The notes beneath the pieces were generated by a model. That model worked only from the letters and a program-made list of their open reading frames with translations, searched no databases and was not told the origin of the DNA. 64,000 nt of DNA from Bacillota bacterium. Lineage in GTDB: Bacteria > Bacillota > Desulfotomaculia > Desulfotomaculales > Desulforudaceae. Numbering within the stretch: position 1 is the stretch's first letter; each line of letters opens with the position of its first letter. A program made the translations under genes and the position numbers. This document shows positions 1-64,000 of this stretch, piece after piece. Location: the NCBI GenBank assembly GCA_040757205.1, contig JBFLXL010000004.1, positions 1-64,000 on the forward strand. Reading direction: 5' to 3'.

Positions 1-32
1 ACTCGATCCAAGAGGTCCGGGGGCCGGGAACG

Positions 33-737
33 TCAACTGTCACGGCTCCCGGTGCCATCCACTCCCGGCAATGACGAGTGCCATTGGCACGCGTCAATCA
101 GTGACAAATAGCTCCGGCAGCAACACCAGGGCAGGATCAGGAAGCGGGTGTTGTTGGTGACGAGATGCAGGCGCTTGATGCGGGTATCCCTGTCCCAGCC
201 AATAAAGTCGTCCCTGGCGGCGCAGCTCCAGGCGGCGGAGCCGAAGAGCAGGCAGGCGAGCGGGCGTTTCTGGTTGTCAAAGACCAGGTACTTCATGTTC
301 TCGCCCACGGTACCTTTGAAACCGAGATAGTGGTACCGGCAGAGCAGGTGCTTAAAAAGATTCCAGGATGGGTGACCGGTCGCCACCACTTCCACCCGCA
401 GGGGCTGCAGGTCGGAAAGCCTGCCGGTGATGGCGGCGGTATCGTGAGGCGCCTCGGTGATCAAAATGTTCCCGCCCCATACAAAGGCCTCAGATTTACG
501 GCGGGGCAAGACGATCTGTCCCTGTTGTTCCAGTTTGAGCAAGAGATCCCGGCAGGCCATGTCCTTCATCTGGCCGGTTGGAGAGTGCCAGTTCCAGAGC
601 CGGCAGAGTTCCCTCGACAGCCTGCTTCGGCTCCATGAAGGGTTGCCGGCAATCAACCGCCTGACGGTCTGGATGTGGTCTTCAGTTATCTCGGTTACCC
701 GAAATTCAGCTTCTGCTATCATAGTTTCATGATACAT
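33..737 (-). pseudogene. DruA/DUF4338-like protein, 3' part replaced or frameshifted
   Basis: The first about 190 residues resemble the DUF4338 family, which includes DruA of the Druantia anti-phage system and many stand-alone proteins near mobile DNA. Visible family features are CRYHYLGF, GENMKYLVF, ACLLFGSAAW and NNTRFLILPW. In relatives the last motif continues with a conserved stretch (VRVxxLAS-type); here the protein switches to unrelated residues (CCCRSYLSL...) and stops about 35 residues later. Neither other frame restores the family sequence before the window edge, so I infer a recombination junction or decay near position 150. No good ribosome binding site is visible before the first ATG, and a start at MIAEAEF is equally possible. 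It is probably not functional. The family assignment is from memory of motifs, not a search. Confidence 0.55.
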
Positions 738-767
738 GATCAGCAGGGCCGAGTCCAGTATTATTTT

Positions 768-1115
768 TCAGGTGCCTGAGTAGTTACGACGCATATCCCT
801 TTCCTCCAGGATCGGCTCCATTGGGTATCTTGGCTGAACGCCGTAAGCAGCCAGGTCGGAGCATTGGTCGGCTATCGTTTTAAAGGTATGGGACAAATCC
901 GAACAGAGTTTGCGCAATTCATTTAAATCATGTATTTTGGGCGGATTTATACCGTGCAAAACAAGATACCCCTTAAGGTATTTTTCGGCGGATTGCTGGC
1001 AGTGATAGCAGATAATTTCCACAGGGACGGGACGCATATTGAGTAAGTACTCGGCGCTGCTTAAATCCATTTCCGCAAGCCTTTGCCATTCTCGCGCGCG
1101 AGTGCGGTTATCCAT
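768..1115 (-). CDS. HEPN-domain protein of an MNT/HEPN pair, possibly C-terminally clipped
   Basis: This is a small alpha-helical HEPN protein, the usual toxin partner of an MNT nucleotidyltransferase. Visible family features are the N-terminal AREWQRLAEMDLSSAEYLL helix, the ICYHCQQSAEKYLKGYL helix and the HDLNELRKLC segment, all typical of HEPN proteins paired with minimal nucleotidyltransferases. The start overlaps the end of the MNT gene by 8 bases, so the two are translationally coupled. At 115 residues it ends right after the RYPMEP...ERDMRRNY region, where relatives usually have one more helix. The truncated DruA-like gene begins just downstream, so the last helix may have been lost at a junction. 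Whether the protein is still active is unclear. Confidence 0.75.
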   Translation of the reverse strand: MDNRTRAREWQRLAEMDLSSAEYLLNMRPVPVEIICYHCQQSAEKYLKGYLVLHGINPPKIHDLNELRKLCSDLSHTFKTIADQCSDLAAYGVQPRYPMEPILEERDMRRNYSGT

Positions 1116-1431
1116 ACAGCATCATGCCCTCTTGGACTATCTGCCGTTCAATGGTGGGAGTGGATTTGCGTTGGTCAAAATTGTTTTTTTTGCTGACGAT
1201 CACATCTACAGGCATTGTTTTTTTATCCCGTATCGCTCTGTGGATCAACCTCATCGCGTCAATTTCCCGAAGATCGGTATTCTCCGACATCACCACATAA
1301 ATATCCAGGTCTGAATCAGCGTGTGGCGTACCGTTTGCGTAGGAGCCGAACAGGAATATCTGCTCCACGGGAATGATGCTCACGATGACGTCTTTAAGGA
1401 TATTCAACTCATCCCGGATTCGTTTTTCCAT
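1108..1431 (-). CDS. MNT-type nucleotidyltransferase (antitoxin partner of HEPN)
   Basis: This is a minimal nucleotidyltransferase of the polymerase-beta fold, about 107 residues. The signature is FLFGSYANGTPHADSDLDIY at about residues 26-45: the GS motif followed by the two metal-binding aspartates (DLD), with a third acidic residue in PVDVIV near residue 75. Known members of such pairs modify the partner HEPN toxin by AMP or polyAMP transfer. A ribosome binding site (GGAGG) lies 8 bases before the ATG. The gene overlaps the HEPN gene downstream. Its upstream region runs straight into the end of the Tn7-like element, so its native promoter may have been altered. Confidence 0.82.
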   Translation of the reverse strand: MEKRIRDELNILKDVIVSIIPVEQIFLFGSYANGTPHADSDLDIYVVMSENTDLREIDAMRLIHRAIRDKKTMPVDVIVSKKNNFDQRKSTPTIERQIVQEGMMLYG

Positions 1432-1501
1432 GTCGGCGACCTCCGTCTATTTCCAGCATATCCTGATAGTTTCATTATTACCACCTATCGTGGATACGAT
1501 G

Positions 1502-1507
1502 ATTATA
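1502..1507 (-). promoter_or_regulatory. Perfect -10 box (TATAAT) before the MNT gene, at the transposon junction
   Basis: A perfect TATAAT lies about 70 bases before the MNT start and only 5 bases outside the transposon end. A -35 at 17-base spacing would fall inside the transposon terminal repeat (CTTTAT, a poor match). The original -35 may therefore have been displaced by the insertion. Low confidence that it is used. Confidence 0.3.
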
Positions 1508-1512
1508 CCACA

Positions 1513-1656
1513 TGTCTACGTAAAATAAAGTTGTAGACTGGCCACTCAGGAGTTACAAGGTCTCCGGTAATCCATAGTATGTTGCCTCGGAAATTAAAGT
1601 TGTATACTGGTGAGCCAGGGCACCCAAGGTTTTGTGAAAATAAAGTTGTATACTGG
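1513..1656 (+). repeat. Transposon left end with three spaced TnsB-type binding sites
   Basis: Three copies of a 20-base site (AAAATAAAGTTGTAGACTGG and close variants with TATACTGG) lie at 1522-1541, 1591-1610 and 1637-1656. The outermost copy is preceded by the terminal TGTCTACGT. Three separated sites at the end far from the tns genes is the Tn7 left-end layout. That TnsB binds them is inference from the match to the right end. Confidence 0.9.
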
Positions 1657-1779
1657 ACCAGTAGCATCCCTATTTCCCGGGCTGAATCAGCTTCCACCCT
1701 CATCAACCGTGTCTTCTGATGCACCTTGATATGAGAAGGTCTTCTTCCAGAGCTACCCCCTGCGACATCAATCAAAAAG

Positions 1780-2037
1780 CTATTTCCCGTTTGCCAGTTG
1801 CTGTATCTTATGCCGTAGATCCTCAGGAATAGTTAAGTCAACGGTTGGACTTGCAGCAAGAATGATTTTCGCCGCAGCGGACCACCCTCGACCAGTAGAT
1901 TCGCAAGCTTCACGGATGGTACCGACGTAAATGTTAGGGGCATGAAGCAGGAAACGCTTTTCGCACAAGCGTAGCCAATCTCTGCGCACGAGAATATCAA
2001 AACCGATTGGTTTCCGGGTCCGACTAAGCGCTTTCAT
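1780..2037 (-). CDS. Small hypothetical protein, last gene of the transposon cargo
   Basis: This 85-residue basic protein has no family I recognise. It starts 33 bases after the subtilisin gene, on the same strand, so it is probably the last gene of the cargo operon; a GGGGAG lies about 11 bases before its ATG, a rather long spacing. The sequence has no signal peptide or membrane segment. The C-terminal half contains a short region (SAAAKIILAASPTVDLTIPEDL) that could be helix-turn-strand. Between it and the element's left end only TnsB-type sites are seen. It could be a small accessory factor of the adjacent protease/ATPase pair or an immunity-type protein; neither is shown by the sequence. 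Confidence 0.55.
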   Translation of the reverse strand: MKALSRTRKPIGFDILVRRDWLRLCEKRFLLHAPNIYVGTIREACESTGRGWSAAAKIILAASPTVDLTIPEDLRHKIQQLANGK

Positions 2038-2070
2038 ACCGGTGGTACTCCCCTGTCCATAATCAACTCC

Positions 2071-4833
2071 TTATGAATGAGGCCAATATATACGGATACG
2101 TTGTTCTACCCTTTGCCGCACTGTTTGATATAAACGGATTTGAGCGTCAGAATGCTCAAGGGACACGGCAATCGCATACCTTTGATTACCGGTTTCATTG
2201 CCAGCAAATCTTGAATTACAACCAACAAGGAGGTGCCAAATAACTGAACCATTAGGATCTGGGCGATAATTGAAGGGACGCCGACTTTGACTTTTGTAAA
2301 CCGCACATTGCACCGTTGACCACTCTAATGACGTATACGGAGGTCTGGCGTTTACCACATTGGACTGTGAAATCCTGGGTTGGGTGCCCACTCCTCGGGC
2401 AAGAGACATTGCATTACGTATTTCATCCGCCGTCAGGCCACGATAGATTTGAAACCACATAGTGTTGGCCAAATAGTCCTTGCGTGTGCCACGGATAGGG
2501 GGATCATAGGCCAGCGTGACCCTCACCGACCTGCGACCGGAACGGGTAACAAACTCATCCGGAAGCTCTATCTCATAAAGGTGAAAATGATCCAGTGGAA
2601 TTTCATCCTCGGCAATAAGGGTTGTGCGTTGCTCCGTGGAAAAAGCGGCCCGGTTTATGTCCGGTTGACCAAAGCCAATGGTACGCAGTATCCGCTTCTC
2701 CGCCTCTGCCTCTGTATACCCTTCTCCCATCCATCGAGCAGCCTGCTCACTAACTCGCGCCGAATGCACCGCCAAACAGCGGATAAGATTGGCACTCGGC
2801 GGAGTCCCTCTCGGATTAGCACGTCTTAGTTCATCTGCGATAACCGCACAGCAGTGCGTGACGTGGGCCGCAGACACACTTGTGCCACAGGCGACACTCA
2901 GCAATCGCGTTCCCTGGTAGTCAAACCGGAGGGAAGGTTCGCCAAGTAAAGGATCCTGTTTTCTCCAGTTCGTCCCAGCAATCAGTGAAGAGTTTCCCCC
3001 AAAAGCGGTCAGCTCAGGCTTGATCCCTCTACTGACACCCATACCACTCTCACTGAGAGTACCGCTTCGTGTAAACGGCGACGGGCAACCGGCAGGTGAA
3101 CCGACCAGAGGAGGGCGATGTGCAGGTTTGGTAGTCGCTTGGAAAGATGTTTCCCCACGCGCCACAGAACCTACCGTCAGGGATAGTGCAGCAGTTGCCG
3201 GATCTATCAACGCATGCTCATCAGTTAAAAGTTGTTCCCGGACCGCTTCTTGGAAGCTTGCCGACGTGCTGGCTACCGGTATGGCCGGCGAACCCACGTT
3301 GCCACTTGAAACCACGATGACAATATCCAGTTCTCGGGCCAGTTCGTCCAACATTTGCGCCCAGGGCAGTTGCCGGCCACCCCGGTATTGCCTGAACTGG
3401 TGACCGAAAGAAATATTGAAAACGCGACAGGAGTATTCGCGCACAAAAGCAGTGATTGCTTCCCTAACCTGCGTCTCAACCCTCTTCTCGTCCCCAAAAC
3501 CTACCTGGTCATTTTCCAGCCGCCGCATAACCTTTGCACTGAGTAATCGGACGCGGGGCAACCACGAATTTCGGCGCAGGCAATCCACAATGTCACCATA
3601 TACGACTATTCCGGCCATATGAGTCCCGTGCCCCACCTTATCCACCGGTGTATTTTCGCCCGAATCAAAGTCACGTTCATCCACCACAACACCGGAAAGA
3701 AGAGGATGCCCAGCCACAATACCGGAATCAACCACACACGCTAAAGGCCCGTCATCCGGCAGCACCGGAACATCCGACGGAAGCTCGATAGGATCAAAAA
3801 TGCTGAATTCCGGGACAAGCCCTTGCGGTGGAAGATCTACCAATGCAACCCGATCATAGTTGAGCAACGCTTCAAGCGTCTGATTCGTTCCCTGCACCCG
3901 CGCCAACAGCAAAGTATCAGCGACCGAAGTTGGTGGATCGGTAACCCGGCCACCTGCCCTTTCAACCACTTCCCGGAATTGTCCTATAGCCCTAGCAACA
4001 AGAGCTCTTCCTGGATGCCAAAGATCAACATCAAAATAGTAAAGCCCATCGGCATCGGTAAGTTCCTGGGTTTGCAGACGAATCCCGCGTCTGTCATTTG
4101 GACCTAAACTCCTCGCTCCGATCATGGAATCGAAGAGTTCACGACGCTGGTTGGCCGTCAACCTGTCCCGTTCCAACCTTGAAGCTTGATAACTCCTTAG
4201 TTCATCTTGGAATCTACTGTTCGCTTCCCGATCTTCAAATTGCACCAATAGGTTATGTAAGGTACGAAACGACTTTTTGCTCGGTTTTTGTGATGTTATC
4301 CCATACCGCAGGTTCTGTGCCTGTTGTTCATTGGACATAAACTGAATGGCTGCATCCCGCTCTGCAAAACATACTTCCAAGCGGATTGGATCAATACTTC
4401 CGCCGGAGGCCCTTTGCCGCTCTATAGACAGAATGCCCATACTATCCTGATCGACACGTTCAACAAAGGATTCCAGATGGTCAGGCGTTTCAAAGCGGAG
4501 CAGCAGTGCATAGTACGGAGGGGATACAGATTCTTTCCGTTGTTGTTCTTCAATCAATTGAACGCCAAGTCTTTCAAGGTGTTCCCGCCCGCTGATCTCC
4601 AAAAACGCCAACTCCAGCACAAGTAGGGTGGCCGGATCCACCCCGCTGATCCGCCTTCCCGCCTCATTAGTTTGGAAAGCTTCCTGAACTTGCTGATGAA
4701 GAACACGGCCGTGTTCCGCGACGTCGCGACGCAAGGGGGGGCGCGCCATACTTGGGGGTCCGGAACGTCTAACCGCAGCATCCGGTAAACGCCGCCAACG
4801 AATGTGATGATAATGTCCATCCGGTATCGGCAA
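2071..4833 (-). CDS. ietS: Subtilisin-like S8 serine protease, IetS-like
   Basis: This is a 920-residue cytoplasmic-type subtilase with no signal peptide. The catalytic triad is complete: Asp369 in ACVVDSGI, His402 in GHGTHMAG and Ser652 in CGTSVSAAH, with oxyanion Asn512 in VVSSGN. About 350 residues precede the protease domain, and a beta-rich tail of about 200 residues follows it. It starts with TTG, preceded by GGGGGAG, three bases after the stop of the AAA ATPase gene. The pair of AAA ATPase and S8 protease matches IetAS, known for plasmid maintenance in Agrobacterium and later reported as an anti-phage module. I infer that the ATPase controls or feeds the protease during infection. The gene name rests on domain order, length and pairing. 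Confidence 0.82.
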   Translation of the reverse strand: MPIPDGHYHHIRWRRLPDAAVRRSGPPSMARPPLRRDVAEHGRVLHQQVQEAFQTNEAGRRISGVDPATLLVLELAFLEISGREHLERLGVQLIEEQQRKESVSPPYYALLLRFETPDHLESFVERVDQDSMGILSIERQRASGGSIDPIRLEVCFAERDAAIQFMSNEQQAQNLRYGITSQKPSKKSFRTLHNLLVQFEDREANSRFQDELRSYQASRLERDRLTANQRRELFDSMIGARSLGPNDRRGIRLQTQELTDADGLYYFDVDLWHPGRALVARAIGQFREVVERAGGRVTDPPTSVADTLLLARVQGTNQTLEALLNYDRVALVDLPPQGLVPEFSIFDPIELPSDVPVLPDDGPLACVVDSGIVAGHPLLSGVVVDERDFDSGENTPVDKVGHGTHMAGIVVYGDIVDCLRRNSWLPRVRLLSAKVMRRLENDQVGFGDEKRVETQVREAITAFVREYSCRVFNISFGHQFRQYRGGRQLPWAQMLDELARELDIVIVVSSGNVGSPAIPVASTSASFQEAVREQLLTDEHALIDPATAALSLTVGSVARGETSFQATTKPAHRPPLVGSPAGCPSPFTRSGTLSESGMGVSRGIKPELTAFGGNSSLIAGTNWRKQDPLLGEPSLRFDYQGTRLLSVACGTSVSAAHVTHCCAVIADELRRANPRGTPPSANLIRCLAVHSARVSEQAARWMGEGYTEAEAEKRILRTIGFGQPDINRAAFSTEQRTTLIAEDEIPLDHFHLYEIELPDEFVTRSGRRSVRVTLAYDPPIRGTRKDYLANTMWFQIYRGLTADEIRNAMSLARGVGTQPRISQSNVVNARPPYTSLEWSTVQCAVYKSQSRRPFNYRPDPNGSVIWHLLVGCNSRFAGNETGNQRYAIAVSLEHSDAQIRLYQTVRQRVEQRIRIYWPHS

Positions 4834-4836
4834 AAC

Positions 4837-5871
4837 CTACTCCCCCTTGTCCACCTTCGGTGGCCCGGATGCTCGACTCTTCAACAGAACCCGCTGTCGC
4901 CGTTCTTGCTTGGCGATCGCTCGTTCAAGGTCCTGACGGGTAAAACCGCTCACTCCTTTGAGAGCGGCATCTCTTAATACATCCATACATACTCGCTCAA
5001 TCTCGGCGTGGCTCATACCCTCCAGTTTAGACACAATTGAGCGCATCGAAAACCGGGGCTTGGGCTGAGATGCCAACTTCTTATCAAGCAAGCTTTCAAT
5101 CTCTGATAAATTGGGTTTTTCGAAACGAATGATTTCGTCAAAACGGCGCCATAATGCCGGATCCAATGATTGTTCAAAGTTGGTAGCAGCAATCAAGAGG
5201 GATCTTCCTGTAAATTGATCAAGTAGCTGCAAAAAGGAATTGACCACCCGCTTCAGCTCACCATGTTCTGTGACATCATCCCGGGACCTGCCTATCGCAT
5301 CGAACTCGTCAAAAAGAACAACCCATAATCCTCGACTGGCATAATCAAACACCTTTCTCAAGTTGGCGGCAGTTTCACCCAGCAAACTGGAAACAACGGA
5401 ATCAAACCGTACATAAAGCAATGGAAGCCCGAGTTCACCCGCCAGTGCTTCTGCAGTTGCCGTCTTTCCACAACCAGGTGGACCACAAAAGAGCACCTTA
5501 TTGCCTGGTTTGAGTCCGTTGGCTTCAAGCACTTCCCATTGTCGGAACTCATTCATAATGTCCTTCAAGATTTGGTGTTGATCCTCAGTTAAAACAAGAT
5601 CTTTAATATACCTGTCGGTCCACCTTACCTCAAGCAAGGGAAATCCGCGATCCGAATCCTTTGGTAACGGCTCGAAATTCAGGGATACATCAATCCCTAA
5701 TGGTGTCTTGCCATTTTCGAGGATACGGGTCAGCTCGTTTGCCAGAACAAGATGGGATTTTTTTCGTTCCTCTTCAATGATTTCCCTGGCGGCATCTATG
5801 AACAGCTGCCGGTCCGCGATCTTGTAGCCCCGAAAGAGTTTTTTCAGCAAATCGGCTCTAGCCATATTCAT
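4837..5871 (-). CDS. ietA: AAA+ ATPase, IetA-like, partner of the S8 protease
   Basis: This is a single-domain AAA+ ATPase of 344 residues. Walker A is GPPGCGKTA at residues 130-138, Walker B is VVLFDEFDA at about 184-192, a sensor-1 IAATN follows, and an arginine-finger-like RRFDE lies in the C-terminal third. I chose the ATG that gives MNMARADLL because GGGGAAAGGAAA lies directly before it; a longer reading frame upstream has no ribosome binding site. About 150 bases separate it from the helicase gene, so the protease pair may have its own promoter and be a separate defence module from the methyltransferase operon. It is coupled to the protease gene with a 3-base gap. Confidence 0.84.
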   Translation of the reverse strand: MNMARADLLKKLFRGYKIADRQLFIDAAREIIEEERKKSHLVLANELTRILENGKTPLGIDVSLNFEPLPKDSDRGFPLLEVRWTDRYIKDLVLTEDQHQILKDIMNEFRQWEVLEANGLKPGNKVLFCGPPGCGKTATAEALAGELGLPLLYVRFDSVVSSLLGETAANLRKVFDYASRGLWVVLFDEFDAIGRSRDDVTEHGELKRVVNSFLQLLDQFTGRSLLIAATNFEQSLDPALWRRFDEIIRFEKPNLSEIESLLDKKLASQPKPRFSMRSIVSKLEGMSHAEIERVCMDVLRDAALKGVSGFTRQDLERAIAKQERRQRVLLKSRASGPPKVDKGE

Positions 5872-6024
5872 TTTCCTTTCCCCAGAACCTGCGTGATATC
5901 TTTTGATGTAACTTACTATTCTTGCACCGCGAACGTTGAAACAGATACATCTCGCGATTCTTCTCAAGAACATTCCTACCAGGACAGTCGCCCACTTCTG
6001 TTGTTCAGCCCGATGGACTTCACT

Positions 6025-8715
6025 CTACCAGCCCTGCATCAGGTGGCGACGCCGGTCGGCGGCATCCAACACCGTGGCGCACGACTCCCAGGGAACCTTC
6101 TGGAGTTGATGATATTTCAGTTCGAAGGGGTGTTGTTGTACCACGGCGTCGATGGTCTGCCGGGCCTTTTCAATCCGGCCCAGGGCGATATTAATCCAGA
6201 CATCCTCAAGAACATCAGGGATCTGGCCGAACAGATTATAGATTTGCTCCAGCCGCTCGGAAAGCAACTCGTGTACCCGGTCCTCCACCGACCCTCTGTA
6301 GCGCATATTGTAAATGTAAACGGTGTCTCGGATCTGACCGATACGCAATATGCGACCCTTACGCTGTTCCAATCGTGTCGGGTTCCAAGGCAAGTCGAGG
6401 TTGATCAGCGTCCCCAGGCGCTGAAGATTGAGCCCCTCGCTGGCCGCGTCGGTGCCGAGAAGTAGCTTGATTTCACCATACGCCACCAGCTTTTTTAACT
6501 CATCTCGACCAACCCGGCTGAATCCCCCGCCAACCATAATCCCTGACCGTTGTGCCCCGGCATAGATGCCGATTTTTTGTTCCGGTAGTTCCCTGGAGAG
6601 GTTCTGCGCCAGCCACCAAATCGAGTCGTAGTACTGTGAGAATATGATGCAGCCCAGATCCAGCCAGCCGCGAACCAGGAGACAATCCAGAACCACGCTG
6701 TATTTCGGATCCCGTTCTCGGTTGGCCTCCAAAGCGTGTACAAGATCCTGCAGTTTACCCCGCTCGGCAGGCGTCAGGTTTTTTAATTGCGATTGGTTGC
6801 CATCATCCTCGGTATCTTCATCTTCTTCGGAAATATCCTGCCCGTCACCCAACAGTTTTTCGGCTGTGTTTTTGCCGGCGTAAATGGTACTACCAATACG
6901 CCTCAGGAGTAGGGTCTTGAGAAAACCCGCCGCCCGCATCCGGTCACTAAGCAGTTGACAGAACGCTTCCGCCAAATTGTAAGCGTCCTGAAGGTAAGGC
7001 GGGAGACCAACGGCCTCACTATCACTTTCACCAAAAAGCTCCACCTTTATCGGTTTTAAATATGGTTCGTTCGTTTCGGGATCAATGGTGTTCTCCAGAT
7101 ATCCCCTGGTACGGCGGACGATGTGCCGGATAAAAGGATTATGATTCTGCATAAAGTGTCGTGATAATCTTCTTATCCGGTCGCGTTCCGGCTCACCCAT
7201 TTCAAACCAGATATCTCCCGGTATGACCGTTTGATCGTCAGTCATTCGTAACAAGCGGCGGAGCAGTTCAAAATCTCGCCCTTCCGAGCGTGGCGGAAAA
7301 GGATTTCTGATCCACGCCCAGATTTCACGCTCACTATCATTATCCGACAACGCGCGCTTGCCCATTATCACGTCCAAAGCTTCTCCGGCGTGCCGCCAAC
7401 GGCTGAACTCACTACCCAACACTGCGTCATTCCCTTTGGCCAAAACATCAAGAAAATCCCAGGCCTCTACGGGATTGATCTGCACTGGAGTAGCCGTAGC
7501 CAGGAGCAGGCTCTTGGTCCGGGGAGCAATTTCATAGAGAAAAGCCAGCAGGTTATTGGGTTCGGGCTTCTCATCTTCCCGTCCGGAACCAAGATTCTTG
7601 CGCCGGGCGCGGTGTACCTCGTCCACAATGACACATTCATAGGATAGTTTTTTGAGGTGTTCCGTTATCTCTGATTCGCGCGTAATCAAACCCTGCGAGA
7701 CGATACCTACACGTCTGGGGCACTTCCTGATACCGTCCGGTCCCGCCGCGGGATGCTCGATACCGTTTTCATCCACCCAGTGCTTCCCGGTCCACACCGC
7801 CGAAGGCATATCCAATAGACTTCTCATTTCATCTTGCCATTGCCACAACAGCGTCTTGGGCACAAGGACCAGAATAGGTTTGTGACCGTAAAGAGCCATC
7901 AACTGCGCCGACAAGGCCAACTGTAGGGTCTTGCCCAGCCCCACCATATCGGCGAGAATCAGGCGTGCCCCGTGAGGACCGCGGTGGGCGTCAAAAGCCA
8001 TTTTGACAAAGTGTTTCTGATGCTCCCACATCCCGTACTCCCGGCGGAATACGGGAGCTTCAATCACCGTTGCGGCGGGGTCCGCCTCGGACTGCCAGTC
8101 GTCCACCTTCGGAACCACCGTCCGCCGTGCCAGACGACCGATGTCCTCTACTACAAAATCGGCCAGCGGAACCGCAAAGGGGTTATCCCAAAGGGCATCG
8201 AATTCCTCCTGCACCCACTGCACAGCCTCTGAAGAGTCGTCCTCCCAGAGAATTTCGTAGTTAAGCTTCCAGGCATCATGGGTCTCGTTGGCACTGCCAA
8301 TAAAAGCGGTTTTCCGCCCGTCGACCAAGGTGATTACCCCGGCCTTGCCATGCACAAGACCGAACCGGTCACGGGGCAACACTCTGACCCGGAGTTTGCC
8401 AGACCGCAAGAACTCGAACAAGCGCGCAAAACGAGTTTTGGCCGCCGGGCCGAGTTTCTCCGGCTCCGAACCGCACCATTCCTGGCGCATAGCGTACTGC
8501 GCCGCGCGTGCCGTTTCCACATCCCGGATATGCAAGTCAGAATTGCAGATTACCCGGACAAGGCCGCTGACTGTTTCCAGCGCCTCGCCGGAGACCTCCA
8601 GCACCGAGGAGCTGAAATAGCCCGCAATACGGTCATACGCCCTGGCTCCCGAAAGGCGCTCTTTCAGGAAAGAATGGTCCAGTTTTTCCCGGCGTGACGA
8701 AAACCGCTGAATCAA
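6025..8715 (-). CDS. PLD-like nuclease fused to SNF2-type helicase, anti-phage-associated
   Basis: This 896-residue protein begins with a phospholipase D-like domain (H122 and K124 in VHGKAG, then GSANET at 140-145) and continues into a superfamily 2 SNF2-like ATPase. The helicase shows Walker A LADMVGLGKT at 254-263, DEVH at 365-368, LLATATP, and a C-terminal motif VI QRKGRILRIGQ. One HKD copy is visible, so an active nuclease would probably need a dimer. It starts at TTG after GGAGAGGGGACA, 18 bases beyond the methyltransferase gene. PLD-helicase proteins of this type accompany DUF1156 methyltransferases and DUF499 ATPases in predicted anti-phage loci. I infer that it is the restriction effector of the module. 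Confidence 0.83.
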   Translation of the reverse strand: MIQRFSSRREKLDHSFLKERLSGARAYDRIAGYFSSSVLEVSGEALETVSGLVRVICNSDLHIRDVETARAAQYAMRQEWCGSEPEKLGPAAKTRFARLFEFLRSGKLRVRVLPRDRFGLVHGKAGVITLVDGRKTAFIGSANETHDAWKLNYEILWEDDSSEAVQWVQEEFDALWDNPFAVPLADFVVEDIGRLARRTVVPKVDDWQSEADPAATVIEAPVFRREYGMWEHQKHFVKMAFDAHRGPHGARLILADMVGLGKTLQLALSAQLMALYGHKPILVLVPKTLLWQWQDEMRSLLDMPSAVWTGKHWVDENGIEHPAAGPDGIRKCPRRVGIVSQGLITRESEITEHLKKLSYECVIVDEVHRARRKNLGSGREDEKPEPNNLLAFLYEIAPRTKSLLLATATPVQINPVEAWDFLDVLAKGNDAVLGSEFSRWRHAGEALDVIMGKRALSDNDSEREIWAWIRNPFPPRSEGRDFELLRRLLRMTDDQTVIPGDIWFEMGEPERDRIRRLSRHFMQNHNPFIRHIVRRTRGYLENTIDPETNEPYLKPIKVELFGESDSEAVGLPPYLQDAYNLAEAFCQLLSDRMRAAGFLKTLLLRRIGSTIYAGKNTAEKLLGDGQDISEEDEDTEDDGNQSQLKNLTPAERGKLQDLVHALEANRERDPKYSVVLDCLLVRGWLDLGCIIFSQYYDSIWWLAQNLSRELPEQKIGIYAGAQRSGIMVGGGFSRVGRDELKKLVAYGEIKLLLGTDAASEGLNLQRLGTLINLDLPWNPTRLEQRKGRILRIGQIRDTVYIYNMRYRGSVEDRVHELLSERLEQIYNLFGQIPDVLEDVWINIALGRIEKARQTIDAVVQQHPFELKYHQLQKVPWESCATVLDAADRRRHLMQGW

Positions 8716-8733
8716 TGTCCCCTCTCCCCGTTG

Positions 8734-11643
8734 TTAAACGTGGTCGTTCGCTACGGCCCCGGCCAACAGTCCGGCGGCCCTGGCGTCTTCTTTCCAGTGG
8801 GGCAGGTTGTCGTGCTCTAACCTAGCCAAATAGCGCAGGATTTGGATTAGGGTTTTCCGTCCGTCCCAGTACCGTTCTCGGAGTTCATTTCGGAACCAGT
8901 TTCGTCCGGTAACCACTTCTCCGGTACGAACCACCTCACGAATAGCAAACAGGGCGTGGCGAACCAGCGTGGCCCCGAAACCCGCCTCACCCAGATTCCG
9001 GGCGGCGAATTCGGTGGCCGTTTTTAGACGGGTCTGGTTGGCCCGGCCACTGGCCACCAACAGCCGGTATTCGCGCACCCCGAACCCCCGTGCCAACTCC
9101 TGGTAAGCACCAGCGCGGTATTCACCGCGGCTTTCTATATCCAGTCCCTTAAGGTAGAAACGTTCCTCCGGGGCAAGGGTTTTCCATAGAAAGGAATCGA
9201 AATCCCGGGGAACAAGATGGTCGCAGGCGATCTTCACGGCGTCTTCGATCATCTCTTCCAGCCGCGATTTCTCACCCCGCTGGCGTGACCGCGAGAGTTC
9301 ATAAGCCACGTCAATATCCTCAATGCTCCGATAGCGGGTCAGAACCCGAAGGGCGGCGGCGTAAGCGGCTAGTTGGTAATCGGTATCACTGAAATTCGGA
9401 TTTTCCTTGTCATCCAAGGCAAGCATGGCGTCAAGCTGCGCCTTAACCTCGCTCTCCACCTGGGGAAGGATTTCGTCACAGAAGGCCGTATCTGCCGAAT
9501 GCTGTTTACGGAGCACGAGCAAAACAGTCCCTTGGACATAGTTGCCTTCCCTTAGTGACGTATCTGTTTCGGTAACTATGCACCAGGCAGCCGTCACCCG
9601 CAACCCAGCCGCCCAGAGAATAAGCGTCAGGTCAGCCCATACGCTGGCATCCTGGTGGGTAAACATTACAATCTGTACTCCATTGTCGGGCATATGTCTA
9701 GCTAGATTTTGGTAGCAGTCCACCATGCTCTTGCGGAAATCTTCGTCAGTACCGGTAATAGCTAACACACGTTTGCTATCACTATACCAATGCGGAAATA
9801 GCTCTAGGAGTTTTTTTCTGTAGTAAGCAAGGAAGAACTCTGACAGCTCATGATAGTTAATAGCGTCAGCATAAGGGGGGTCCGTAATCCATATCTCTGT
9901 ATGTTCACCACTAGTGCGGGCGTCACTAGGAACAACCACTCCTTTTTCAAAGAGCTGGCAAGTATTTACTGAAATATTGAAATTAGCCCTAACTGCAGTT
10001 AGTCCTCTGTTTCCATAATTCATTAGGGTATTTAGGGCTTGATTTAGGAACGTTTGTTCAGTCTTTTCAGATGCCGGGGCGGGTGTCCATTTACAGAGCT
10101 TGCTATTCCAGTCTATGCACTTTCCAATACCAAGCAGTGTCATTACTTTGGATTCTAAACTATCAGCTCTTTCAGAGATTACCTCTGCAAATAATCCATT
10201 TACTAGTAACTGTCGGGGATTAAACAGCTGATGCCAGTGGGTCCAACCTCGCTCACGTATCAATCTTACCGTTTCATTACCAGGTTCAATCCGGCTGCTG
10301 GGAATATGACCCTTCTCCTGCCAGTCAGAGAAGCGTTCTCTTAACAGGGAAAGTACCAGTTCCTCCCGCCAAAGATCAGACTCATTTGGAGCCCGGTAAT
10401 GGCGAAAGGTCTCCAGGTTGCCCGCCTCATCCACAACAGTCTCCACCCAGCGAATACAGTAAAGCCGCTCCTGGAACACATCATCAGGTCGGGGAACAAG
10501 GTCTTCGTTTTCCCAAAGCCGCAAACCATAATCAGTTCCGGTGCCCTGTCGCCGGTCGCCACGGAGCATAGTGATAGGGGTGGATCGGCGGCAGTGGGGA
10601 CAAACTAAGTCTGAGTTGCGCACTGTACCCGCTTCCCGGGCTGTTCGCATTTCCTCGTCCGAAACTCCGGATTCAATAAGTATCTCAAAACGCCGGTTAG
10701 CCTCACCCGGTTGCAGGACCGCCACGCATCGGGTTTTCTCACCGATGACCCAGGACGGCGCTAACGGCACCCTCCAGCCACATTCGGGGCAAACCACCTC
10801 GTTGCAGTAAAGATAGGCATCTGCCCGCCAACCTTGCTCGTTGTGCTCAATTCCCCACTCGACGACTTGCCGGTCGACAGCTTCGTAAACTTCACGCCGT
10901 GCCCGCCGCACCTGTTCGGCCAATTCCAGACCGCCACCGACAATATTGAGCGCCGCCCAAGTGAGAAGCGCCGCCACGGGGTTCAAGTCCGATCCATAGG
11001 CTTTACAACCGATGCGCGCCGCCTCGAAAGGCACACTGCCCCCCCCGCAGAAAGCGTCCCCGACACGGGGTACGCGGCCGAATTGCCGCTCTCCCAACTG
11101 GCGGACCAGTTCCGGGATGCTCTGTGCCGCAGTTTCCAAGTGAGCGTTAATCTCCCTCCAGGCTTTTTCGGAAGGCCCTGTAATTTGCTCAGGACGGTCG
11201 CAGTACCGGAGTCTCTCGTCATAGGAAAGGCGCTCAAACACCAAACGTTGCAGGTCTTGGCGATCCTCCGCAGTCGTTCCGCGCTTCAACCGCGGTCTGG
11301 CTTCCGATGTCCCTGGAGTAAACCAGCGTTGGCGTTCCCGGGGAGTGAAGCGTTGATAGACCTCCTTCAGGGGAATAGCTCTAGTTTTCCGGCGCCAAAG
11401 GCCTTCGTCATCCATGGTCAGGATCTTCAGAAAAATCTCCCGGTCCCGGGTCGGATCAGCAGAGGCGGGCATTAACAGGCCGATAATCGCCGCCCGCACC
11501 AAGATCAGCGGCTTGCGCCCCCACCACTTGCCCAGCCCGGTCAGGGTCTGGCTGTAATTCGCCTTGCGCTCTTTATAGCTTTCCTTGGAAAGCTTGGACA
11601 CCGGAAATTGTGTTTCGATGAACGACCGGAACGCTTTGTTCAT
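8734..11643 (-). CDS. DUF1156 adenine-specific DNA methyltransferase with zinc ribbon
   Basis: This is a 969-residue DNA methyltransferase. The DUF1156 N-terminus (KWWGRKPLILVRAAIIG, residues 39-55) is followed by SAM-binding motif I DAFCGGGSVPFEA (196-208), two CxxC pairs for a zinc ribbon (C285/C288 and C348/C351) and the catalytic DPPY at 588-591. It probably methylates adenine or cytosine N4 in host DNA so that the linked nuclease can tell self from phage DNA. Its start overlaps the stop of the DUF3780 gene by 4 bases. The long region after DPPY (about 380 residues) could include target recognition; no separate specificity subunit is seen in the island. The methylated sequence cannot be predicted from the protein alone. 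Confidence 0.86.
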   Translation of the reverse strand: MNKAFRSFIETQFPVSKLSKESYKERKANYSQTLTGLGKWWGRKPLILVRAAIIGLLMPASADPTRDREIFLKILTMDDEGLWRRKTRAIPLKEVYQRFTPRERQRWFTPGTSEARPRLKRGTTAEDRQDLQRLVFERLSYDERLRYCDRPEQITGPSEKAWREINAHLETAAQSIPELVRQLGERQFGRVPRVGDAFCGGGSVPFEAARIGCKAYGSDLNPVAALLTWAALNIVGGGLELAEQVRRARREVYEAVDRQVVEWGIEHNEQGWRADAYLYCNEVVCPECGWRVPLAPSWVIGEKTRCVAVLQPGEANRRFEILIESGVSDEEMRTAREAGTVRNSDLVCPHCRRSTPITMLRGDRRQGTGTDYGLRLWENEDLVPRPDDVFQERLYCIRWVETVVDEAGNLETFRHYRAPNESDLWREELVLSLLRERFSDWQEKGHIPSSRIEPGNETVRLIRERGWTHWHQLFNPRQLLVNGLFAEVISERADSLESKVMTLLGIGKCIDWNSKLCKWTPAPASEKTEQTFLNQALNTLMNYGNRGLTAVRANFNISVNTCQLFEKGVVVPSDARTSGEHTEIWITDPPYADAINYHELSEFFLAYYRKKLLELFPHWYSDSKRVLAITGTDEDFRKSMVDCYQNLARHMPDNGVQIVMFTHQDASVWADLTLILWAAGLRVTAAWCIVTETDTSLREGNYVQGTVLLVLRKQHSADTAFCDEILPQVESEVKAQLDAMLALDDKENPNFSDTDYQLAAYAAALRVLTRYRSIEDIDVAYELSRSRQRGEKSRLEEMIEDAVKIACDHLVPRDFDSFLWKTLAPEERFYLKGLDIESRGEYRAGAYQELARGFGVREYRLLVASGRANQTRLKTATEFAARNLGEAGFGATLVRHALFAIREVVRTGEVVTGRNWFRNELRERYWDGRKTLIQILRYLARLEHDNLPHWKEDARAAGLLAGAVANDHV

Positions 11644-12278
11644 TGTTCACCCCCCGCTTTAGGCACTTTGCAGACCTTGTAGCTGCTCCAGGGAAGCCCG
11701 TCTTCCATAAGCAGCGAAAAGAGGTCCTGGCGCACCTCGGTCTGGTAATCCGTTACCGGATTCTCAGTGAGGGCAAAGCGAACCGCTTTGCGCCAACCTC
11801 GGTTACGCCCGGTGACAGCGTGACCGGTGGCGGCGTTGGTCATAGTAAAGAGCCACCAGCGTTCTTCCGGGGTCAACCCAAGCCAGTTTTTGACGGCCAC
11901 CGGGATCAGGGCCGGGTCGGCGTCCTCGACCGCCCAAGCCAAGAGCACCAATTCCTTCCCTAGAAGCCGCGACACGGGAATCTGGCCGGCTTTCCAACGT
12001 CCGGTTTTCAGCCCGTTCTTCTTCAGCCGCCGGTTGAACTCTTCCTGCACCGGCTCGGCCAAGGCATCCCACTTGCTACGGGGAAGGATTACCCGCATTT
12101 TGTCGTCCCCGTTACCCAGTGCCAGACTCAACTTGCGACGTTCTTCACTTTCGTCCCAGGTGAATTGCTCGCTGATGTAAACATAATCCTTCTTGGAAGC
12201 GGGAATAGTGACCAGGAAATGATGCACCGCCTCGGACGGCACAAAACCGAATCCTTCTGCCTTGCGTCCGTTCGCCAT
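11640..12278 (-). CDS. DUF3780 family protein, anti-phage-associated
   Basis: This 212-residue protein matches what I recall of DUF3780, a family found almost only beside DUF1156 methyltransferases and DUF499 ATPases. Characteristic stretches are EGFGFVPSEAVHHFLVTIP near the N-terminus, RVILPRSKWDALA in the middle and LLVLAWAVEDAD-like KELVLLAWAVEDAD further on. No catalytic motif, signal peptide or membrane helix is visible. It is translationally coupled on both sides: it shares one base with the DUF499 stop and overlaps the methyltransferase start by 4 bases. I infer a structural or adaptor role in a complex with those two proteins. Confidence 0.75.
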   Translation of the reverse strand: MANGRKAEGFGFVPSEAVHHFLVTIPASKKDYVYISEQFTWDESEERRKLSLALGNGDDKMRVILPRSKWDALAEPVQEEFNRRLKKNGLKTGRWKAGQIPVSRLLGKELVLLAWAVEDADPALIPVAVKNWLGLTPEERWWLFTMTNAATGHAVTGRNRGWRKAVRFALTENPVTDYQTEVRQDLFSLLMEDGLPWSSYKVCKVPKAGGEQ

Positions 12279-15200
12279 TACTGTTCAACCTCTCCCGCCT
12301 GGATCTCCGTCTTCACCTCGGCCACCCAATCGAGGAGGTTCTGACCGGTAGGGAAACGGATGAACATGGCTTCAATATTCACCTGACCTTCGTCAAGCAG
12401 GCCGCGCAGGTGCTCAACGGCGGCTTCCACCTTATCGCCGGTTAATTCCAGCTTGTGATCAAAAGTCAGTTCCACCCAACTCTGACCGCTAACCAAAATT
12501 CTCGGTCCGGGAACCACTCCCTTGTGCTTCTTAAGTCGAGCCAGAAATTCATATGCTTCTTTAGTGGTCATGAGCAAGTGCTCGCGTTTCCAAGTAGCCG
12601 GGAGAGTTGGATCAAGCATAGTGCCGGTGTTTTTCCATTCGATATTCAACCGATGAACATCGGACACTACGCTATCTTTTTCGGCCACCGCCAGCACTAC
12701 AATTGTACCCTTGGGAACCACAAAGGGACCATCATAAACACCCCCGGCAGACCGGGGATCGGAACCGTCGGTGGTATAGCGCACCGGCGCCGGCGGTGCG
12801 GACTTCAACTCAACCATTTTATCCGGCCCGTTTTGAAAGGTGCGGGATTTGATGGTGATCCGGTTGGACCAGAATACGGGATCACCCGTCTCGTGCACGC
12901 CCTTTGTGTCCATACAAAGGAAAGAGAGCTGGAGTTCGCTGGTTTTAAAACTGTTGGGGTCCGGCACTTTCAGGGAACCGATGGTGGCCGGCCCGTTCAC
13001 TTCGTAGAAAATCGCATCACCGTGAACGGGATTGAGCTTGAGGAGGACCTCGCCGGTATCCTCGTTACGGCCTTTTTCCTGGATCTGAACACCGGTCCTG
13101 GGCGGCGGGAACGGCCCCTTTTCCACATAGGCACCGTTTTCACGCCACTGGTCCTTATGCACCAAGTCGTTCTTCAGGTGGTCGAGAGCGTCCGGGCGGT
13201 GCCACTGCCAGGCAGTATTGACGGCCGCCCGCTTCTTGATTTCCGACCAGGGCATTACCTTCTGGGTGAATAGCCGTGCCTCACACTTCTTCCGGAAGGT
13301 GTCACTGGCGATATCCTCGGTGAACTTCTGCTTGACCTTGAGGGTCTCGCGCACCTGCTGTTCGCCGCGGTATTGGTTATTGGTGAAGTTCATGTAGAAG
13401 TCAGCGTTCATCAGTTGATCGCCGTGCGGGTAGGTCAGACTGGTAAACGTCTCCCGCGCGGCACTCAGGAGCCGCAGCTTGATCTTATCGTCCAGCTCCA
13501 GCGCCGCCACGCGCTGCGGGTCGTTATCAGCCACTTTTTCGTTGTCCATTTCCTCAAGGATGTGGCCGATGGCCTTGGACTCTTTGGCCACTTCCAGCAG
13601 AGACTCCAGGGTGTCCCGTTGGCCGGAAAGGAACATGATCCGGTTCTTGTAATCCAGTTCGTGGAAGAATTTCTGCAGGTCGGGATGCAATCCGCCGGAA
13701 TAGGGTTCGTAGAGCACCAAGGCAACTTTGTCGGCGCTGAGTTTGATTTCATCCAAGGCCCGAAGCGCCTGGACATCCTGATAACAATCTTTTTGCGTCG
13801 GTGCAAAGATCCTCTCCAAGAAGACACGCAGTTCTTTCAAGGAGGATTCGCGGTTGTACGAATCGGCCGTCGTCTTAAGTTTGGCCACCAGATTCTGGAC
13901 GTTCTTGAAGAAAAGCTTTCCCTCGCGGCTGGAATGCAGGTACCAGGCCTTAGTCGAGAGGAGGCTGAGAATTTCTTTGAGCTTGGTGATATCCCGACCC
14001 GGAGCGCACAGGTAAGCCACGATTTCCGAGAGAGAAAGCCCGAGCACTGCGTTGGGCACATTGGCTAGAGAGGAGACAAGCAAGAGTTTGCAGGCGTCCC
14101 GCGCATCGGAACCACTCAGGTTGGCGTCGATGTTTTCGGCCACAGCTTGACCGCTGGAGGCAATGTCGTGGCTGATAGCATTATCAAGCGTGGGATTGAT
14201 GGACGTGATTTCAGCCAGGGTGTCACGATCATTCAGGTCGAGATCGTGGGCGTGGATAAGTGCCAGTTGATCCGCACGGGCATCCGGTTCGGTAAAGAGG
14301 CTTGAAACAACCACACGCATCAGACGAATGAGGCCGCGAGTCTGCTGAAAACCGGGGTTTTCCCGGAAGCGCGCGTAGAGATCCCTAATCGCCGGATGGA
14401 AGGGATACGATTCCCTGATGAGCTGCACAAATTTCTCCGGAGAAACATTGGTGATATCCATTTGCCTGGCATCGCGGACGGCCTGGGCGTACGCGCGGGC
14501 CACCTCCACGATTTCCGCTTCTTCAGACAGGCTTTCAAAGAGCCGTTTCCGCAAAATATGATAAACCTCATCGGTATTCAACCCCACCGGTTCCAGATTA
14601 AGCGCCACCCGGCCGACCTCATTCTCAAGGTTCTGCAACACTCGGGCAATTTGCTCAGTACCAGCTCCGTATACCGCCCTTAGATCCGAAAGCACGACAC
14701 AAACGTTTGCCAGCTCATCCTTGCCCACCGCTACAAATAGATTGGCCAGAGCAGTAGTGGTAACCACAGCAAGGTCGGAATTGCCAACCGGTTTTGACTT
14801 GGCGTTTTCCAGATAAGGCGGAAGTTCATCAAGCAGGATCAGCAGGGGCTCTCCTTTCAGGAGATTGACCCAAGCCGTTTGACCCGGAGCCGAGAGAGGA
14901 GCGTAATAACTGTTGAACAACTCTTTCTTGCCCAATTGTTCGGCGATGGCGCCCCAGATTCCGAACGGAACGTCGCTTTCCCGCCCGGTAAAAGACACGA
15001 CCCGGACCTCACCGAGGTTCTGGGACTGATAAAGACTGCCCATGACCTTCGGACGCAGTTCCGGATGCTTAGCCAGAAGACCCAGGGCAATCATGTTGTG
15101 CGTCTTGCCGCCGCCCATCGCCTGAGTGAGTTTAATAACCCCGGAAGCCGAATGTCCTTCGAAACGCCGGAAGGCTTCCCGAAACAGACGCTTCATGCCG

Positions 15201-15346
15201 TCCGTCGGGTAGTTCTCCTCAAAAAAACTGTGGGCTTCGATACGGTTCTCGACCAGATCGGTCAGGTCCAGTACCACGTCACGCCTGGCGCGATCAAAAA
15301 CGCTATCGCGGGGCTTGCAAAGCTGCTTAAGGGTCTTCAAGCCCAA
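12278..15346 (-). CDS. DUF499 large ATPase, anti-phage-associated
   Basis: This 1022-residue protein is the first gene of the cargo operon. Walker A is QAMGGGKTH at residues 75-83 and Walker B is LLILLDELPPY at about 168-178, typical of DUF499 AAA-type ATPases. The family is distantly similar in size and layout to BrxC/PglY of BREX/Pgl systems, but that comparison is inference. The C-terminal third includes a beta-sandwich-like stretch (PPAPVRYTTDGSDP) often seen in chitobiase-type domains. The start is TTG, preceded by GAGAGGGAG. A 177-base gap separates it from tnsD, so it should have its own promoter. Confidence 0.82.
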   Translation of the reverse strand: MGLKTLKQLCKPRDSVFDRARRDVVLDLTDLVENRIEAHSFFEENYPTDGMKRLFREAFRRFEGHSASGVIKLTQAMGGGKTHNMIALGLLAKHPELRPKVMGSLYQSQNLGEVRVVSFTGRESDVPFGIWGAIAEQLGKKELFNSYYAPLSAPGQTAWVNLLKGEPLLILLDELPPYLENAKSKPVGNSDLAVVTTTALANLFVAVGKDELANVCVVLSDLRAVYGAGTEQIARVLQNLENEVGRVALNLEPVGLNTDEVYHILRKRLFESLSEEAEIVEVARAYAQAVRDARQMDITNVSPEKFVQLIRESYPFHPAIRDLYARFRENPGFQQTRGLIRLMRVVVSSLFTEPDARADQLALIHAHDLDLNDRDTLAEITSINPTLDNAISHDIASSGQAVAENIDANLSGSDARDACKLLLVSSLANVPNAVLGLSLSEIVAYLCAPGRDITKLKEILSLLSTKAWYLHSSREGKLFFKNVQNLVAKLKTTADSYNRESSLKELRVFLERIFAPTQKDCYQDVQALRALDEIKLSADKVALVLYEPYSGGLHPDLQKFFHELDYKNRIMFLSGQRDTLESLLEVAKESKAIGHILEEMDNEKVADNDPQRVAALELDDKIKLRLLSAARETFTSLTYPHGDQLMNADFYMNFTNNQYRGEQQVRETLKVKQKFTEDIASDTFRKKCEARLFTQKVMPWSEIKKRAAVNTAWQWHRPDALDHLKNDLVHKDQWRENGAYVEKGPFPPPRTGVQIQEKGRNEDTGEVLLKLNPVHGDAIFYEVNGPATIGSLKVPDPNSFKTSELQLSFLCMDTKGVHETGDPVFWSNRITIKSRTFQNGPDKMVELKSAPPAPVRYTTDGSDPRSAGGVYDGPFVVPKGTIVVLAVAEKDSVVSDVHRLNIEWKNTGTMLDPTLPATWKREHLLMTTKEAYEFLARLKKHKGVVPGPRILVSGQSWVELTFDHKLELTGDKVEAAVEHLRGLLDEGQVNIEAMFIRFPTGQNLLDWVAEVKTEIQAGEVEQ

Positions 15347-15523
15347 TCACTCCCTCTCGCCGACTACTTGATCTTTTGCGGACATCATTGAGTCATTTGC
15401 TTACACTTTTCAAGCCTAATTCGACAACAAGAACCTGAGTCCCTTCCTACTTTATCCAGCAATCCTCTTTATCGCTGAAAGAGAAATTACAAGCTTTTGT
15501 CACCGCTTCCTCCTGTAACGAGA
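15347..15523 (-). promoter_or_regulatory. Upstream region of the defence operon
   Basis: This is the only sizeable gap between tnsD and the cargo operon and must hold the operon's promoter unless it is read through from tnsD. It is AT-richer than its neighbours. I see only weak -35/-10 candidates (for example TTTCAG with GATAAA at 18-base spacing), so I do not call a promoter. A 13-codon reading frame beginning ATGATGTCC ends three bases before the TTG start and might act as a leader. Confidence 0.35.
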
Positions 15524-17404
15524 TCAGTACTCCTTGCCCACCTCGGCATAGATTTCTTCCGCCACCCGGAGGGAATATCCCGGGCGGAGGCCCGCTTCGC
15601 GGACGATCTTCCAGGGACGCACCAATTCACCGCGGTCCCGTAATTGCGCTGCGGCACACCTTATCCGGCGGATTTGGAAATCTTCTTCTGTTTCGATAAG
15701 GTGGTCAAGAACAGCCCTCGTTTTCGGAAGCTTCGACAGATGCCTTTGCAGCAAGGCCAACTTCCCTGTTTTCTTCCCAATGGCACTGACCGTCAGGCGC
15801 GTTGGCTTACCCGATTGTTGTTTCATTTCCGCCGCGGCCCTGGTCACCAGTGCGGCCAGTTCCGTATCGCGTTTTTGCCAGTCTACGCGCCGATCATCAC
15901 CCTTTTTCGGTGCCGGTGCCGGTGAGTACTCGTCCAGCCAAAGCCGGTCATAGCGGTAAAGCCAGGCATAGTCCGCCGGGGCAATACGCCTTAGTTCGGT
16001 CTTCGTCTTCTCTGGGAATTTCTCCATTAGTGCCAGCCAGCAGGTCCGGTAATCATTTATTTCGCCCATCCGGGCACCGGGAACTGGATTTTGATCCGGC
16101 CGGCTTTTGCCGTTACCTATCAGCCGTTGCAGGTGTCTTTTTACGGTAAGCGGGTCAACATTGAGCTTGCGCGCTACGGCCTTTGGTTTTTGCTTCCCGG
16201 TTACCGCCAGACGGATGAGTTCCTCCTCCCAGACCGGACCGAAGGACTTGATGCGCCCGATATGATAGCAGTCGTTTTCGGACCGGTCCGGCCCCCGACG
16301 TGCGTAGGTGAAACCGCATGCACAGGTGAAGGTTCCGACCGGCAGTCCTGTTTTATAGTCCCACGTAACGGTACACCTCCTGACCACCGCCCGCCGGTAG
16401 TGTGGGGCGGCGGCATTCAGGCAGGGCCAGGGCCCGCGGCCAAAGGGGCGTTGTTGCTCCTTCTTTCCCATCAGGAATTCTTCCGGTGTCAAGCCCAGAA
16501 ATCTGATGAACAAGAGGTGTCGGACGGGGTGTGTGGTGGTGCGCGGCTCGCGCAACAACTTGTTTAACCAGTTCTCATTTTGGCTATAATCAATGGCACT
16601 ATCCATCTCGGCCAGGAAATCCGGACCGTAGAAGCTGTGAAAAGCTTCCATCAACTCCCGCTGCCTGATCCGGCCCGTATAGGTGGCCAGATTCTTCTTC
16701 TGCAGGTGACAGATGTACCGTTCACGCAGTTCGGCCAGCCCGTGCACCGGTACCTCGTGATTGAGCAGCCAGTGCACAGACCCGGCCAGGGCAAGATAAT
16801 GTGCGGCATTAACTCCGATAACGGCCTCGGCCGACTCCCTGGCCGGATCACTGTCCAAAGGATGAAAGGCGTGCTTGTTCGGCTGGCAAGAGACCGCCAC
16901 ATTGCTGTCGCCCAACCAGACGCGGTGCACTGGGCAGACCCGGGCCCCAAAAACCTGGTGGGTTCGGTGCCAGTATGGTTCCCCGTACCGTTCAGTATCC
17001 GCCCGGAGACATGCGGGACAATAGCGGAGAAACCTTGGCGAAGTGAGGCTGCTGGCCATGATGCCGATGGTGATGTGGATTTTCCCGCCCTCCGTGCCGT
17101 CCTTCATTAATTGCCTGATCCGGGCGGCCCGTTTCTGCGGCAGGAAAGGACGGTACAGTGGAAACAGCGTATGTTTTTCAATGATGCGATCCGGCGTATT
17201 CAACGAGCCGGGTGGAAGCCGGTCATAGAGCGCCTGCAGCCGGTTGGGCAGATCGGCGATGGCGCAAGCCGTCCGGGAACCGAAAAGATCATGCACGGTG
17301 TCTTTGTAACCCGCATTCCGGCTCCACACGTGGTAACGGGCCAAAGCACTGTAAAGAAGCTCATCCGGATAAAGGGCCGGGAAAAAAGGCAGCATCAAAC
17401 TCAC
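15524..17404 (-). CDS. tnsD: TnsD/TniQ-family target-site selector
   Basis: This 626-residue protein recognises the attTn7 site in the end of glmS and recruits TnsC. The TniQ zinc motif is RYCPACLRAD...CPVH with C129, C132, C157 and H160, as in TnsD and TniQ. The N-terminal segment LPDELLYSALARYH-like (LYPDELLYSALARYH) is the usual TniQ opening. The C-terminal two-thirds contains helix-turn-helix stretches (PKAVARKLNVDPLTVKRHL) that fit site-specific DNA binding. It begins 4 bases after tnsC. Its length fits the glmS-targeting TnsD group better than the short TniQ of CRISPR-associated transposons, and the element indeed sits at glmS. Confidence 0.9.
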   Translation of the reverse strand: MSLMLPFFPALYPDELLYSALARYHVWSRNAGYKDTVHDLFGSRTACAIADLPNRLQALYDRLPPGSLNTPDRIIEKHTLFPLYRPFLPQKRAARIRQLMKDGTEGGKIHITIGIMASSLTSPRFLRYCPACLRADTERYGEPYWHRTHQVFGARVCPVHRVWLGDSNVAVSCQPNKHAFHPLDSDPARESAEAVIGVNAAHYLALAGSVHWLLNHEVPVHGLAELRERYICHLQKKNLATYTGRIRQRELMEAFHSFYGPDFLAEMDSAIDYSQNENWLNKLLREPRTTTHPVRHLLFIRFLGLTPEEFLMGKKEQQRPFGRGPWPCLNAAAPHYRRAVVRRCTVTWDYKTGLPVGTFTCACGFTYARRGPDRSENDCYHIGRIKSFGPVWEEELIRLAVTGKQKPKAVARKLNVDPLTVKRHLQRLIGNGKSRPDQNPVPGARMGEINDYRTCWLALMEKFPEKTKTELRRIAPADYAWLYRYDRLWLDEYSPAPAPKKGDDRRVDWQKRDTELAALVTRAAAEMKQQSGKPTRLTVSAIGKKTGKLALLQRHLSKLPKTRAVLDHLIETEEDFQIRRIRCAAAQLRDRGELVRPWKIVREAGLRPGYSLRVAEEIYAEVGKEY

Positions 17405-17408
17405 CTCC

Positions 17409-19118
17409 CTAAACAGCCAGGAATTCGTCCACCGGTTTGATTACGCCCGCTTCCTTCAAGGCTTCATAAGCGGGAAAGCCTTTCTTTTTCCCTTGCGCGG
17501 CAATTTCCCTCAGATCGCCGGAAAGGGAAGCCGTGGGCGGTTTCCGCTTGCGGCCGCTTCCGGACGGTGCCTTCGCCCAGGGGTGGTCATCCTTTTTCTC
17601 AGCGGACTTGTTCGTGGCCAGCAAAAAGGCTTCTTGCATGGCCGACTTTAAATCCCTTGCGCTTCCGTGGCGGTCCAGGGCTTGTACGGCACACGCGCGG
17701 GCAATGCGGGGTGCAAAACCAGCCTCCACCAACCAATTGGCAATCCGGACCGGATTTGAATCGGGACCGTCACCGGCAGCGTTTTGCTCAGCCTTTCTTT
17801 GGTTGCGCAAGGTATTCAGCGTTCCCTCAATAGTCACCCGTTGATTCGCTTGTTGAAAGTATTCGTCCAGGTTCGCAATCGGAGGGTGAATATCCATGAT
17901 GGTGCTGAGTTTCTGATAATCCTTCCGCCGTAGCGCTTCGAGAATCGTCTTAACCGACTGCAGGCACTCGGCGGCGGCCTTTCGAATCGACCCCGGAGTG
18001 ATGGTTTCGTCTTCGCCTCCGATTACGCTCCACTGGGTGATCATATACAGCTTAACGGCAATGTCCACGATTCCCTGCGATTCGTCATATAAAGCCTGGC
18101 TGAGCGCCGACGTGAGCGGTGTGGGAATATTGGTCCACTGGTAATCCCATAAACCATCGATGAAGAAATCCCAGATTTCATCCTTGGCAAAATGAGACCA
18201 GATCAGATCTCCCTGTCCGGAGCCTCTACGGGCTGAGGCAAACTCCCGGGTAACCAGCGGGAGCGCCTTGAATGTGCCCACAAGTACCACCGGAACTCCG
18301 ATGGTATTGGCCAACTGCACGAAAAAGTTCAGCATCTTGGCGGCGCCGCCGCTTTTCGCCTCACTCAGCCGCTGAATCTCATCAACCACAAGTACGCCCA
18401 GGCCTAAAACGGCCGCCAAGTAGGCCATGTTCGGTATCAGTTCGTCCACCGTCCGGCGGCTGTTGCCAAACTTCTGGTAATAGCGCGTTTCGAGAATCTG
18501 GTCGATGGCCTGGAAGAAATTCAGGCAAAGTCCCTTCAGCGAACCGTCGTACGGGCATTCCAACTTGAGCCAGACCAACTGCGCACGGTCGAAGCTGTGT
18601 CCGTTGTACTCGGTATGGACAATTACCTGGGGATAAAGAGACAGTACGCTTTCCACCGCCGTGGACTTGCCCACCCCGCTGGTCCCAATGATGTGGAAGC
18701 CGGCCGCCGTGGAACGGATGACCGGCGTGTAGTTATCATCCGCCGGACCCCAGTCAATGCCGGGAAACCCCGCTCTGATCTGTTTCTTCCACTCCGCCGA
18801 AATCGGGTTGCGCGCCAAATAACCATTGCGGATCATCCGGGAAAAACGGCGTTCCAACTCCGTGTGAATGGGTAAGGGTTCCATATAATTGGCAATCGAC
18901 TGCACCGCCTGGAGGCGGGCTTCAGCCGGCCACCGGCGTTCAGCTTCATCATACTTGGGTCTGCGGCGCATACGTCTGGCCGCGGTATCGGACGTATAAA
19001 CCGGTGGCAGGGCCTCGATGAATGGGTTATGCTGATAGACCGCCTCCATGCTTGGACCGTAATTCGCGGGAATCCGGTTGCCGACAAAAATGTGGCCCCC
19101 GCACAGCCTTTCGACCAT
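17409..19118 (-). CDS. tnsC: TnsC transposition regulator ATPase
   Basis: This 569-residue AAA+ ATPase links the target selector to the transposase and gives target immunity. Walker A is GTSGVGKST at residues 145-153 and Walker B is GVLVVDEIQR at 241-250, with VPVVLVGTF as a sensor-1-like strand. It shares one base with the end of tnsB. The C-terminal extension after about residue 400 is charged and probably contacts TnsA/TnsB, as known for Tn7. No frameshift or missing motif is seen, so the machinery looks intact. Confidence 0.92.
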   Translation of the reverse strand: MVERLCGGHIFVGNRIPANYGPSMEAVYQHNPFIEALPPVYTSDTAARRMRRRPKYDEAERRWPAEARLQAVQSIANYMEPLPIHTELERRFSRMIRNGYLARNPISAEWKKQIRAGFPGIDWGPADDNYTPVIRSTAAGFHIIGTSGVGKSTAVESVLSLYPQVIVHTEYNGHSFDRAQLVWLKLECPYDGSLKGLCLNFFQAIDQILETRYYQKFGNSRRTVDELIPNMAYLAAVLGLGVLVVDEIQRLSEAKSGGAAKMLNFFVQLANTIGVPVVLVGTFKALPLVTREFASARRGSGQGDLIWSHFAKDEIWDFFIDGLWDYQWTNIPTPLTSALSQALYDESQGIVDIAVKLYMITQWSVIGGEDETITPGSIRKAAAECLQSVKTILEALRRKDYQKLSTIMDIHPPIANLDEYFQQANQRVTIEGTLNTLRNQRKAEQNAAGDGPDSNPVRIANWLVEAGFAPRIARACAVQALDRHGSARDLKSAMQEAFLLATNKSAEKKDDHPWAKAPSGSGRKRKPPTASLSGDLREIAAQGKKKGFPAYEALKEAGVIKPVDEFLAV

Positions 19119-21325
19119 TACTGATCACCTCTTTCCTTACGCAGGCGCTTTAGCATTTCAAAATCCTTCTCACGCCAGGACGAGTTCTTCTCGCCCGCTC
19201 CATTTTCCGTCCGGGGAGGCTCATGAGATTTAATCTCACTTCCGGGAGCCTTGTCCTTGTCGTTCAAGATCCACGCTTCTTCCTGACGGATCTGCTCCTT
19301 TTCCTCCGCCCTATTCCGGCGGATGTTCTTAATGCGCTGCCGGTTGCTGGCCCCGCCGGAACCGGCAGCCTCCGTTTGTTCTTTGGCCTCCGCCACCACC
19401 GCCTTGATGCGGGCGTTCAGTTCCGCCTTGGACTGCATCTCGTCGGTGGCATGCAGCGCGTGCTGCATTCGTTCCAATTCCTGCAACTCCAAGACTTCCT
19501 CCAGGCGCCGCCCCTTGTACAGTTCTTGGGTTTTCAACAACCGGCACGGTTCGATTTCCCTTCCATCCCGTGGACATAGATAGATAACATCCGTACTCCG
19601 TGGATCAAAACTGACGGGAACGGTCCACTGACCATACACGCGCGCCTTTTCAAACCACTGTTCCAACAGAGCCCGCTCGCAACTGTAATACATTCCCTTG
19701 AAACGAATTCCCTTGGGAGTGACAGCCGCCTGATCTCTGGGCATCAAACTCAGCCGGACAATGTCCGGTGCCACTTCCCTCAAGTGACCGCTCCGGTTGG
19801 CTATCCCCCAATTCCATAACTCGATGGGGATCGGTTCGACCCCTTCGCTAACCATAAAATCATCCCGCGGGTACCACTCCATGCGGTGGTGCAGGTTGTA
19901 TTGCAGCGCCGTGTAGATCATGATTTTCGTAAACTGATGCAAGTCCAGCGTGGCGTCTAACCGGTAGTCCCTTTCGCCCCGTTCGCGGAACCGCTCCCTG
20001 ACCGCGCCGGGAAGCCAGTGAATCACCTTTAGATCGTCCAGGCGGAAGTGTTGCTCGACGATGCCCTTCCAGTCGGCGCGATACGGCGGAGTATTGGCCA
20101 TGGTGATGTTCAGGGAGTCTACCAGGTGATCCGCATTGATCCCCTCCAATTCCCCCCGGTCGGCAAGGATCGCTTCGGGCAGGTGGCGGCAAGGCCATTC
20201 CTCCGGCGAAATTTCAATCCCGTATTCCGCACAGAAGGACACCTTGTCGGCAGCAGCGTTCGCCAGGGCCATCATTGCGCCAACCCAACTGGGTCCTTCC
20301 AGCCCGATATAGAGTCCGGCCACCATCCGGCTCAAGACATCAATCACCACGTATAGCACCGGTTTGCCGATAATCTGCGACCGGTTGAAACTGCTGACGA
20401 GGTAAACACTGACGATGGTGGCGTCAATTTGATAAAGGGAACCGGGACCGAAGGCCATTTGGGTTGAGTTGCCCAAAACGGCTCTTTTCCGGAGGGCGAA
20501 GCCCCGTTCCCCCTCCCGGGCGGTGATGGACTTGCGCAAATCCAGCTCTTTGGAATACCAGTACCGGTATTGTCCAAAAGTAGGCAGTTCGTTTGCGGGT
20601 GGCAGGATGGGGATCTGGACACCTTCATCCTCACGGAAACCGACGCTGAAGAATTTTTCAATCATCTGCTGGTAGGCCCGGGTGAGCGGAGCCTTGTCCT
20701 TATTGTTGTAGAACATCTTCGTCCCGGCCCGGAAGATTCTCTTTATGTCTTCATCGATATTTACACCGATCCTATCCCCATCCAACTTGACAATCTTGGG
20801 CGGCCGGCCCCGTTTTGCGCTTTTATCACTGATTTTGCGCTCGCGGCCGGGAGCACCGCAACGGTCATACGCGGGAAGCAGGGCGTTTTTTGTTTTTCCC
20901 CCGGCCCAATAGCGGCGCAGATATTTGTAGACCGTCCCCTTGTGGACACCGAAGCGCTCCGCCGTCTCCGCCACCAGGCGTCCGCGCCTCTCATCCCGGT
21001 AAATGTCCGGTTCATCCTCCACCAGATCCTTGATCATCTCCCAGGCGCGATCCCTGCGCTCACGGTGTTTCTGCAGGATTTCCGCCTCGGCGGTGATCAG
21101 CCCGGAATAGGGGTCCACCGTCCGTTTGACGGCTTCTCCATCGGCCATGGCCCTTTCGATATCCCGGGCGTCTTTCCAGAGGGGCAGGGCCTTGGGATTG
21201 AAAAGCGGCATCACCACTACTTGTTTACCGGTGGCATCAAGCCAGAGAACGCGTTCCAAAACAAATGTGTTTTCATCAATGCCCAGCCATTCGATTATTG
21301 AGTTTATAACTATGACCCCCGTCAT
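19118..21325 (-). CDS. tnsB: TnsB transposase (DDE integrase)
   Basis: This 735-residue Mu/Tn7-type DDE transposase binds the transposon ends and cuts and joins the 3' strands. The catalytic residues are D301 (YQIDAT), D389 (LADRGE) and E424 (GIVEQH). The N-terminal part contains helix-turn-helix regions, such as AERFGVHKGTVYKYLRRYW, that should bind the repeats at both ends. It overlaps tnsA by 4 bases and tnsC by 1. All three acidic residues are present, so the enzyme looks active. The last 120 residues are charged and probably contact TnsC. Confidence 0.94.
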   Translation of the reverse strand: MTGVIVINSIIEWLGIDENTFVLERVLWLDATGKQVVVMPLFNPKALPLWKDARDIERAMADGEAVKRTVDPYSGLITAEAEILQKHRERRDRAWEMIKDLVEDEPDIYRDERRGRLVAETAERFGVHKGTVYKYLRRYWAGGKTKNALLPAYDRCGAPGRERKISDKSAKRGRPPKIVKLDGDRIGVNIDEDIKRIFRAGTKMFYNNKDKAPLTRAYQQMIEKFFSVGFREDEGVQIPILPPANELPTFGQYRYWYSKELDLRKSITAREGERGFALRKRAVLGNSTQMAFGPGSLYQIDATIVSVYLVSSFNRSQIIGKPVLYVVIDVLSRMVAGLYIGLEGPSWVGAMMALANAAADKVSFCAEYGIEISPEEWPCRHLPEAILADRGELEGINADHLVDSLNITMANTPPYRADWKGIVEQHFRLDDLKVIHWLPGAVRERFRERGERDYRLDATLDLHQFTKIMIYTALQYNLHHRMEWYPRDDFMVSEGVEPIPIELWNWGIANRSGHLREVAPDIVRLSLMPRDQAAVTPKGIRFKGMYYSCERALLEQWFEKARVYGQWTVPVSFDPRSTDVIYLCPRDGREIEPCRLLKTQELYKGRRLEEVLELQELERMQHALHATDEMQSKAELNARIKAVVAEAKEQTEAAGSGGASNRQRIKNIRRNRAEEKEQIRQEEAWILNDKDKAPGSEIKSHEPPRTENGAGEKNSSWREKDFEMLKRLRKERGDQ

Positions 21326-22158
21326 GCGGAATCACCTGCCTGATTAATCTTCATGTAGGATCGAGTGACGGCCAAAGGTTTGCCCGTATCTATGACCGTG
21401 TTCATGTCCACCAGCCAGTACCGGTTGGCGATCAGGTGTCTTACCACCCACAAGCTGCTTCCCGGTTCCAAGCCCAACTGCTCGTCCACCGCCAGAGCCG
21501 CGTGGGCCAAGGGGTTCCTCCTTCGCTCCATCTGTTTGGAAAGCCCGTGTTCAATCTGACCGAGGATATGCGGACTGATGTCCGGTGCACTGGACAAGTC
21601 CCTGGCCTTATGGACCCACCGTACATTGGCGGCCAATGGCTCCGGGATCTCGTTTTCGGTAACAATCCCCCAATCCATCCCTTGCTCCTGCCACCAGGTT
21701 CGCTCGATTTCCAGCTTTTCCAGCGCCCGCCTGGAATTCAGATCCTTGGCCATCTTGACGGTGCGCGCCCTTAACTCGGTTCCACCCGCCGTACAAACAT
21801 CGATCACAAAGTCCGTCGTCATCACGGCCGCCTCTTTGGTCTTGGGATCTGTGGGATGCTTGATCTGCAAACGCCCGGCAATCTCCAGGGTTTGGTCAAG
21901 CGGCAAAGGATATTGCTCCCGGATATCCGTAACGGCCGGAGACCATTCCAGGGTGTAGAAATATTTCAGCTCCAATTGAGACAAAAAATGATGTACCCTC
22001 CCGGTCTTCCAGCCCAATTCACGGGTGGAGAGACCTCGGGAGGATACATCCCGGATAGTCAGCCAGGGAAGGTATCCGCTACCGTGGCCTTGACCGCGGC
22101 CCTCCCTGGTCATCCTTTCAATCTTAGCCGGTGTGGTGGTTCGCTTTCGTTTGGCCAT
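21322..22158 (-). CDS. tnsA: TnsA endonuclease (5'-strand cleavage)
   Basis: This 278-residue restriction-endonuclease-fold protein cuts the 5' strands at the transposon ends, giving cut-and-paste movement. The catalytic set E63 (SQLELKY), D116 (TTDFVID) and K135 (RTVKMAK) lies at nearly the same positions as E63, D114 and K132 in Tn7 TnsA. DIREQYPLPL follows as in the family. The C-terminal half holds the winged-helix-type TnsA domain. It is the first gene of the tns operon and lies just inside the right end, with its promoter touching the innermost TnsB site. Confidence 0.93.
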   Translation of the reverse strand: MAKRKRTTTPAKIERMTREGRGQGHGSGYLPWLTIRDVSSRGLSTRELGWKTGRVHHFLSQLELKYFYTLEWSPAVTDIREQYPLPLDQTLEIAGRLQIKHPTDPKTKEAAVMTTDFVIDVCTAGGTELRARTVKMAKDLNSRRALEKLEIERTWWQEQGMDWGIVTENEIPEPLAANVRWVHKARDLSSAPDISPHILGQIEHGLSKQMERRRNPLAHAALAVDEQLGLEPGSSLWVVRHLIANRYWLVDMNTVIDTGKPLAVTRSYMKINQAGDSA

Positions 22159-22189
22159 GGGAAATCAGCCTCTTTTTCCCTTTTAGCCT

Positions 22190-22218
22190 ATTATACACCA
22201 CCATGTCCGGCTAGTCTA
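22190..22218 (-). promoter_or_regulatory. tnsA promoter overlapping the innermost TnsB-type site
   Basis: A perfect -10 (TATAAT, 22190-22195) is spaced 17 bases from TAGACT (22213-22218), a 4 of 6 match to -35. The -35 is the first six bases of the innermost right-end TnsB site. Binding of TnsB there would block the promoter, a self-limiting arrangement like that described for Tn7. Confidence 0.7.
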
Positions 22219-22301
22219 CAACTTTATTTTCATAGTCTACGACTTTATTACGTAGTCTACAACTTTATTTTCACAGTCTACAACTTTATTTTACATAGAC
22301 A
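22213..22301 (-). repeat. Transposon right end with four tandem TnsB-type binding sites
   Basis: Four copies of AGTCTACAACTTTATTTT (one variant AGTCTACGACTTTATTA) begin at 22213, 22234, 22254 and 22275, a 20-21 base period. They are followed by the terminal ACATAGACA. Four abutting sites beside the tns genes is the Tn7 right-end layout. The last bases form the inverted repeat with the left end. Confidence 0.92.
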
Positions 22302-22360
22302 CCAGGTGTACACCCTTGCCTACTGCTACTCCACCGTCACGCTCTTGGCCAGGTTGCGTG
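22302..22360 (-). other. attTn7 site: glmS 3' end and insertion point
   Basis: The glmS stop codon is at 22326-22328 and the transposon begins 24 bases beyond it. The end of glmS encodes the highly conserved KPRNLAKSVTVE, whose DNA is the known TnsD recognition sequence in Tn7 systems. The flank just outside the element is CCAGG. Confidence 0.85.
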
Positions 22361-24155
22361 GTTTGTCGACGGAGCAGCCCCGGTATACGGCGGCGTAGTA
22401 GGCGAAGAGCTGGAGCGGGACCACCGCCAGGATGGGCGCCAGGACCGGGTGGGTGGGCGGCAGGTAGAGGCGGAAATCACCCAGCTCCTCGCTGTCGTGG
22501 TCGCCCTGGAAGGTCAGGGTGACCACCTCGGCGCCGCGCGCCTTCACTTCCTTGATGTTGCTCAACGTCTTCTCGAAGAGCTCCGGCTGGGTGGCCAGGG
22601 CGATCACCGGGATGCCCTCGGTGATCAGGGCCAGGGTGCCGTGTTTGAGTTCGCCGGCGGCGTAAGCCTCGGCGTGGATGTACGAGATTTCCTTGAGTTT
22701 TAAGCTCCCCTCCATGGCCACCGCGTAGTCCAGGCCGCGGCCGATAAAGAACAGGCAGTGCCGCTGGTGGTAGCGCCGCGCCAGGGCGGCGATCTCCTCC
22801 GCGCCGGCCAGGATCTGGCCCACGCCGTGGTGGAGTTCGCGCAGGGCCCGCAGGAGGTCCTCGCGCTCCTCGCCGGGCAGGGTGCCGCGCTCTCCGGCCA
22901 GCCAGACGGCCAGCAGGTAGAAGGCGGCGAGCTGGGTGACGTAGGCCTTGGTGGAAGCCACGGCGATTTCGGGGCCGGCCCAGGTGTAGAGCACGCTGTC
23001 GGCCTCGCGCGCGATGGAGCTGCCGACCACGTTGGTGATCGCCACGACCCGCGCGCCGCGGCTTTTCGCCTCGCGTAGCGCCGCCCGGGTGTCGGCGGTC
23101 TCGCCGGACTGGCTGACCACCACCACCAGGTCCCCCGGCCCGATGAGCGGGTCGCGGTAACGGAACTCGGAGGCGATGTCCACCTCCACCGGCAGGCGGA
23201 CCAGTTTCTCGATGATGTATTTCCCGACCACGCCGGCGTGGAAGGCCGTACCGCACGCGGTCACGAAGACCTTCTTCAAGCCTTTGGCGAACCCGGGCTC
23301 GAAGTTCAGCTCCTCCAGCACGGCACGCCGGCAGTCGTCGTCGATCCGGCCGCGCAGGGTGTCGCGGAGTGAGCGCGGCTGTTCAAAAATCTCTTTGAGC
23401 ATGAAGTGGTCGTAGCCGGCTTTCTCGGCCTGTTCGGCCTCCCAATGGACCTGGAAGATCTCCCTGTTCAGCGGCCGGCCGTGGAAATCGGAGATCCGCA
23501 CCCCGTCCGGGGTGATTTCAGCGACGTCGCCGTCGTTCAAGAGGTGGGTGTCCCGCGTGTAGGCCAGCAGCGCCGGGATGTCGGAGGCGATGAAGTTCTC
23601 GCGCTCGCCCACGCCGATGACCAGCGGGCTGTCCTGGCGGGCGGTGACCAGCCGCTGGGGCTCGTCGACGGTGAGCGCCAGGAGCGCGAAGCTCCCCTCC
23701 AGCCACTCCAGGGCCTCCAGCACGGCCCGGTACAGGTCGCCGCGGTAGAACTGCTCGATCAGGTGGGGCAGCACCTCGGTGTCGGTGTCCGAACGGAACG
23801 CGTGCCCCTCGGCTTTGAGCCGGCTCCGCAGGCGGTGGTAGTTCTCGATGATCCCGTTGTGCACCACGGCGATCCGCCCGGTGCAGTCGGTGTGGGGGTG
23901 GGCGTTGAGGTCGGTGGGCGCGCCGTGCGTCGCCCAGCGGGTGTGCCCGATGCCGGACGTGGCCTCGAACCGGAACTCGGCGAGGGCCCGCACCAAGACG
24001 TCCAGGGTGCCTGCCCGCTTCTCCACGGTGAGGCCGCCGTTTTGGGGCACCACAATGCCCGCCGAGTCGTACCCGCGGTATTCCAAGCGCCGCAGCCCGT
24101 CGATCAGGACGGGCACGGCCTGCTGGTGGCCGGTGTAACCAACAATTCCGCACAT
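22326..24155 (-). CDS. glmS: Glutamine--fructose-6-phosphate aminotransferase
   Basis: GlmS makes glucosamine-6-phosphate from fructose-6-phosphate and glutamine, the first step to UDP-GlcNAc for cell wall. At 609 residues it has the normal length. The N-terminal glutaminase domain begins MCGIVGYTG, with catalytic Cys2 exposed after Met removal; two SIS sugar-isomerase domains follow (VVVVSQSGETADTRAAL and the region near FIGRGLDYAVAMEG). The C-terminus KSVTVE is the conserved end that is also the Tn7 target. A ribosome binding site (AGGAGG) lies before the ATG. It is preceded by a glmS ribozyme and by glmM, the next enzyme of the pathway. Confidence 0.97.
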   Translation of the reverse strand: MCGIVGYTGHQQAVPVLIDGLRRLEYRGYDSAGIVVPQNGGLTVEKRAGTLDVLVRALAEFRFEATSGIGHTRWATHGAPTDLNAHPHTDCTGRIAVVHNGIIENYHRLRSRLKAEGHAFRSDTDTEVLPHLIEQFYRGDLYRAVLEALEWLEGSFALLALTVDEPQRLVTARQDSPLVIGVGERENFIASDIPALLAYTRDTHLLNDGDVAEITPDGVRISDFHGRPLNREIFQVHWEAEQAEKAGYDHFMLKEIFEQPRSLRDTLRGRIDDDCRRAVLEELNFEPGFAKGLKKVFVTACGTAFHAGVVGKYIIEKLVRLPVEVDIASEFRYRDPLIGPGDLVVVVSQSGETADTRAALREAKSRGARVVAITNVVGSSIAREADSVLYTWAGPEIAVASTKAYVTQLAAFYLLAVWLAGERGTLPGEEREDLLRALRELHHGVGQILAGAEEIAALARRYHQRHCLFFIGRGLDYAVAMEGSLKLKEISYIHAEAYAAGELKHGTLALITEGIPVIALATQPELFEKTLSNIKEVKARGAEVVTLTFQGDHDSEELGDFRLYLPPTHPVLAPILAVVPLQLFAYYAAVYRGCSVDKPRNLAKSVTVE

Positions 24156-24334
24156 CGCTAAAATCCTCCTGTTGTCTCTATGTTGTCTCTAAAGAAATGG
24201 ACAAGGACCGGCAACAAAGCGCGGTCCTAAAAGCCGGGCCGCCCCGCCCGCCGCAGAAAAGCGCGTTCAAGAACGCCCCGTCCCCCGGCCCGCAAGCGGT
24301 CGATCACTCTCGGGATTAATTGCCTTAAAGGTCA

Positions 24335-24530
24335 CCGGGCGCTTTTGTCCCGCGGGTCGCCCCGCGGTTTTGTGGCGCCGTTCACGGCCGTGACCCGAAG
24401 CCGGGAGGCATCCGCCGAATCCTTCGATGAACCTCCCCCTCGTCAACCCCCTTGCCCTGCCGGCGCGCGCTCCACAGTCAAACGTGGCACGGCGCGGGGC
24501 ACACGGCACGGGGGTCCTGGCGCTGGCTTT
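24335..24530 (-). promoter_or_regulatory. glmS ribozyme (glucosamine-6-phosphate-sensing self-cleaving riboswitch)
   Basis: The leader of glmS carries the conserved core of the glmS ribozyme: AGCGCCAGGAC (cleavage expected between A at 24524 and G at 24523 on the minus strand), then GTTGACGAGG, GGAGGTTCATCGAA, GGCGGATGCCTCCCGGC, GGTCACGGCCGTGAA and the 3' pseudoknot region with CAAAACCGCGGGGCGACC and GGGACAAAAGCGCCC. Known members cut their own mRNA when glucosamine-6-phosphate is plentiful, lowering GlmS. About 180 bases of leader follow before the glmS start. Confidence 0.93.
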
Positions 24531-24588
24531 ATGCAACTGTCCTGCCGATTGCCCGTCAATCGGCCGGTTGGTTTGCGTTTAAGTACTT

Positions 24589-26088
24589 CTATCCCGCCTG
24601 CTGCCGGTCGATCTCGGCAACGACCCGGACCAGCTCTTCCACCACCTTTGTCAAGAGGGCTTCGTTCCGCGCCTCGGCCATGACCCGCACCAGTGGCTCG
24701 GTGCCCGACGGCCGGACCAGGATGCGCCCCTCACCGTTTAAGCCGTGTTCGTAGCGGGCGATGGCCTCCCGCAGCACCGGGCTCGCCATCACCGCGTTCC
24801 GGTCCCGCACGCGCACGTTCTCCAGGAGTTGGGGCAGCCGCTCCATCTGGGCGGCCAGCTCCGACAGGGGCCGGCCGGTCTCCCGCATCACCTTCATGAG
24901 CTGCAGGGCGGTGATGATCCCGTCCCCGGTGGTGTTGTACTCGGTGAAGATGATGTGGCCCGACTGCTCCCCGCCCAGGCAGCAACCCGACCGGAGCATT
25001 TCCTCTAAGACGTACCGGTCCCCTACTTTGGTTTGCAGCACCCGGATGCCGGCCTCGCGCAGGGCCAGGTGCAGCCCGAGGTTGCTCATCACCGTGACCA
25101 CCATCGTGTTCCCGGCCAGGCGCCCGTGCCGGCGCATGTGCCGGCCGCAGATGACCAGCAGGTGGTCGCCGTCCACCAGGCGCCCCCGCTCGTCGACCGC
25201 GATCAGCCGGTCGGCGTCGCCGTCGAAGGCAAGGCCCAAGTCCGCCCCCTCCGCCACGACCGCCGCCTGCAGCGCGTGCGGGTGGGTGGAGCCGCAGCCC
25301 GCGTTGATGTTGGTGCCGTCCGGGGTAGCAAACAGCGGGACGACGCTCGCGCCGAGGCGGCCCAGCACCTGGGGCGCCACCTGGTAGGCGGCCCCGTTGG
25401 CGCAGTCGACCGCGACTTTGAGCCCGGCAAGGTCGGACGGCCCGGTCCCGCAGGCGAAGCGCACGTAGCGCTCCACGGCGTCGGGGAGCTTGCGCACCCG
25501 GCCGACGCCGATGCCGGTGGGGGTGGGCAGAGTGTCGCCGTTGCCGCACGCGCCGCTAATGCCACCGTTGCCGCACGCGCCGCTGGCACCGACCGTCAGG
25601 CTGGTGCCGCCGTTGCTGCACGTGTCGCTGGTGTCGCACGCGCCGCCTGTGCCGCCCGCGAGGCCCTTGCCGCTGGTGCCGCCGCCCGCGGCCAGGACCA
25701 ACTGCTCGATGCGGTCCTCCAGCCGATCGGGCAACTTGTAGCCGTTCGCCCCGAAAAACTTGATGCCGTTGTCCTCGTACGGGTTGTGGGACGCCGAGAT
25801 CACCACGCCGCCGCCGGCCTCCGGGACCCGCGCCAGGTAGGCGACGGCCGGGGTGGGCAGCACCCCCACCCGGATGACGTCCACGCCCACCGAGCAGATG
25901 CCGGCGACCAGAGCGGCCTCCAGCATGTCCCCGGAGAGCCGGGTGTCCCGCCCGATGACCAGCGCCCGCGCGCCGGTCTCCTCCCGGAGCACACAGGCGC
26001 CCACCCGGCCCAGCCTGAAGGCCAGTTCGGGCGAGAGTTCCCGGTTGGCGAGGCCGCGCACCCCGTCAGTGCCAAAAAGCACGCCCAT
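24589..26088 (-). CDS. glmM: Phosphoglucosamine mutase with low-complexity insertion
   Basis: GlmM converts glucosamine-6-phosphate to glucosamine-1-phosphate. Hallmarks are FGTDGVRG at the start, the phosphoserine loop ISASHNP (about residue 100), the metal loop DGDADR and the C-terminal RPSGTEPLVRVM. I prefer the ATG giving MGVLFGTDG, three codons inside a possible TTG start. The protein is about 50 residues longer than the usual 445-450: after EQLVLAAGG there is a Gly/Ser/Thr/Cys/Asn-rich stretch of roughly 55-60 residues with repeats such as GACGNG, then the normal sequence resumes at VGRVRKLPDAVERYV. The reading frame stays open, so the insertion is probably tolerated as a surface loop. 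Confidence 0.95.
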   Translation of the reverse strand: MGVLFGTDGVRGLANRELSPELAFRLGRVGACVLREETGARALVIGRDTRLSGDMLEAALVAGICSVGVDVIRVGVLPTPAVAYLARVPEAGGGVVISASHNPYEDNGIKFFGANGYKLPDRLEDRIEQLVLAAGGGTSGKGLAGGTGGACDTSDTCSNGGTSLTVGASGACGNGGISGACGNGDTLPTPTGIGVGRVRKLPDAVERYVRFACGTGPSDLAGLKVAVDCANGAAYQVAPQVLGRLGASVVPLFATPDGTNINAGCGSTHPHALQAAVVAEGADLGLAFDGDADRLIAVDERGRLVDGDHLLVICGRHMRRHGRLAGNTMVVTVMSNLGLHLALREAGIRVLQTKVGDRYVLEEMLRSGCCLGGEQSGHIIFTEYNTTGDGIITALQLMKVMRETGRPLSELAAQMERLPQLLENVRVRDRNAVMASPVLREAIARYEHGLNGEGRILVRPSGTEPLVRVMAEARNEALLTKVVEELVRVVAEIDRQQAG

Positions 26089-26248
26089 TGGTGACAAACG
26101 CCCCCATAAATGTCAACTACTCTATCTTTATCACACATTCCGGGCCCTTTCAAGGTCCCGTTCATTTTTTGCGTGGTCCCTACTATGGTATGCGGCGGCG
26201 CGCGCCCGCGTCCGGGTTCGGACAAGGCCTAATAATGGTAAAGGCGCC

Positions 26249-27844
26249 CTACGGCGCCGCCTGGGCGTCGGTGGTGCTGTTTTCCTTGAGCTTCAGGATC
26301 CCGTAGGCGAAGCTGTCTGCCAGGGCCTGCCAGCTGGCCTCGATGATGTTGGGAGAAACCCCCACCGTGCCCCAGGATTTCCGGCCGTCCCCGGTCTCGA
26401 TCAGCACCCGGACCACCGCCTGGGTGCCCTCTTTCTCGTCCAGGACGCGCACCTTGAAGTCGTGGAGCCGCATGTTCTTGATGCCCGGGTAGAACTGCTC
26501 CAGCGCCTTGCGCAGGGCGGCGTCGAGCGCGTTCACCGGGCCGTTCCCTTCGGCGGCGGTGTGCACCACCTGGTCGTTGACGCGGAGCTTGATGATCGCC
26601 TCGCTGTACACGTGCCCCTCGTCCCGGAGTTCGGTCAGGATGCGCATGGTCTCCAGCCAAAAGGGTTTGTGGTAGCCGTTGTAGGCCTTGCGCATCAGGA
26701 GCTCGAAGGAACCCTCGGCGCCCTCGAACTGGAACCCCTGGTGCTCCAGGTCTTTAAGCTCGCTCAGGAGGCGGCGGTACTCGGCGCTGTCCCGCTCCAG
26801 CCCGAGGTTCAGCTCGCGGTACTTGTACACCAGGTTCGACAGGCCGGACAGCTCGGAGACCAGCACGCGCCGCTTGTTGCCCACGCTCTCGGGCGGGATG
26901 TGCTCGTAGGTCTGGCGGTCCTTCAGGAGGGCGTTCACGTGGATGCCGCCCTTGTGCGCGAAGGCGCTGGTGCCCACGAACGGCTGGCGGGACTCCGGGC
27001 TCTTGTTGGCCAGTTCCGACACGTACCGGGAGAGGTCGGTCAGGTAGACCAGGTTTTCCTCGGGGATGCAGGCGAAGCGCTTCTTGAACACCAGGTTCGG
27101 GATGACGGTGCAGAGGTCGACGTTGCCGCAGCGCTCGCCGTAGCCGTTGATGGTCCCCTGCACCTGAACGCAGCCGGCCTCCAGGGCCAGGATGGAGTTG
27201 GCCGCCGCCAGGCCGCCGTCGTTGTGGGCGTGGATGCCGAGCGGCACGTCCAGGGCCCCGCGGACGTAGGCGACGATTTCTTTCAGTTCGGTGGGCAGGG
27301 TGCCCCCGTTGGTGTCGCAGAGCACCACCATGTCGGCCCCGGCGTCCTGGGCGGCGCGCAGCACGGCCATGGCGTACTGGGGGTTCGCCCGGTAGCCGTC
27401 GAAGAAGTGCTCCGCGTCAAAGAGGACCTCCAGCCTGCGGCCCTTCAGGAAAGCCACCGAGTCGGCGACCATGGCCAGGTTTTCTTCAAGGGTCGTGCCG
27501 AGCGCCCGGTAGACGTGAAAGTCCCAGCTCTTGCCGAAGATGGTCGCCGTGTGCACGCCGGAGTCCAAAATGGCCAGGAGGTTGGTGTCCTGGTCGGCGG
27601 GGCGGCCCGCCTTGCGGGTGCTGCCGAAGGCCGCGATCTTGGCCTGGCGGAAGCGCTCGTCCCGGATCTGGCGGAAGTACTCCAGGTCCTTGGGGTTCGA
27701 GCCCGGCCAGCCGCCTTCCACGTAGTGAAAGCCCATCCGGTCGAGCCGGCGAGTGATCTTGATCTTGTCCTCCACCGAGAAGGCGACACCCTCGCCCTGG
27801 GTGCCGTCTCTAAGAGTCGTATCGTAGATCTGGATTGCGCTCAC
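26249..27844 (-). CDS. cimA: (R)-citramalate synthase
   Basis: This 531-residue enzyme of the LeuA/DRE-TIM family condenses acetyl-CoA with pyruvate to citramalate, the first step of threonine-independent isoleucine synthesis. Visible are YDTTLRDGTQGEG (N-terminal DRE motif region), VEGGWPGSNPKD, and CDTNGGTLPTE and HAHNDGGLAAAN with the metal-binding histidines. The VEGGWPGSNPKD and NPQYAMAVL segments favour the CimA type over isopropylmalate synthase. The C-terminal regulatory domain is present. It is the last gene of the branched-chain operon, 34 bases after leuD. A GTG start with AGGAG before it is used. Confidence 0.88.
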   Translation of the reverse strand: MSAIQIYDTTLRDGTQGEGVAFSVEDKIKITRRLDRMGFHYVEGGWPGSNPKDLEYFRQIRDERFRQAKIAAFGSTRKAGRPADQDTNLLAILDSGVHTATIFGKSWDFHVYRALGTTLEENLAMVADSVAFLKGRRLEVLFDAEHFFDGYRANPQYAMAVLRAAQDAGADMVVLCDTNGGTLPTELKEIVAYVRGALDVPLGIHAHNDGGLAAANSILALEAGCVQVQGTINGYGERCGNVDLCTVIPNLVFKKRFACIPEENLVYLTDLSRYVSELANKSPESRQPFVGTSAFAHKGGIHVNALLKDRQTYEHIPPESVGNKRRVLVSELSGLSNLVYKYRELNLGLERDSAEYRRLLSELKDLEHQGFQFEGAEGSFELLMRKAYNGYHKPFWLETMRILTELRDEGHVYSEAIIKLRVNDQVVHTAAEGNGPVNALDAALRKALEQFYPGIKNMRLHDFKVRVLDEKEGTQAVVRVLIETGDGRKSWGTVGVSPNIIEASWQALADSFAYGILKLKENSTTDAQAAP

Positions 27845-27878
27845 GTCGGTGACGCTCCTTACTTACAGCCAGTTTATG

Positions 27879-28373
27879 CTACTTGGCGAATTTCCGTCTC
27901 ACGTGCTCGATCAGTCCCCCGGCGGCGATGATCTCCTGCATGAACGGGGGGATGGGCTTTGCCTCGAACGCGGCGCCGGTGGTCAGGTTCCTGATGGTGC
28001 CGACGGCGGCGTCCACCGCCACCCGGTCGCCGGGGCGGATGCCCTCGACGGCCGCCGGGCACTCCAGGATGGGGAGGCCGATGTTGAAGGCATTCCGGTA
28101 AAAGATGCGGGCGAAGGTGCGCGCGATCACGCAGGACACCCCGGCCCCCTTGATGGCCAGCGGCGCGTGCTCGCGCGAGCTGCCGCAGCCGAAGTTGTTG
28201 CCGCCGACGATGATGTCGCCGGGCTGCACCTGGTCGGCGAACGCCGGGTCGGCGTCCTCCATGCAGTGCTTGGCCAGTTCGGCCGGGTCGGAAGTGTTCA
28301 GGTAGCGCGCCGGGATGATAACGTCGGTGTCGATATTGTCGCCGAACTTCCAGGCGTTGCCTTCGAGCTGCAT
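27879..28373 (-). CDS. leuD: 3-isopropylmalate dehydratase small subunit
   Basis: LeuD is the small subunit of isopropylmalate isomerase and acts with LeuC; the same pair can process citramalate for isoleucine. The 164-residue product shows the aconitase swivel-domain motifs [14 protein letters not shown] and [13 protein letters not shown]. The ATG lies 2 bases after the leuC stop, so the two are coupled. The longer open frame upstream lies inside leuC and is not used. Its length is normal for the short bacterial/archaeal LeuD type. Confidence 0.95.
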
Positions 28374-28375
28374 CG

Positions 28376-29638
28376 TTATACCACCTCTCCGGGATGGGCA
28401 ATGCGGCCGAGTACCGCCGAGGCGGCCGCCACTGCCGGGTTGGTCAGGTACACTTCGCTTTCGGGGTGGCCCATGCGGCCCACGAAGTTGCGGTTGGTGG
28501 TGGCCACCGCCCGCTCGCCGCGCGCCAGCACGCCCATATGCCCGCCCAGGCACGGGCCGCAGGTGGGGGTGCTCACCGCCGCGCCCGCCTGCACGAAGAT
28601 GGACAGCAGGCCCTCCTCCAGCGCTTGGCGGTAGATCTCCTGGGTGCCGGGGAACACGATCAGGCGCACGTGGGGGTGCACCTGGCGGCGCTCCAGCACC
28701 CGGGCGGCGAGGCGCAGGTCGTCCATGCGGCCGTTGGTGCACGAGCCGATGACCACCTGGTCGATGTCCACGCGGCCGGCCTCGGTCACCGGCCGGGTGT
28801 TGTCCGGCGAGTGCGGGAAGGCCACCTGGGGTTCGAGTTTCGAGACGTCGTAGGTGACCGTGCGGGCGTAGGCCGCATCCGGGTCGCTGGCGAACAGCGC
28901 GAAGGGGCGGCGGGTCCGGCCGTGCACGTACTCCAGGGTCCGGAGGTCCGGCGCGATGATCCCGTTTTTCGCCCCGGCCTCGATGGCCATGTTCGCCATG
29001 GTAAACCGGCCGTCCATGGAGAGGTGCGCGATGGCGGGGCCGGTGAACTCCATGGCCTGGTAGAGCGCGCCCTCCACGCCGATGTCGCCGATGGTGTGGA
29101 GGATCAGGTCCTTGCCACCCACCCACTCGGGCAGCTCGCCCTCGTAGACGAACTTGACGGACTCGGGCACCTTGAACCAGGTCTCGCCCAGGGCCATGGC
29201 CGCGGCCAGGTCGGTGGAACCCACCCCGGTGGCGAAGGCGCCGAGCGCGCCGTAGGTGCAGGTGTGCGAGTCGGCCCCGATGACCACGTCGCCCGGGCCC
29301 ACCAGGCCCTGCTCGGGCAGGAGGCAGTGCTCGATGCCCATGCGGCCGACCTCGAAGTAGTGGGTCAGGCCCTGGCGGCGGGCGAATTCCCGCATCTCCT
29401 TGGCCTGCTCGGCCGACTTGATGTCCTTGTTGGGCGTGAAGTGGTCGGGCACCAGGTACACCCGGTCCGGGTCGAACACGCGCTCGACCCCGATCTTCTC
29501 GAACTCGCGGATGGCGAGCGGCGCGGTGATGTCGTTGCCGAGGACGGCGTCCACCCGGGCGGAGATCAGTTCACCGGGCGCCACGCGGCCGCGGCCGGCG
29601 GCGCGGGCCAGAATCTTTTCCGTGATGGTCATACCCAA
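28376..29638 (-). CDS. leuC: 3-isopropylmalate dehydratase large subunit
   Basis: LeuC carries the 4Fe-4S cluster of isopropylmalate isomerase. The 420-residue length fits the short LeuC/homoaconitase-like class found in clostridia and archaea. Cluster cysteines are visible in [13 protein letters not shown] and in [10 protein letters not shown]. The substrate region [14 protein letters not shown] is intact. A TTG start is spaced about 10 bases from GGAGG; an ATG two codons inside is the alternative. It is separated from leuA by 342 bases of repeat-containing DNA, the only large gap in the operon, so it may have additional control. Confidence 0.95.
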
Positions 29639-29653
29639 ACAGCAACAACCTCC

Positions 29654-29677
29654 AAAAAGGGGGACTGTCCCCTTTTT
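29654..29677. repeat. GGGGGACTGTCCCC palindrome flanked by A5/T5
   Basis: AAAAAGGGGGACTGTCCCC followed by TTTTT forms a perfect short hairpin in either strand. Related copies follow argB and rnr. It resembles an intrinsic terminator but recurs as a sequence-conserved family. Confidence 0.8.
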
Positions 29678-29807
29678 CTTTTACCTGCCGAATATTTGCT
29701 TAACCCCCAAAAATAGGGGCCAGGCCCCTTCTTTACCCGGCGGTTGGCTAGACCTTAGCCAGATGTGATTCGCACCCACTATATGACGCGACCTTGCTCG
29801 GTCGCAC

Positions 29808-29937
29808 GGACTGGCTCCATTTCCCGCAAGCAACTTTTCTTACCACGGCACAGTTGGCGCATAGGAAAACGGGGACTGGCTCCATTTCCCGCAAGCAGAT
29901 TTCCTGTCTCCGCACAGTTGACGCATGGGAAATGATG
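29808..29937. repeat. Two tandem copies of a ~65-base repeat
   Basis: GGACTGGCTCCATTTCCCGC begins at 29808 and again at 29873. Each copy is followed about 40 bases later by CACAGTTG(G/A)CGCAT(A/G)GGAAA. The copies are diverged, so this is not a recent duplication. No coding or structural role is evident. Confidence 0.75.
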
Positions 29938-29980
29938 CCTGTCCCCTTTCCCCGGTCAACCCGGATCAATGCTTCTTTTG

Positions 29981-31510
29981 TCAATCAAGTTTGCGCGTCT
30001 TTTCATCGTACACTATTTTGTTCATTATGTTAACGTAGGCCCGGGCGCTGGCTTCGAGCACGTCGGCGGACACGCCGCGGCCGGTGTAAACCCGGTGTTC
30101 CTCGTCGCGCATCTTCAGGGTCACGTTTGCCAGGGCGTCGGTGCCGCCGGTCACGGCGTCGATGACGTAGCTCACCAGAGAGTACTTGCGCCCCGTGGCC
30201 TTCTCGATGGCCTTGTAGGCCGCGTCCACCGGGCCGTTGCCACAGGCAGCCTCCTGGACGAACTCGCCGTCGACCAGGAGGCCGATCACCGCGGTGGGCT
30301 TCACCGTGGTCCCGCTGAAAACGTGCAGGTAGTCGAGTTCGTAGGTCGCCGGTACCTGACGGATGGTCTCGTCCAGGATCGCCTCCAGGTCCTCGTCGGT
30401 GATCTGCTTCTTCGAGTCGGCCAACTCCTTGAACCGGACGAAAGCCCGGTTCAGTTCCTCCTCGCCCAGTTCAAAGCCCAACTCGGTCAGGCGCTGGCGG
30501 AAGGCGTGGCGCCCGGAGTGCTTGCCGAGCACCAGGTTGGACCGGGTGATGCCGACCGCGGTCGGGCAGATGATCTCGTAGGTGGTCCGCTCTTTTAAGA
30601 CGCCGTCCTGGTGGATGCCGGACTCGTGCAGGAAGGCGTTCTTGCCGACGATGGCCTTGTTGAACTGGACCGGCATGCCGGTGAGCGTGCTCACCAGCTT
30701 GGAGGTCCGGTAGATTTCCTCGCACTGGACGCCGGTGATGAGGCCGTACTTCTCGCGGCGGGTGAACAGGCTCATCACCACTTCCTCGAGGGCGGCGTTG
30801 CCGGCCCGCTCGCCGATGCCGTTTACGGTGCACTCCACTTGGCGGGCGCCGTTGCGGACGGCGGCCAGGGAGTTCGCCACGGCCAAGCCGAGGTCGTTGT
30901 GGCAGTGTACGCTTACGACCACGTTCTCGATTCCGGGCGTGTGGTCCAGGACGTGCGCGATGAACGCCCCGAACTCGTCCGGCATGGCGTAGCCGACGGT
31001 GTCGGGGATGTTGACGGTGGTCGCCCCGGCGGCGATCACGGCGGCCAGCACCCGGCAGAGGTAGTCGGGGTCGGAGCGGAACGCGTCCTCGGCCGAGAAC
31101 TCCACGTCCGCGGTGTACCCCTTCGCGCGGCGCACGGCTTCGACCGCCGTCTCCAGCACGGCCTCGCGGCTCATCCGCAGCTTGTGCTGCAGGTGGACGT
31201 CCGAGGTGGCGATGAAGGTGTGGATCCGGGGCTGCTCCGCCTCGCGCAGGGCTTCCCACGCGCGGTCGATGTCCGCGGCGTTCGCCCGGGCCAGCCCGGC
31301 CACGCTGACGCCCCGCACCTCGCGGGCCACCGCCTGGACGCCCTTGAAATCGCCGGGCGAGGCGAACGGAAATCCGGCCTCGATGATGTCGACGTTCAGC
31401 CTGGCTAATTGGTGGGCGATCTGGAGCTTTTCCCGGATGTTGAGGCTCACCCCCGGGGACTGCTCCCCGTCTCTCAAGGTCGTGTCAAAGATGTATACGC
31501 GCTCGCTCAT
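29981..31510 (-). CDS. leuA: 2-isopropylmalate synthase
   Basis: LeuA condenses acetyl-CoA with 2-ketoisovalerate, the committed step of leucine synthesis. The 509-residue product begins [20 protein letters not shown] and shows [11 protein letters not shown], the metal site [15 protein letters not shown] and the [14 protein letters not shown] motif. A C-terminal LeuA regulatory domain (about residues 370-509) is present, so leucine feedback is likely. I chose the ATG at MSERVY because GGGGGTGGG precedes it; an eight-codon upstream extension has no such site. It follows ilvC by 30 bases. Confidence 0.95.
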
Positions 31511-31540
31511 ATTTCCCACCCCCAAAAGTCGCACTTGAAG

Positions 31541-32584
<1,044 letters not shown>

Positions 32585-32749
32585 CAGGCTTGTTTCCTCC
32601 TGTAACAAAAGGTGAGTCTCAAGAGTCTCCTGCCAGGGGTTCCCCGGCAGCATTCCCCGGTAGGGGTCCCAGACAGGGATCGGTCAGTAGGGATCCCGTA
32701 GAATCCCTCGTGAGTTCTACAGGCACGGTCTGCCTGCAACCCCCGTCTC

Positions 32750-33247
32750 CTAGTCTTCCACCAAAACGGTCCGGATCCCCCGCTGCATGGCGACCTTCCC
32801 GGTGCGCACCAGTTCCATGATCCCGAAGGGCTTCAGGGCGTTCTCGATGGCGTTGATCTTGCCCTCGTCCCCGGTCACCTCGACGATGCTGGTGTACTCG
32901 CCCACGTCCACGATGCGGCCCCGGAAGATTTCGACGATCTGCATGATGTCCCCGCGGGTGCCGGAGTCGGCGTTCACCTTGATCAGCACCAGTTCCCGGT
33001 CGACGTGGGGTTCATCCGTGATGTCGTGCACCCGGATCACGTCCACCAGCTTGCGCAGTTGCTTGGTCACCTGCTCCAGCACAGCCTTCTCGCCTTCGAC
33101 GACGATGGTCATCCGGGAGATGCCGGGGTCGTCGGTGCGGCTCACCGAGAGGCTGTCGATGTTATATCCGCGGCGGCTGAAAAGGCCGGCCACCCGCGCC
33201 AGGACCCCCGGGTTGTTTTCCACCAGGACCGAATAAGTGCTGCGCAT
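32750..33247 (-). CDS. ilvN: Acetolactate synthase small (regulatory) subunit
   Basis: IlvN (also called IlvH) activates the catalytic subunit and gives valine feedback. The 165-residue protein has an N-terminal ACT domain (YSVLVENNPGVLARVAGLFSR-type opening, RRGYNIDSLSV) at about residues 3-75 and the usual C-terminal domain ending in the ELVRTGKVAMQRG segment. The length is normal. It lies between ilvB and ilvC with gaps of about 90-165 bases. Confidence 0.95.
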   Translation of the reverse strand: MRSTYSVLVENNPGVLARVAGLFSRRGYNIDSLSVSRTDDPGISRMTIVVEGEKAVLEQVTKQLRKLVDVIRVHDITDEPHVDRELVLIKVNADSGTRGDIMQIVEIFRGRIVDVGEYTSIVEVTGDEGKINAIENALKPFGIMELVRTGKVAMQRGIRTVLVED

Positions 33248-33339
33248 TTTCTCCTACCCCCTCACCTTATCCTTCTCCCGAGTCGAACCGGCCAAAGCGC
33301 CGCGCCAGCGGGCATCCCGAACCCGGCCCGTGCGAAAAC

Positions 33340-34995
33340 CTAGCCGAGCATCCGGCTGATGGCCTCCCCGGGCGGGACAATCGGCATCACGTTCTCTTCG
33401 CGTTCCACGATGAAGTCCAGAAATACGGGCCGACTGGAGGCGATCGCCTGTTCCAGCGCCGGCCGCACCTCCGCAATTTTCTCGACCCGGATCCCCTCGG
33501 CGCCGAAGGCCTCGGCCACCTTTACGAAATCGGGGTTCACCAGCTCGGTCTGGGAATAGCGCCGGTTGTAGAACAGTTCCTGCCACTGCCGCACCATCCC
33601 CAGGTAGCTGTTGTTCAGGATGGCCACGTTTACGGGCAGTCTGTAGTTCACGGCGGTGGTCAGCTCTTGGATGTTCATCTGGATGCTGCCGTCGCCGGCG
33701 ATGTCGAACACCAGTTCGTCGGGGCAGGCCACCTGCACGCCGATGGCCGCCGGGAAACCGTAACCCATGGTGCCCAGCCCGCCCGAGGAAATGAAACTTC
33801 GGGGCCGGGTGATGCAGAAGTGCTGAGCGGCCCACATCTGGTTCTGGCCCACCTCGGTGGTCACCCGGTAGCGGCGGCCCTGCAGCATGTCCGAAAGCTC
33901 CCGGATCACGGCCTGGGGCCGCAAGCCCTCACGGCTGTGGTCCAGCGGGTATTCCTTTTTCCAACGGGCGATCTTTTCCTGCCAGGCCGGGTCGGGGTTG
34001 CAGGTCAGGTTCTTGATCAGGTCGACCAGCACGGTACGCACGTCGCCGGCGATGGAGATGTCCACCGGGACGTTCTTGCCGAACTCGGCCGGGTCGATGT
34101 CGATGTGGATCACCTTGGCGTGGGACGCGAAGCTCTCGACTTTGCCGGTGACCCGGTCGTCAAAGCGCACGCCGATAGCCAGCAGGAGGTCGCATTCGTT
34201 CACAGCGTAGTTGGTGTACCGCGCCCCGTGCATGCCGAGCATGCCCAGGAACAGCGGGTGGTCGCCCGGGAGACAGCCGATGCCCATCAGGGTGACCGCC
34301 ACCGGCGCCATGATGGTCTCGGCCAGCTTTTTAAGGTATTCGGACGCGCCCGAGTTAATCACGCCGCCCCCGGCGTAGATGACAGGGCGCTTGGCCTGGG
34401 CGATCAGTTTGGCGGCGGCGGCGATTTTGGCCGGCTCACCCGCGAGGCGGGGCATGTAGCCGCGCAGCCCTATCGGCCCGGGGTCCCGGTACTCGGTCTT
34501 CCCCGCGGAGACGTCCCGGGGGATGTCGATCAACACCGGGCCCGGCCGTCCGGTGGTGGCGATGTAGAAAGCTTCCTTCACGATCCGGGGCAGGTCGTTC
34601 ACGTCCCGGACCAGGTAGTTGTGCTTGGTGATCGGCAAGGTGATGCCGGTGATGTCGGCCTCCTGGAAGGCGTCCTTCCCGATCATGGTGGTCGGAACCT
34701 GGCCGGTGATGGCCACCATCGGCACCGAGTCCATGGCCGCCGTGGCGATCCCGGTCACCAGGTTGGTCGCCCCCGGACCGGACGTGGCCAGGCACACCCC
34801 GGGGCGCCCGGTGGCGCGCGCGTAGCCGTCGGCGGCGTGGGCCGCGGCCTGTTCGTGCCTGGTCAGGACGTGGAGAAGGTCGGAATCGTACAGGGCGTCG
34901 TAAATCGGCAACACGGCGCCCCCCGGGTAGCCGAAAATGACTTCGACCCCCTCGTTCTTCAGGCACTCCACCAGTATTTGTCCACCGGTAAGCAT
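33340..34995 (-). CDS. ilvB: Acetolactate synthase large (catalytic) subunit
   Basis: This is the 551-residue thiamine-diphosphate enzyme that condenses pyruvate to acetolactate (valine, leucine) or with 2-oxobutyrate (isoleucine). Visible are VIFGYPGGAVLPIYDAL with the catalytic-loop Glu region at RHEQAAAHAADGYAR, the central FAD-binding domain and the ThDP motif GDGSIQMNIQEL...NNSYLGMVRQWQ. Biosynthetic rather than catabolic type is supported by its length, FAD domain and neighbour ilvN. The ATG follows GGAGTGAGGAC. Confidence 0.96.
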   Translation of the reverse strand: MLTGGQILVECLKNEGVEVIFGYPGGAVLPIYDALYDSDLLHVLTRHEQAAAHAADGYARATGRPGVCLATSGPGATNLVTGIATAAMDSVPMVAITGQVPTTMIGKDAFQEADITGITLPITKHNYLVRDVNDLPRIVKEAFYIATTGRPGPVLIDIPRDVSAGKTEYRDPGPIGLRGYMPRLAGEPAKIAAAAKLIAQAKRPVIYAGGGVINSGASEYLKKLAETIMAPVAVTLMGIGCLPGDHPLFLGMLGMHGARYTNYAVNECDLLLAIGVRFDDRVTGKVESFASHAKVIHIDIDPAEFGKNVPVDISIAGDVRTVLVDLIKNLTCNPDPAWQEKIARWKKEYPLDHSREGLRPQAVIRELSDMLQGRRYRVTTEVGQNQMWAAQHFCITRPRSFISSGGLGTMGYGFPAAIGVQVACPDELVFDIAGDGSIQMNIQELTTAVNYRLPVNVAILNNSYLGMVRQWQELFYNRRYSQTELVNPDFVKVAEAFGAEGIRVEKIAEVRPALEQAIASSRPVFLDFIVEREENVMPIVPPGEAISRMLG

Positions 34996-35186
34996 GTCCT
35001 CACTCCTTCCTCATTCCGGGAATTACTCCCTGATGATCGCCTCGCTGGCCGCCGAACCGACGAGCCGGGCTTAACGGGCGAGATAACCCCTGGTGATATT
35101 TCGAAGATTCAGGCCGGGCCACGGTGGCGCTCCATCCCGGGCGCCGCCGCCGAAGCTTTCACCACGGCACCGCCGGACTATCCCCT

Positions 35187-36068
35187 TTAGGCGGGGAAGA
35201 TCAGGGGGCCGTCGGTCTTGGTCAGTTCGCGGAAATCGGTGATCAGAATCCGGGTCATTTCTCCGGGCTGCCCGTCGCCGATGACGCGGGCGTCCACCTT
35301 GACCACTGGAATTACCTCGGCCGCGGTCCCGGTCAGGAAGCATTCGTCGGCGGTGTAGATGTCGTAACGGGTGAAAAGCGTCTCGACCACCTGAATGCCC
35401 CGCGCCCGGGCCAGTTCCATGACCGTGTTGCGGGTGATCCCCTCCAGGATGCCGATGTAGGACGGCGGCGTGATCAAAACCCCGTTCTTGATGATGAAGA
35501 TATTATCCCCTGTGGCCTCCGCGACGTACCCTTCGGCGTTGAGCATTACGGCCTCGATCGTCCCCGCCAGGGAGGCCTCGATCTTGGCCAGGACATTGTT
35601 CAGGTAGTTGAGGGACTTGATCCGCGGATTCACCGCCTCAGCCAGGTTCCGCCGCGTCGGCACCGTGACGATGTCCAGGCCCCGCTTGTAGAACTCCTCG
35701 GGGTACAGCTGGATGGACGCCCCGATGCAGATCACGGACGCCCGCGGGCACTTCTTCGGGTCCAGCCCCAAGTCCCCCACGCCGCGGGTGACGACCAGCC
35801 GGATGTAGCCTTCGCGCAGGCCGTTCCTGCGCATCGTTTCCAGGACCACTTCCGCCATTTCTTCCCGGGTGATGGGGATCTCCAGCAAGATCACTTTCGC
35901 CGAATCGTAGAGACGGTCGATGTGGTCCTGGAGCTTGAACACCCGGTTGTGGTAGGCGCGGATGCCTTCGAAGATGCCGTCCCCATACAGGAGCCCGTGG
36001 TCGAACACGGAGACCACTGCCTTTTCCTTGGGCAGAAATTCACCGTCCACGTAAATGACCAGACCCAT
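35187..36068 (-). CDS. ilvE: Branched-chain amino acid aminotransferase (class IV)
   Basis: IlvE transfers the amino group in the last step of valine, leucine and isoleucine synthesis. The 293-residue class IV PLP enzyme shows FDHGLLYGDGIFEGIRAY, RIKSLNYLNNVLAK with the PLP lysine (KSLNYL) and EATGDNIFI, then ECFLTGTAAEV. I chose ATG at MGLVIYVDG because GGGGAG lies 9 bases before it; upstream in-frame starts fall in the T-box leader. It is the first gene after the T-box. A D-amino acid aminotransferase is the main alternative, but context favours IlvE. Confidence 0.93.
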   Translation of the reverse strand: MGLVIYVDGEFLPKEKAVVSVFDHGLLYGDGIFEGIRAYHNRVFKLQDHIDRLYDSAKVILLEIPITREEMAEVVLETMRRNGLREGYIRLVVTRGVGDLGLDPKKCPRASVICIGASIQLYPEEFYKRGLDIVTVPTRRNLAEAVNPRIKSLNYLNNVLAKIEASLAGTIEAVMLNAEGYVAEATGDNIFIIKNGVLITPPSYIGILEGITRNTVMELARARGIQVVETLFTRYDIYTADECFLTGTAAEVIPVVKVDARVIGDGQPGEMTRILITDFRELTKTDGPLIFPA

Positions 36069-36124
36069 CTCTTTCATCTCCCCAGCGTTGTATTGTAGCG
36101 AATTCCCGGAAACAAACAAACCTC

Positions 36125-36430
36125 CGGTCCCGTGGCAGCCACAACTGCCAGGGACGAGAGGCTACGCTCGCGCGGTACCACCCTGGTTGCCGGCACCGTC
36201 GCCGGTGTCGACCGCTCTGCCGTGCCGGTTAGAGCACGGGGTTTTTTGGATAACGGGTTACCAACCCGGAAGCAACCTACTGACGCCGCTTAAGGCCTTT
36301 TCGGCCCCCCGGCGCTTTCAGCGCCCGGCTCCAGGGTGATCTCGGACCTGGGTCCCGCGCCGGTTTTCAGCTGCCCCGGCTCTCTGTGGCGGGCGATCGG
36401 CCAGGTCCTTCGTCCCTTTCTTCGCCTTTA
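36125..36430 (-). promoter_or_regulatory. T-box riboswitch leader of the ilv-leu operon
   Basis: The conserved T-box AGGGTGGTACCGCG is at 36171-36184. It is followed by a strong hairpin (GTCCCTGGCAG pairing with CTGCCACGGGAC) and a T-rich tract that would be the terminator. Stem I motifs lie upstream. A likely specifier is ATC (Ile) in GAGATCACC, with the codon at 36338-36340; this choice is inference. Known T-boxes let transcription proceed when the matching tRNA is uncharged, so the whole operon would respond to isoleucine shortage. Confidence 0.93.
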
Positions 36431-36455
36431 AACGCTGTGTGAAAAGTTATAGCCT

Positions 36456-36484
36456 AGTATATAGAAAGCGGAACCGGGTGTCAA
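36456..36484 (-). promoter_or_regulatory. Sigma-A promoter of the ilv-leu operon
   Basis: TTGACA (36479-36484) and TATACT (36456-36461) are separated by 17 bases, 6/6 and 5/6 matches to consensus. It lies just upstream of the T-box leader. Confidence 0.87.
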
Positions 36485-36543
36485 TGATTTTTGTGCCTTT
36501 CAACCTACTGTTTCAATGATTGGCTGTCGAAAACGGCCTCCCG

Positions 36544-36572
36544 TTGTGTTAGAATAGCACGTGTATTATAAA
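36544..36572 (+). promoter_or_regulatory. Candidate azlCD promoter
   Basis: TTGTGT (36544-36549) and TATAAA (36567-36572) are spaced by 17 bases and followed by AAAGGGGTGAG before the azlC start. It diverges from the ilv promoter about 60 bases away. Confidence 0.6.
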
Positions 36573-36600
36573 GCCTCGTCAAAAGGGGTGAGACCGGCCT

Positions 36601-37326
36601 TTGCCGCCTGACGCCGCCGCCACCCCCAACGCCAACGCACACCCGTCCACGGAACTTGCCGCGGGCGCAACCCGGGCCGTGCCGATCATGCTCGGCTACG
36701 TCGTCCTGGCCATGGCCTTCGGGATCCTGGCCCGGGAGGCCGGCCTGACCATCCCCGAGACTATCGCCATGTCCGTGATCGTGTTCGCCGGGGCCTCCCA
36801 GTTTATCGCCGCCGGGATGTTCGCCGCCGCCATGAGTCCGGCGGCCATCATTATGACCACTTTTCTGGTGAACCTGCGGCACATCCTGATGAGCGCCGCG
36901 CTCGCCCCCCACCTGCGGGGCCTGCGGTTTCACTCCTACGCCCTGCTGGGATGGGGCGTCACCGACGAAACCTTCGCCTTGAACAGTGCCGAGTACGGCC
37001 GGCAGCCCCGCCACCACTGGTTTGTGTACGGCACCAATTTCGCCGCCTACGCCTCGTGGATCACCGGCACCATTATCGGCGCGTTTTTCGGCAGCCTGGT
37101 GCCGGGGATCGAACAGTTGCCGCTCGGCTTCGCCCTGCCGGCCATGTTCATCTGCCTGCTGGTCATGCAACTGAGTGACCGGCTGCTCCTGTACTCCGCC
37201 GTGCTGGCCGGGGGGCTCTCCCTGCTGCTGGGCCAGCTCCTGGAAGGCAACTGGAACATCATTCTGGCCACGGTCGTCACGGCCACGGCCGCTTCGGGGT
37301 GGGAAAAATGGAAAAGTTCTGGATAA
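36601..37326 (+). CDS. azlC: AzlC family branched-chain amino acid exporter subunit
   Basis: AzlC with AzlD forms a membrane exporter for branched-chain amino acids and analogues. The 241-residue protein has the family opening GATRAVPIMLGYVVLAMAFGI, the SQFIAAGMFAA segment and FLVNLRHILMSAALAPHL, and about six hydrophobic segments. It uses a TTG start with AAGGGGTGAG upstream. It runs divergently from the ilv-leu operon, which fits a safety valve for its products. The first 20 residues are Ala/Pro/Asn-rich and may not be part of the mature fold. Confidence 0.9.
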   Translation: MPPDAAATPNANAHPSTELAAGATRAVPIMLGYVVLAMAFGILAREAGLTIPETIAMSVIVFAGASQFIAAGMFAAAMSPAAIIMTTFLVNLRHILMSAALAPHLRGLRFHSYALLGWGVTDETFALNSAEYGRQPRHHWFVYGTNFAAYASWITGTIIGAFFGSLVPGIEQLPLGFALPAMFICLLVMQLSDRLLLYSAVLAGGLSLLLGQLLEGNWNIILATVVTATAASGWEKWKSSG

Positions 37327-37625
37327 TCGCCGCCATGGGCGCGGTCACCTACCTGCCGCGGGCCCTGCCCCTGGCGGTGCTGGCCCGAATGAGGATCCCG
37401 GAGGGTTTCATCCGCTGGCTGCGGTTCGTACCGGTGGCGGTGCTGGCCGCCCTTTTAGCCCCGGAACTGCTCCTGCGCGACGGGGCCTTCGACCTGACCA
37501 TCCGGAACCAGTACCTGCTGGCCGCCGTCCCCTGCTTCCTGGTGGCGGTGAAGACCAAGAACCTCCTGCTCACGGTCGGCGTCGGGCTGGCGACCGCCAT
37601 CCTGCTCCAAGCCGTAATGCCCTAA
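37308..37625 (+). CDS. azlD: AzlD family branched-chain amino acid exporter subunit
   Basis: This small membrane protein of about 105 residues has three or four hydrophobic segments and is the partner of AzlC. Family features are AAMGAVTYLPRALPL near the start and RFVPVAVLAALLAPEL in the middle. The ATG overlaps the end of azlC by 19 bases and GGGGTGGG lies before it; a GTG three codons upstream is the alternative. Overlap implies coupled synthesis with AzlC. Confidence 0.9.
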   Translation: MEKFWIIAAMGAVTYLPRALPLAVLARMRIPEGFIRWLRFVPVAVLAALLAPELLLRDGAFDLTIRNQYLLAAVPCFLVAVKTKNLLLTVGVGLATAILLQAVMP

Positions 37626-37766
37626 GTTAAGGGCCTGGCCGGCCAGAACCCAATTGCGAACTGTTGCCCGCAATCAAATCATCGCAAGACCATTTAAATT
37701 AAACAGACACCCATGCCGCCTGCGGCACCATCGGAAGGATGAAAATAGGGGCTATTTACAGGGTAG

Positions 37767-38729
37767 GCGATGGCCGAGGTGCTTGGCGTGCAAGGGGGTG
37801 TCGGCCGAAGACCTGAACAAAGCCAATCAGGCCCTGCTCAAGGTCCTAAACTCCCCGGCCCCCGGGGTGAACTCGACGTCGCCAACTCGCTGTGGACCAA
37901 GCAGGATGTCGTGTTCGTGGCCGAGTTCCTGGAAACCGCAAAGCGCTACTACGGCGCCGAGATCGCCAAGCTCGACTTCAACGACCCCGAAGCTCCGGTG
38001 GTGATCAACAAGTGGGTGCAAGACCAAACCAACGGCAAGATCGACGGCATCATCGACCGCATCGACCGGGACGACGTGATGTTTTTGATCAACGCCATCT
38101 ACTTCCTGGGCACGTGGACCACGGAGTTTGACAAGGCCCAAACCCGGGACCAGCCGTTTTACCCGGCCGGCCGCGCCCAAAAGCAGGTGCCGATGATGTC
38201 GCAGTCCGGCGATTTCCGCTACTTCCAGGACGCTAAATTTGAAGCCATCGAACTGCCCTACGGCAAAGACCAAAGCGCCGGGATGTACATTTTTCTGCCC
38301 GGGCGGGATTCGAACCTGGAGGAATTCCAACGGAACCTGAACACCGGCAACTGGGCGAAGTGGCAGTCCCGTTTCGCCACCAAGGAGGGCCGGATTTCCC
38401 TGCCGCGCTTCAGTATCGAGTACGAGAAAACGCTGAACGAAATCCTGTCCGGCATGGGCATGGGGATCGCCTTTCAGCCGTACGCCGCCGACTTCTCCAA
38501 GCTCTTCACGCCTCCGCCCTGGGCCTACATCGGCGAAGTGAAGCACAAAGCCGTTGTGGACGTTGACGAAAGAGGCACGGAGGCGGCGGTAACTTCAGTT
38601 TCGGTAAAGGTGACCTCCCTCCGTCCCGACGAGCCGTTCAATATGGTGGTCGACCGGCCCTTCTTCTTCGCCATCGTCGACAAGCAGACCGGCACCGTCC
38701 TGTTCATGGGGTCGGTGGCGAACCCCTGA
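37767..38729 (+). pseudogene. Serpin (serine protease inhibitor), decayed 5' end
   Basis: About 290 residues match a bacterial serpin: DVANSLWTK, YYGAEIAKLDF, INKWVQDQTNGKI, FLINAIYFLGTW, the hinge ERGTEAAVTSVSV and the end DRPFFFAIVDKQTGTVLFMG. The first 70-100 residues of a serpin, and any signal peptide, are missing: a TAG stands just before the ATG of MAEVLGVQG. Two opposite frameshifts are visible. After MAEVLGVQG an extra G in a G run shifts the frame (family sequence GVSAEDLNKANQALLKVLN continues in another frame), and a missing base near 37868 returns it before ELDVANSLW. The later part of the frame is open. I call it a pseudogene; a sequencing error would not restore the missing N-terminus. 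Confidence 0.8.
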
Positions 38730-38974
38730 TTTCCTTATGGTAGCTCTTGAGGAAATATGAGACCACCTTGCCGCGTGCGGCGCCACATTTGGATTACCCG
38801 GACCCGCCGCGGCGAAGCAGGCGTCACCGCTCTACCGGCCCTTAACTTAAAGGCCTGCCCCCGCGAAGGGGGCGGGCCAAATTGTCCCCGCCGCCCGGCA
38901 GGATTCACCACCCCCGCTCCAGAAGTATTCCCGGCAGATTCACCCACCGTGTCCGAAAAGGGGGGGGTTCTTCG

Positions 38975-40621
38975 GTGAAACGCAAGCGGGTGCTGGTGAT
39001 CGGCCACCGCTCACCGGACAGCGACAGCATCTGCGCCGCGATCGGCTATGCCTACTTTAAGAACATCCTGGACGACACCCAGGTTTACGTGCCCTGCGCC
39101 GCCGGTGCGCTGAACCAGGAAACGGAATACATCCTGGAGCGTTTCGGCCTGGAGCCGCCGGTACAAGTCGCCAGCGTCGCGGCCACGGTCGCCGACATGG
39201 ATCTGAACCGGCCGATCTCCATCTCGCCCCGGGACTCCATCCTCGACGCCGCCAACCTCATCAAGGAGAAGCGCATCCGGAGCCTTCCGGTCGTGGATGA
39301 GGACGGCCGGCTGCTCGGGCTCGTGGATACGCAGCACTTGGCGGTGTTCTTCGCGGAGCGGCTCGACATCGAGGGGCTTTCGATCAGCCCGGTGCAGCTG
39401 CACCTCCTGATTTCGGCCCTGCAGGGGAAGGTGTTGGCAAACACCGGCCGGTTGACCATGCTCGGGGGGGACGTGTTCGTGGCCGCCTCCCAAAAGGTCA
39501 CCACGCTGAACCGGGTGAAGAAGGGTGACATCGCCATCCTGGGGGACCGGACAGACATCCAGAAGGACCTGATCAAGGGCGGATGTGCCGCCCTGATCGT
39601 CACCGGGGACCACGCCATAAACGAGGATGTCCTGGAGTTGGCCCGCCGCCACCAAGTGCTGGTGATCAGCTCCCCTTACCGCACCTTCGCCACGGCCCAG
39701 TTGGTGAGCCTCTGCCGGCCGGTGTCCCACATCATGTCTCCCAACGTGCCGGTGGCCGAGCTGCACACCACTATCAGCGAGGTCAAGCGGCAGGTGGTGG
39801 AGTCGGACTGCCGCTGCGCCATGGTGGTGGACGAGGACGACCGGTTGATCGGGATCATCACCCGGAGTGACCTGTTGGACCCTGTGCAGAAACAGGTGAT
39901 CCTGGTGGACCACAACGAAATCTCCCAGGCCGTGGCCGACATCGAGCAGGCCGACATCCTGGAGATCATCGACCACCACCGCCTCGGGGACATCTCGACC
40001 ATCAAGCCGATCACCGTCTACAACGAGCCGGTCGGGAGCACCTGCACCATCGTCGCCTTGCAGCTTTGCCTGCACCAGGTGGAGGTCCCCCCAGAGATCG
40101 CGGGGGCGCTGCTGTCGGGCATCCTGTCGGACACCCTGCTCCTGACCCTGTCCACCACCACCGACAAGGACCACGTGATGGCCCACCGCCTGAGCGAGAT
40201 GGCCGGGCTGAACCTGGCCGAGTACGGCAAGGAACTGCTGGCGGTCAGCGTCACCGCCGAGGGCATCCCGGCCCGGGAGATCATCACGCTGGACTTCAAG
40301 GAATACCACCTGGCGGGGAAAAAGATCGGGGTGAACCAGATCATGGTCCTGGACGACTCCGAGATCCAGGCCCGGGAGGCGGAGATCAAGGGCGAAATGG
40401 AGAAACTCTGCCGGGCGGGGGGCTATGACCTGCTGGTGCTCCTGATCACCAACCCGCTCTCGGGCAAAGGCGAGGAGATCTGGGTCGCGGGCGCCGAGCA
40501 GGAAATCGTAGGCCGGGCCTTCGGGGTCAAGGTCGAGGACGGCAAATGCTTCGTGCCCCGGGTGCTCTCCCGGAAGAAGGACTTCATCCCCCGGATTGCG
40601 ACCGCCCTACGGGAACGGTAG
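38975..40621 (+). CDS. ppaC: Family II inorganic pyrophosphatase with CBS and DRTGG domains
   Basis: This 548-residue protein hydrolyses pyrophosphate in the cytoplasm. The DHH phosphoesterase domain is split: VIGHRSPDSDSICAAIGY at the start, then two CBS regions (SISPRDSILDAANLI near residue 75 and the region around PVAELHTTISEVKR) flanking a DRTGG domain, then VDHNE, IDHHRLGD and SDTLLLTLSTTT and a DHHA2 domain at the end. This CBS-PPase layout is known from clostridia and is regulated by adenine nucleotides. I chose GTG after AAAGGGGGGG; the frame upstream is open for 31 more codons but lacks a start site and is non-conserved. Confidence 0.93.
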   Translation: MKRKRVLVIGHRSPDSDSICAAIGYAYFKNILDDTQVYVPCAAGALNQETEYILERFGLEPPVQVASVAATVADMDLNRPISISPRDSILDAANLIKEKRIRSLPVVDEDGRLLGLVDTQHLAVFFAERLDIEGLSISPVQLHLLISALQGKVLANTGRLTMLGGDVFVAASQKVTTLNRVKKGDIAILGDRTDIQKDLIKGGCAALIVTGDHAINEDVLELARRHQVLVISSPYRTFATAQLVSLCRPVSHIMSPNVPVAELHTTISEVKRQVVESDCRCAMVVDEDDRLIGIITRSDLLDPVQKQVILVDHNEISQAVADIEQADILEIIDHHRLGDISTIKPITVYNEPVGSTCTIVALQLCLHQVEVPPEIAGALLSGILSDTLLLTLSTTTDKDHVMAHRLSEMAGLNLAEYGKELLAVSVTAEGIPAREIITLDFKEYHLAGKKIGVNQIMVLDDSEIQAREAEIKGEMEKLCRAGGYDLLVLLITNPLSGKGEEIWVAGAEQEIVGRAFGVKVEDGKCFVPRVLSRKKDFIPRIATALRER

Positions 40622-40728
40622 GCGTCCATACTCTGTTCACCTTCCGGACTTGCCTTCAGGAGCCTAGTTGCAACAGGGACCTTATTAGGCTACGTTGTCC
40701 CAAGGAAGCGAATATAACTCCGCAAGCA

Positions 40729-40760
40729 AAAAGGCCCCGGAACCTGGGCCCAGGGCCTCG
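40729..40760 (-). terminator. Rho-independent terminator
   Basis: Directly after the stop of the minus-strand membrane protein gene, AGGCCC pairs with GGGCCT across a GC-rich loop and is followed by TTTTTGCTT. Confidence 0.7.
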
Positions 40761-41258
40761 CTAGGACCATCCGATCTTGGGGGGCGGCCTGAACCGCGTG
40801 GACCGGTTCCGCCGGGAGGCGGGACGCTTGAAGCCCTTGGCGCTGTCCACAAGCACCTTCCCGAACCACACAGACGCCAAGTATACCACGAACTGACCCG
40901 GGCCGTGATTTTTCATTACTTCCCAGGGAAGGTAGCTTACCTGGGCTTCGCTAATGTCAAAGATCCGCATGATCAACAGCGTGGGAATGGCAAGCACCAG
41001 GGCGGGAAGACCCTGAACCAGGAGTTTGGACCAGTTGAAACCCGTATGTGTATCCCAGCGCTCAAAAAGCCAGGGCAGACCCAATAGGACTCCGAACATA
41101 ACGTGCAGCAACGGTACCGCCGCCAGCAATACGCCAGCCAGGCCGTACTCAACCGCGACCATCAGCTGCAGCCGGCGGAGCAGCATGGAGGCCACCCAAA
41201 AGAACAGTATCAGCGCCGCAGCCCAGAAAATCTCCCTGCCAATAAGCCGTTGATTCAT
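40761..41258 (-). CDS. Hypothetical membrane protein
   Basis: This 165-residue protein has no family I recognise. Three or four hydrophobic segments are seen at about residues 10-27, 35-62, 80-100 and 122-140, with a basic C-terminus (KGFKRPASRRNRSTRFR), so the tail is probably cytoplasmic. The ATG follows AAGGGG at normal spacing and a terminator follows the stop, which supports a real single-gene unit. Nothing in the neighbourhood suggests a function. Confidence 0.7.
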   Translation of the reverse strand: MNQRLIGREIFWAAALILFFWVASMLLRRLQLMVAVEYGLAGVLLAAVPLLHVMFGVLLGLPWLFERWDTHTGFNWSKLLVQGLPALVLAIPTLLIMRIFDISEAQVSYLPWEVMKNHGPGQFVVYLASVWFGKVLVDSAKGFKRPASRRNRSTRFRPPPKIGWS

Positions 41259-41539
41259 ATGGATAATCCCCTTGAGACACAGTAACCGCCAAGCAGCGGC
41301 CGAACGGTACAGCGACTGGACTGGTTGCTTTTAGCATCAAGGCATTGTGAATTACTATTCGGCTCAGCCATACCATTCTCCTGTTTGCCTTCTAAAACTA
41401 ATATTCAGAATAAACTTTTTTTGCCGTCTTTGGCTTAACAAGATGTTGTACGCGGCGCGCGGTCCGGCAGGTTGTTGCCGGCCTGGGCTCCGGGTTTCAG
41501 CCGCAAGAGGGGACACGAAACCTATTCCCGTGTCCTCTG

Positions 41540-41830
41540 CTATCTCTTCCGGGCATCCACGTAGGCCGCAAATTCGACCCGGCCGCCGCCGACCGCGGCT
41601 TCACCGGCAAACCGGTACATCAGGTCGTACTGCTCGTTGCGCACCAATTGCGGGTGGCGCGGGAGGTAGACCAAGGCGACGTGGGTGATCCGGGATTCAC
41701 GGACGGCGAACCGCCCACCGGGAATCGCCCCGAAGAACCCGTCCACGTACACAAGGGACTCGTTTCGGAGCAGTCTCTCCCAGGCTTCGCCCGGCGTGAG
41801 CAACGGAATCTCCTCGCCCGTAAACTCCAT
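41540..41830 (-). CDS. Short hypothetical protein, possibly the C-terminal remnant of a larger one
   Basis: This 96-residue protein has no transmembrane segment. The opening LTPGEAWERLLRNESLVYVDGFFG followed by ITHVALVYL resembles the C-terminal repeat domain of secreted regulatory proteins (YycI-like); this is a weak impression. It lacks the N-terminal anchor such proteins have, so it may be a fragment. It lies 27 bases past the chrA stop on the same strand and could be cotranscribed. Confidence 0.5.
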   Translation of the reverse strand: MEFTGEEIPLLTPGEAWERLLRNESLVYVDGFFGAIPGGRFAVRESRITHVALVYLPRHPQLVRNEQYDLMYRFAGEAAVGGGRVEFAAYVDARKR

Positions 41831-41857
41831 TATGAAGCGGCACTAGTGAAACCAACT

Positions 41858-43099
41858 TCAGTTACCGGTCAGAAAAACCAGGATACCCCCGGCGGCCCCT
41901 GTGATGACAATTACCCACGACGGTAACTTCCAGTATTCAAGCATACCGAACAAAGCCACTGCCAGGACGAAATCGACCGGCTTATTGATTGAACTGGTCC
42001 AGATGGGATCGTAAAGGGCGGCCAGCAACAGGCCAACTACAGCAGCGTTGACGCCCATGAGCGAGCCCTGAACTTCGGGATACCGGCGGAGGGTTTGCCA
42101 AAAGGGCAAAATGCCGATGATCAACAGAAACGACGGCAAAAACACCGCCACCGTCACCAAAACGGCAACCGGCCAACCCCCCATCACGGCTCCCAGATAG
42201 GAGGCAAATGTAAACAGCGGACCCGGAACAGCCTGAGCCGCCCCATAGCCGGCCAAGAACATTTCCTTGCTCACCCAGCCCACCGGCACGACTTCCCTTT
42301 CCAGCAGCGGCAGCACCACGTGTCCCCCGCCGAAGACCAGGGCACCGGCACGATAGAAGCTGTCAAACACCGCCAGTTCCTGATACGGGATCAGCTGTCT
42401 CAAGACCGGCAAAAGCAGCAACAAAAAGAAAAATAAAGCCAAAGAGATCAGGGAGACTGCGCGGTTAACGGGTACGGTAAATCGTGAAGCATTGGGTACC
42501 TCTATTTTTTGATACAGCAGAGCGCCGGTTAGTCCTGCCAAAAGAATCAAAAGAACTTGGGCTCCGGCGGATTGCGCCATCAGAACGACGCCTGCCGTGA
42601 CTATGGCGATTGTGGCCCGGTTCCGGTCCGGGATCAGGTTTCTGCCCATACCCAGCACGGCATGGGCGACGACGGCGACCGCCACAATCTTAAGACCGTG
42701 AATCAGGCCCGTGCTTTCCAGATTGAATCCCGCCAGCAGGAGGGCGAAGGCAATCATGACCAACATGGACGGCAGGGTGAAACCAAGCCAGGCCGCAACC
42801 GCACCCGGAATGCCTCCGCGCATGGCCCCGATGGCCATCCCCACCTGGCTGCTGGCCGGGCCGGGCAGTATTTGGCACAAAGCGACCAGGTCCGCATAAC
42901 TGCCGTCATCCAGCCACTTGCGCCGGCGCACGTATTCGTGGTGAAAGTAGCTCAGGTGGGCGATGGGCCCGCCGAAGGAGGTCAAGCCGAGCCGGGTGGT
43001 CACAGCCAGTATTTCAATAATATTCTTTAAGCCCACTCTGTTCGGGCTGGTCGGACGGTCAACACGCGTATTTTCTATGGGATTGCCCTCAATATTCAC
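41858..43099 (-). CDS. chrA: Chromate transporter, two-domain ChrA type
   Basis: This 413-residue membrane protein has two homologous CHR domains. The first shows TSFGGPIAHLSYFHHEYV and CQILPGPASSQVGMAIG; the second shows FGGGHVVLPLLEREVV and AAQAVPGPLFTFASYLG. About ten to twelve hydrophobic segments are present. Known members export chromate, and many clostridial ones have untested substrates. A PadR-type regulator gene precedes it by 24 bases on the same strand, so the pair is likely co-regulated. Confidence 0.9.
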   Translation of the reverse strand: MNIEGNPIENTRVDRPTSPNRVGLKNIIEILAVTTRLGLTSFGGPIAHLSYFHHEYVRRRKWLDDGSYADLVALCQILPGPASSQVGMAIGAMRGGIPGAVAAWLGFTLPSMLVMIAFALLLAGFNLESTGLIHGLKIVAVAVVAHAVLGMGRNLIPDRNRATIAIVTAGVVLMAQSAGAQVLLILLAGLTGALLYQKIEVPNASRFTVPVNRAVSLISLALFFFLLLLLPVLRQLIPYQELAVFDSFYRAGALVFGGGHVVLPLLEREVVPVGWVSKEMFLAGYGAAQAVPGPLFTFASYLGAVMGGWPVAVLVTVAVFLPSFLLIIGILPFWQTLRRYPEVQGSLMGVNAAVVGLLLAALYDPIWTSSINKPVDFVLAVALFGMLEYWKLPSWVIVITGAAGGILVFLTGN

Positions 43100-43123
43100 G
43101 CCTCGACGCTCCTTTTTACGGAG

Positions 43124-43429
43124 TTACAGGACTTCACCCACCAATTCCCTGATTCTCCCTCGTGCTTCCTCTAAAGCCGCCTTGCCCGTCTGTGTGATAC
43201 TGTAGTACTTTCGCGTCTTTCCCATAACCACGCGTTCCTCTTTTTTCAGGTAGCCCCTTCGCTCCATTTGGTGGAGGGTGGGATACAAGGTCCCGGGGCT
43301 GATTTCATATCCGTGCCCGGCTAGTTCTTGGATCAAGTAGGCGCCGTAGACCGGTTCTTGTTCGGCATGGTAGAGGATGTGAATCTTGATAAAACCCAAG
43401 AAGAATTCTCGGATCATTGACTCGCTCAC
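43124..43429 (-). CDS. PadR family transcriptional regulator
   Basis: This winged-helix regulator of about 101 residues shows the PadR pattern: ILYHAEQEPVYGAYLIQEL, then GYEISPGTLYPTLHQMERRGYLKKEE, then KTRKYYSITQTGKAALEE. The GTG start follows AAGGGGTGAT; a long upstream extension lacks a start site. It lies directly before chrA and probably represses it. The inducer is unknown. Confidence 0.88.
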   Translation of the reverse strand: MSESMIREFFLGFIKIHILYHAEQEPVYGAYLIQELAGHGYEISPGTLYPTLHQMERRGYLKKEERVVMGKTRKYYSITQTGKAALEEARGRIRELVGEVL

Positions 43430-43573
43430 GTCATCACCCCTTCGATAACGGAGATCGATATTGCTTTCCGATATTATAGCACAAAAAGGGGCTGGGAGAG
43501 GGGCTGGGAGAAAAACAGACGAAACGGCTTTTCTCGACCACTTTCCCCTTATATCCTCAGCCGGAAAGAAGCA

Positions 43574-43765
43574 TTGAAGATGCAGCCCGTATATTTCGAC
43601 CTGGCGGACAACCACCTGATTATCTATGATCCAGCCGGTTTAATCGACCACATCATTAAGGCCTCCGGGGAACTGCTTCAGCGGTCGGGGGCACGCAAGG
43701 TCCAGCACGGCAACACCTGGGAATGGCAGACCAAGGACGGTTTTTTGGGAGGGATGAACCTTTGA
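43574..43765 (+). pseudogene. C-terminal fragment of an MNT-type nucleotidyltransferase
   Basis: The 63-residue frame resembles only the C-terminus of nucleotidyltransferases of the MNT/HEPN class: DLADNHLIIYDPAGLIDHI is like the strand that precedes the C-terminal helix, and KVQHGNTWEWQTKDGF like the usual WxWxLKPDF end. The catalytic GSX10DXD domain is missing. It overlaps a HEPN-like fragment, so it is a remnant of a second toxin-antitoxin locus. Confidence 0.5.
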
Positions 43766-43839
43766 AGCGGGATAAATTGACGGCAGCCTATTTGAAAAAG
43801 GCCGAGGTTCGTTTCCGGGCGCGAGAGCTTCTACCGTGA
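43762..43839 (+). pseudogene. N-terminal fragment of a HEPN-domain protein
   Basis: The frame begins TTG-AAG-CGG and overlaps the preceding stop (TTGA). Its 25 residues (LKRDKLTAAYLKKAEVRFRA) resemble the first helix of HEPN proteins that follow MNT genes, and then it stops. The rest of the HEPN domain is absent. Confidence 0.45.
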
Positions 43840-43938
43840 TCACGAAGCCTTGGTGCCGTACGACGGAGGCGGACTTGATTCAAGCAAGTCCGCCTCTGGT
43901 CAAGGGGCCACAGAAAACACAGAAACCTTGAGGAACCA

Positions 43939-44433
43939 CTACTGCGGGTTATACATGCCCCGGCTTTGCATGTAGTTGAAGATGCCTTCTCCGTGTTGCT
44001 GCTCCTCTTTTTGGATGTGGTTCAACGCTTGGCGCATGGCGGTGTTCGTGAATTCAAAGATGGCTGTGTCGTAAGTGCCGGAAACGTATTTCTCGGTCAT
44101 CAAGAGGTCGTTGCACAGGGCGGCGTCCTTCTCATTTGCCGTGGCTCCCTGCATAGGAACCGGTTGGTCCCGGAACTGCACGAACTGCTTTTGCTGTTGG
44201 AGTTGCTGTTGCCGGCTTTGCCGACCCTGCTGCAGGTTTGGCACCTCACCGTTCAGCATCTGGTTGATGGTGTTCAGGTGCTGCCTTTCCTGCTCGGCAT
44301 AGTCGGCAAACAACTGCTTTAACTCGGGGTCCTGAGCCTCCTGGGCGTAGTTGGTGTACTTCTGGATGCAGATTTCCTCGTGGCTTTTCTGGTCCTGCAA
44401 AAGCATTCTTTCCTTCTGGGTTAGGTTGACCAC
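43939..44433 (-). CDS. CotF-like spore coat protein
   Basis: This 164-residue ferritin-like four-helix protein matches the CotF/coat-protein family: QDQKSHEEICIQKYTNYAQEAQDPELKQLF in helix one, HLNTINQMLNG, then a Gln-rich linker (about residues 70-90) and NDLLMTEKYVSGTYDTAIFEF and NHIQKEEQQHGEGIFNYMQ at the end. I chose the GTG six bases after GGAGGTG. The family is made late in sporulation and coats spores; some members occur in several copies per genome. It stands alone between a decayed locus and argH. Confidence 0.88.
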   Translation of the reverse strand: MVNLTQKERMLLQDQKSHEEICIQKYTNYAQEAQDPELKQLFADYAEQERQHLNTINQMLNGEVPNLQQGRQSRQQQLQQQKQFVQFRDQPVPMQGATANEKDAALCNDLLMTEKYVSGTYDTAIFEFTNTAMRQALNHIQKEEQQHGEGIFNYMQSRGMYNPQ

Positions 44434-44601
44434 TGCAAACACCTCCGGCAACTATCATGCCCTGACCGAAGGTGTTTTCATTCGGAGAAACAGAGACGGC
44501 CTCATCACGACATCATCCAGGCGCCATTCCTTTCCCGCCATGCAAACCCGGAGCGTGTGCCTGAATATGCCTAAAAGCGAAAGCGGTTTAGAAATGGGAT
44601 C

Positions 44602-45996
44602 TCAAGAACTGGGCAGGCTAGACTCCTCCAGGCGCGCGCGGGCGCGGGCGATGGCGGCGCGGACCGTTTCGGGCGCCGGGCCGCCGCGCGCCTTGCGGGC
44701 GGCGAGGCAGTGCTCGACCCGGATGGCGGCGTACACGTCCTCCCCGACGGCCGCCGAGAACCGGCGGTACTCGTCCAGGGTGAGTTCCTCGAGGGTCTTG
44801 CCGTGATCGAGGGCAAAAAGGACTATCTCGCCAACGACCGCGTGGGCCTCGCGGAACGGCACCCCCCGCCCGGCCAGGTAGTCGGCCAGGTCGGTGGCGT
44901 TGGTGAACCCGCTCCGGGTCGCCCGGGCAAGAGCCTGCTCCCGGAAGCTGACGGTGGCGACCATAGCGGTGAACACCAGGAGGCACTTCTTCACCGTGTC
45001 CACGGCGTCGAACAGGGCCTCCTTGTCCTCCTGCATATCCTTGTTGTAGGCGAGCGGCAGCCCTTTGAGCATGGCCAGCAGCGCCTGCAGGTCCCCGAAT
45101 ACCCGGCCCGACTTGCCCCGGATCAGCTCGGCCATGTCCGGGTTCTTCTTCTGGGGCATCATGCTGCTCCCGGTGGCGAAGGCGTCGTCCATCTCGGCGA
45201 ACCCAAATTCTGCCGAGGTCCAGAGCACCAGTTCCTCGCAAAACCGCGAGAGATGCACCATGATCAGGGCGGCCGCGGCGCAGAACTCGACCGCGAAGTC
45301 GCGGTCCGACACGGCGTCCAGGCTGTTTTCGGCCAGGGCGGCGAACCCCAGTTCGGCAGCCGTGTATTCCCGGTCGATCGGGAAAACGGTCCCGGCCAGG
45401 GCGCCGGCGCCCAGGGGCAGCACGTCGGTCCGGCGGCGGCAGTCGGCCAGCCGCCCGGCATCGCGGTGGAACATCTCCACGTAGGCCAGCAGGTGGTGCG
45501 CCAAGGTCACCGGCTGCGCCCGCTGGAGATGGGTGTAGCCCGGCATGAGCGTCTCGACGTGGCGTTCGGCCAGGTCCAGGAGAGTGTGCTGGAGTTCGGC
45601 CAGCAGCTCCCGGACGGCGTCGATCTCGTCCTTTAAGTACATCCGGACGTCCAAGGCCACCTGGTCGTTGCGGCTGCGGGCGGTGTGCAGTTTTTTGCCC
45701 ACATCCCCGACCCGGGCGATCAGCAGCCGTTCCACCAGGCTGTGGATGTCCTCGTCATCCGGGGAAAAGGCCACCCGGCCGGCGTCAAAATCCGCGAGGA
45801 CCGCCTGCAGGCCGGCCTCCAGTATGCGGGCCTCTTCGGTGCTGATGATCCCGGCCCGCCCGAGCATGCGCGCGTGGGCGGCGCTGCCGCGGATGTCGTA
45901 GGCGTACAGGCGCCGGTCAAAGGACAGGGACGAGTGGAACTCCTCCACCAGCGGGTCGCTCCCCTTGCGGAACCGCCCACCCCACAGTCTGGACAT
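44602..45996 (-). CDS. argH: Argininosuccinate lyase
   Basis: ArgH splits argininosuccinate into arginine and fumarate, the last step of arginine synthesis. The 464-residue protein opens LWGGRFRKGSDPLVEEF and contains the superfamily signature SSMMPQKKNPDMAELIRGK, and MPGYTHLQRAQPVTLAHH with the catalytic His region. Length is normal. It is the last gene of the arginine operon, 79 bases after argG. Confidence 0.97.
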   Translation of the reverse strand: MSRLWGGRFRKGSDPLVEEFHSSLSFDRRLYAYDIRGSAAHARMLGRAGIISTEEARILEAGLQAVLADFDAGRVAFSPDDEDIHSLVERLLIARVGDVGKKLHTARSRNDQVALDVRMYLKDEIDAVRELLAELQHTLLDLAERHVETLMPGYTHLQRAQPVTLAHHLLAYVEMFHRDAGRLADCRRRTDVLPLGAGALAGTVFPIDREYTAAELGFAALAENSLDAVSDRDFAVEFCAAAALIMVHLSRFCEELVLWTSAEFGFAEMDDAFATGSSMMPQKKNPDMAELIRGKSGRVFGDLQALLAMLKGLPLAYNKDMQEDKEALFDAVDTVKKCLLVFTAMVATVSFREQALARATRSGFTNATDLADYLAGRGVPFREAHAVVGEIVLFALDHGKTLEELTLDEYRRFSAAVGEDVYAAIRVEHCLAARKARGGPAPETVRAAIARARARLEESSLPSS

Positions 45997-46075
45997 ATAT
46001 CTTGCCCTCCGTTATAGGGAAACTCAATCAATCGGAAACACGGGCGCAAGGTAATCGTGATCGGCCGCGGGCTCT

Positions 46076-47275
<1,200 letters not shown>

Positions 47276-47447
47276 TTCGCGTCGCGTCTCCCTTCAATTC
47301 TACCGGCGCTGTGCCGGCACCTCAGGTTGGACCACCCTGTACGCACCAAGCCGCACACGGTGCCACCCGCGATGTGACTGCTTCTGTTAAGCTACTGGTC
47401 CTGACCCTTAACATAACCGCAATAGGGTGCCGGAAGGCGGTGCTTGC

Positions 47448-48383
47448 TTAGAGCACCAGGGCCAGGAGCGCCTTCTGGACGTGCAGGCGGTTCTCGGCCT
47501 CGTCCCAGATCACGCTGTGCGGGCCGTCCATGACTGCGTCCACCACTTCCTCGCCCCGGTGGGCCGGCAGGCAGTGCATGAAGATGTAGTCCGGCCGGGC
47601 GTGCGCGGTGAGCGCCTCGTTCACCTGATAGGCGGCAAAGGCCTTGACCCGGGCGGCGTGCTCGCTCTCCCGGCCCATGGACGCCCATGTGTCGGTGACC
47701 ACCACGTCGGCGCCGCGGACGGCGGCCACCGGGTCGGTGGTCGGCTCGACCGCCCCGCCGGCCGTCAGCGCTTCGGCGGCCGCCCGGTAGACCAGGTCCG
47801 GCGCCGGTTCGTAACCGCGGGGCGACGCCACGGCCACCCGCATCCCGAGGCGGGCCCCGCCCAGGAGGAGCGAGTGGGCGACGTTGTTCCCGTCGCCGAC
47901 GTAGGCCAGCTTCAGCCCGGCCAGGCGGCCCTTGTGCTCCAGAATGGTCAGCAGGTCGGCCAAAATCTGGCACGGATGTTCCCGGTCGGTGAGGCCGTTG
48001 ATGACCGGCACGCCGGCGTGGGCGGCCAGCTCCTCGACGTCGGACTGCTTGAAGGTCCGGATCATGATCCCGTCCACGTAGCGGGAGAGCACCCGGGCGG
48101 TGTCGGCCACCGTCTCGCCGCGGCCCAGCTGCAGGTCGGCGGCGTTTAAATACAGGGCGTGCCCGCCGAGCTGGAACATGCCGGTCTCGAAGGAGACCCG
48201 GGTCCGGGTTGAGGGCTTCTGAAAGATCATTGCCAGGGTCTTGCCGGCGCACAGCGGGTGGGCCTCGCCGGCCTTTTGCCTGGCTTTGAGGTCCCGGGCC
48301 AAGCCGAAGACGGCCTCCAGCTCCGGAACGGAGAAGTCCAGGATCGAAAGGAAGTCGCGCCCTTTGAGGCTCGTCAACCTCAT
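47448..48383 (-). CDS. argF: Ornithine carbamoyltransferase
   Basis: ArgF makes citrulline from ornithine and carbamoyl phosphate. The 311-residue protein shows the carbamoyl phosphate loop FQKPSTRTRVSFE and the ornithine-binding region HCLPAHRGEEV. Its start overlaps the argD stop by 4 bases (ATGA). The anabolic role is supported by the operon context. Confidence 0.97.
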   Translation of the reverse strand: MRLTSLKGRDFLSILDFSVPELEAVFGLARDLKARQKAGEAHPLCAGKTLAMIFQKPSTRTRVSFETGMFQLGGHALYLNAADLQLGRGETVADTARVLSRYVDGIMIRTFKQSDVEELAAHAGVPVINGLTDREHPCQILADLLTILEHKGRLAGLKLAYVGDGNNVAHSLLLGGARLGMRVAVASPRGYEPAPDLVYRAAAEALTAGGAVEPTTDPVAAVRGADVVVTDTWASMGRESEHAARVKAFAAYQVNEALTAHARPDYIFMHCLPAHRGEEVVDAVMDGPHSVIWDEAENRLHVQKALLALVL

Positions 48384-49588
48384 CCCTCGCTTTCTTGGGC
48401 CAGTGCGGCGGCCAGGATGTCCGCCGCGGCGTCCACCTCGGCCGGGGTCACCGTGAGCGGCGGCAGGAAACGCAGAATCCGGTCGCCGACGGCGTTGATC
48501 AAAAGCCCCGAATCCTGGCAGCGTGCCTGGATGACCTTGGCGGCGTCGCGGTCCAGTTCGGCGCCGATCAGCATCCCCAAGCCCCGCACCTCGCGGATGA
48601 AGAGGAAACGCGATTGCAGTTCCTCCAGCCGGTGGCGCAAATGCCCGGCCGTGCGCGTCACCCGGTCGAGGAAGCCGTCCTCCAGGATGGTTTCCACCGC
48701 GGCCGCCGCAGCCGCGCAGGCCAGGGGGTTGCCGCCGAAGGTCGACGCGTGGTCGCCCGGCGTGAACGCGGCGGCCACGTCCTCCCGGGCCAGGGCGGCG
48801 CCGATCGGGAACCCGCCGCCCAGCGCTTTCGCCACGGACATGATGTCCGGCGTGATCCCGTAGTGCTCGTGGGCGAAGAGCCGCCCGGTGCGGCCGATGC
48901 CGGTCTGCACCTCGTCCAGGATCAAAAGGAGCCCGCGTTCGTCGCAGAGCGCGCGCACCCCGCGCAGGTAGTCCGGGGCGGCGACGTGCACGCCGCCCTC
49001 GCCCTGGACCGGCTCCAGCATCACCGCGCCGGTGTGTTCCCCCACGGCGGCGCGCAGGGCGTCCAGGTCGTTGAAGGGGACGTGCCTAAAGCCCGGGGGC
49101 AGCGGCTCGAACCCCTGCTGGTACTTGGGCTGCCCGGTGGCGGTGAGCGCCGCGAGCGTCCGGCCGTGGAAGGACGCCCACGCGGTGATGATCTCGTAGC
49201 GTTCCGGGCCGTGGCGCTTTTTAGCGCACTTGCGGGCCAGCTTGATGGCCGCCTCCACCGCCTCCGCCCCGCTGTTGCAGAAGAAAACGCGGTCCAGGGC
49301 GGAATTTTCCACCAGGAGCCCGGCCAGGCGCACCTGCGGCTCGATGTGGTACAGGTTCGAGCAGTGCATCAGCACCCCGGCCTGCTCCCGGACCGCCGCC
49401 ACCACCCGCGGGTGGCAGTGGCCCAGGCCGTTCACGGCCACGCCGGACACAAAGTCCAGGTACCGCCGGCCCGCGGCGTCCCAGACGTAGGCGCCCTCGC
49501 CGCGCACCAGGGCCAGCGGCAGGCGGCCGTAAGTCTGCATCAGGTACCGCCCCGCCTGCGTGATGATCTCCTCCTGGTTCAAAACCAC
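48380..49588 (-). CDS. argD: Acetylornithine aminotransferase
   Basis: ArgD is a class III PLP aminotransferase that makes acetylornithine and may also serve lysine synthesis. The 402-residue product shows [31 protein letters not shown] and the PLP lysine in [15 protein letters not shown] chose the GTG of VVLNQEE, just after GGAGAGGGG; longer upstream starts lack a binding site. It overlaps argF by 4 bases and follows argB by about 80 bases with a palindromic repeat between. Confidence 0.95.
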
Positions 49589-49650
49589 CAACCCCTCTCC
49601 TTGCTCCCCAGAGCGGCTCCCCACAAAGTCAAAAAGTGTCAGAGGAAATA

Positions 49651-49670
49651 GGGGACTGTCCCCCTTTTTA
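49651..49670. repeat. GGGGACTGTCCCC palindrome overlapping the argB stop
   Basis: On the minus strand the argB stop TAA is the TAA of CCTAAAAAGGGGGACAGTCC, so the gene ends inside the repeat. The same words surround the rnr stop. Confidence 0.75.
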
Positions 49671-50585
49671 GGGGAGGACCATGGTGCCGATGCCCTCGTC
49701 GGTGAAGACCTCCAGCAAGACGGCGTGCGGCTGGCGGCCGTTTAAGATGTGGGTGCGGTTCACCCCGGCCCGCAGCGCCTCCAGGCAGGCCTCGACCTTG
49801 GGGAGCATCCCGCCGCTGACGACGCCTGCTTCCCTGAGGGGGCCGACCTCCTCCATTCGGATGACCGACATGAGGGATTCCGGGTCGCCCGGACGCCGCA
49901 TGATCCCCTCCACGTCGGTCAAGAGCACCAATTTTTCGGCCTGCAGCGCGGCCGCGAGTTTCCCCGCCACATAGTCGGCGTTGATGTTGTAGCTTTCCCC
50001 GTCCGGGCCGACCGCGGTCGGCGCGATGACCGGGATGTAACCTTCCTTGATCACGTTCTTGATGATCTCGGGGTTCACCCGGGCCACTTCGCCCACAAAG
50101 CCGATGTCGACCGCTTCCCAACTGCCGTCGGACTTCTTGACTTCGGGCATTTTCTTAGCCGCCTCGAACAGGTCGGCGTCCTTGCCGCACAAGCCGATGG
50201 CGCGCCCGCCGGTCTTGTTGATCAGGCCGACGATTTCCTTGTTCACCTTGCCGACCAGGACCATCTCCACGATTTCCATGGTCTCGCGGTCGGTCACCCG
50301 CAGGCCGTTGACGAAGTCGGACTCCTTGCCGAGCTTGCGCAGCATGTCGGTGATGTCCGGGCCGCCCCCGTGCACCAGCACCGGGTGCATGCCCACGTAC
50401 TTCATCAGCACAACGTCCTGGATCACCGCCTGTTTCAGCCGGCGGTCCGCCATGGCGTGCCCGCCGTACTTGACGACCACGATTTTGCCGTAAAACTTCT
50501 TGATGTACGGCAGAGCCTCCACCAGGATTCCGGCTTTATCAAGCGCCGTAAGCTCCATCCCCATGTTCCCGCTGCCCCCGTCCAC
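49668..50585 (-). CDS. argB: Acetylglutamate kinase
   Basis: ArgB phosphorylates N-acetylglutamate and is usually the arginine-controlled step in bacteria with cyclic acetyl transfer. The 305-residue amino-acid-kinase protein shows VVKYGGHAM, VHGGGPDITDML and the region NINADYVAGKLAAAL. The N-terminal helix (LVEALPYIKKFYGK) is the type found in arginine-sensitive hexameric enzymes. A GTG start lies 8 bases after GGGAGG. The stop codon belongs to a palindromic repeat. Confidence 0.95.
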   Translation of the reverse strand: MDGGSGNMGMELTALDKAGILVEALPYIKKFYGKIVVVKYGGHAMADRRLKQAVIQDVVLMKYVGMHPVLVHGGGPDITDMLRKLGKESDFVNGLRVTDRETMEIVEMVLVGKVNKEIVGLINKTGGRAIGLCGKDADLFEAAKKMPEVKKSDGSWEAVDIGFVGEVARVNPEIIKNVIKEGYIPVIAPTAVGPDGESYNINADYVAGKLAAALQAEKLVLLTDVEGIMRRPGDPESLMSVIRMEEVGPLREAGVVSGGMLPKVEACLEALRAGVNRTHILNGRQPHAVLLEVFTDEGIGTMVLP

Positions 50586-50611
50586 TTTTCCAACCTCCCG
50601 CCTTCGCTTGA

Positions 50612-51835
50612 TCAGGTTCGGTAGTTAGCATTGATCCGCACGTAGTCGTATGAGAAGTCGCACCCCCACGCCCGGGCCTCGCCGTCCCCGTCGTGAAAGT
50701 CGACCGTGACCACCACCGGGTCCCGGGCCAGAATCATACCGGCCCGCTCCTCGTCAAAATCCAGCCCCCGCCCTTCGCCGGCCACCTGGAGGTCGCCCAG
50801 GTACACGTCGAAACGGTCGGGATTGAACACGGCGCCCGAATAGCCGGCGGCGCAGATGATCCGGCCCCAGTTGGCGTCGTTGCCGAAAACAGCCGTCTTT
50901 ACCAGGCTGGAACTGACCACCGCGCGGGCGGCCAGGCGGGCGTCCTCTGCACTCGGCGCACCCTTGACCCGCACTTCCAGCAGCCGGGTCGCCCCCTCTC
51001 CGTCGCGGGCGATCGCCCGGGCCAGGCGGGCGCAGACCGCGGTCAGCGCCTCCACGAAACGGTCGTAGGCGGCGCTGCCGGCGGCCGCCGGTTCGGCCCC
51101 GGACCAGCCGTTGGCGACGGCCACCACCATGTCGTTGGTGCTCGTGTCCCCGTCCACGCTGATCATGTTGAACGACCGGTCGACGGCGTAGCGCACGGCT
51201 TCCTGCAAGAGCCGCCCCTCAACAGCGGCGTCCGTGGTGACAAAAGCCATCATTGTGGCCATGTTCGGGTGAATCATGCCGGACCCCTTCGCGATGCCGC
51301 CGATGGTCACCACCGGCCCGTCCGGCACGGCTTTGAAACGCAGGGCGGCCTGCTTGGGCACGGTGTCGGTGGTCATGATCGCCTCGGCCGCATCGAGCCC
51401 CCCCTCGGCGCTCAAAACCGCCGCCGCCCGCGGGACCGCCTCCGCGATCTTCTCCAGGGGCAGGCGCTGCCCGATCACCCCGGTGGAGGCGACCAGTACC
51501 GTCTCCTCGGGGATGCCAAGCGCCGCCGCAGTCACGCGCCCCATCTCCAAGGCGTCCTCGATCCCGCCGGGGCCGTTGCAGGTGTTGGCGTTGCCGCTGT
51601 TGATGACCAGGGCCTGCAGCCGGCCGGCACGGACTCGAGGCATGGAGACCACGAGGGGCGCGCCCTTGACCCGGTTGGTCGTAAAGACCCCCGCCGCCGT
51701 TCCCGGGCGCTCCGAAAAAATTAGCGCCAGGTCCTTCTTGTTGCGTTTCAACCCGGCGTGCAGCCCGCTGGCCTTGAAACCCCCGGCGGCCGTGATCCCC
51801 CCGCCGTCCAGCCACTCAAACTCGAAATCAGGCAT
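50612..51835 (-). CDS. argJ: Bifunctional glutamate N-acetyltransferase/amino-acid acetyltransferase
   Basis: ArgJ moves the acetyl group from acetylornithine to glutamate and in the bifunctional type also makes acetylglutamate from acetyl-CoA. The 407-residue precursor carries the self-cleavage motif in MIHPNMATMMAF, where cleavage before Thr gives two chains, and the VINSGNANTCNG and GDTSTNDMV motifs. ATG follows AGGAGGGCTTGTG; a GTG one codon upstream is also possible. With argJ present no argA is needed. Confidence 0.95.
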   Translation of the reverse strand: MPDFEFEWLDGGGITAAGGFKASGLHAGLKRNKKDLALIFSERPGTAAGVFTTNRVKGAPLVVSMPRVRAGRLQALVINSGNANTCNGPGGIEDALEMGRVTAAALGIPEETVLVASTGVIGQRLPLEKIAEAVPRAAAVLSAEGGLDAAEAIMTTDTVPKQAALRFKAVPDGPVVTIGGIAKGSGMIHPNMATMMAFVTTDAAVEGRLLQEAVRYAVDRSFNMISVDGDTSTNDMVVAVANGWSGAEPAAAGSAAYDRFVEALTAVCARLARAIARDGEGATRLLEVRVKGAPSAEDARLAARAVVSSSLVKTAVFGNDANWGRIICAAGYSGAVFNPDRFDVYLGDLQVAGEGRGLDFDEERAGMILARDPVVVTVDFHDGDGEARAWGCDFSYDYVRINANYRT

Positions 51836-51870
51836 CACAAGCCCTCCTGGATTCTATATTCCTGTTCCTC

Positions 51871-52914
51871 CTAAGGATACAGCCCCGGGGACATCAGCCC
51901 CGTGGTCTCGTCCAGGCCGAACATCAGGTTCATGTTTTGCACCGCCTGGCCGGAAGCGCCCTTCACCAGGTTGTCGATCGCCGCGAGCACGATCACCCGG
52001 CCGGTGCGCGGGTCGGGGACCACCGCCAGGTCGCAGTGGTTGGTGCCGGCCACCGCCTTGGTCTGCGGCAGCACCCCGGGCAGGAGCACCCGGACGAACG
52101 GTTCCTCCCGGTAGTAATCGGCGTAAAGCTCGTATAGCTCGTCCCTGTCCGGCAGCGCCGCCGCCGGACGGGTGTAGATGGTGGCCAGGATCCCCCGGAC
52201 CATCGGCACCAGGTGGGGCGTAAAGGTCACGGTCAACTCCCGCCCCGCCAGCCTTCCCAACTGCTCCTCGATCTCCGGCGTGTGCCGGTGCATCCCCACG
52301 TTGTAAGCCTGGAAGTTCTCGTTGGTCTCGGCGAAATGGGTCTTCAGGGAAAAACCCCGCCCCGCTCCGGAAACGCCGGACTTGGCGTCGATCACCATCC
52401 CGCCGGGGTCGATCAAGCCCCCGGCCAAAAGCGGCGCCAGGCCCAGGATGGATGCCGTCGGGTAGCAGCCCGGGTTGGCCGTCAAGGCCGCACCGCGGAC
52501 GGCCTCACGGTTGACTTCCGGCAGGCCGTACACCGCATGGGGCAGCAGTTCGGCGGCGGTATGGGGCACCCGGTACCAGGATTCATACACCGCCTGGTCA
52601 CGGAAACGAAAGTCGGCCCCCAGGTCGACCAGCTTCTTGCCCTGGGAGAGCACTTCCCGGGCCACGTCCATGGAATGCCCGTGCGGCAGGGCCGTGAAAA
52701 GCACGTCCGCCCTGTCCACCAGGCGGGGCAGGTCAAGTTCCTCGCACTGCAGGTCGGTGTAGTTCTTCAGGTGCGGGTAAACCCGCCAGTAGTGCTCGCC
52801 GACATAGCTGCGGGAAGTCAAGCCGGCCAGTTCGACGTGCAGGTGGCGGGTCAACAGACGGACCAGCTCCGCGCCCGTATAGCCGGTGGACCCCACGATT
52901 CCAACCTTGATCAA
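51871..52914 (-). CDS. argC: N-acetyl-gamma-glutamyl-phosphate reductase
   Basis: ArgC reduces N-acetylglutamyl phosphate to the semialdehyde. The 347-residue product opens IKVGIVGSTGYTGAELVRLL and has the catalytic Cys motif ANPGCYPTA and the FTPHLVPMVRGI segment. I chose the TTG after GGTCGGGAG; a longer frame upstream runs through the promoter and is not translated. It is the first gene of the operon and lies just after a strong promoter. Confidence 0.95.
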   Translation of the reverse strand: MIKVGIVGSTGYTGAELVRLLTRHLHVELAGLTSRSYVGEHYWRVYPHLKNYTDLQCEELDLPRLVDRADVLFTALPHGHSMDVAREVLSQGKKLVDLGADFRFRDQAVYESWYRVPHTAAELLPHAVYGLPEVNREAVRGAALTANPGCYPTASILGLAPLLAGGLIDPGGMVIDAKSGVSGAGRGFSLKTHFAETNENFQAYNVGMHRHTPEIEEQLGRLAGRELTVTFTPHLVPMVRGILATIYTRPAAALPDRDELYELYADYYREEPFVRVLLPGVLPQTKAVAGTNHCDLAVVPDPRTGRVIVLAAIDNLVKGASGQAVQNMNLMFGLDETTGLMSPGLYP

Positions 52915-52945
52915 TGCTCCCGACCCCCCAGAACTAATGTTCATA

Positions 52946-52974
52946 ATTATACAAAGACATCTATAAAAATTCAA
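52946..52974 (-). promoter_or_regulatory. arg operon promoter with candidate ARG box
   Basis: TTGAAT (52969-52974) and a perfect TATAAT (52946-52951) are 17 bases apart. Over the -35 lies TGAATTTTTATAGA (52960-52973), which matches the ARG box TGAATWWWWATTCA in its left half and centre and partly in the right half. ArgR/AhrC-type repression by arginine is inferred. Confidence 0.75.
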
Positions 52975-53064
52975 CCTTAAATTTCGGAACGGGTGCCGAT
53001 TTCTGAACGCCGAATTTCTGAACAATTGCGGATTTAGGGGAAGAGGGTAGTATTGAAGGGAACC

Positions 53065-54117
53065 TCAAAAAAGCCCCCCGCGCCGCGGCCGCCGCTCGGA
53101 GTCCGTGACGCGCGCCTCCCCGGCGATATTCAGGGCGTAGCCGCAGTGCGCGCAACGGTTGCCGGCACTCAAGTGCAATTCCCGGACAATGTACCCCGAC
53201 CGCTCAATGACCTTTTTTTGGCATTGCGGGCAGTAAGTATAACCGTTTTCCACGTCCCAGACGTTCCCCAGGTACACATGGGCGAGCCGTTCTTTAGCGA
53301 TCTCCCGGGCGCGCCGCATCGTCTCGAGCGGCGTCGCGGGAAGATCCAGGCGGTAGTTCGGAAAATAGCGGGACAGGTGCAAAGGAATCTCCGGGTTGAT
53401 CCCGGCTATCCAAGCGGCCAGCTCCCGGATTTCCTCCGGGGAGTCGTTCTCCCCGGTGACCAGGAGCGTGGTCAGCTCCACCAGGCACCGCGGCGCCGCC
53501 GTCTCGACCGTGCGCCGGACCGGGTCCAGGCGCCCGGCACACATCCGGCGGTAGAAGTCGTCGGTGAAGGCCTTCATGTCGATGTTCATGGCGTCCACGT
53601 ACGGCAGAAGCCGCTCCAACGGCTCCGGTTCAATGAACCCATTGGTGACCAGGACGTTTTTCAGGCCGGCCTTGCGGGCTTGCATTGCCGTCTCGTAAAC
53701 AAACTCGTACCAGACCACCGGTTCGGAATAGGTGTAGGCGATCCCGATGCAGTGGCGGTTCTGCCGGCGGGCGAGCTCGACGATCTTGGCGGGCGTGACC
53801 CGGATGGTCGAGGGCTCCCCGTGGGCGATCTCCCAGTTCTGGCAGAACCGGCAGTGCAGGTTGCAGCCCACCGTGCCCAGCGAGAAGATCTCGTGCCCGG
53901 GGTGGAAGTGGTACAGTGGTTTCTTCTCGATCGGATCGACACCGTAAGAGGCGACCTCCCCGAAGTTCAAAGTGTGTAAAACGCCGCCCACGTTCTTGCG
54001 CACACGGCAAACACCGGTGCGGCCTTCCTTGATCACGCACCGGTTCGGGCAAAGCACGCAGGTGACGTATTGTTGCTCCGGTTCGGCGACAAAGAACTCG
54101 GCCCGGCGCAAGGGCAA
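53065..54117 (-). CDS. amrS: AmmeMemoRadiSam system radical SAM enzyme
   Basis: This 350-residue radical SAM protein shows the cluster motif CNLHCRFCQNWEIA, an N-terminal Cys pair (CVLCPNRCVIKEGRTGVCRVR) and a C-terminal zinc-like set (YCPQC...CAHCGYA). It belongs to the AmmeMemoRadiSam group, in which it is found with AMMECR1 and Memo proteins. The reaction is not established from sequence; similarity to pyruvate formate-lyase activases suggests radical or methylation chemistry on a protein or RNA partner. It lies 20 bases after the fused AMMECR1/Memo gene, so the two are cotranscribed. Confidence 0.9.
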   Translation of the reverse strand: MPLRRAEFFVAEPEQQYVTCVLCPNRCVIKEGRTGVCRVRKNVGGVLHTLNFGEVASYGVDPIEKKPLYHFHPGHEIFSLGTVGCNLHCRFCQNWEIAHGEPSTIRVTPAKIVELARRQNRHCIGIAYTYSEPVVWYEFVYETAMQARKAGLKNVLVTNGFIEPEPLERLLPYVDAMNIDMKAFTDDFYRRMCAGRLDPVRRTVETAAPRCLVELTTLLVTGENDSPEEIRELAAWIAGINPEIPLHLSRYFPNYRLDLPATPLETMRRAREIAKERLAHVYLGNVWDVENGYTYCPQCQKKVIERSGYIVRELHLSAGNRCAHCGYALNIAGEARVTDSERRPRRGGLF

Positions 54118-54137
54118 CCCACCTTCCTTCGCTTGGA

Positions 54138-55550
54138 TCAGGTGTAGCGGGTGACCGTGAAGCGCTCCACCTTGATGGGCGCGTCCGGCGCGAGACCGGC
54201 TTTTTCCCGGACGATGGCCAGCTGGTCCGCAACGGTGTCGATCCCTTCCAGGTCGGGCAGGAGCACCCCCGAGCGGCGCCCGTGCGACACGACCACCCCG
54301 TACTGCTTCGGGTCCAGGGTGGACAGGTCCTCGACCGGCTCAAGCGGCGACAGCACGTCCACCGAATACTGGAGGTCCTCCAGTTCCGCCGCGCGCACGG
54401 GGAAGAAGCGCGGATCGCGGTTGGCGGCCGCCAAGGCGTTCTGCAGCACCTCTTCCACGATGGTATCCCGCGTGGGCAGGATGGTGCCGATGCAACCGCG
54501 GAGTTGACCGTGCTTCTTGATGGAGACGAACGTCCCTCCGGAACGCTGGAACTCGGGCGGAACGTCGCCCGGATCAGGCGGCTCGGTTTTGCGGCAGTGG
54601 CTCTCCACCTGCCGGCGGGCGAGGCTTGCCAGGTAACTCTCCCGGGTCCGCCGGGCGGCGAGGGCTTGAGCCCGCCGTTCCCGGAGTTCCTCCGCCAGCT
54701 CTTCCCGGCCTGCCGGCCGCGGTTCCCCGGGGACCAAGGCGGCGACCATGTAGCCCACCCCGAAGGGTGCCTCGTAGGACAGCACCTCGGAAACGAAATC
54801 CCGACCGTCCAGCGCACCCAGCATCATAATGATCGGCCGGAGGCCGCATTCGCCGGCCTCCTCGGCCAAGTCCTCATCTATTTCCACCAGGCCCCGGAGG
54901 TCTCCCCGGCGGAGCAGCTCGACCACCCGGGCGTCAAAATCTTTGGCGGCGCGGCTGTACCCCGCCGGTGCGTCCCGGGTCAACCGGTGGGACAGGTCCC
55001 CGCTGGCGATGAGGGCCGTTTTGCGCTGCAGGGCCGCGGCGGCTTCCCGTACGGCCCGGCCGAAGAGGTAGAGCTTCTCACGGGACATCAGGCCCATCCC
55101 GGCCACCACCAACGGCAGTTCCGCGCCGGCCCGCCGCAGCCAGTACAGGGGCGCGGTGACACCGTGGTCCAGGCCGGTGGAGGCCCGGCCCCGGTAGATG
55201 CGCTCGGCCTGTTCGTCGACGGCCACCGTGAGCAAGTCGTAAGCCTCGCACTTGATGCGGATCTCGGCGGCCAGTTCGAGGTCGTTGGGCAAGTCGAAGG
55301 CGACTTTCGGCGCGCCGAACCGGCTTAAGTCACCCCGCAGCCGGGAAACCATGGTGATCCCGACGCCCTCGCCGAACACCGAGCCGTGAGGCGTGATGAG
55401 CACCAGGGTCTCGGTGCCGCTCGCGGTGATCCGCCGCCCCAGTTCCAGCAAGGCGTCCTGCGAGGCCGCCGTATCCGCCGCCCGCCGGCCGCCCACCTCG
55501 GGCACCATCACCGGCGGATGCGGCACGATGCCGCACAATACCACCGTCAT
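54138..55550 (-). CDS. Fused Memo-like and AMMECR1 protein of the AmmeMemoRadiSam system
   Basis: This 470-residue protein joins two domains often encoded apart. Residues about 1-270 are a class III extradiol dioxygenase-like Memo domain (GIVPHPPVMVPEVG, LVLITPHGS, ALIASGDLSHR with metal-binding His). Residues about 295-470 are the AMMECR1 domain with the signature GQLRGCIGT and RDPRFFPV. I chose the ATG 9 bases after GGAGG. It precedes the radical SAM gene. Metal-dependent chemistry is likely, but the substrate is unknown. Confidence 0.9.
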   Translation of the reverse strand: MTVVLCGIVPHPPVMVPEVGGRRAADTAASQDALLELGRRITASGTETLVLITPHGSVFGEGVGITMVSRLRGDLSRFGAPKVAFDLPNDLELAAEIRIKCEAYDLLTVAVDEQAERIYRGRASTGLDHGVTAPLYWLRRAGAELPLVVAGMGLMSREKLYLFGRAVREAAAALQRKTALIASGDLSHRLTRDAPAGYSRAAKDFDARVVELLRRGDLRGLVEIDEDLAEEAGECGLRPIIMMLGALDGRDFVSEVLSYEAPFGVGYMVAALVPGEPRPAGREELAEELRERRAQALAARRTRESYLASLARRQVESHCRKTEPPDPGDVPPEFQRSGGTFVSIKKHGQLRGCIGTILPTRDTIVEEVLQNALAAANRDPRFFPVRAAELEDLQYSVDVLSPLEPVEDLSTLDPKQYGVVVSHGRRSGVLLPDLEGIDTVADQLAIVREKAGLAPDAPIKVERFTVTRYT

Positions 55551-55589
55551 GGCCAAAAGCCTCCTCGAATGCCATTTATCCCAATTATT

Positions 55590-56408
55590 TTACCCCAGCC
55601 ACCGGTTTATTACCAGCCCGCTCCAGATGAAGTAGCCGCCCAATGTAACCAGGAAGAACCCGCACACCGCCAGGATGCCGCGGTAAATCCGGGGTGTCAG
55701 GAAGCGGCCGCTTCCGGCGACCGCCGCCGCCACCAGGCTGTACCAGGCCAGGTCGGCCATGACGTGGCCGGAAAAAAAGGCGGCCAGGCCGGCCGGACCC
55801 CGTTCGAGGGAGAGGGTAATGTAGCCCAGGCCGATGGTCGCCCACCAGAGGATGAAGTAGGGATTGGCCAGGCTGGTGGCGATCCCGAGGCCCACCAGGC
55901 GCGGCGCGTAACGGGTGCCCGACGCCGCCCCCGCTTGGGTTCCGGGAACGGTAACGGCGCGGGTTTCGGGAATGGTGACCGAGGCCGCCATGGCCGCGTT
56001 GCCGTCGGCGGTTCCCGTTTTCGCCGCGCCCACCGTTGCGGTTCCGGCGCGCTCCGCGTGGATCGTGGCGGCAACAGACCCCGGCTTGCCGCCCGCGGCC
56101 ACGGCCAACTGCACCCGCCCCCGGAGGGCGTCCCGGGCGATACAATACCCCATCCAGATCAGAAAGCCGCCGCCCACGACGGCGATGAACGCGGTCACCT
56201 CCGTCCGGACCAGGACGGCCGCCAGCCCGGCGGTCAGGGCCATGATCAGCGCGGCCTCCAGGAGGCCATGGCCCAGGATCAGAAGCGGGCCGGCCCGGAA
56301 GCCGTGCCGGGCGGACTCCGCCACCGCGAGGGTGAGCAGGGGTCCCGGCATCATCGCCCCGGTCAGGCCGATGACAAAGGAAGTGGCGAAAATGAGTTCG
56401 ATCGGCAT
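55590..56408 (-). CDS. LysE/RhtB-type amino acid exporter with inserted linker
   Basis: This 272-residue membrane protein belongs to the LysE family: FVIGLTGAMMPGPLLTLAVAES at the start, GHGLLEAALIMAL, and SLANPYFILWWATIGLGY after the insertion. Usual length is about 205-210; here about 60 Ala/Gly/Thr-rich residues (roughly 105-170) stand between helices three and four, after RGRVQLAVA and before RLVGLGIATS. The frame is open and the transmembrane parts are intact, so the linker is probably a cytoplasmic or periplasmic loop. Substrate unknown. Confidence 0.85.
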   Translation of the reverse strand: MPIELIFATSFVIGLTGAMMPGPLLTLAVAESARHGFRAGPLLILGHGLLEAALIMALTAGLAAVLVRTEVTAFIAVVGGGFLIWMGYCIARDALRGRVQLAVAAGGKPGSVAATIHAERAGTATVGAAKTGTADGNAAMAASVTIPETRAVTVPGTQAGAASGTRYAPRLVGLGIATSLANPYFILWWATIGLGYITLSLERGPAGLAAFFSGHVMADLAWYSLVAAAVAGSGRFLTPRIYRGILAVCGFFLVTLGGYFIWSGLVINRWLG

Positions 56409-56535
56409 TGCGTTATCTCGATTCTCCTTGCCTAATCTTCAAGCCCTGGTGCGTCCGGCCCGCGACCGCGGCGGCGGGCTAAAAACCGCCTCCGGGGTGC
56501 ACAATAACCGGGGATACCGGAAGGAGGCCCGGCAA

Positions 56536-57381
56536 TTGGATTTTCCCTTCTTCGAGGTCTTCTGGATTCTCCTGGTCCTGGCGGCGCTTATGTCGGTGGC
56601 CCGCCAGCGCCAGGTGCAAAAAGCCCGTATCAAACTGATCCGCAAGATCGAAAGGAAACGCGGCGCCCGCCTGATCACCCTGATTCATCGGCAGGAGCTG
56701 ATCAGCCTATTCGGCATCCCCCTCACCCGGTACATCAACGTGGAGGATTCCGAGCAGGTCCTGCGGGCGATCCGGCTCACACCCCCGCACCTGCCGATCG
56801 ACCTGGTGCTGCACACGCCCGGCGGCCTAGTGCTCGCCTCGGAGCAGATCGCCCGGGCGCTCTTGCGGCACCCGGCCAAGGTCACCGTGCTGGTGCCCCA
56901 CTACGCCATGTCCGGGGGCACCATGATCGCCCTGTCCGCCGACGAAATCATCATGGACGAAAACGCGGTGCTCGGGCCGGTGGACCCGCAGCTGGGGCAA
57001 TTCCCCGCGGCGTCGATCATGGAAGCGGTACGCCGCAAGGGCGACGAACGGGTGTCCGACCGCACCCTGATCATGGCCGACATCTCGGCCAAGGCCTTGA
57101 ACCAGGTGGAGGACTTCGTCTACTACCTGCTGGCCGGGAAAATGGAAGAGCCCACCGCTCGGGAGGTGGCGCACATGCTCGCCTCCGGCCGGTGGACACA
57201 CGATTTTCCGATCACCGCCGAGAAACTGCAGGGCCTTGGCCTCCCGGTCACCACCGGGCTTTCCCGGGACATCTACCTGCTGATGGAGATGTACCCCCAG
57301 CCGGCTCAGCGGCGTCCCTCGGTGCAGTTCATTCCGGTCCCGTACGAGGAAGAGGACGTGGAACGCCGCCCGCGCCGTTAG
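56536..57381 (+). CDS. Membrane-bound Clp-fold serine protease (SDH family)
   Basis: This 281-residue protein has one N-terminal membrane helix (FFEVFWILLVLAALMSVA) and a ClpP/crotonase-fold domain with VLHTPGGLVLASEQIA, the nucleophile Ser in HYAMSGGTMIAL and DENAVLGPVDPQLG. It matches the SDH-type protease/serine dehydrogenase proteinase family. The TTG start lies 8 bases after AGGAGG; a long in-frame extension upstream is antisense to the LysE-type gene and not real. It is the only plus-strand gene in this part and may serve membrane protein turnover. Confidence 0.85.
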   Translation: MDFPFFEVFWILLVLAALMSVARQRQVQKARIKLIRKIERKRGARLITLIHRQELISLFGIPLTRYINVEDSEQVLRAIRLTPPHLPIDLVLHTPGGLVLASEQIARALLRHPAKVTVLVPHYAMSGGTMIALSADEIIMDENAVLGPVDPQLGQFPAASIMEAVRRKGDERVSDRTLIMADISAKALNQVEDFVYYLLAGKMEEPTAREVAHMLASGRWTHDFPITAEKLQGLGLPVTTGLSRDIYLLMEMYPQPAQRRPSVQFIPVPYEEEDVERRPRR

Positions 57382-57400
57382 TCCGGGCGGGGCCGAAACC

Positions 57401-57721
57401 CTATTCGGCCTGGTTCGGCCCGGTCACGTCCGACTCGCCTTCCCCTTCGTTCTTGACCACCGACACCTGCACCTTGGCCCGGTGCGGCAGATAGTGCCAA
57501 ACCAGGGCGCTGAAGTGCTCCCGCGTTCCGGGTGCCGCCCGGTGCACCTCCTGCACCAACTCACCATCAACCCAGGTGCTGGTCCGGTACTCCAGCTCCC
57601 GGCCCAAATACGGTTCCACGCGGGCCCTGATGTCATCGGCCGTGTCCTCCAGGAACACGTGGGCGCCGTCGAAACAGATGCGGCCGTGCAGGACTCCGAG
57701 TTCCAGCCGCGCCACCAGCAC
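57401..57721 (-). CDS. Small hypothetical protein, paralogue of the next gene
   Basis: This 106-residue protein has no family I recognise. The core GRICFDGAHVFLED...IEPYL-like (ARVEPYLGRELEYRT) and WVDGELVQEVHRAAPGT is shared, at about 60 percent over 75 residues by eye, with the protein encoded about 200 bases upstream on the same strand. It has a negatively charged C-terminal tail (NEGEGESDVTG). The GTG start after GGGGGTAA is preferred over earlier in-frame starts. No signal peptide or membrane segment is seen. Confidence 0.75.
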   Translation of the reverse strand: MLVARLELGVLHGRICFDGAHVFLEDTADDIRARVEPYLGRELEYRTSTWVDGELVQEVHRAAPGTREHFSALVWHYLPHRAKVQVSVVKNEGEGESDVTGPNQAE

Positions 57722-57913
57722 TACGCTTACCCCCGATCCCGGTACCCGATAGCTCGATTTTGTTGAAACTGTGCCCGCACCATGAACTCGCTCACCTCGG
57801 GCAGCGCTAGAGGCTCGCCCGCTTTCGCAGGTCAAAACAGCCGGCCGCCGCCATTTCCCGGGAGCGTCCAATGGGCAACAATGCCCGGCGCGCAGCAGGG
57901 TTTTTCAGCTCAA

Positions 57914-58189
57914 CTAGCACCAGCAGGCCAGGACCTTGACCTTGGCCTTGAAAGGCAGGTAGAAGTTCACCAGCGCGCTGAAGTGGTCATTGGTTCCGGG
58001 CACGGCCCGGTGCACCTGCCGCACCTGTCTGCCGTCAACCCAGGCGTTCGACCGGTATTCCAACTCCTGCGCGAGGTACGGTTCAATCCGGATTCTGAGC
58101 TCATCGTCCGCATTTTCGAGGTACACTCTCCGGCCGTCAAAACAGAGGCGGCCCACGTGACCGTTGAACTCCAGAGGCACTTCGATCAT
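57914..58189 (-). CDS. Small hypothetical protein, paralogue of the preceding gene
   Basis: This 91-residue protein shares with its neighbour the motifs GRLCFDGRRVYLEN, IRIEPYLAQELEYRS, WVDGRQVRQVHRAVPGT, HFSALVNFYLPFKAKVKV. It ends in CWC. The ATG follows AGGGGGGACAGAGAC. The pattern of alternating strands with conserved Trp, Asp and His suggests a small beta-rich domain. Function unknown; the tandem pair indicates duplication and then divergence. Confidence 0.75.
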   Translation of the reverse strand: MIEVPLEFNGHVGRLCFDGRRVYLENADDELRIRIEPYLAQELEYRSNAWVDGRQVRQVHRAVPGTNDHFSALVNFYLPFKAKVKVLACWC

Positions 58190-58335
58190 GTCTCTGTCCC
58201 CCCTCCCTCTCCCCGGCAAGGCGGCGCCCGGCAACGCGAAAGGCGCCGTCGCAAAAGACTCGCGTGGGCAAATGGTACTCATTTGCCAGTATCCCCTAGT
58301 CTTCGACTTTCAGCCGTGAAACCCTTCCGCAAACG

Positions 58336-58360
58336 GCAAAAACGCCGCTAACGGCGTTTG
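58336..58360 (-). terminator. Rho-independent terminator
   Basis: AACGCCG pairs with CGGCGTT across TTAG (58341-58358), followed on the minus strand by TTTTTG. It lies after the small membrane peptide gene and can end the cwlD unit. Confidence 0.7.
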
Positions 58361-58436
58361 CTTGCTTCAAAACCCGCAAAGAAAAACGAAAGGCGCTTAT
58401 GTACGGTGATTCCGGGTGGCGGCGGTCGGTTCCGGC

Positions 58437-58520
58437 CTATTGGCCGAAGATAATCACCATCATGTAGCAAAAAACACCCAGGCCGGCAAACAAAAACGTG
58501 GCGGGATTCTTCCACTCCAT
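58437..58520 (-). CDS. Small membrane peptide, 27 residues
   Basis: A short reading frame (MEWKNPATFLFAGLGVFCYM and on to MVIIFGQ) encodes a single membrane helix at residues about 8-25. AAGGGGG lies at good spacing before its ATG. It lies between cwlD and a terminator. It resembles the short hydrophobic proteins often missed by gene callers; no function is claimed. Confidence 0.5.
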   Translation of the reverse strand: MEWKNPATFLFAGLGVFCYMMVIIFGQ

Positions 58521-58621
58521 CACCGCTGTCCCCCTTGTGCTTCTTCAATTGGTTATGATTTATTCTATACGCTTCCGGGGACGGGTTCAAGAGTTTTGTA
58601 GAAATCCTTCTCGTGGAACGT

Positions 58622-59413
58622 TCAGGGGGCGACGATCTCGGGCATTTGCCGCTTGAAAGTCTCGATGATCTTCTCGTCGACCCATCTGGTGGCCGGAGTG
58701 GCCTGCTCGGCGAGGTACTTGACGATGCCGCAGTAGATCGCAAAGGCCATCTTTTGCTGGTAACCCGGGTCTTGGAGCAGCTTGAACTCCCGGGGGTTGG
58801 TCACGAAGCCCGTTTCCACGAGCACGGTCGGCATTGAGGCGTTGCGGCCGAGGAAGAAGTCCAACTCCTTGGGAGTGCGGTCGGTGTTGCCGAGGATACG
58901 GATGATCTCCGCCTGGATGGCCCCGCTGAGCGCGGCGCTGTCTTCCTCTCCCGGCTGCGAAAAAGTCTGGGCCCCCCGCTGACTTCTGTCCCGCGGATAG
59001 CTGTTGGCGTGGATGCTGATGAAGAGGTCGGCGTTTTGTTCCTCAGCCAGGCGGACCCGTAAAGCCAGGTCCTCCCGGTAGCGGGTGCCCATCCGGTGGT
59101 CGTCGTCGCGGGTCGCCAGCACGGTCGCCCCGCCCTGGCGCAACAGCTCAGCCAGCTTCAAGGCGATCTCCAGGTTGACGTCCTTCTCGGCCACCGGGCC
59201 GCCACCCACTCCCTTGTCGGCGCCGCCGTGCCCGGCGTCGACCACGATGGTCTTTCCCGACAGGATCCAGGACAGCGCGGCAACGGTCCGCTGCTGAAAA
59301 TGCGCTCCCAAAGCCTGATATGCTTGCACCAAACCGGTCAGCACCAGGAAAATGGCCGCGGCAAGCAAGAGGTGGCGCCAGCCGAGCCGGCGGCTGCCGA
59401 TCCAGACCGGCAT
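58622..59413 (-). CDS. cwlD: N-acetylmuramoyl-L-alanine amidase, CwlD-like
   Basis: This 263-residue protein has one N-terminal membrane anchor (about residues 13-32) and an amidase_3 domain: KTIVVDAGHGGADKG with the first zinc ligand, EKDVNLEIALKLAELL, DLFISIHANSYP and the VLVETGFVTNPRE segment with the catalytic Glu. It is needed in spore-formers to make muramic-lactam of spore cortex. ATG follows AAGGGGG. It is the next gene after rpsI, as is common in clostridia. Confidence 0.92.
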   Translation of the reverse strand: MPVWIGSRRLGWRHLLLAAAIFLVLTGLVQAYQALGAHFQQRTVAALSWILSGKTIVVDAGHGGADKGVGGGPVAEKDVNLEIALKLAELLRQGGATVLATRDDDHRMGTRYREDLALRVRLAEEQNADLFISIHANSYPRDRSQRGAQTFSQPGEEDSAALSGAIQAEIIRILGNTDRTPKELDFFLGRNASMPTVLVETGFVTNPREFKLLQDPGYQQKMAFAIYCGIVKYLAEQATPATRWVDEKIIETFKRQMPEIVAP

Positions 59414-59476
59414 GAGAAAACCCCCTTCAACACGCATTCGCTCAAGGAATATGCGTACCGAGGGGGGATTATGTGC

Positions 59477-59869
59477 CTAGCGCTTGGAGAACTGGGGAGC
59501 CCGGCGGGCCTTCTTGAGCCCGTACTTTTTGCGTTCCTTCATCCGCGGGTCGCGGGTGAGGAAACCGGCCTTTTTCAACGCCGGGCGGAGGTTAGGATCG
59601 GCCTGTACGAGCGCCCGGGCGATGCCAAGCTTGATCGCCCCGGCCTGACCGCTGACGCCGCCGCCGCATACGGTCGCCCGCACGTTGAACCTCCCGGCGG
59701 TACCGGTGATCTCCAGCGGCTGCCTGACAATCATCTCCAGGGTTCTCCGGCCCAGATAGCTGCCGAGTTCCTTCTCGTTGACCCGTACCGCTCCCGAACC
59801 CGGAGAAAGAAACACTCTGGCGATCGCGTTCTTCCTTCTGCCGGTGCCGTAGTAGTGTACCTGTGCCAC
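59477..59869 (-). CDS. rpsI: 30S ribosomal protein S9
   Basis: The 130-residue protein has the S9 opening [16 protein letters not shown], the [19 protein letters not shown] segment and the basic [17 protein letters not shown] tail that reaches the P site of the ribosome. It follows rplM by 18 bases, the universal bacterial order. Confidence 0.98.
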
Positions 59870-59887
59870 GTTTTGTCTCTCCCTCCT

Positions 59888-60325
59888 TTACCCCGGCCAG
59901 ACTTGGGGCCCCTGGGCCTGATGCGGGTGTTCGGGTCCGGCGTATACCTTAAGTTTCTTGGCAGCTTGCGCGCCGAGCCGGGTGTGCGGAAGCATCCCTA
60001 CCACGGCCTTGCGCACCGCCTCCTCCGGCTTCTTGGCCATAAAGGTCCGGTAGTCGAGCGCCTTGAGGCCGCCCGGGTAGCCGGAATGCCGGTAATAGAA
60101 CTTGTCGTTGAGCTTGTTGCCGGTCAGTACCGCCTGGGCCGCATTCACGATGATCACGTGGTCCCCGCAGTCGACGTGGGGGGTGAAACTGGGCTTGTGT
60201 TTGCCCCTCAAGATGCGCGCCGCTTCAACCGCCACCCGGCCGAGCGGTTTGCCGGCTGCGTCCAGGACGTACCACTTGCGCTCCACATCCTGGGCGCGCG
60301 CCATGTAAGTCGAAGTCGTGTTCAC
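59888..60325 (-). CDS. rplM: 50S ribosomal protein L13
   Basis: The 145-residue protein shows [40 protein letters not shown] and the [21 protein letters not shown] region. A GTG start after GGGAGG is preferred. It precedes rpsI with an 18-base gap. An upstream in-frame extension is unrelated to L13. Confidence 0.98.
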
Positions 60326-60430
60326 TGCCGCAATCCTCCCAAAAAACCTGAACCCTGCAAGAACACAGGGCTTTGGAGTCATACATTCCCCATTCTACTG
60401 CAGACGCCGCCCGCCTGTCAAGAAAAAACA

Positions 60431-60507
60431 TCCCTTTCCGAAAAAGGGGGACAGTCCCACTTTTTCAAAATCCCCTTTCCAAAAAGGGGGACAGTCCCCC
60501 TTTTTAG
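60431..60507. repeat. Two tandem ~40-base repeats with GGGGGACAGTCCC palindromes after rnr
   Basis: Copies at 60441-60465 and 60481-60507 share TCCC(C)TTTCC(A/G) followed by AAAAAGGGGGACAGTCCC and TTTTT. The inner copy contains the rnr stop (TAA in CCTAAAAAGGGGGACTGTCC on the minus strand). Hairpins would form on both strands and could terminate rnr transcripts. Confidence 0.8.
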
Positions 60508-62627
60508 GAGAGGGTGAAGTCGATCTGGCGGTCTTCCACGCTCGCCCGCACCACCTGCACGGTGACCTCGTCCCCCAGCCGGTAGACCTTGCCGGTACGC
60601 TGTCCGACCAGCCGGAAACCCGGTGGGTCATAGTCGTAGTAGTCGTCGGTCATGCTGGTCAGGCTGACCAAACCCTCCACCGTGTTCTCCAGCTCCACGA
60701 ACATTCCAAAACTGGTCACCCCGCTGATGATCCCCGGGTACACCTCGCCGATCCGGTTTTGCATGTATTCCACTTTTTTGGCGTCCACCGCCTCCCGCTC
60801 GGCCTCCACCGCCAGGCGCTCCCGCTCGGACGACTGCTTGGCGACCTCGGGCAAGCGATTTTGCAGGGCGTTTTTCCGGCTGTCACTCAACGTTCCCCCG
60901 GCCGTCAGCACCTCCCGGATAAGCCGGTGGTTCACCAGGTCGGGGTAACGCCGGATCGGGGAGGTGAAGTGGGTGTAGTCGCGGGACGCCAGCCCGAAAT
61001 GCCCCAACGGACTGGGGTGGTAGCGCGCCTGTTGCATCGAGCGCAGGGTCACGTCGTTGACCAGCCGTTCCTCTTTCTTGCCGGCCACGCGCGACAGGAT
61101 GTCCTGCAGCGCGCCGGGCCGGACCCGGGGATAACCGGGGATGGCGTAGCCCAGGGTCCGGAGCAGGGCCTGCAGGTTCTCGAGTTTCTCACTATCCGGC
61201 TTCTCGTGCACCCGGCACAGAAACGGCACTTCCAGGCGGTGCAGGTGCCGGGCCACCACTTCGTTGGTCATCAGCATGAATTCCTCAATGAGCTGCTCGG
61301 CGACCGTCCGCTCGACCTTCATCAGCTCTTGCACCCGGCCGTTCTCGTCCAGGAGCACTTTGACCTCCGGTAGGTTGAAGTCGATCGCCCCGCGGCGGAA
61401 ACGCCGGGTGCGCAACACCAGGGCCAACTCCCGCATCAGGCGCAGCATGGGGATGAGGTCCGCGTAGCGTTTGGCGGTCTGTTCATCCCCGTTGGTCAAC
61501 ACCTGCCGGACCGCCGTGTAGGTCAACCGCTCCCGGGTCCGGATCACCGACGGAAAGATCTCGTACCGCACCACTTCGCCTCCCCGGTCGATGTCCATCA
61601 GGACGGAGAGCGTCAGGCGGTTCACCCGGGGATTTAGGCTGCAGATCCCGTTGGAGAGCCGTTCGGGAAGCATGGGGATGACCCGGCCGGGCAGGTAGAA
61701 ACTGGTTCCCCGCGCGTAGGCCTCGCGGTCCAGGGCGCTCCCCTCGGGCACGTAATACCCGACATCGGCGATGTGCACCCCCAATTGGCAGAGCCCGCCG
61801 GGCAGGGACTCCAGGCTCACCGCGTCGTCCAGGTCCTTGGCGTCCTCGCCGTCGATGGTGACGACCGCCTTGTCCCGCAGGTCACGCCGGCCCTCAAGCT
61901 CCCGCGCGCCGACCGTCTCCGGAACCCGTTCCGCTTCTTTTAGCGCCGGCTTCGGAAAATCTTCCGGCAGCCCGTACCGGCGGCAAAGCGTCAGGATGTC
62001 CATCCCCGGCTCGTCCGCGGCCCCCAGCACCTCCACGATCTTGCCCTCCGGGGCGCGGCGTTTGCCGGGCCAGGCGGTGAGGGCGACCACCACCTTGTCT
62101 CCGGAACGGGCCGCGTTCAGCCGGCCCCGCGGTATGAACACGTCGTGCGGCAGGCGGGGCTCGTCGCAGACCACGAATCCGTAGTTCTGTTTCTTCTGGA
62201 AGGTCCCCACCACCCGTTCGTTGGCGTGGTGCAGGATCTTGATCACTTCGCCCTCTTTTTTTCCGTTCCGGCCGGGGGTGACCCGCGCCACCACCCGGTC
62301 GCCGTGCATCGCGCCGTTTAGGGCCGACGCGCTGATGAACACGTCCGGGTGTTCCCGGTTATCGGGAATCACGAAACCAAAGCCCCGGGGATGCCCCTGC
62401 AGCTTGCCGACGGTGAGATTCATCTTCTCGGGCAGGCCGTAGCGGGCCGCCCGCGTCTTGTAGATCGAACCCTCGCTCTCCATATCCCCGAGCAGCTTCT
62501 TGAAGGCGCGCGCGCCGGTCTTTTTCACGGCGAAGGCCCGGAGGAGTTCGTCCTCGGTCATCGGCCGGTAGGCGTCCTTGCGCATGTATTCTAAAACTGC
62601 GTCTCTGTCATTTCTCTCATTCATCAT
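60504..62627 (-). CDS. rnr: Ribonuclease R
   Basis: RNase R is a 3'-to-5' exoribonuclease that degrades structured RNA and helps tmRNA quality control. The 707-residue protein has a winged-helix start (VLEYMRKDAYRPMTEDELLRAF), cold-shock domains (LQGHPRGFGFVIPD, NYGFVVCDEPRLPHDVFIP), the RNB domain with DGEDAKDLDDAVSLE as the metal-binding Asp cluster and a C-terminal S1 domain (GIISGVTSFGMFVELEN). It lies 3 bases after the HD-protein gene. Its last codons run into a palindromic repeat. Confidence 0.96.
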   Translation of the reverse strand: MMNERNDRDAVLEYMRKDAYRPMTEDELLRAFAVKKTGARAFKKLLGDMESEGSIYKTRAARYGLPEKMNLTVGKLQGHPRGFGFVIPDNREHPDVFISASALNGAMHGDRVVARVTPGRNGKKEGEVIKILHHANERVVGTFQKKQNYGFVVCDEPRLPHDVFIPRGRLNAARSGDKVVVALTAWPGKRRAPEGKIVEVLGAADEPGMDILTLCRRYGLPEDFPKPALKEAERVPETVGARELEGRRDLRDKAVVTIDGEDAKDLDDAVSLESLPGGLCQLGVHIADVGYYVPEGSALDREAYARGTSFYLPGRVIPMLPERLSNGICSLNPRVNRLTLSVLMDIDRGGEVVRYEIFPSVIRTRERLTYTAVRQVLTNGDEQTAKRYADLIPMLRLMRELALVLRTRRFRRGAIDFNLPEVKVLLDENGRVQELMKVERTVAEQLIEEFMLMTNEVVARHLHRLEVPFLCRVHEKPDSEKLENLQALLRTLGYAIPGYPRVRPGALQDILSRVAGKKEERLVNDVTLRSMQQARYHPSPLGHFGLASRDYTHFTSPIRRYPDLVNHRLIREVLTAGGTLSDSRKNALQNRLPEVAKQSSERERLAVEAEREAVDAKKVEYMQNRIGEVYPGIISGVTSFGMFVELENTVEGLVSLTSMTDDYYDYDPPGFRLVGQRTGKVYRLGDEVTVQVVRASVEDRQIDFTLS

Positions 62628-62629
62628 TA

Positions 62630-63181
62630 TTATAGACCCAACTCCTTGGCTTTTTCCTGCATCGCCTCCAGGCCCAGCTCGATGAATTCCTCCAGGGACA
62701 GGCCCAGTTCGGCGCAGGTCTCTATTTGTTCGCGGTTGGCGCCCCGAGCGAAGGCCTTCTCCTTGAACCGGTTGGTCAAGAAGGCCACGTCCACGGCGGC
62801 CAGTTTCTTTTCCGGACGGATGAGCGCCCCGGCCACAATGAAGCCGGTCAGCGGGTCCACCGCGTAGAGCGCCTTATCCAGCAAGCTCTCGCGGGGGAAG
62901 CCGTGCCGCTCGTTGTGCACTTTCACCGCGTACACGACTTCCGGCGGCAGTCCCAGCTCCGCAAGCATCCGGGCGCCCTCCATGCTGTGACGCTCCGGCT
63001 CGTCCTTGGTCTTTTCGTAGTCGATGTCGTGGAGCAGTCCGGTCAGCCCCCACGACTCCTCGTCCTCTTCAAACCGCCGGGCCAGGCGGCGCATCACCGC
63101 TTCGGCGGCCAGGCAGTGCTTTTGAAGATTCTTGTTCGGCAGGTTCTTTTTCAGCAAGACCATCGCTTCTTCCCGTTTCAA
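62630..63181 (-). CDS. HD-domain (HDIG-type) hydrolase
   Basis: This 183-residue protein shows the HD superfamily metal motifs: LQKHCLAAEAVM, LTGLLHDIDYEKT (the HD pair), ERHSMEGARML and VHNERHG. It is probably a nucleotide or phosphate hydrolase; the family includes many uncharacterised members. It stands directly before rnr with a 3-base gap and may be cotranscribed with it. Substrate unknown. Confidence 0.82.
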   Translation of the reverse strand: MKREEAMVLLKKNLPNKNLQKHCLAAEAVMRRLARRFEEDEESWGLTGLLHDIDYEKTKDEPERHSMEGARMLAELGLPPEVVYAVKVHNERHGFPRESLLDKALYAVDPLTGFIVAGALIRPEKKLAAVDVAFLTNRFKEKAFARGANREQIETCAELGLSLEEFIELGLEAMQEKAKELGL

Positions 63182-63448
63182 GCTTCAACCTCCTTGGTTC
63201 CTTAGTTAGATTCCGGTGTGCTCGACCGGGGCATTATCTTCGGTCACCATGTCTGCGCTGGGAAAGCGCCGGCTGAACTCCGTGCTCCGCGTGGACAGCG
63301 GTTTCAGCTTGGCTCGGGGCACTGCACGCTCGCCTCACATACTAGTTATTTCCTGATTTCTAACCGGCTTAACCCTCCCCGGCCACGGACCGCGGCTGTT
63401 CCACGGCCGCAAAAGCCGACCGGGGGCACCCAGGATCGCCCAGCACCG

Positions 63449-63889
63449 TCAGCCCAGGACTTGGGCCGGCACCCGCAGGAACTTCCCCTGGGCCGTGGCC
63501 ACCACCGTCCCGTCAACGAGGCGGGCCTTGGCCTCCAGGATAAGCAGCCGCCCGCGCGCACCGGTCTGCCGGGCCTCCACCAGGAGTTCGCGCTCCACCG
63601 GCACCGGCAGGCGAAACCGCACCGTCAGTTCGGCGGTCACCGCCGTTTCCTTCCGCCGGTACAGGAACTGGGCCATGGCCTCGTCGAGCAGGGTGGTGAC
63701 GATCCCACCGTGCACGCGACCGGTCCAGCCCTGGTGTTCGGGCCCCGGCACAAACCGCGTGACACAGGCGTCACCTTCATCCGCGAAAACCAGTTTTAGG
63801 CCGATGGGATTGATCGGACTGCAGGCGAAACACATGTGGGTGGTCTCGTCGATCGTCAAGCTACCAGACCCCGATACGGTCGATTCCAC
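63449..63889 (-). CDS. PaaI-type hotdog-fold thioesterase
   Basis: This 146-residue protein shows the hotdog fold of the PaaI group: CFACSPINPIGLKL, GWTGRVHGGIVTTLLDEAMAQFL with the catalytic-site region HGGIVTTLLDE, and TAELTVRFRLPVPVERELLVEA. Known members hydrolyse acyl-CoA thioesters; the substrate here is unknown. I accept the GTG start but another start a few codons inside is possible, as no strong ribosome binding site is seen. Confidence 0.85.
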   Translation of the reverse strand: MESTVSGSGSLTIDETTHMCFACSPINPIGLKLVFADEGDACVTRFVPGPEHQGWTGRVHGGIVTTLLDEAMAQFLYRRKETAVTAELTVRFRLPVPVERELLVEARQTGARGRLLILEAKARLVDGTVVATAQGKFLRVPAQVLG

Positions 63890-64000
63890 GATTCCGAGGA
63901 TACCTCGAGATTGCGGATTGATTCTATAATTTTACACGAAACCCGGGCATTTCGCAAACTCCTGTTTTTTCGGGGTTTTGCAGCCCCCTTACTGCTGATT

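Follow-up and report, generated by a model that had tools for sequence, protein, structure and literature searches.

Near the start of the window, by which we mean the whole 64,000-nucleotide stretch of DNA analysed, genes for an AAA+ ATPase and a subtilisin-like protease lie beside an operon that includes a methyltransferase gene. The first-pass annotation had left two explanations for this arrangement: an independent defence module stacked with the operon in one element, or the proteolytic output of the operon's own system. Which of these does the locus favour, and does such a pair occur next to such operons more often than expected?

The ATPase–protease pair and its neighbours

PADLOC profiles identified the pair as IetAS (IetA, PDLC02196, 2.7e-91; IetS, PDLC02198, 2.1e-107), in agreement with the first-pass annotation, and scores of this order exclude chance ORFs. 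The IetS-type S8 gene directly follows the IetA-type AAA+ gene after a gap of 3 bp (Table 1). IetS is a protein of 920 aa with a TTG start, and its S8 domain (Pfam Peptidase_S8, 5e-27) begins at about residue 361. The complete triad reported earlier proved to be exactly placed, at D369 (VVDSGI), H402 (GHGTHM) and S652 (GTSVSAAH); N512 is the expected oxyanion Asn, and all four residues are invariant in two IetS alignments, of 12 and 15 proteins. No signal peptide was apparent by eye at the N-terminus, and from its sequence IetS is probably cytoplasmic. For IetA the longest reading spans 4837–5973; we prefer the ATG at 5871, giving 344 aa, because GGGGAAAGG precedes it and homologues begin there. 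IetA carries Walker A (GPPGCGKT), Walker B (FDEFD), a sensor motif (AATN) and WRRF, and its AAA+ motifs are invariant among relatives. The pair therefore has its triad, its Walker A and B motifs and its arginine residues intact.

Both proteins score far below the NCBIfam equivalog cut-offs (IteS, NF042956, 72.5 bits against 900; IteA, NF042959, 240.7 bits against 510) while matching the PADLOC profiles, and we therefore regard the pair as a divergent IetAS member and not as an equivalog. IetS also contains an N-terminal insert of about 90 aa, at around residues 95–190, that is common only to L057 and L202 among the aligned relatives. Internal triplication as the source of this insert was rejected, the alignment scores being no higher than those of shuffled sequences (z below 1). 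The closest relative of the window pair is the one at L057 (genome G050, 8900–10519), with IetA 66% and IetS 54% identical; it lies 46 bp behind a Type I restriction–modification (RM) operon, and its IetS ORF ends at 539 aa and so looks truncated.

The neighbouring operon (6025–15346) codes for the helicase, DUF1156 methyltransferase, DUF3780 protein and DUF499 ATPase, in an order that is kept in homologous loci. A DUF499 ATPase, a DUF1156 methyltransferase, an HKD–SNF2 helicase and a standalone DUF3780 within one operon make this a Type-2 BREX-related (BR) system. The interval between the helicase gene and ietA, put earlier at about 150 bases, measures 153 bp, and ietA is on the same strand as the BR operon. 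Neither a terminator-like site nor a consensus promoter was called in this gap, where the scans were at chance level and RNA folding gave a z of 0.41. Given the common strand, the short gap and the absence of such calls, the pair may be co-transcribed with the BR operon.

Table 1. Features of the Tn7-like element and its attachment site, in window coordinates.
Feature	Position	Strand	Evidence
Left end: TGTCTACGTAAAATAAAG terminus, three TnsB-site-like repeats (1521–1541, 1590–1610, 1636–1656)	1513..1656	+	repeats, sequence
ietS, S8 (subtilisin) protease	2071..4833	-	PADLOC, Pfam, triad, alignments
ietA, AAA+ ATPase	4837..5871	-	PADLOC, motifs, AF2, Foldseek
HKD/PLD nuclease–SNF2 helicase	6025..8715	-	PADLOC PLD_Helicase 4e-246; NCBIfam NF042964 1302.9 bits (cut-off 1100)
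DUF1156 adenine methyltransferase	8734..11643	-	PADLOC DUF1156_MTase 1.5e-293; NCBIfam NF042963 1415 bits (cut-off 1000)
DUF3780 protein, Type-2 BR marker	11640..12278	-	Pfam PF12635 6e-54; PADLOC DUF3780
DUF499 ATPase, Fn3-like domains near C-terminus	12278..15346	-	PADLOC DUF499 1.4e-207; Pfam DUF499, Fn3_assoc, CHB_HEX_C_1
TnsD/TniQ target selector	15524..17404	-	Pfam TnsD 2.9e-106, TniQ 9.9e-25
TnsC-type AAA ATPase	17409..19118	-	Pfam TniB/AAA_22
TnsB transposase	19118..21325	-	Pfam Mu-transpos_C; PADLOC TnsB 1e-08
TnsA endonuclease	21322..22158	-	Pfam Tn7 TnsA N- and C-terminal domains
Right end: four tandem TnsB-site-like repeats (22212–22293), terminus TGTCTATGTAAAATAAAG (reverse strand)	22212..22301	-	repeats, sequence
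glmS, attachment-site host gene outside element	22326..24155	-	NCBIfam TIGR01135 819 bits

A Tn7-like carrier next to glmS

Both systems lie within a Tn7-like transposon of 20,789 bp (1513–22301) that has TnsA, TnsB, TnsC and TnsD/TniQ genes and two inverted ends with several TnsB sites. The terminal inverted repeat TGTCTAYGTAAAATAAAGTTGTAGACTG delimits the element, and 24 bp separate its right end, at attTn7, from the stop codon of glmS. The BR operon and IetAS are its only recognised cargo. This defines a compact 20.8-kb element with two defence systems as recognised cargo, and the pair adjoins the methylation operon because both are carried by this one transposon after glmS.

No perfect 5-bp target-site duplication was found, the flanks reading CCACA and CCAGG. 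Possibly the left flank changed later, which would account for the imperfect duplication; as the two 5-mers differ, a single insertion is unproven by this sign. The DNA to the left of the element, as far as the contig start (33–1431), contains a DruA-like ORF and a HEPN/MntA-type nucleotidyltransferase toxin–antitoxin pair (771–1431).

The glmS orthologues of the same genus and the same family are 80–94% identical. Unlike the window genome, a genome of the same genus (G301) gave no match to TnsD, DUF3780 or IetS in the phylum searches, and when used as an empty site for comparison its sequence diverges directly past the stop codon of glmS. About 0.2 kb beyond glmS, in the same attachment region, this genome has the start of a gene for an HmaC-like DUF499 ATPase (L109, G301 389001–409000, at 1302–4169), and no Tns genes were found at that locus.

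Test for linkage between IetAS and DUF499-centred systems

We then considered the linkage from the BR side. In a phylum sample of 399 genomes, 19 besides the window genome had DUF3780 matches, one of them weak. IetAS was present in none of the 18 phylum DUF3780 regions read besides the window, in none of seven plasmid BR loci, and at one of 23 DUF3780 loci on viral contigs. Among helicase-bearing Type-2 BR loci outside the window, IetAS lies downstream at one of 40, and the sequence of 37 of these loci extends 2.4 kb or more past the helicase; IetAS is not a conserved component of Type-2 BR. The viral locus (L289, IMGVR_UViG_3300042451_002160, 4392–18095) has the order DUF499–DUF3780–methyltransferase–helicase, followed by a 159-aa gene, IetA and IetS, all on the same strand, and its IetAS belongs to a different clade from that of the window.

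From the IetAS side, 27 phylum loci, the window included, were counted at a threshold of at least 70 bits, with OLD-like TOPRIM (76 loci, at whole-genome search positions) as the control defence gene. Within 10 kb, a distance tallied by hand from printed positions and with contig ends depressing both counts, DUF499 (PF04465) was found at 2/27 IetAS loci (1/26 without the window) and 6/76 control loci (Fisher p = 1.0), and N6_Mtase at 4/27 and 11/76 (p = 1.0). Preferential linkage of IetAS with BR is thus rejected against this control, as is preferential linkage with RM, which several adjacent loci had suggested. To the question posed by the first-pass annotation, whether IetAS is linked to DUF1156/DUF499 operons above expectation, the controlled answer is that its proximity to them is what ordinary clustering of defence genes gives.

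Nearly every locus examined, whether in phylum genomes, on plasmids or on viral contigs, has IetA and IetS side by side. A BR system is usually absent from these loci, and at some of them IetAS is found directly behind Type I RM genes (L057, L069), BrxL (L062), a DISARM DrmD/DrmMI pair (L127) or Hhe (L125). A single-sequence scan of genome contigs gave no match. At L220 (IMGVR_UViG_3300048587_000669, 8143–21338), IetA–IetS precedes a DUF499/HmaB-like/PLD-helicase system by 0.1 kb, and in that system a 175-aa gene between the ATPase and the methyltransferase matches no PADLOC family; HmaC-type ATPases are near IetAS at L064 and L113. In Nostoc sp. LEGE 12450 (L114, 5097–12346), IetAS lies directly behind a V-K-type TnsB (PADLOC 1e-219) and two genes of about the size of TnsC and TniQ, as if it were cargo of a CRISPR-associated transposon; of these three genes, TnsB was the one tested.

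The pairing is rare and equal in frequency to that of the control defence gene, which makes these look like two separate systems travelling together. With a probability of roughly 0.8, we conclude that the window carries a predicted IetAS anti-phage module and a separate, RM-like Type-2 BR operon, co-carried by one glmS-linked Tn7-like transposon. Because linkage is at control level, the first of the two explanations offered earlier, that of an independent module within a shared element, is favoured; linkage lends no support to the second, a proteolytic output of the BR system, and the reading of IetAS and BR as a single system is unsupported.

It is unlikely that the DUF499/DUF1156 system uses IetAS as a proteolytic effector arm, with the BR complex detecting foreign DNA and IetAS stepping in when the nuclease fails. 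The common strand and 153-bp gap in the window would suit such an arm, as would the gene order of the viral locus with its distant IetAS, and the positions of IetAS near HmaB- and HmaC-type systems at L220, L064 and L113. Accessories recruited as back-up effectors at BREX and BR loci have also been described, although PMC12839542, in the text consulted, names only nucleases. Against this, there is no excess over the control defence gene, 39 of the 40 other helicase-bearing Type-2 BR loci show no IetAS in the flank covered, and IetAS resides for the most part away from BR, behind defence genes of several other kinds. At four Type-2 BR loci of one genus (L080, L082, L083 and L085, in G180, G324, G345 and G302), an OLD-like TOPRIM gene is within 10 kb of DUF499, which fits the published back-up effector idea.

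A related proposal is that IetAS is a mobile proteolytic accessory, repeatedly recruited by DUF499-centred systems and acting when the nuclease–helicase is blocked. It can cite about five separate adjacencies, in two of which the pair follows a Type-2 BR operon in the same downstream position. On a 72-row IetA tree, the window, L289, L113, L064 and the identical L218/L220 are separate, with five label changes, so that IetAS with a DUF499 neighbour arose about five times, in both gene orders: IetAS is upstream of the DUF499 system in L220 and downstream elsewhere. Such scattered placement and mixed order are as expected from module shuffling, and they count against a dedicated effector arm; we consider repeated recruitment quite improbable.

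Still less probable is a role outside defence, be it ordinary regulated proteolysis or upkeep of the element, such as control of transposition. AAA ATPase and protease pairs serve housekeeping proteolysis too, and IetAS occurs in Tn7-like elements at L055 and L068 as well as beside the V-K-type TnsB of L114. However, the PADLOC and NCBIfam family names reflect anti-phage activity, and plasmids and Pf prophages (PMC11878078) carry IetAS as well, as do defence islands that lack Tns genes. That the cargo is decaying and the pair non-functional is also very unlikely: the contig does begin 1.5 kb past the left end, by a truncated DruA-like ORF, and a target-site duplication is not seen, but all ten element genes are open, those checked have complete motifs and keep the invariant residues, and both ends are intact.

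Proposed mechanism and relation to known systems

The AF2 model of IetA (pLDDT 86) has an AAA+ core, and Foldseek, together with a profile search, placed it nearest to the PAN/26S Rpt, FtsH and p97 ATPases, which points to an ATPase of the protein-remodelling type. The catalytic domain of IetS was modelled poorly (mean pLDDT 67.5), and for this reason Foldseek returned only weak matches to PCSK9 and mycosin (TM 0.13–0.25 by query length). Subtilisin propeptides offer a general comparison for the N-terminal region of IetS; Pfam names no propeptide there and, with the catalytic domain so modelled, the propeptide-like reading is topological only.

On the preferred reading of two co-carried systems, IetA would recognise an infection-related protein or state and would spend ATP either on remodelling a substrate or on freeing IetS. 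IetS may then act in the cytoplasm as a protease that depends on ATP, is restrained by a prodomain and, upon infection, cleaves a protein of the host or the phage; the BR methyltransferase operon would independently sense unmodified DNA. We infer the oligomer, trigger, substrate, activation step and outcome of this scheme, and likewise that the two systems work independently in the cell. The literature searched offered no mechanism for IetAS, and both PMC9958689 and PMC11878078 call it unknown.

The window pair shares its gene pairing and defence context with IetAS as defined by PADLOC (IetA/IetS) and NCBIfam ('IteA/IteS antiphage'); it differs from the reference pair in its distance by NCBIfam bits and in the insert of IetS. 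The BR operon has the same four genes in the same order as the Type-2 BR described in PMC12839542, with Fn3-like DUF499 domains and an HKD helicase replacing TUDOR, and its genes bear the NCBIfam labels 'anti-phage-associated DUF499/DUF3780/DUF1156/phospholipase D-like'. It differs from that description in riding on a Tn7-like element with IetAS alongside; the text of that paper uses none of the terms IetA, subtilisin or S8 protease, and its passages on proteases or peptidases are without such a pair. A term search of the main text of PMC8649781 found neither IetAS nor Type-2 BR as cargo. With the Tn7 and Tn7-like elements carrying defence cargo (Benler et al., 2021; PMC8649781), the window element shares TnsABCD, three left and four right TnsB-site-like repeats, TGT/ACA ends and insertion just downstream of glmS, and it differs from them in its cargo and in showing no perfect 5-bp duplication. 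IetAS, Type-2 BR and the Tn7-like carrier are all of already-known kinds, and the window adds a member.
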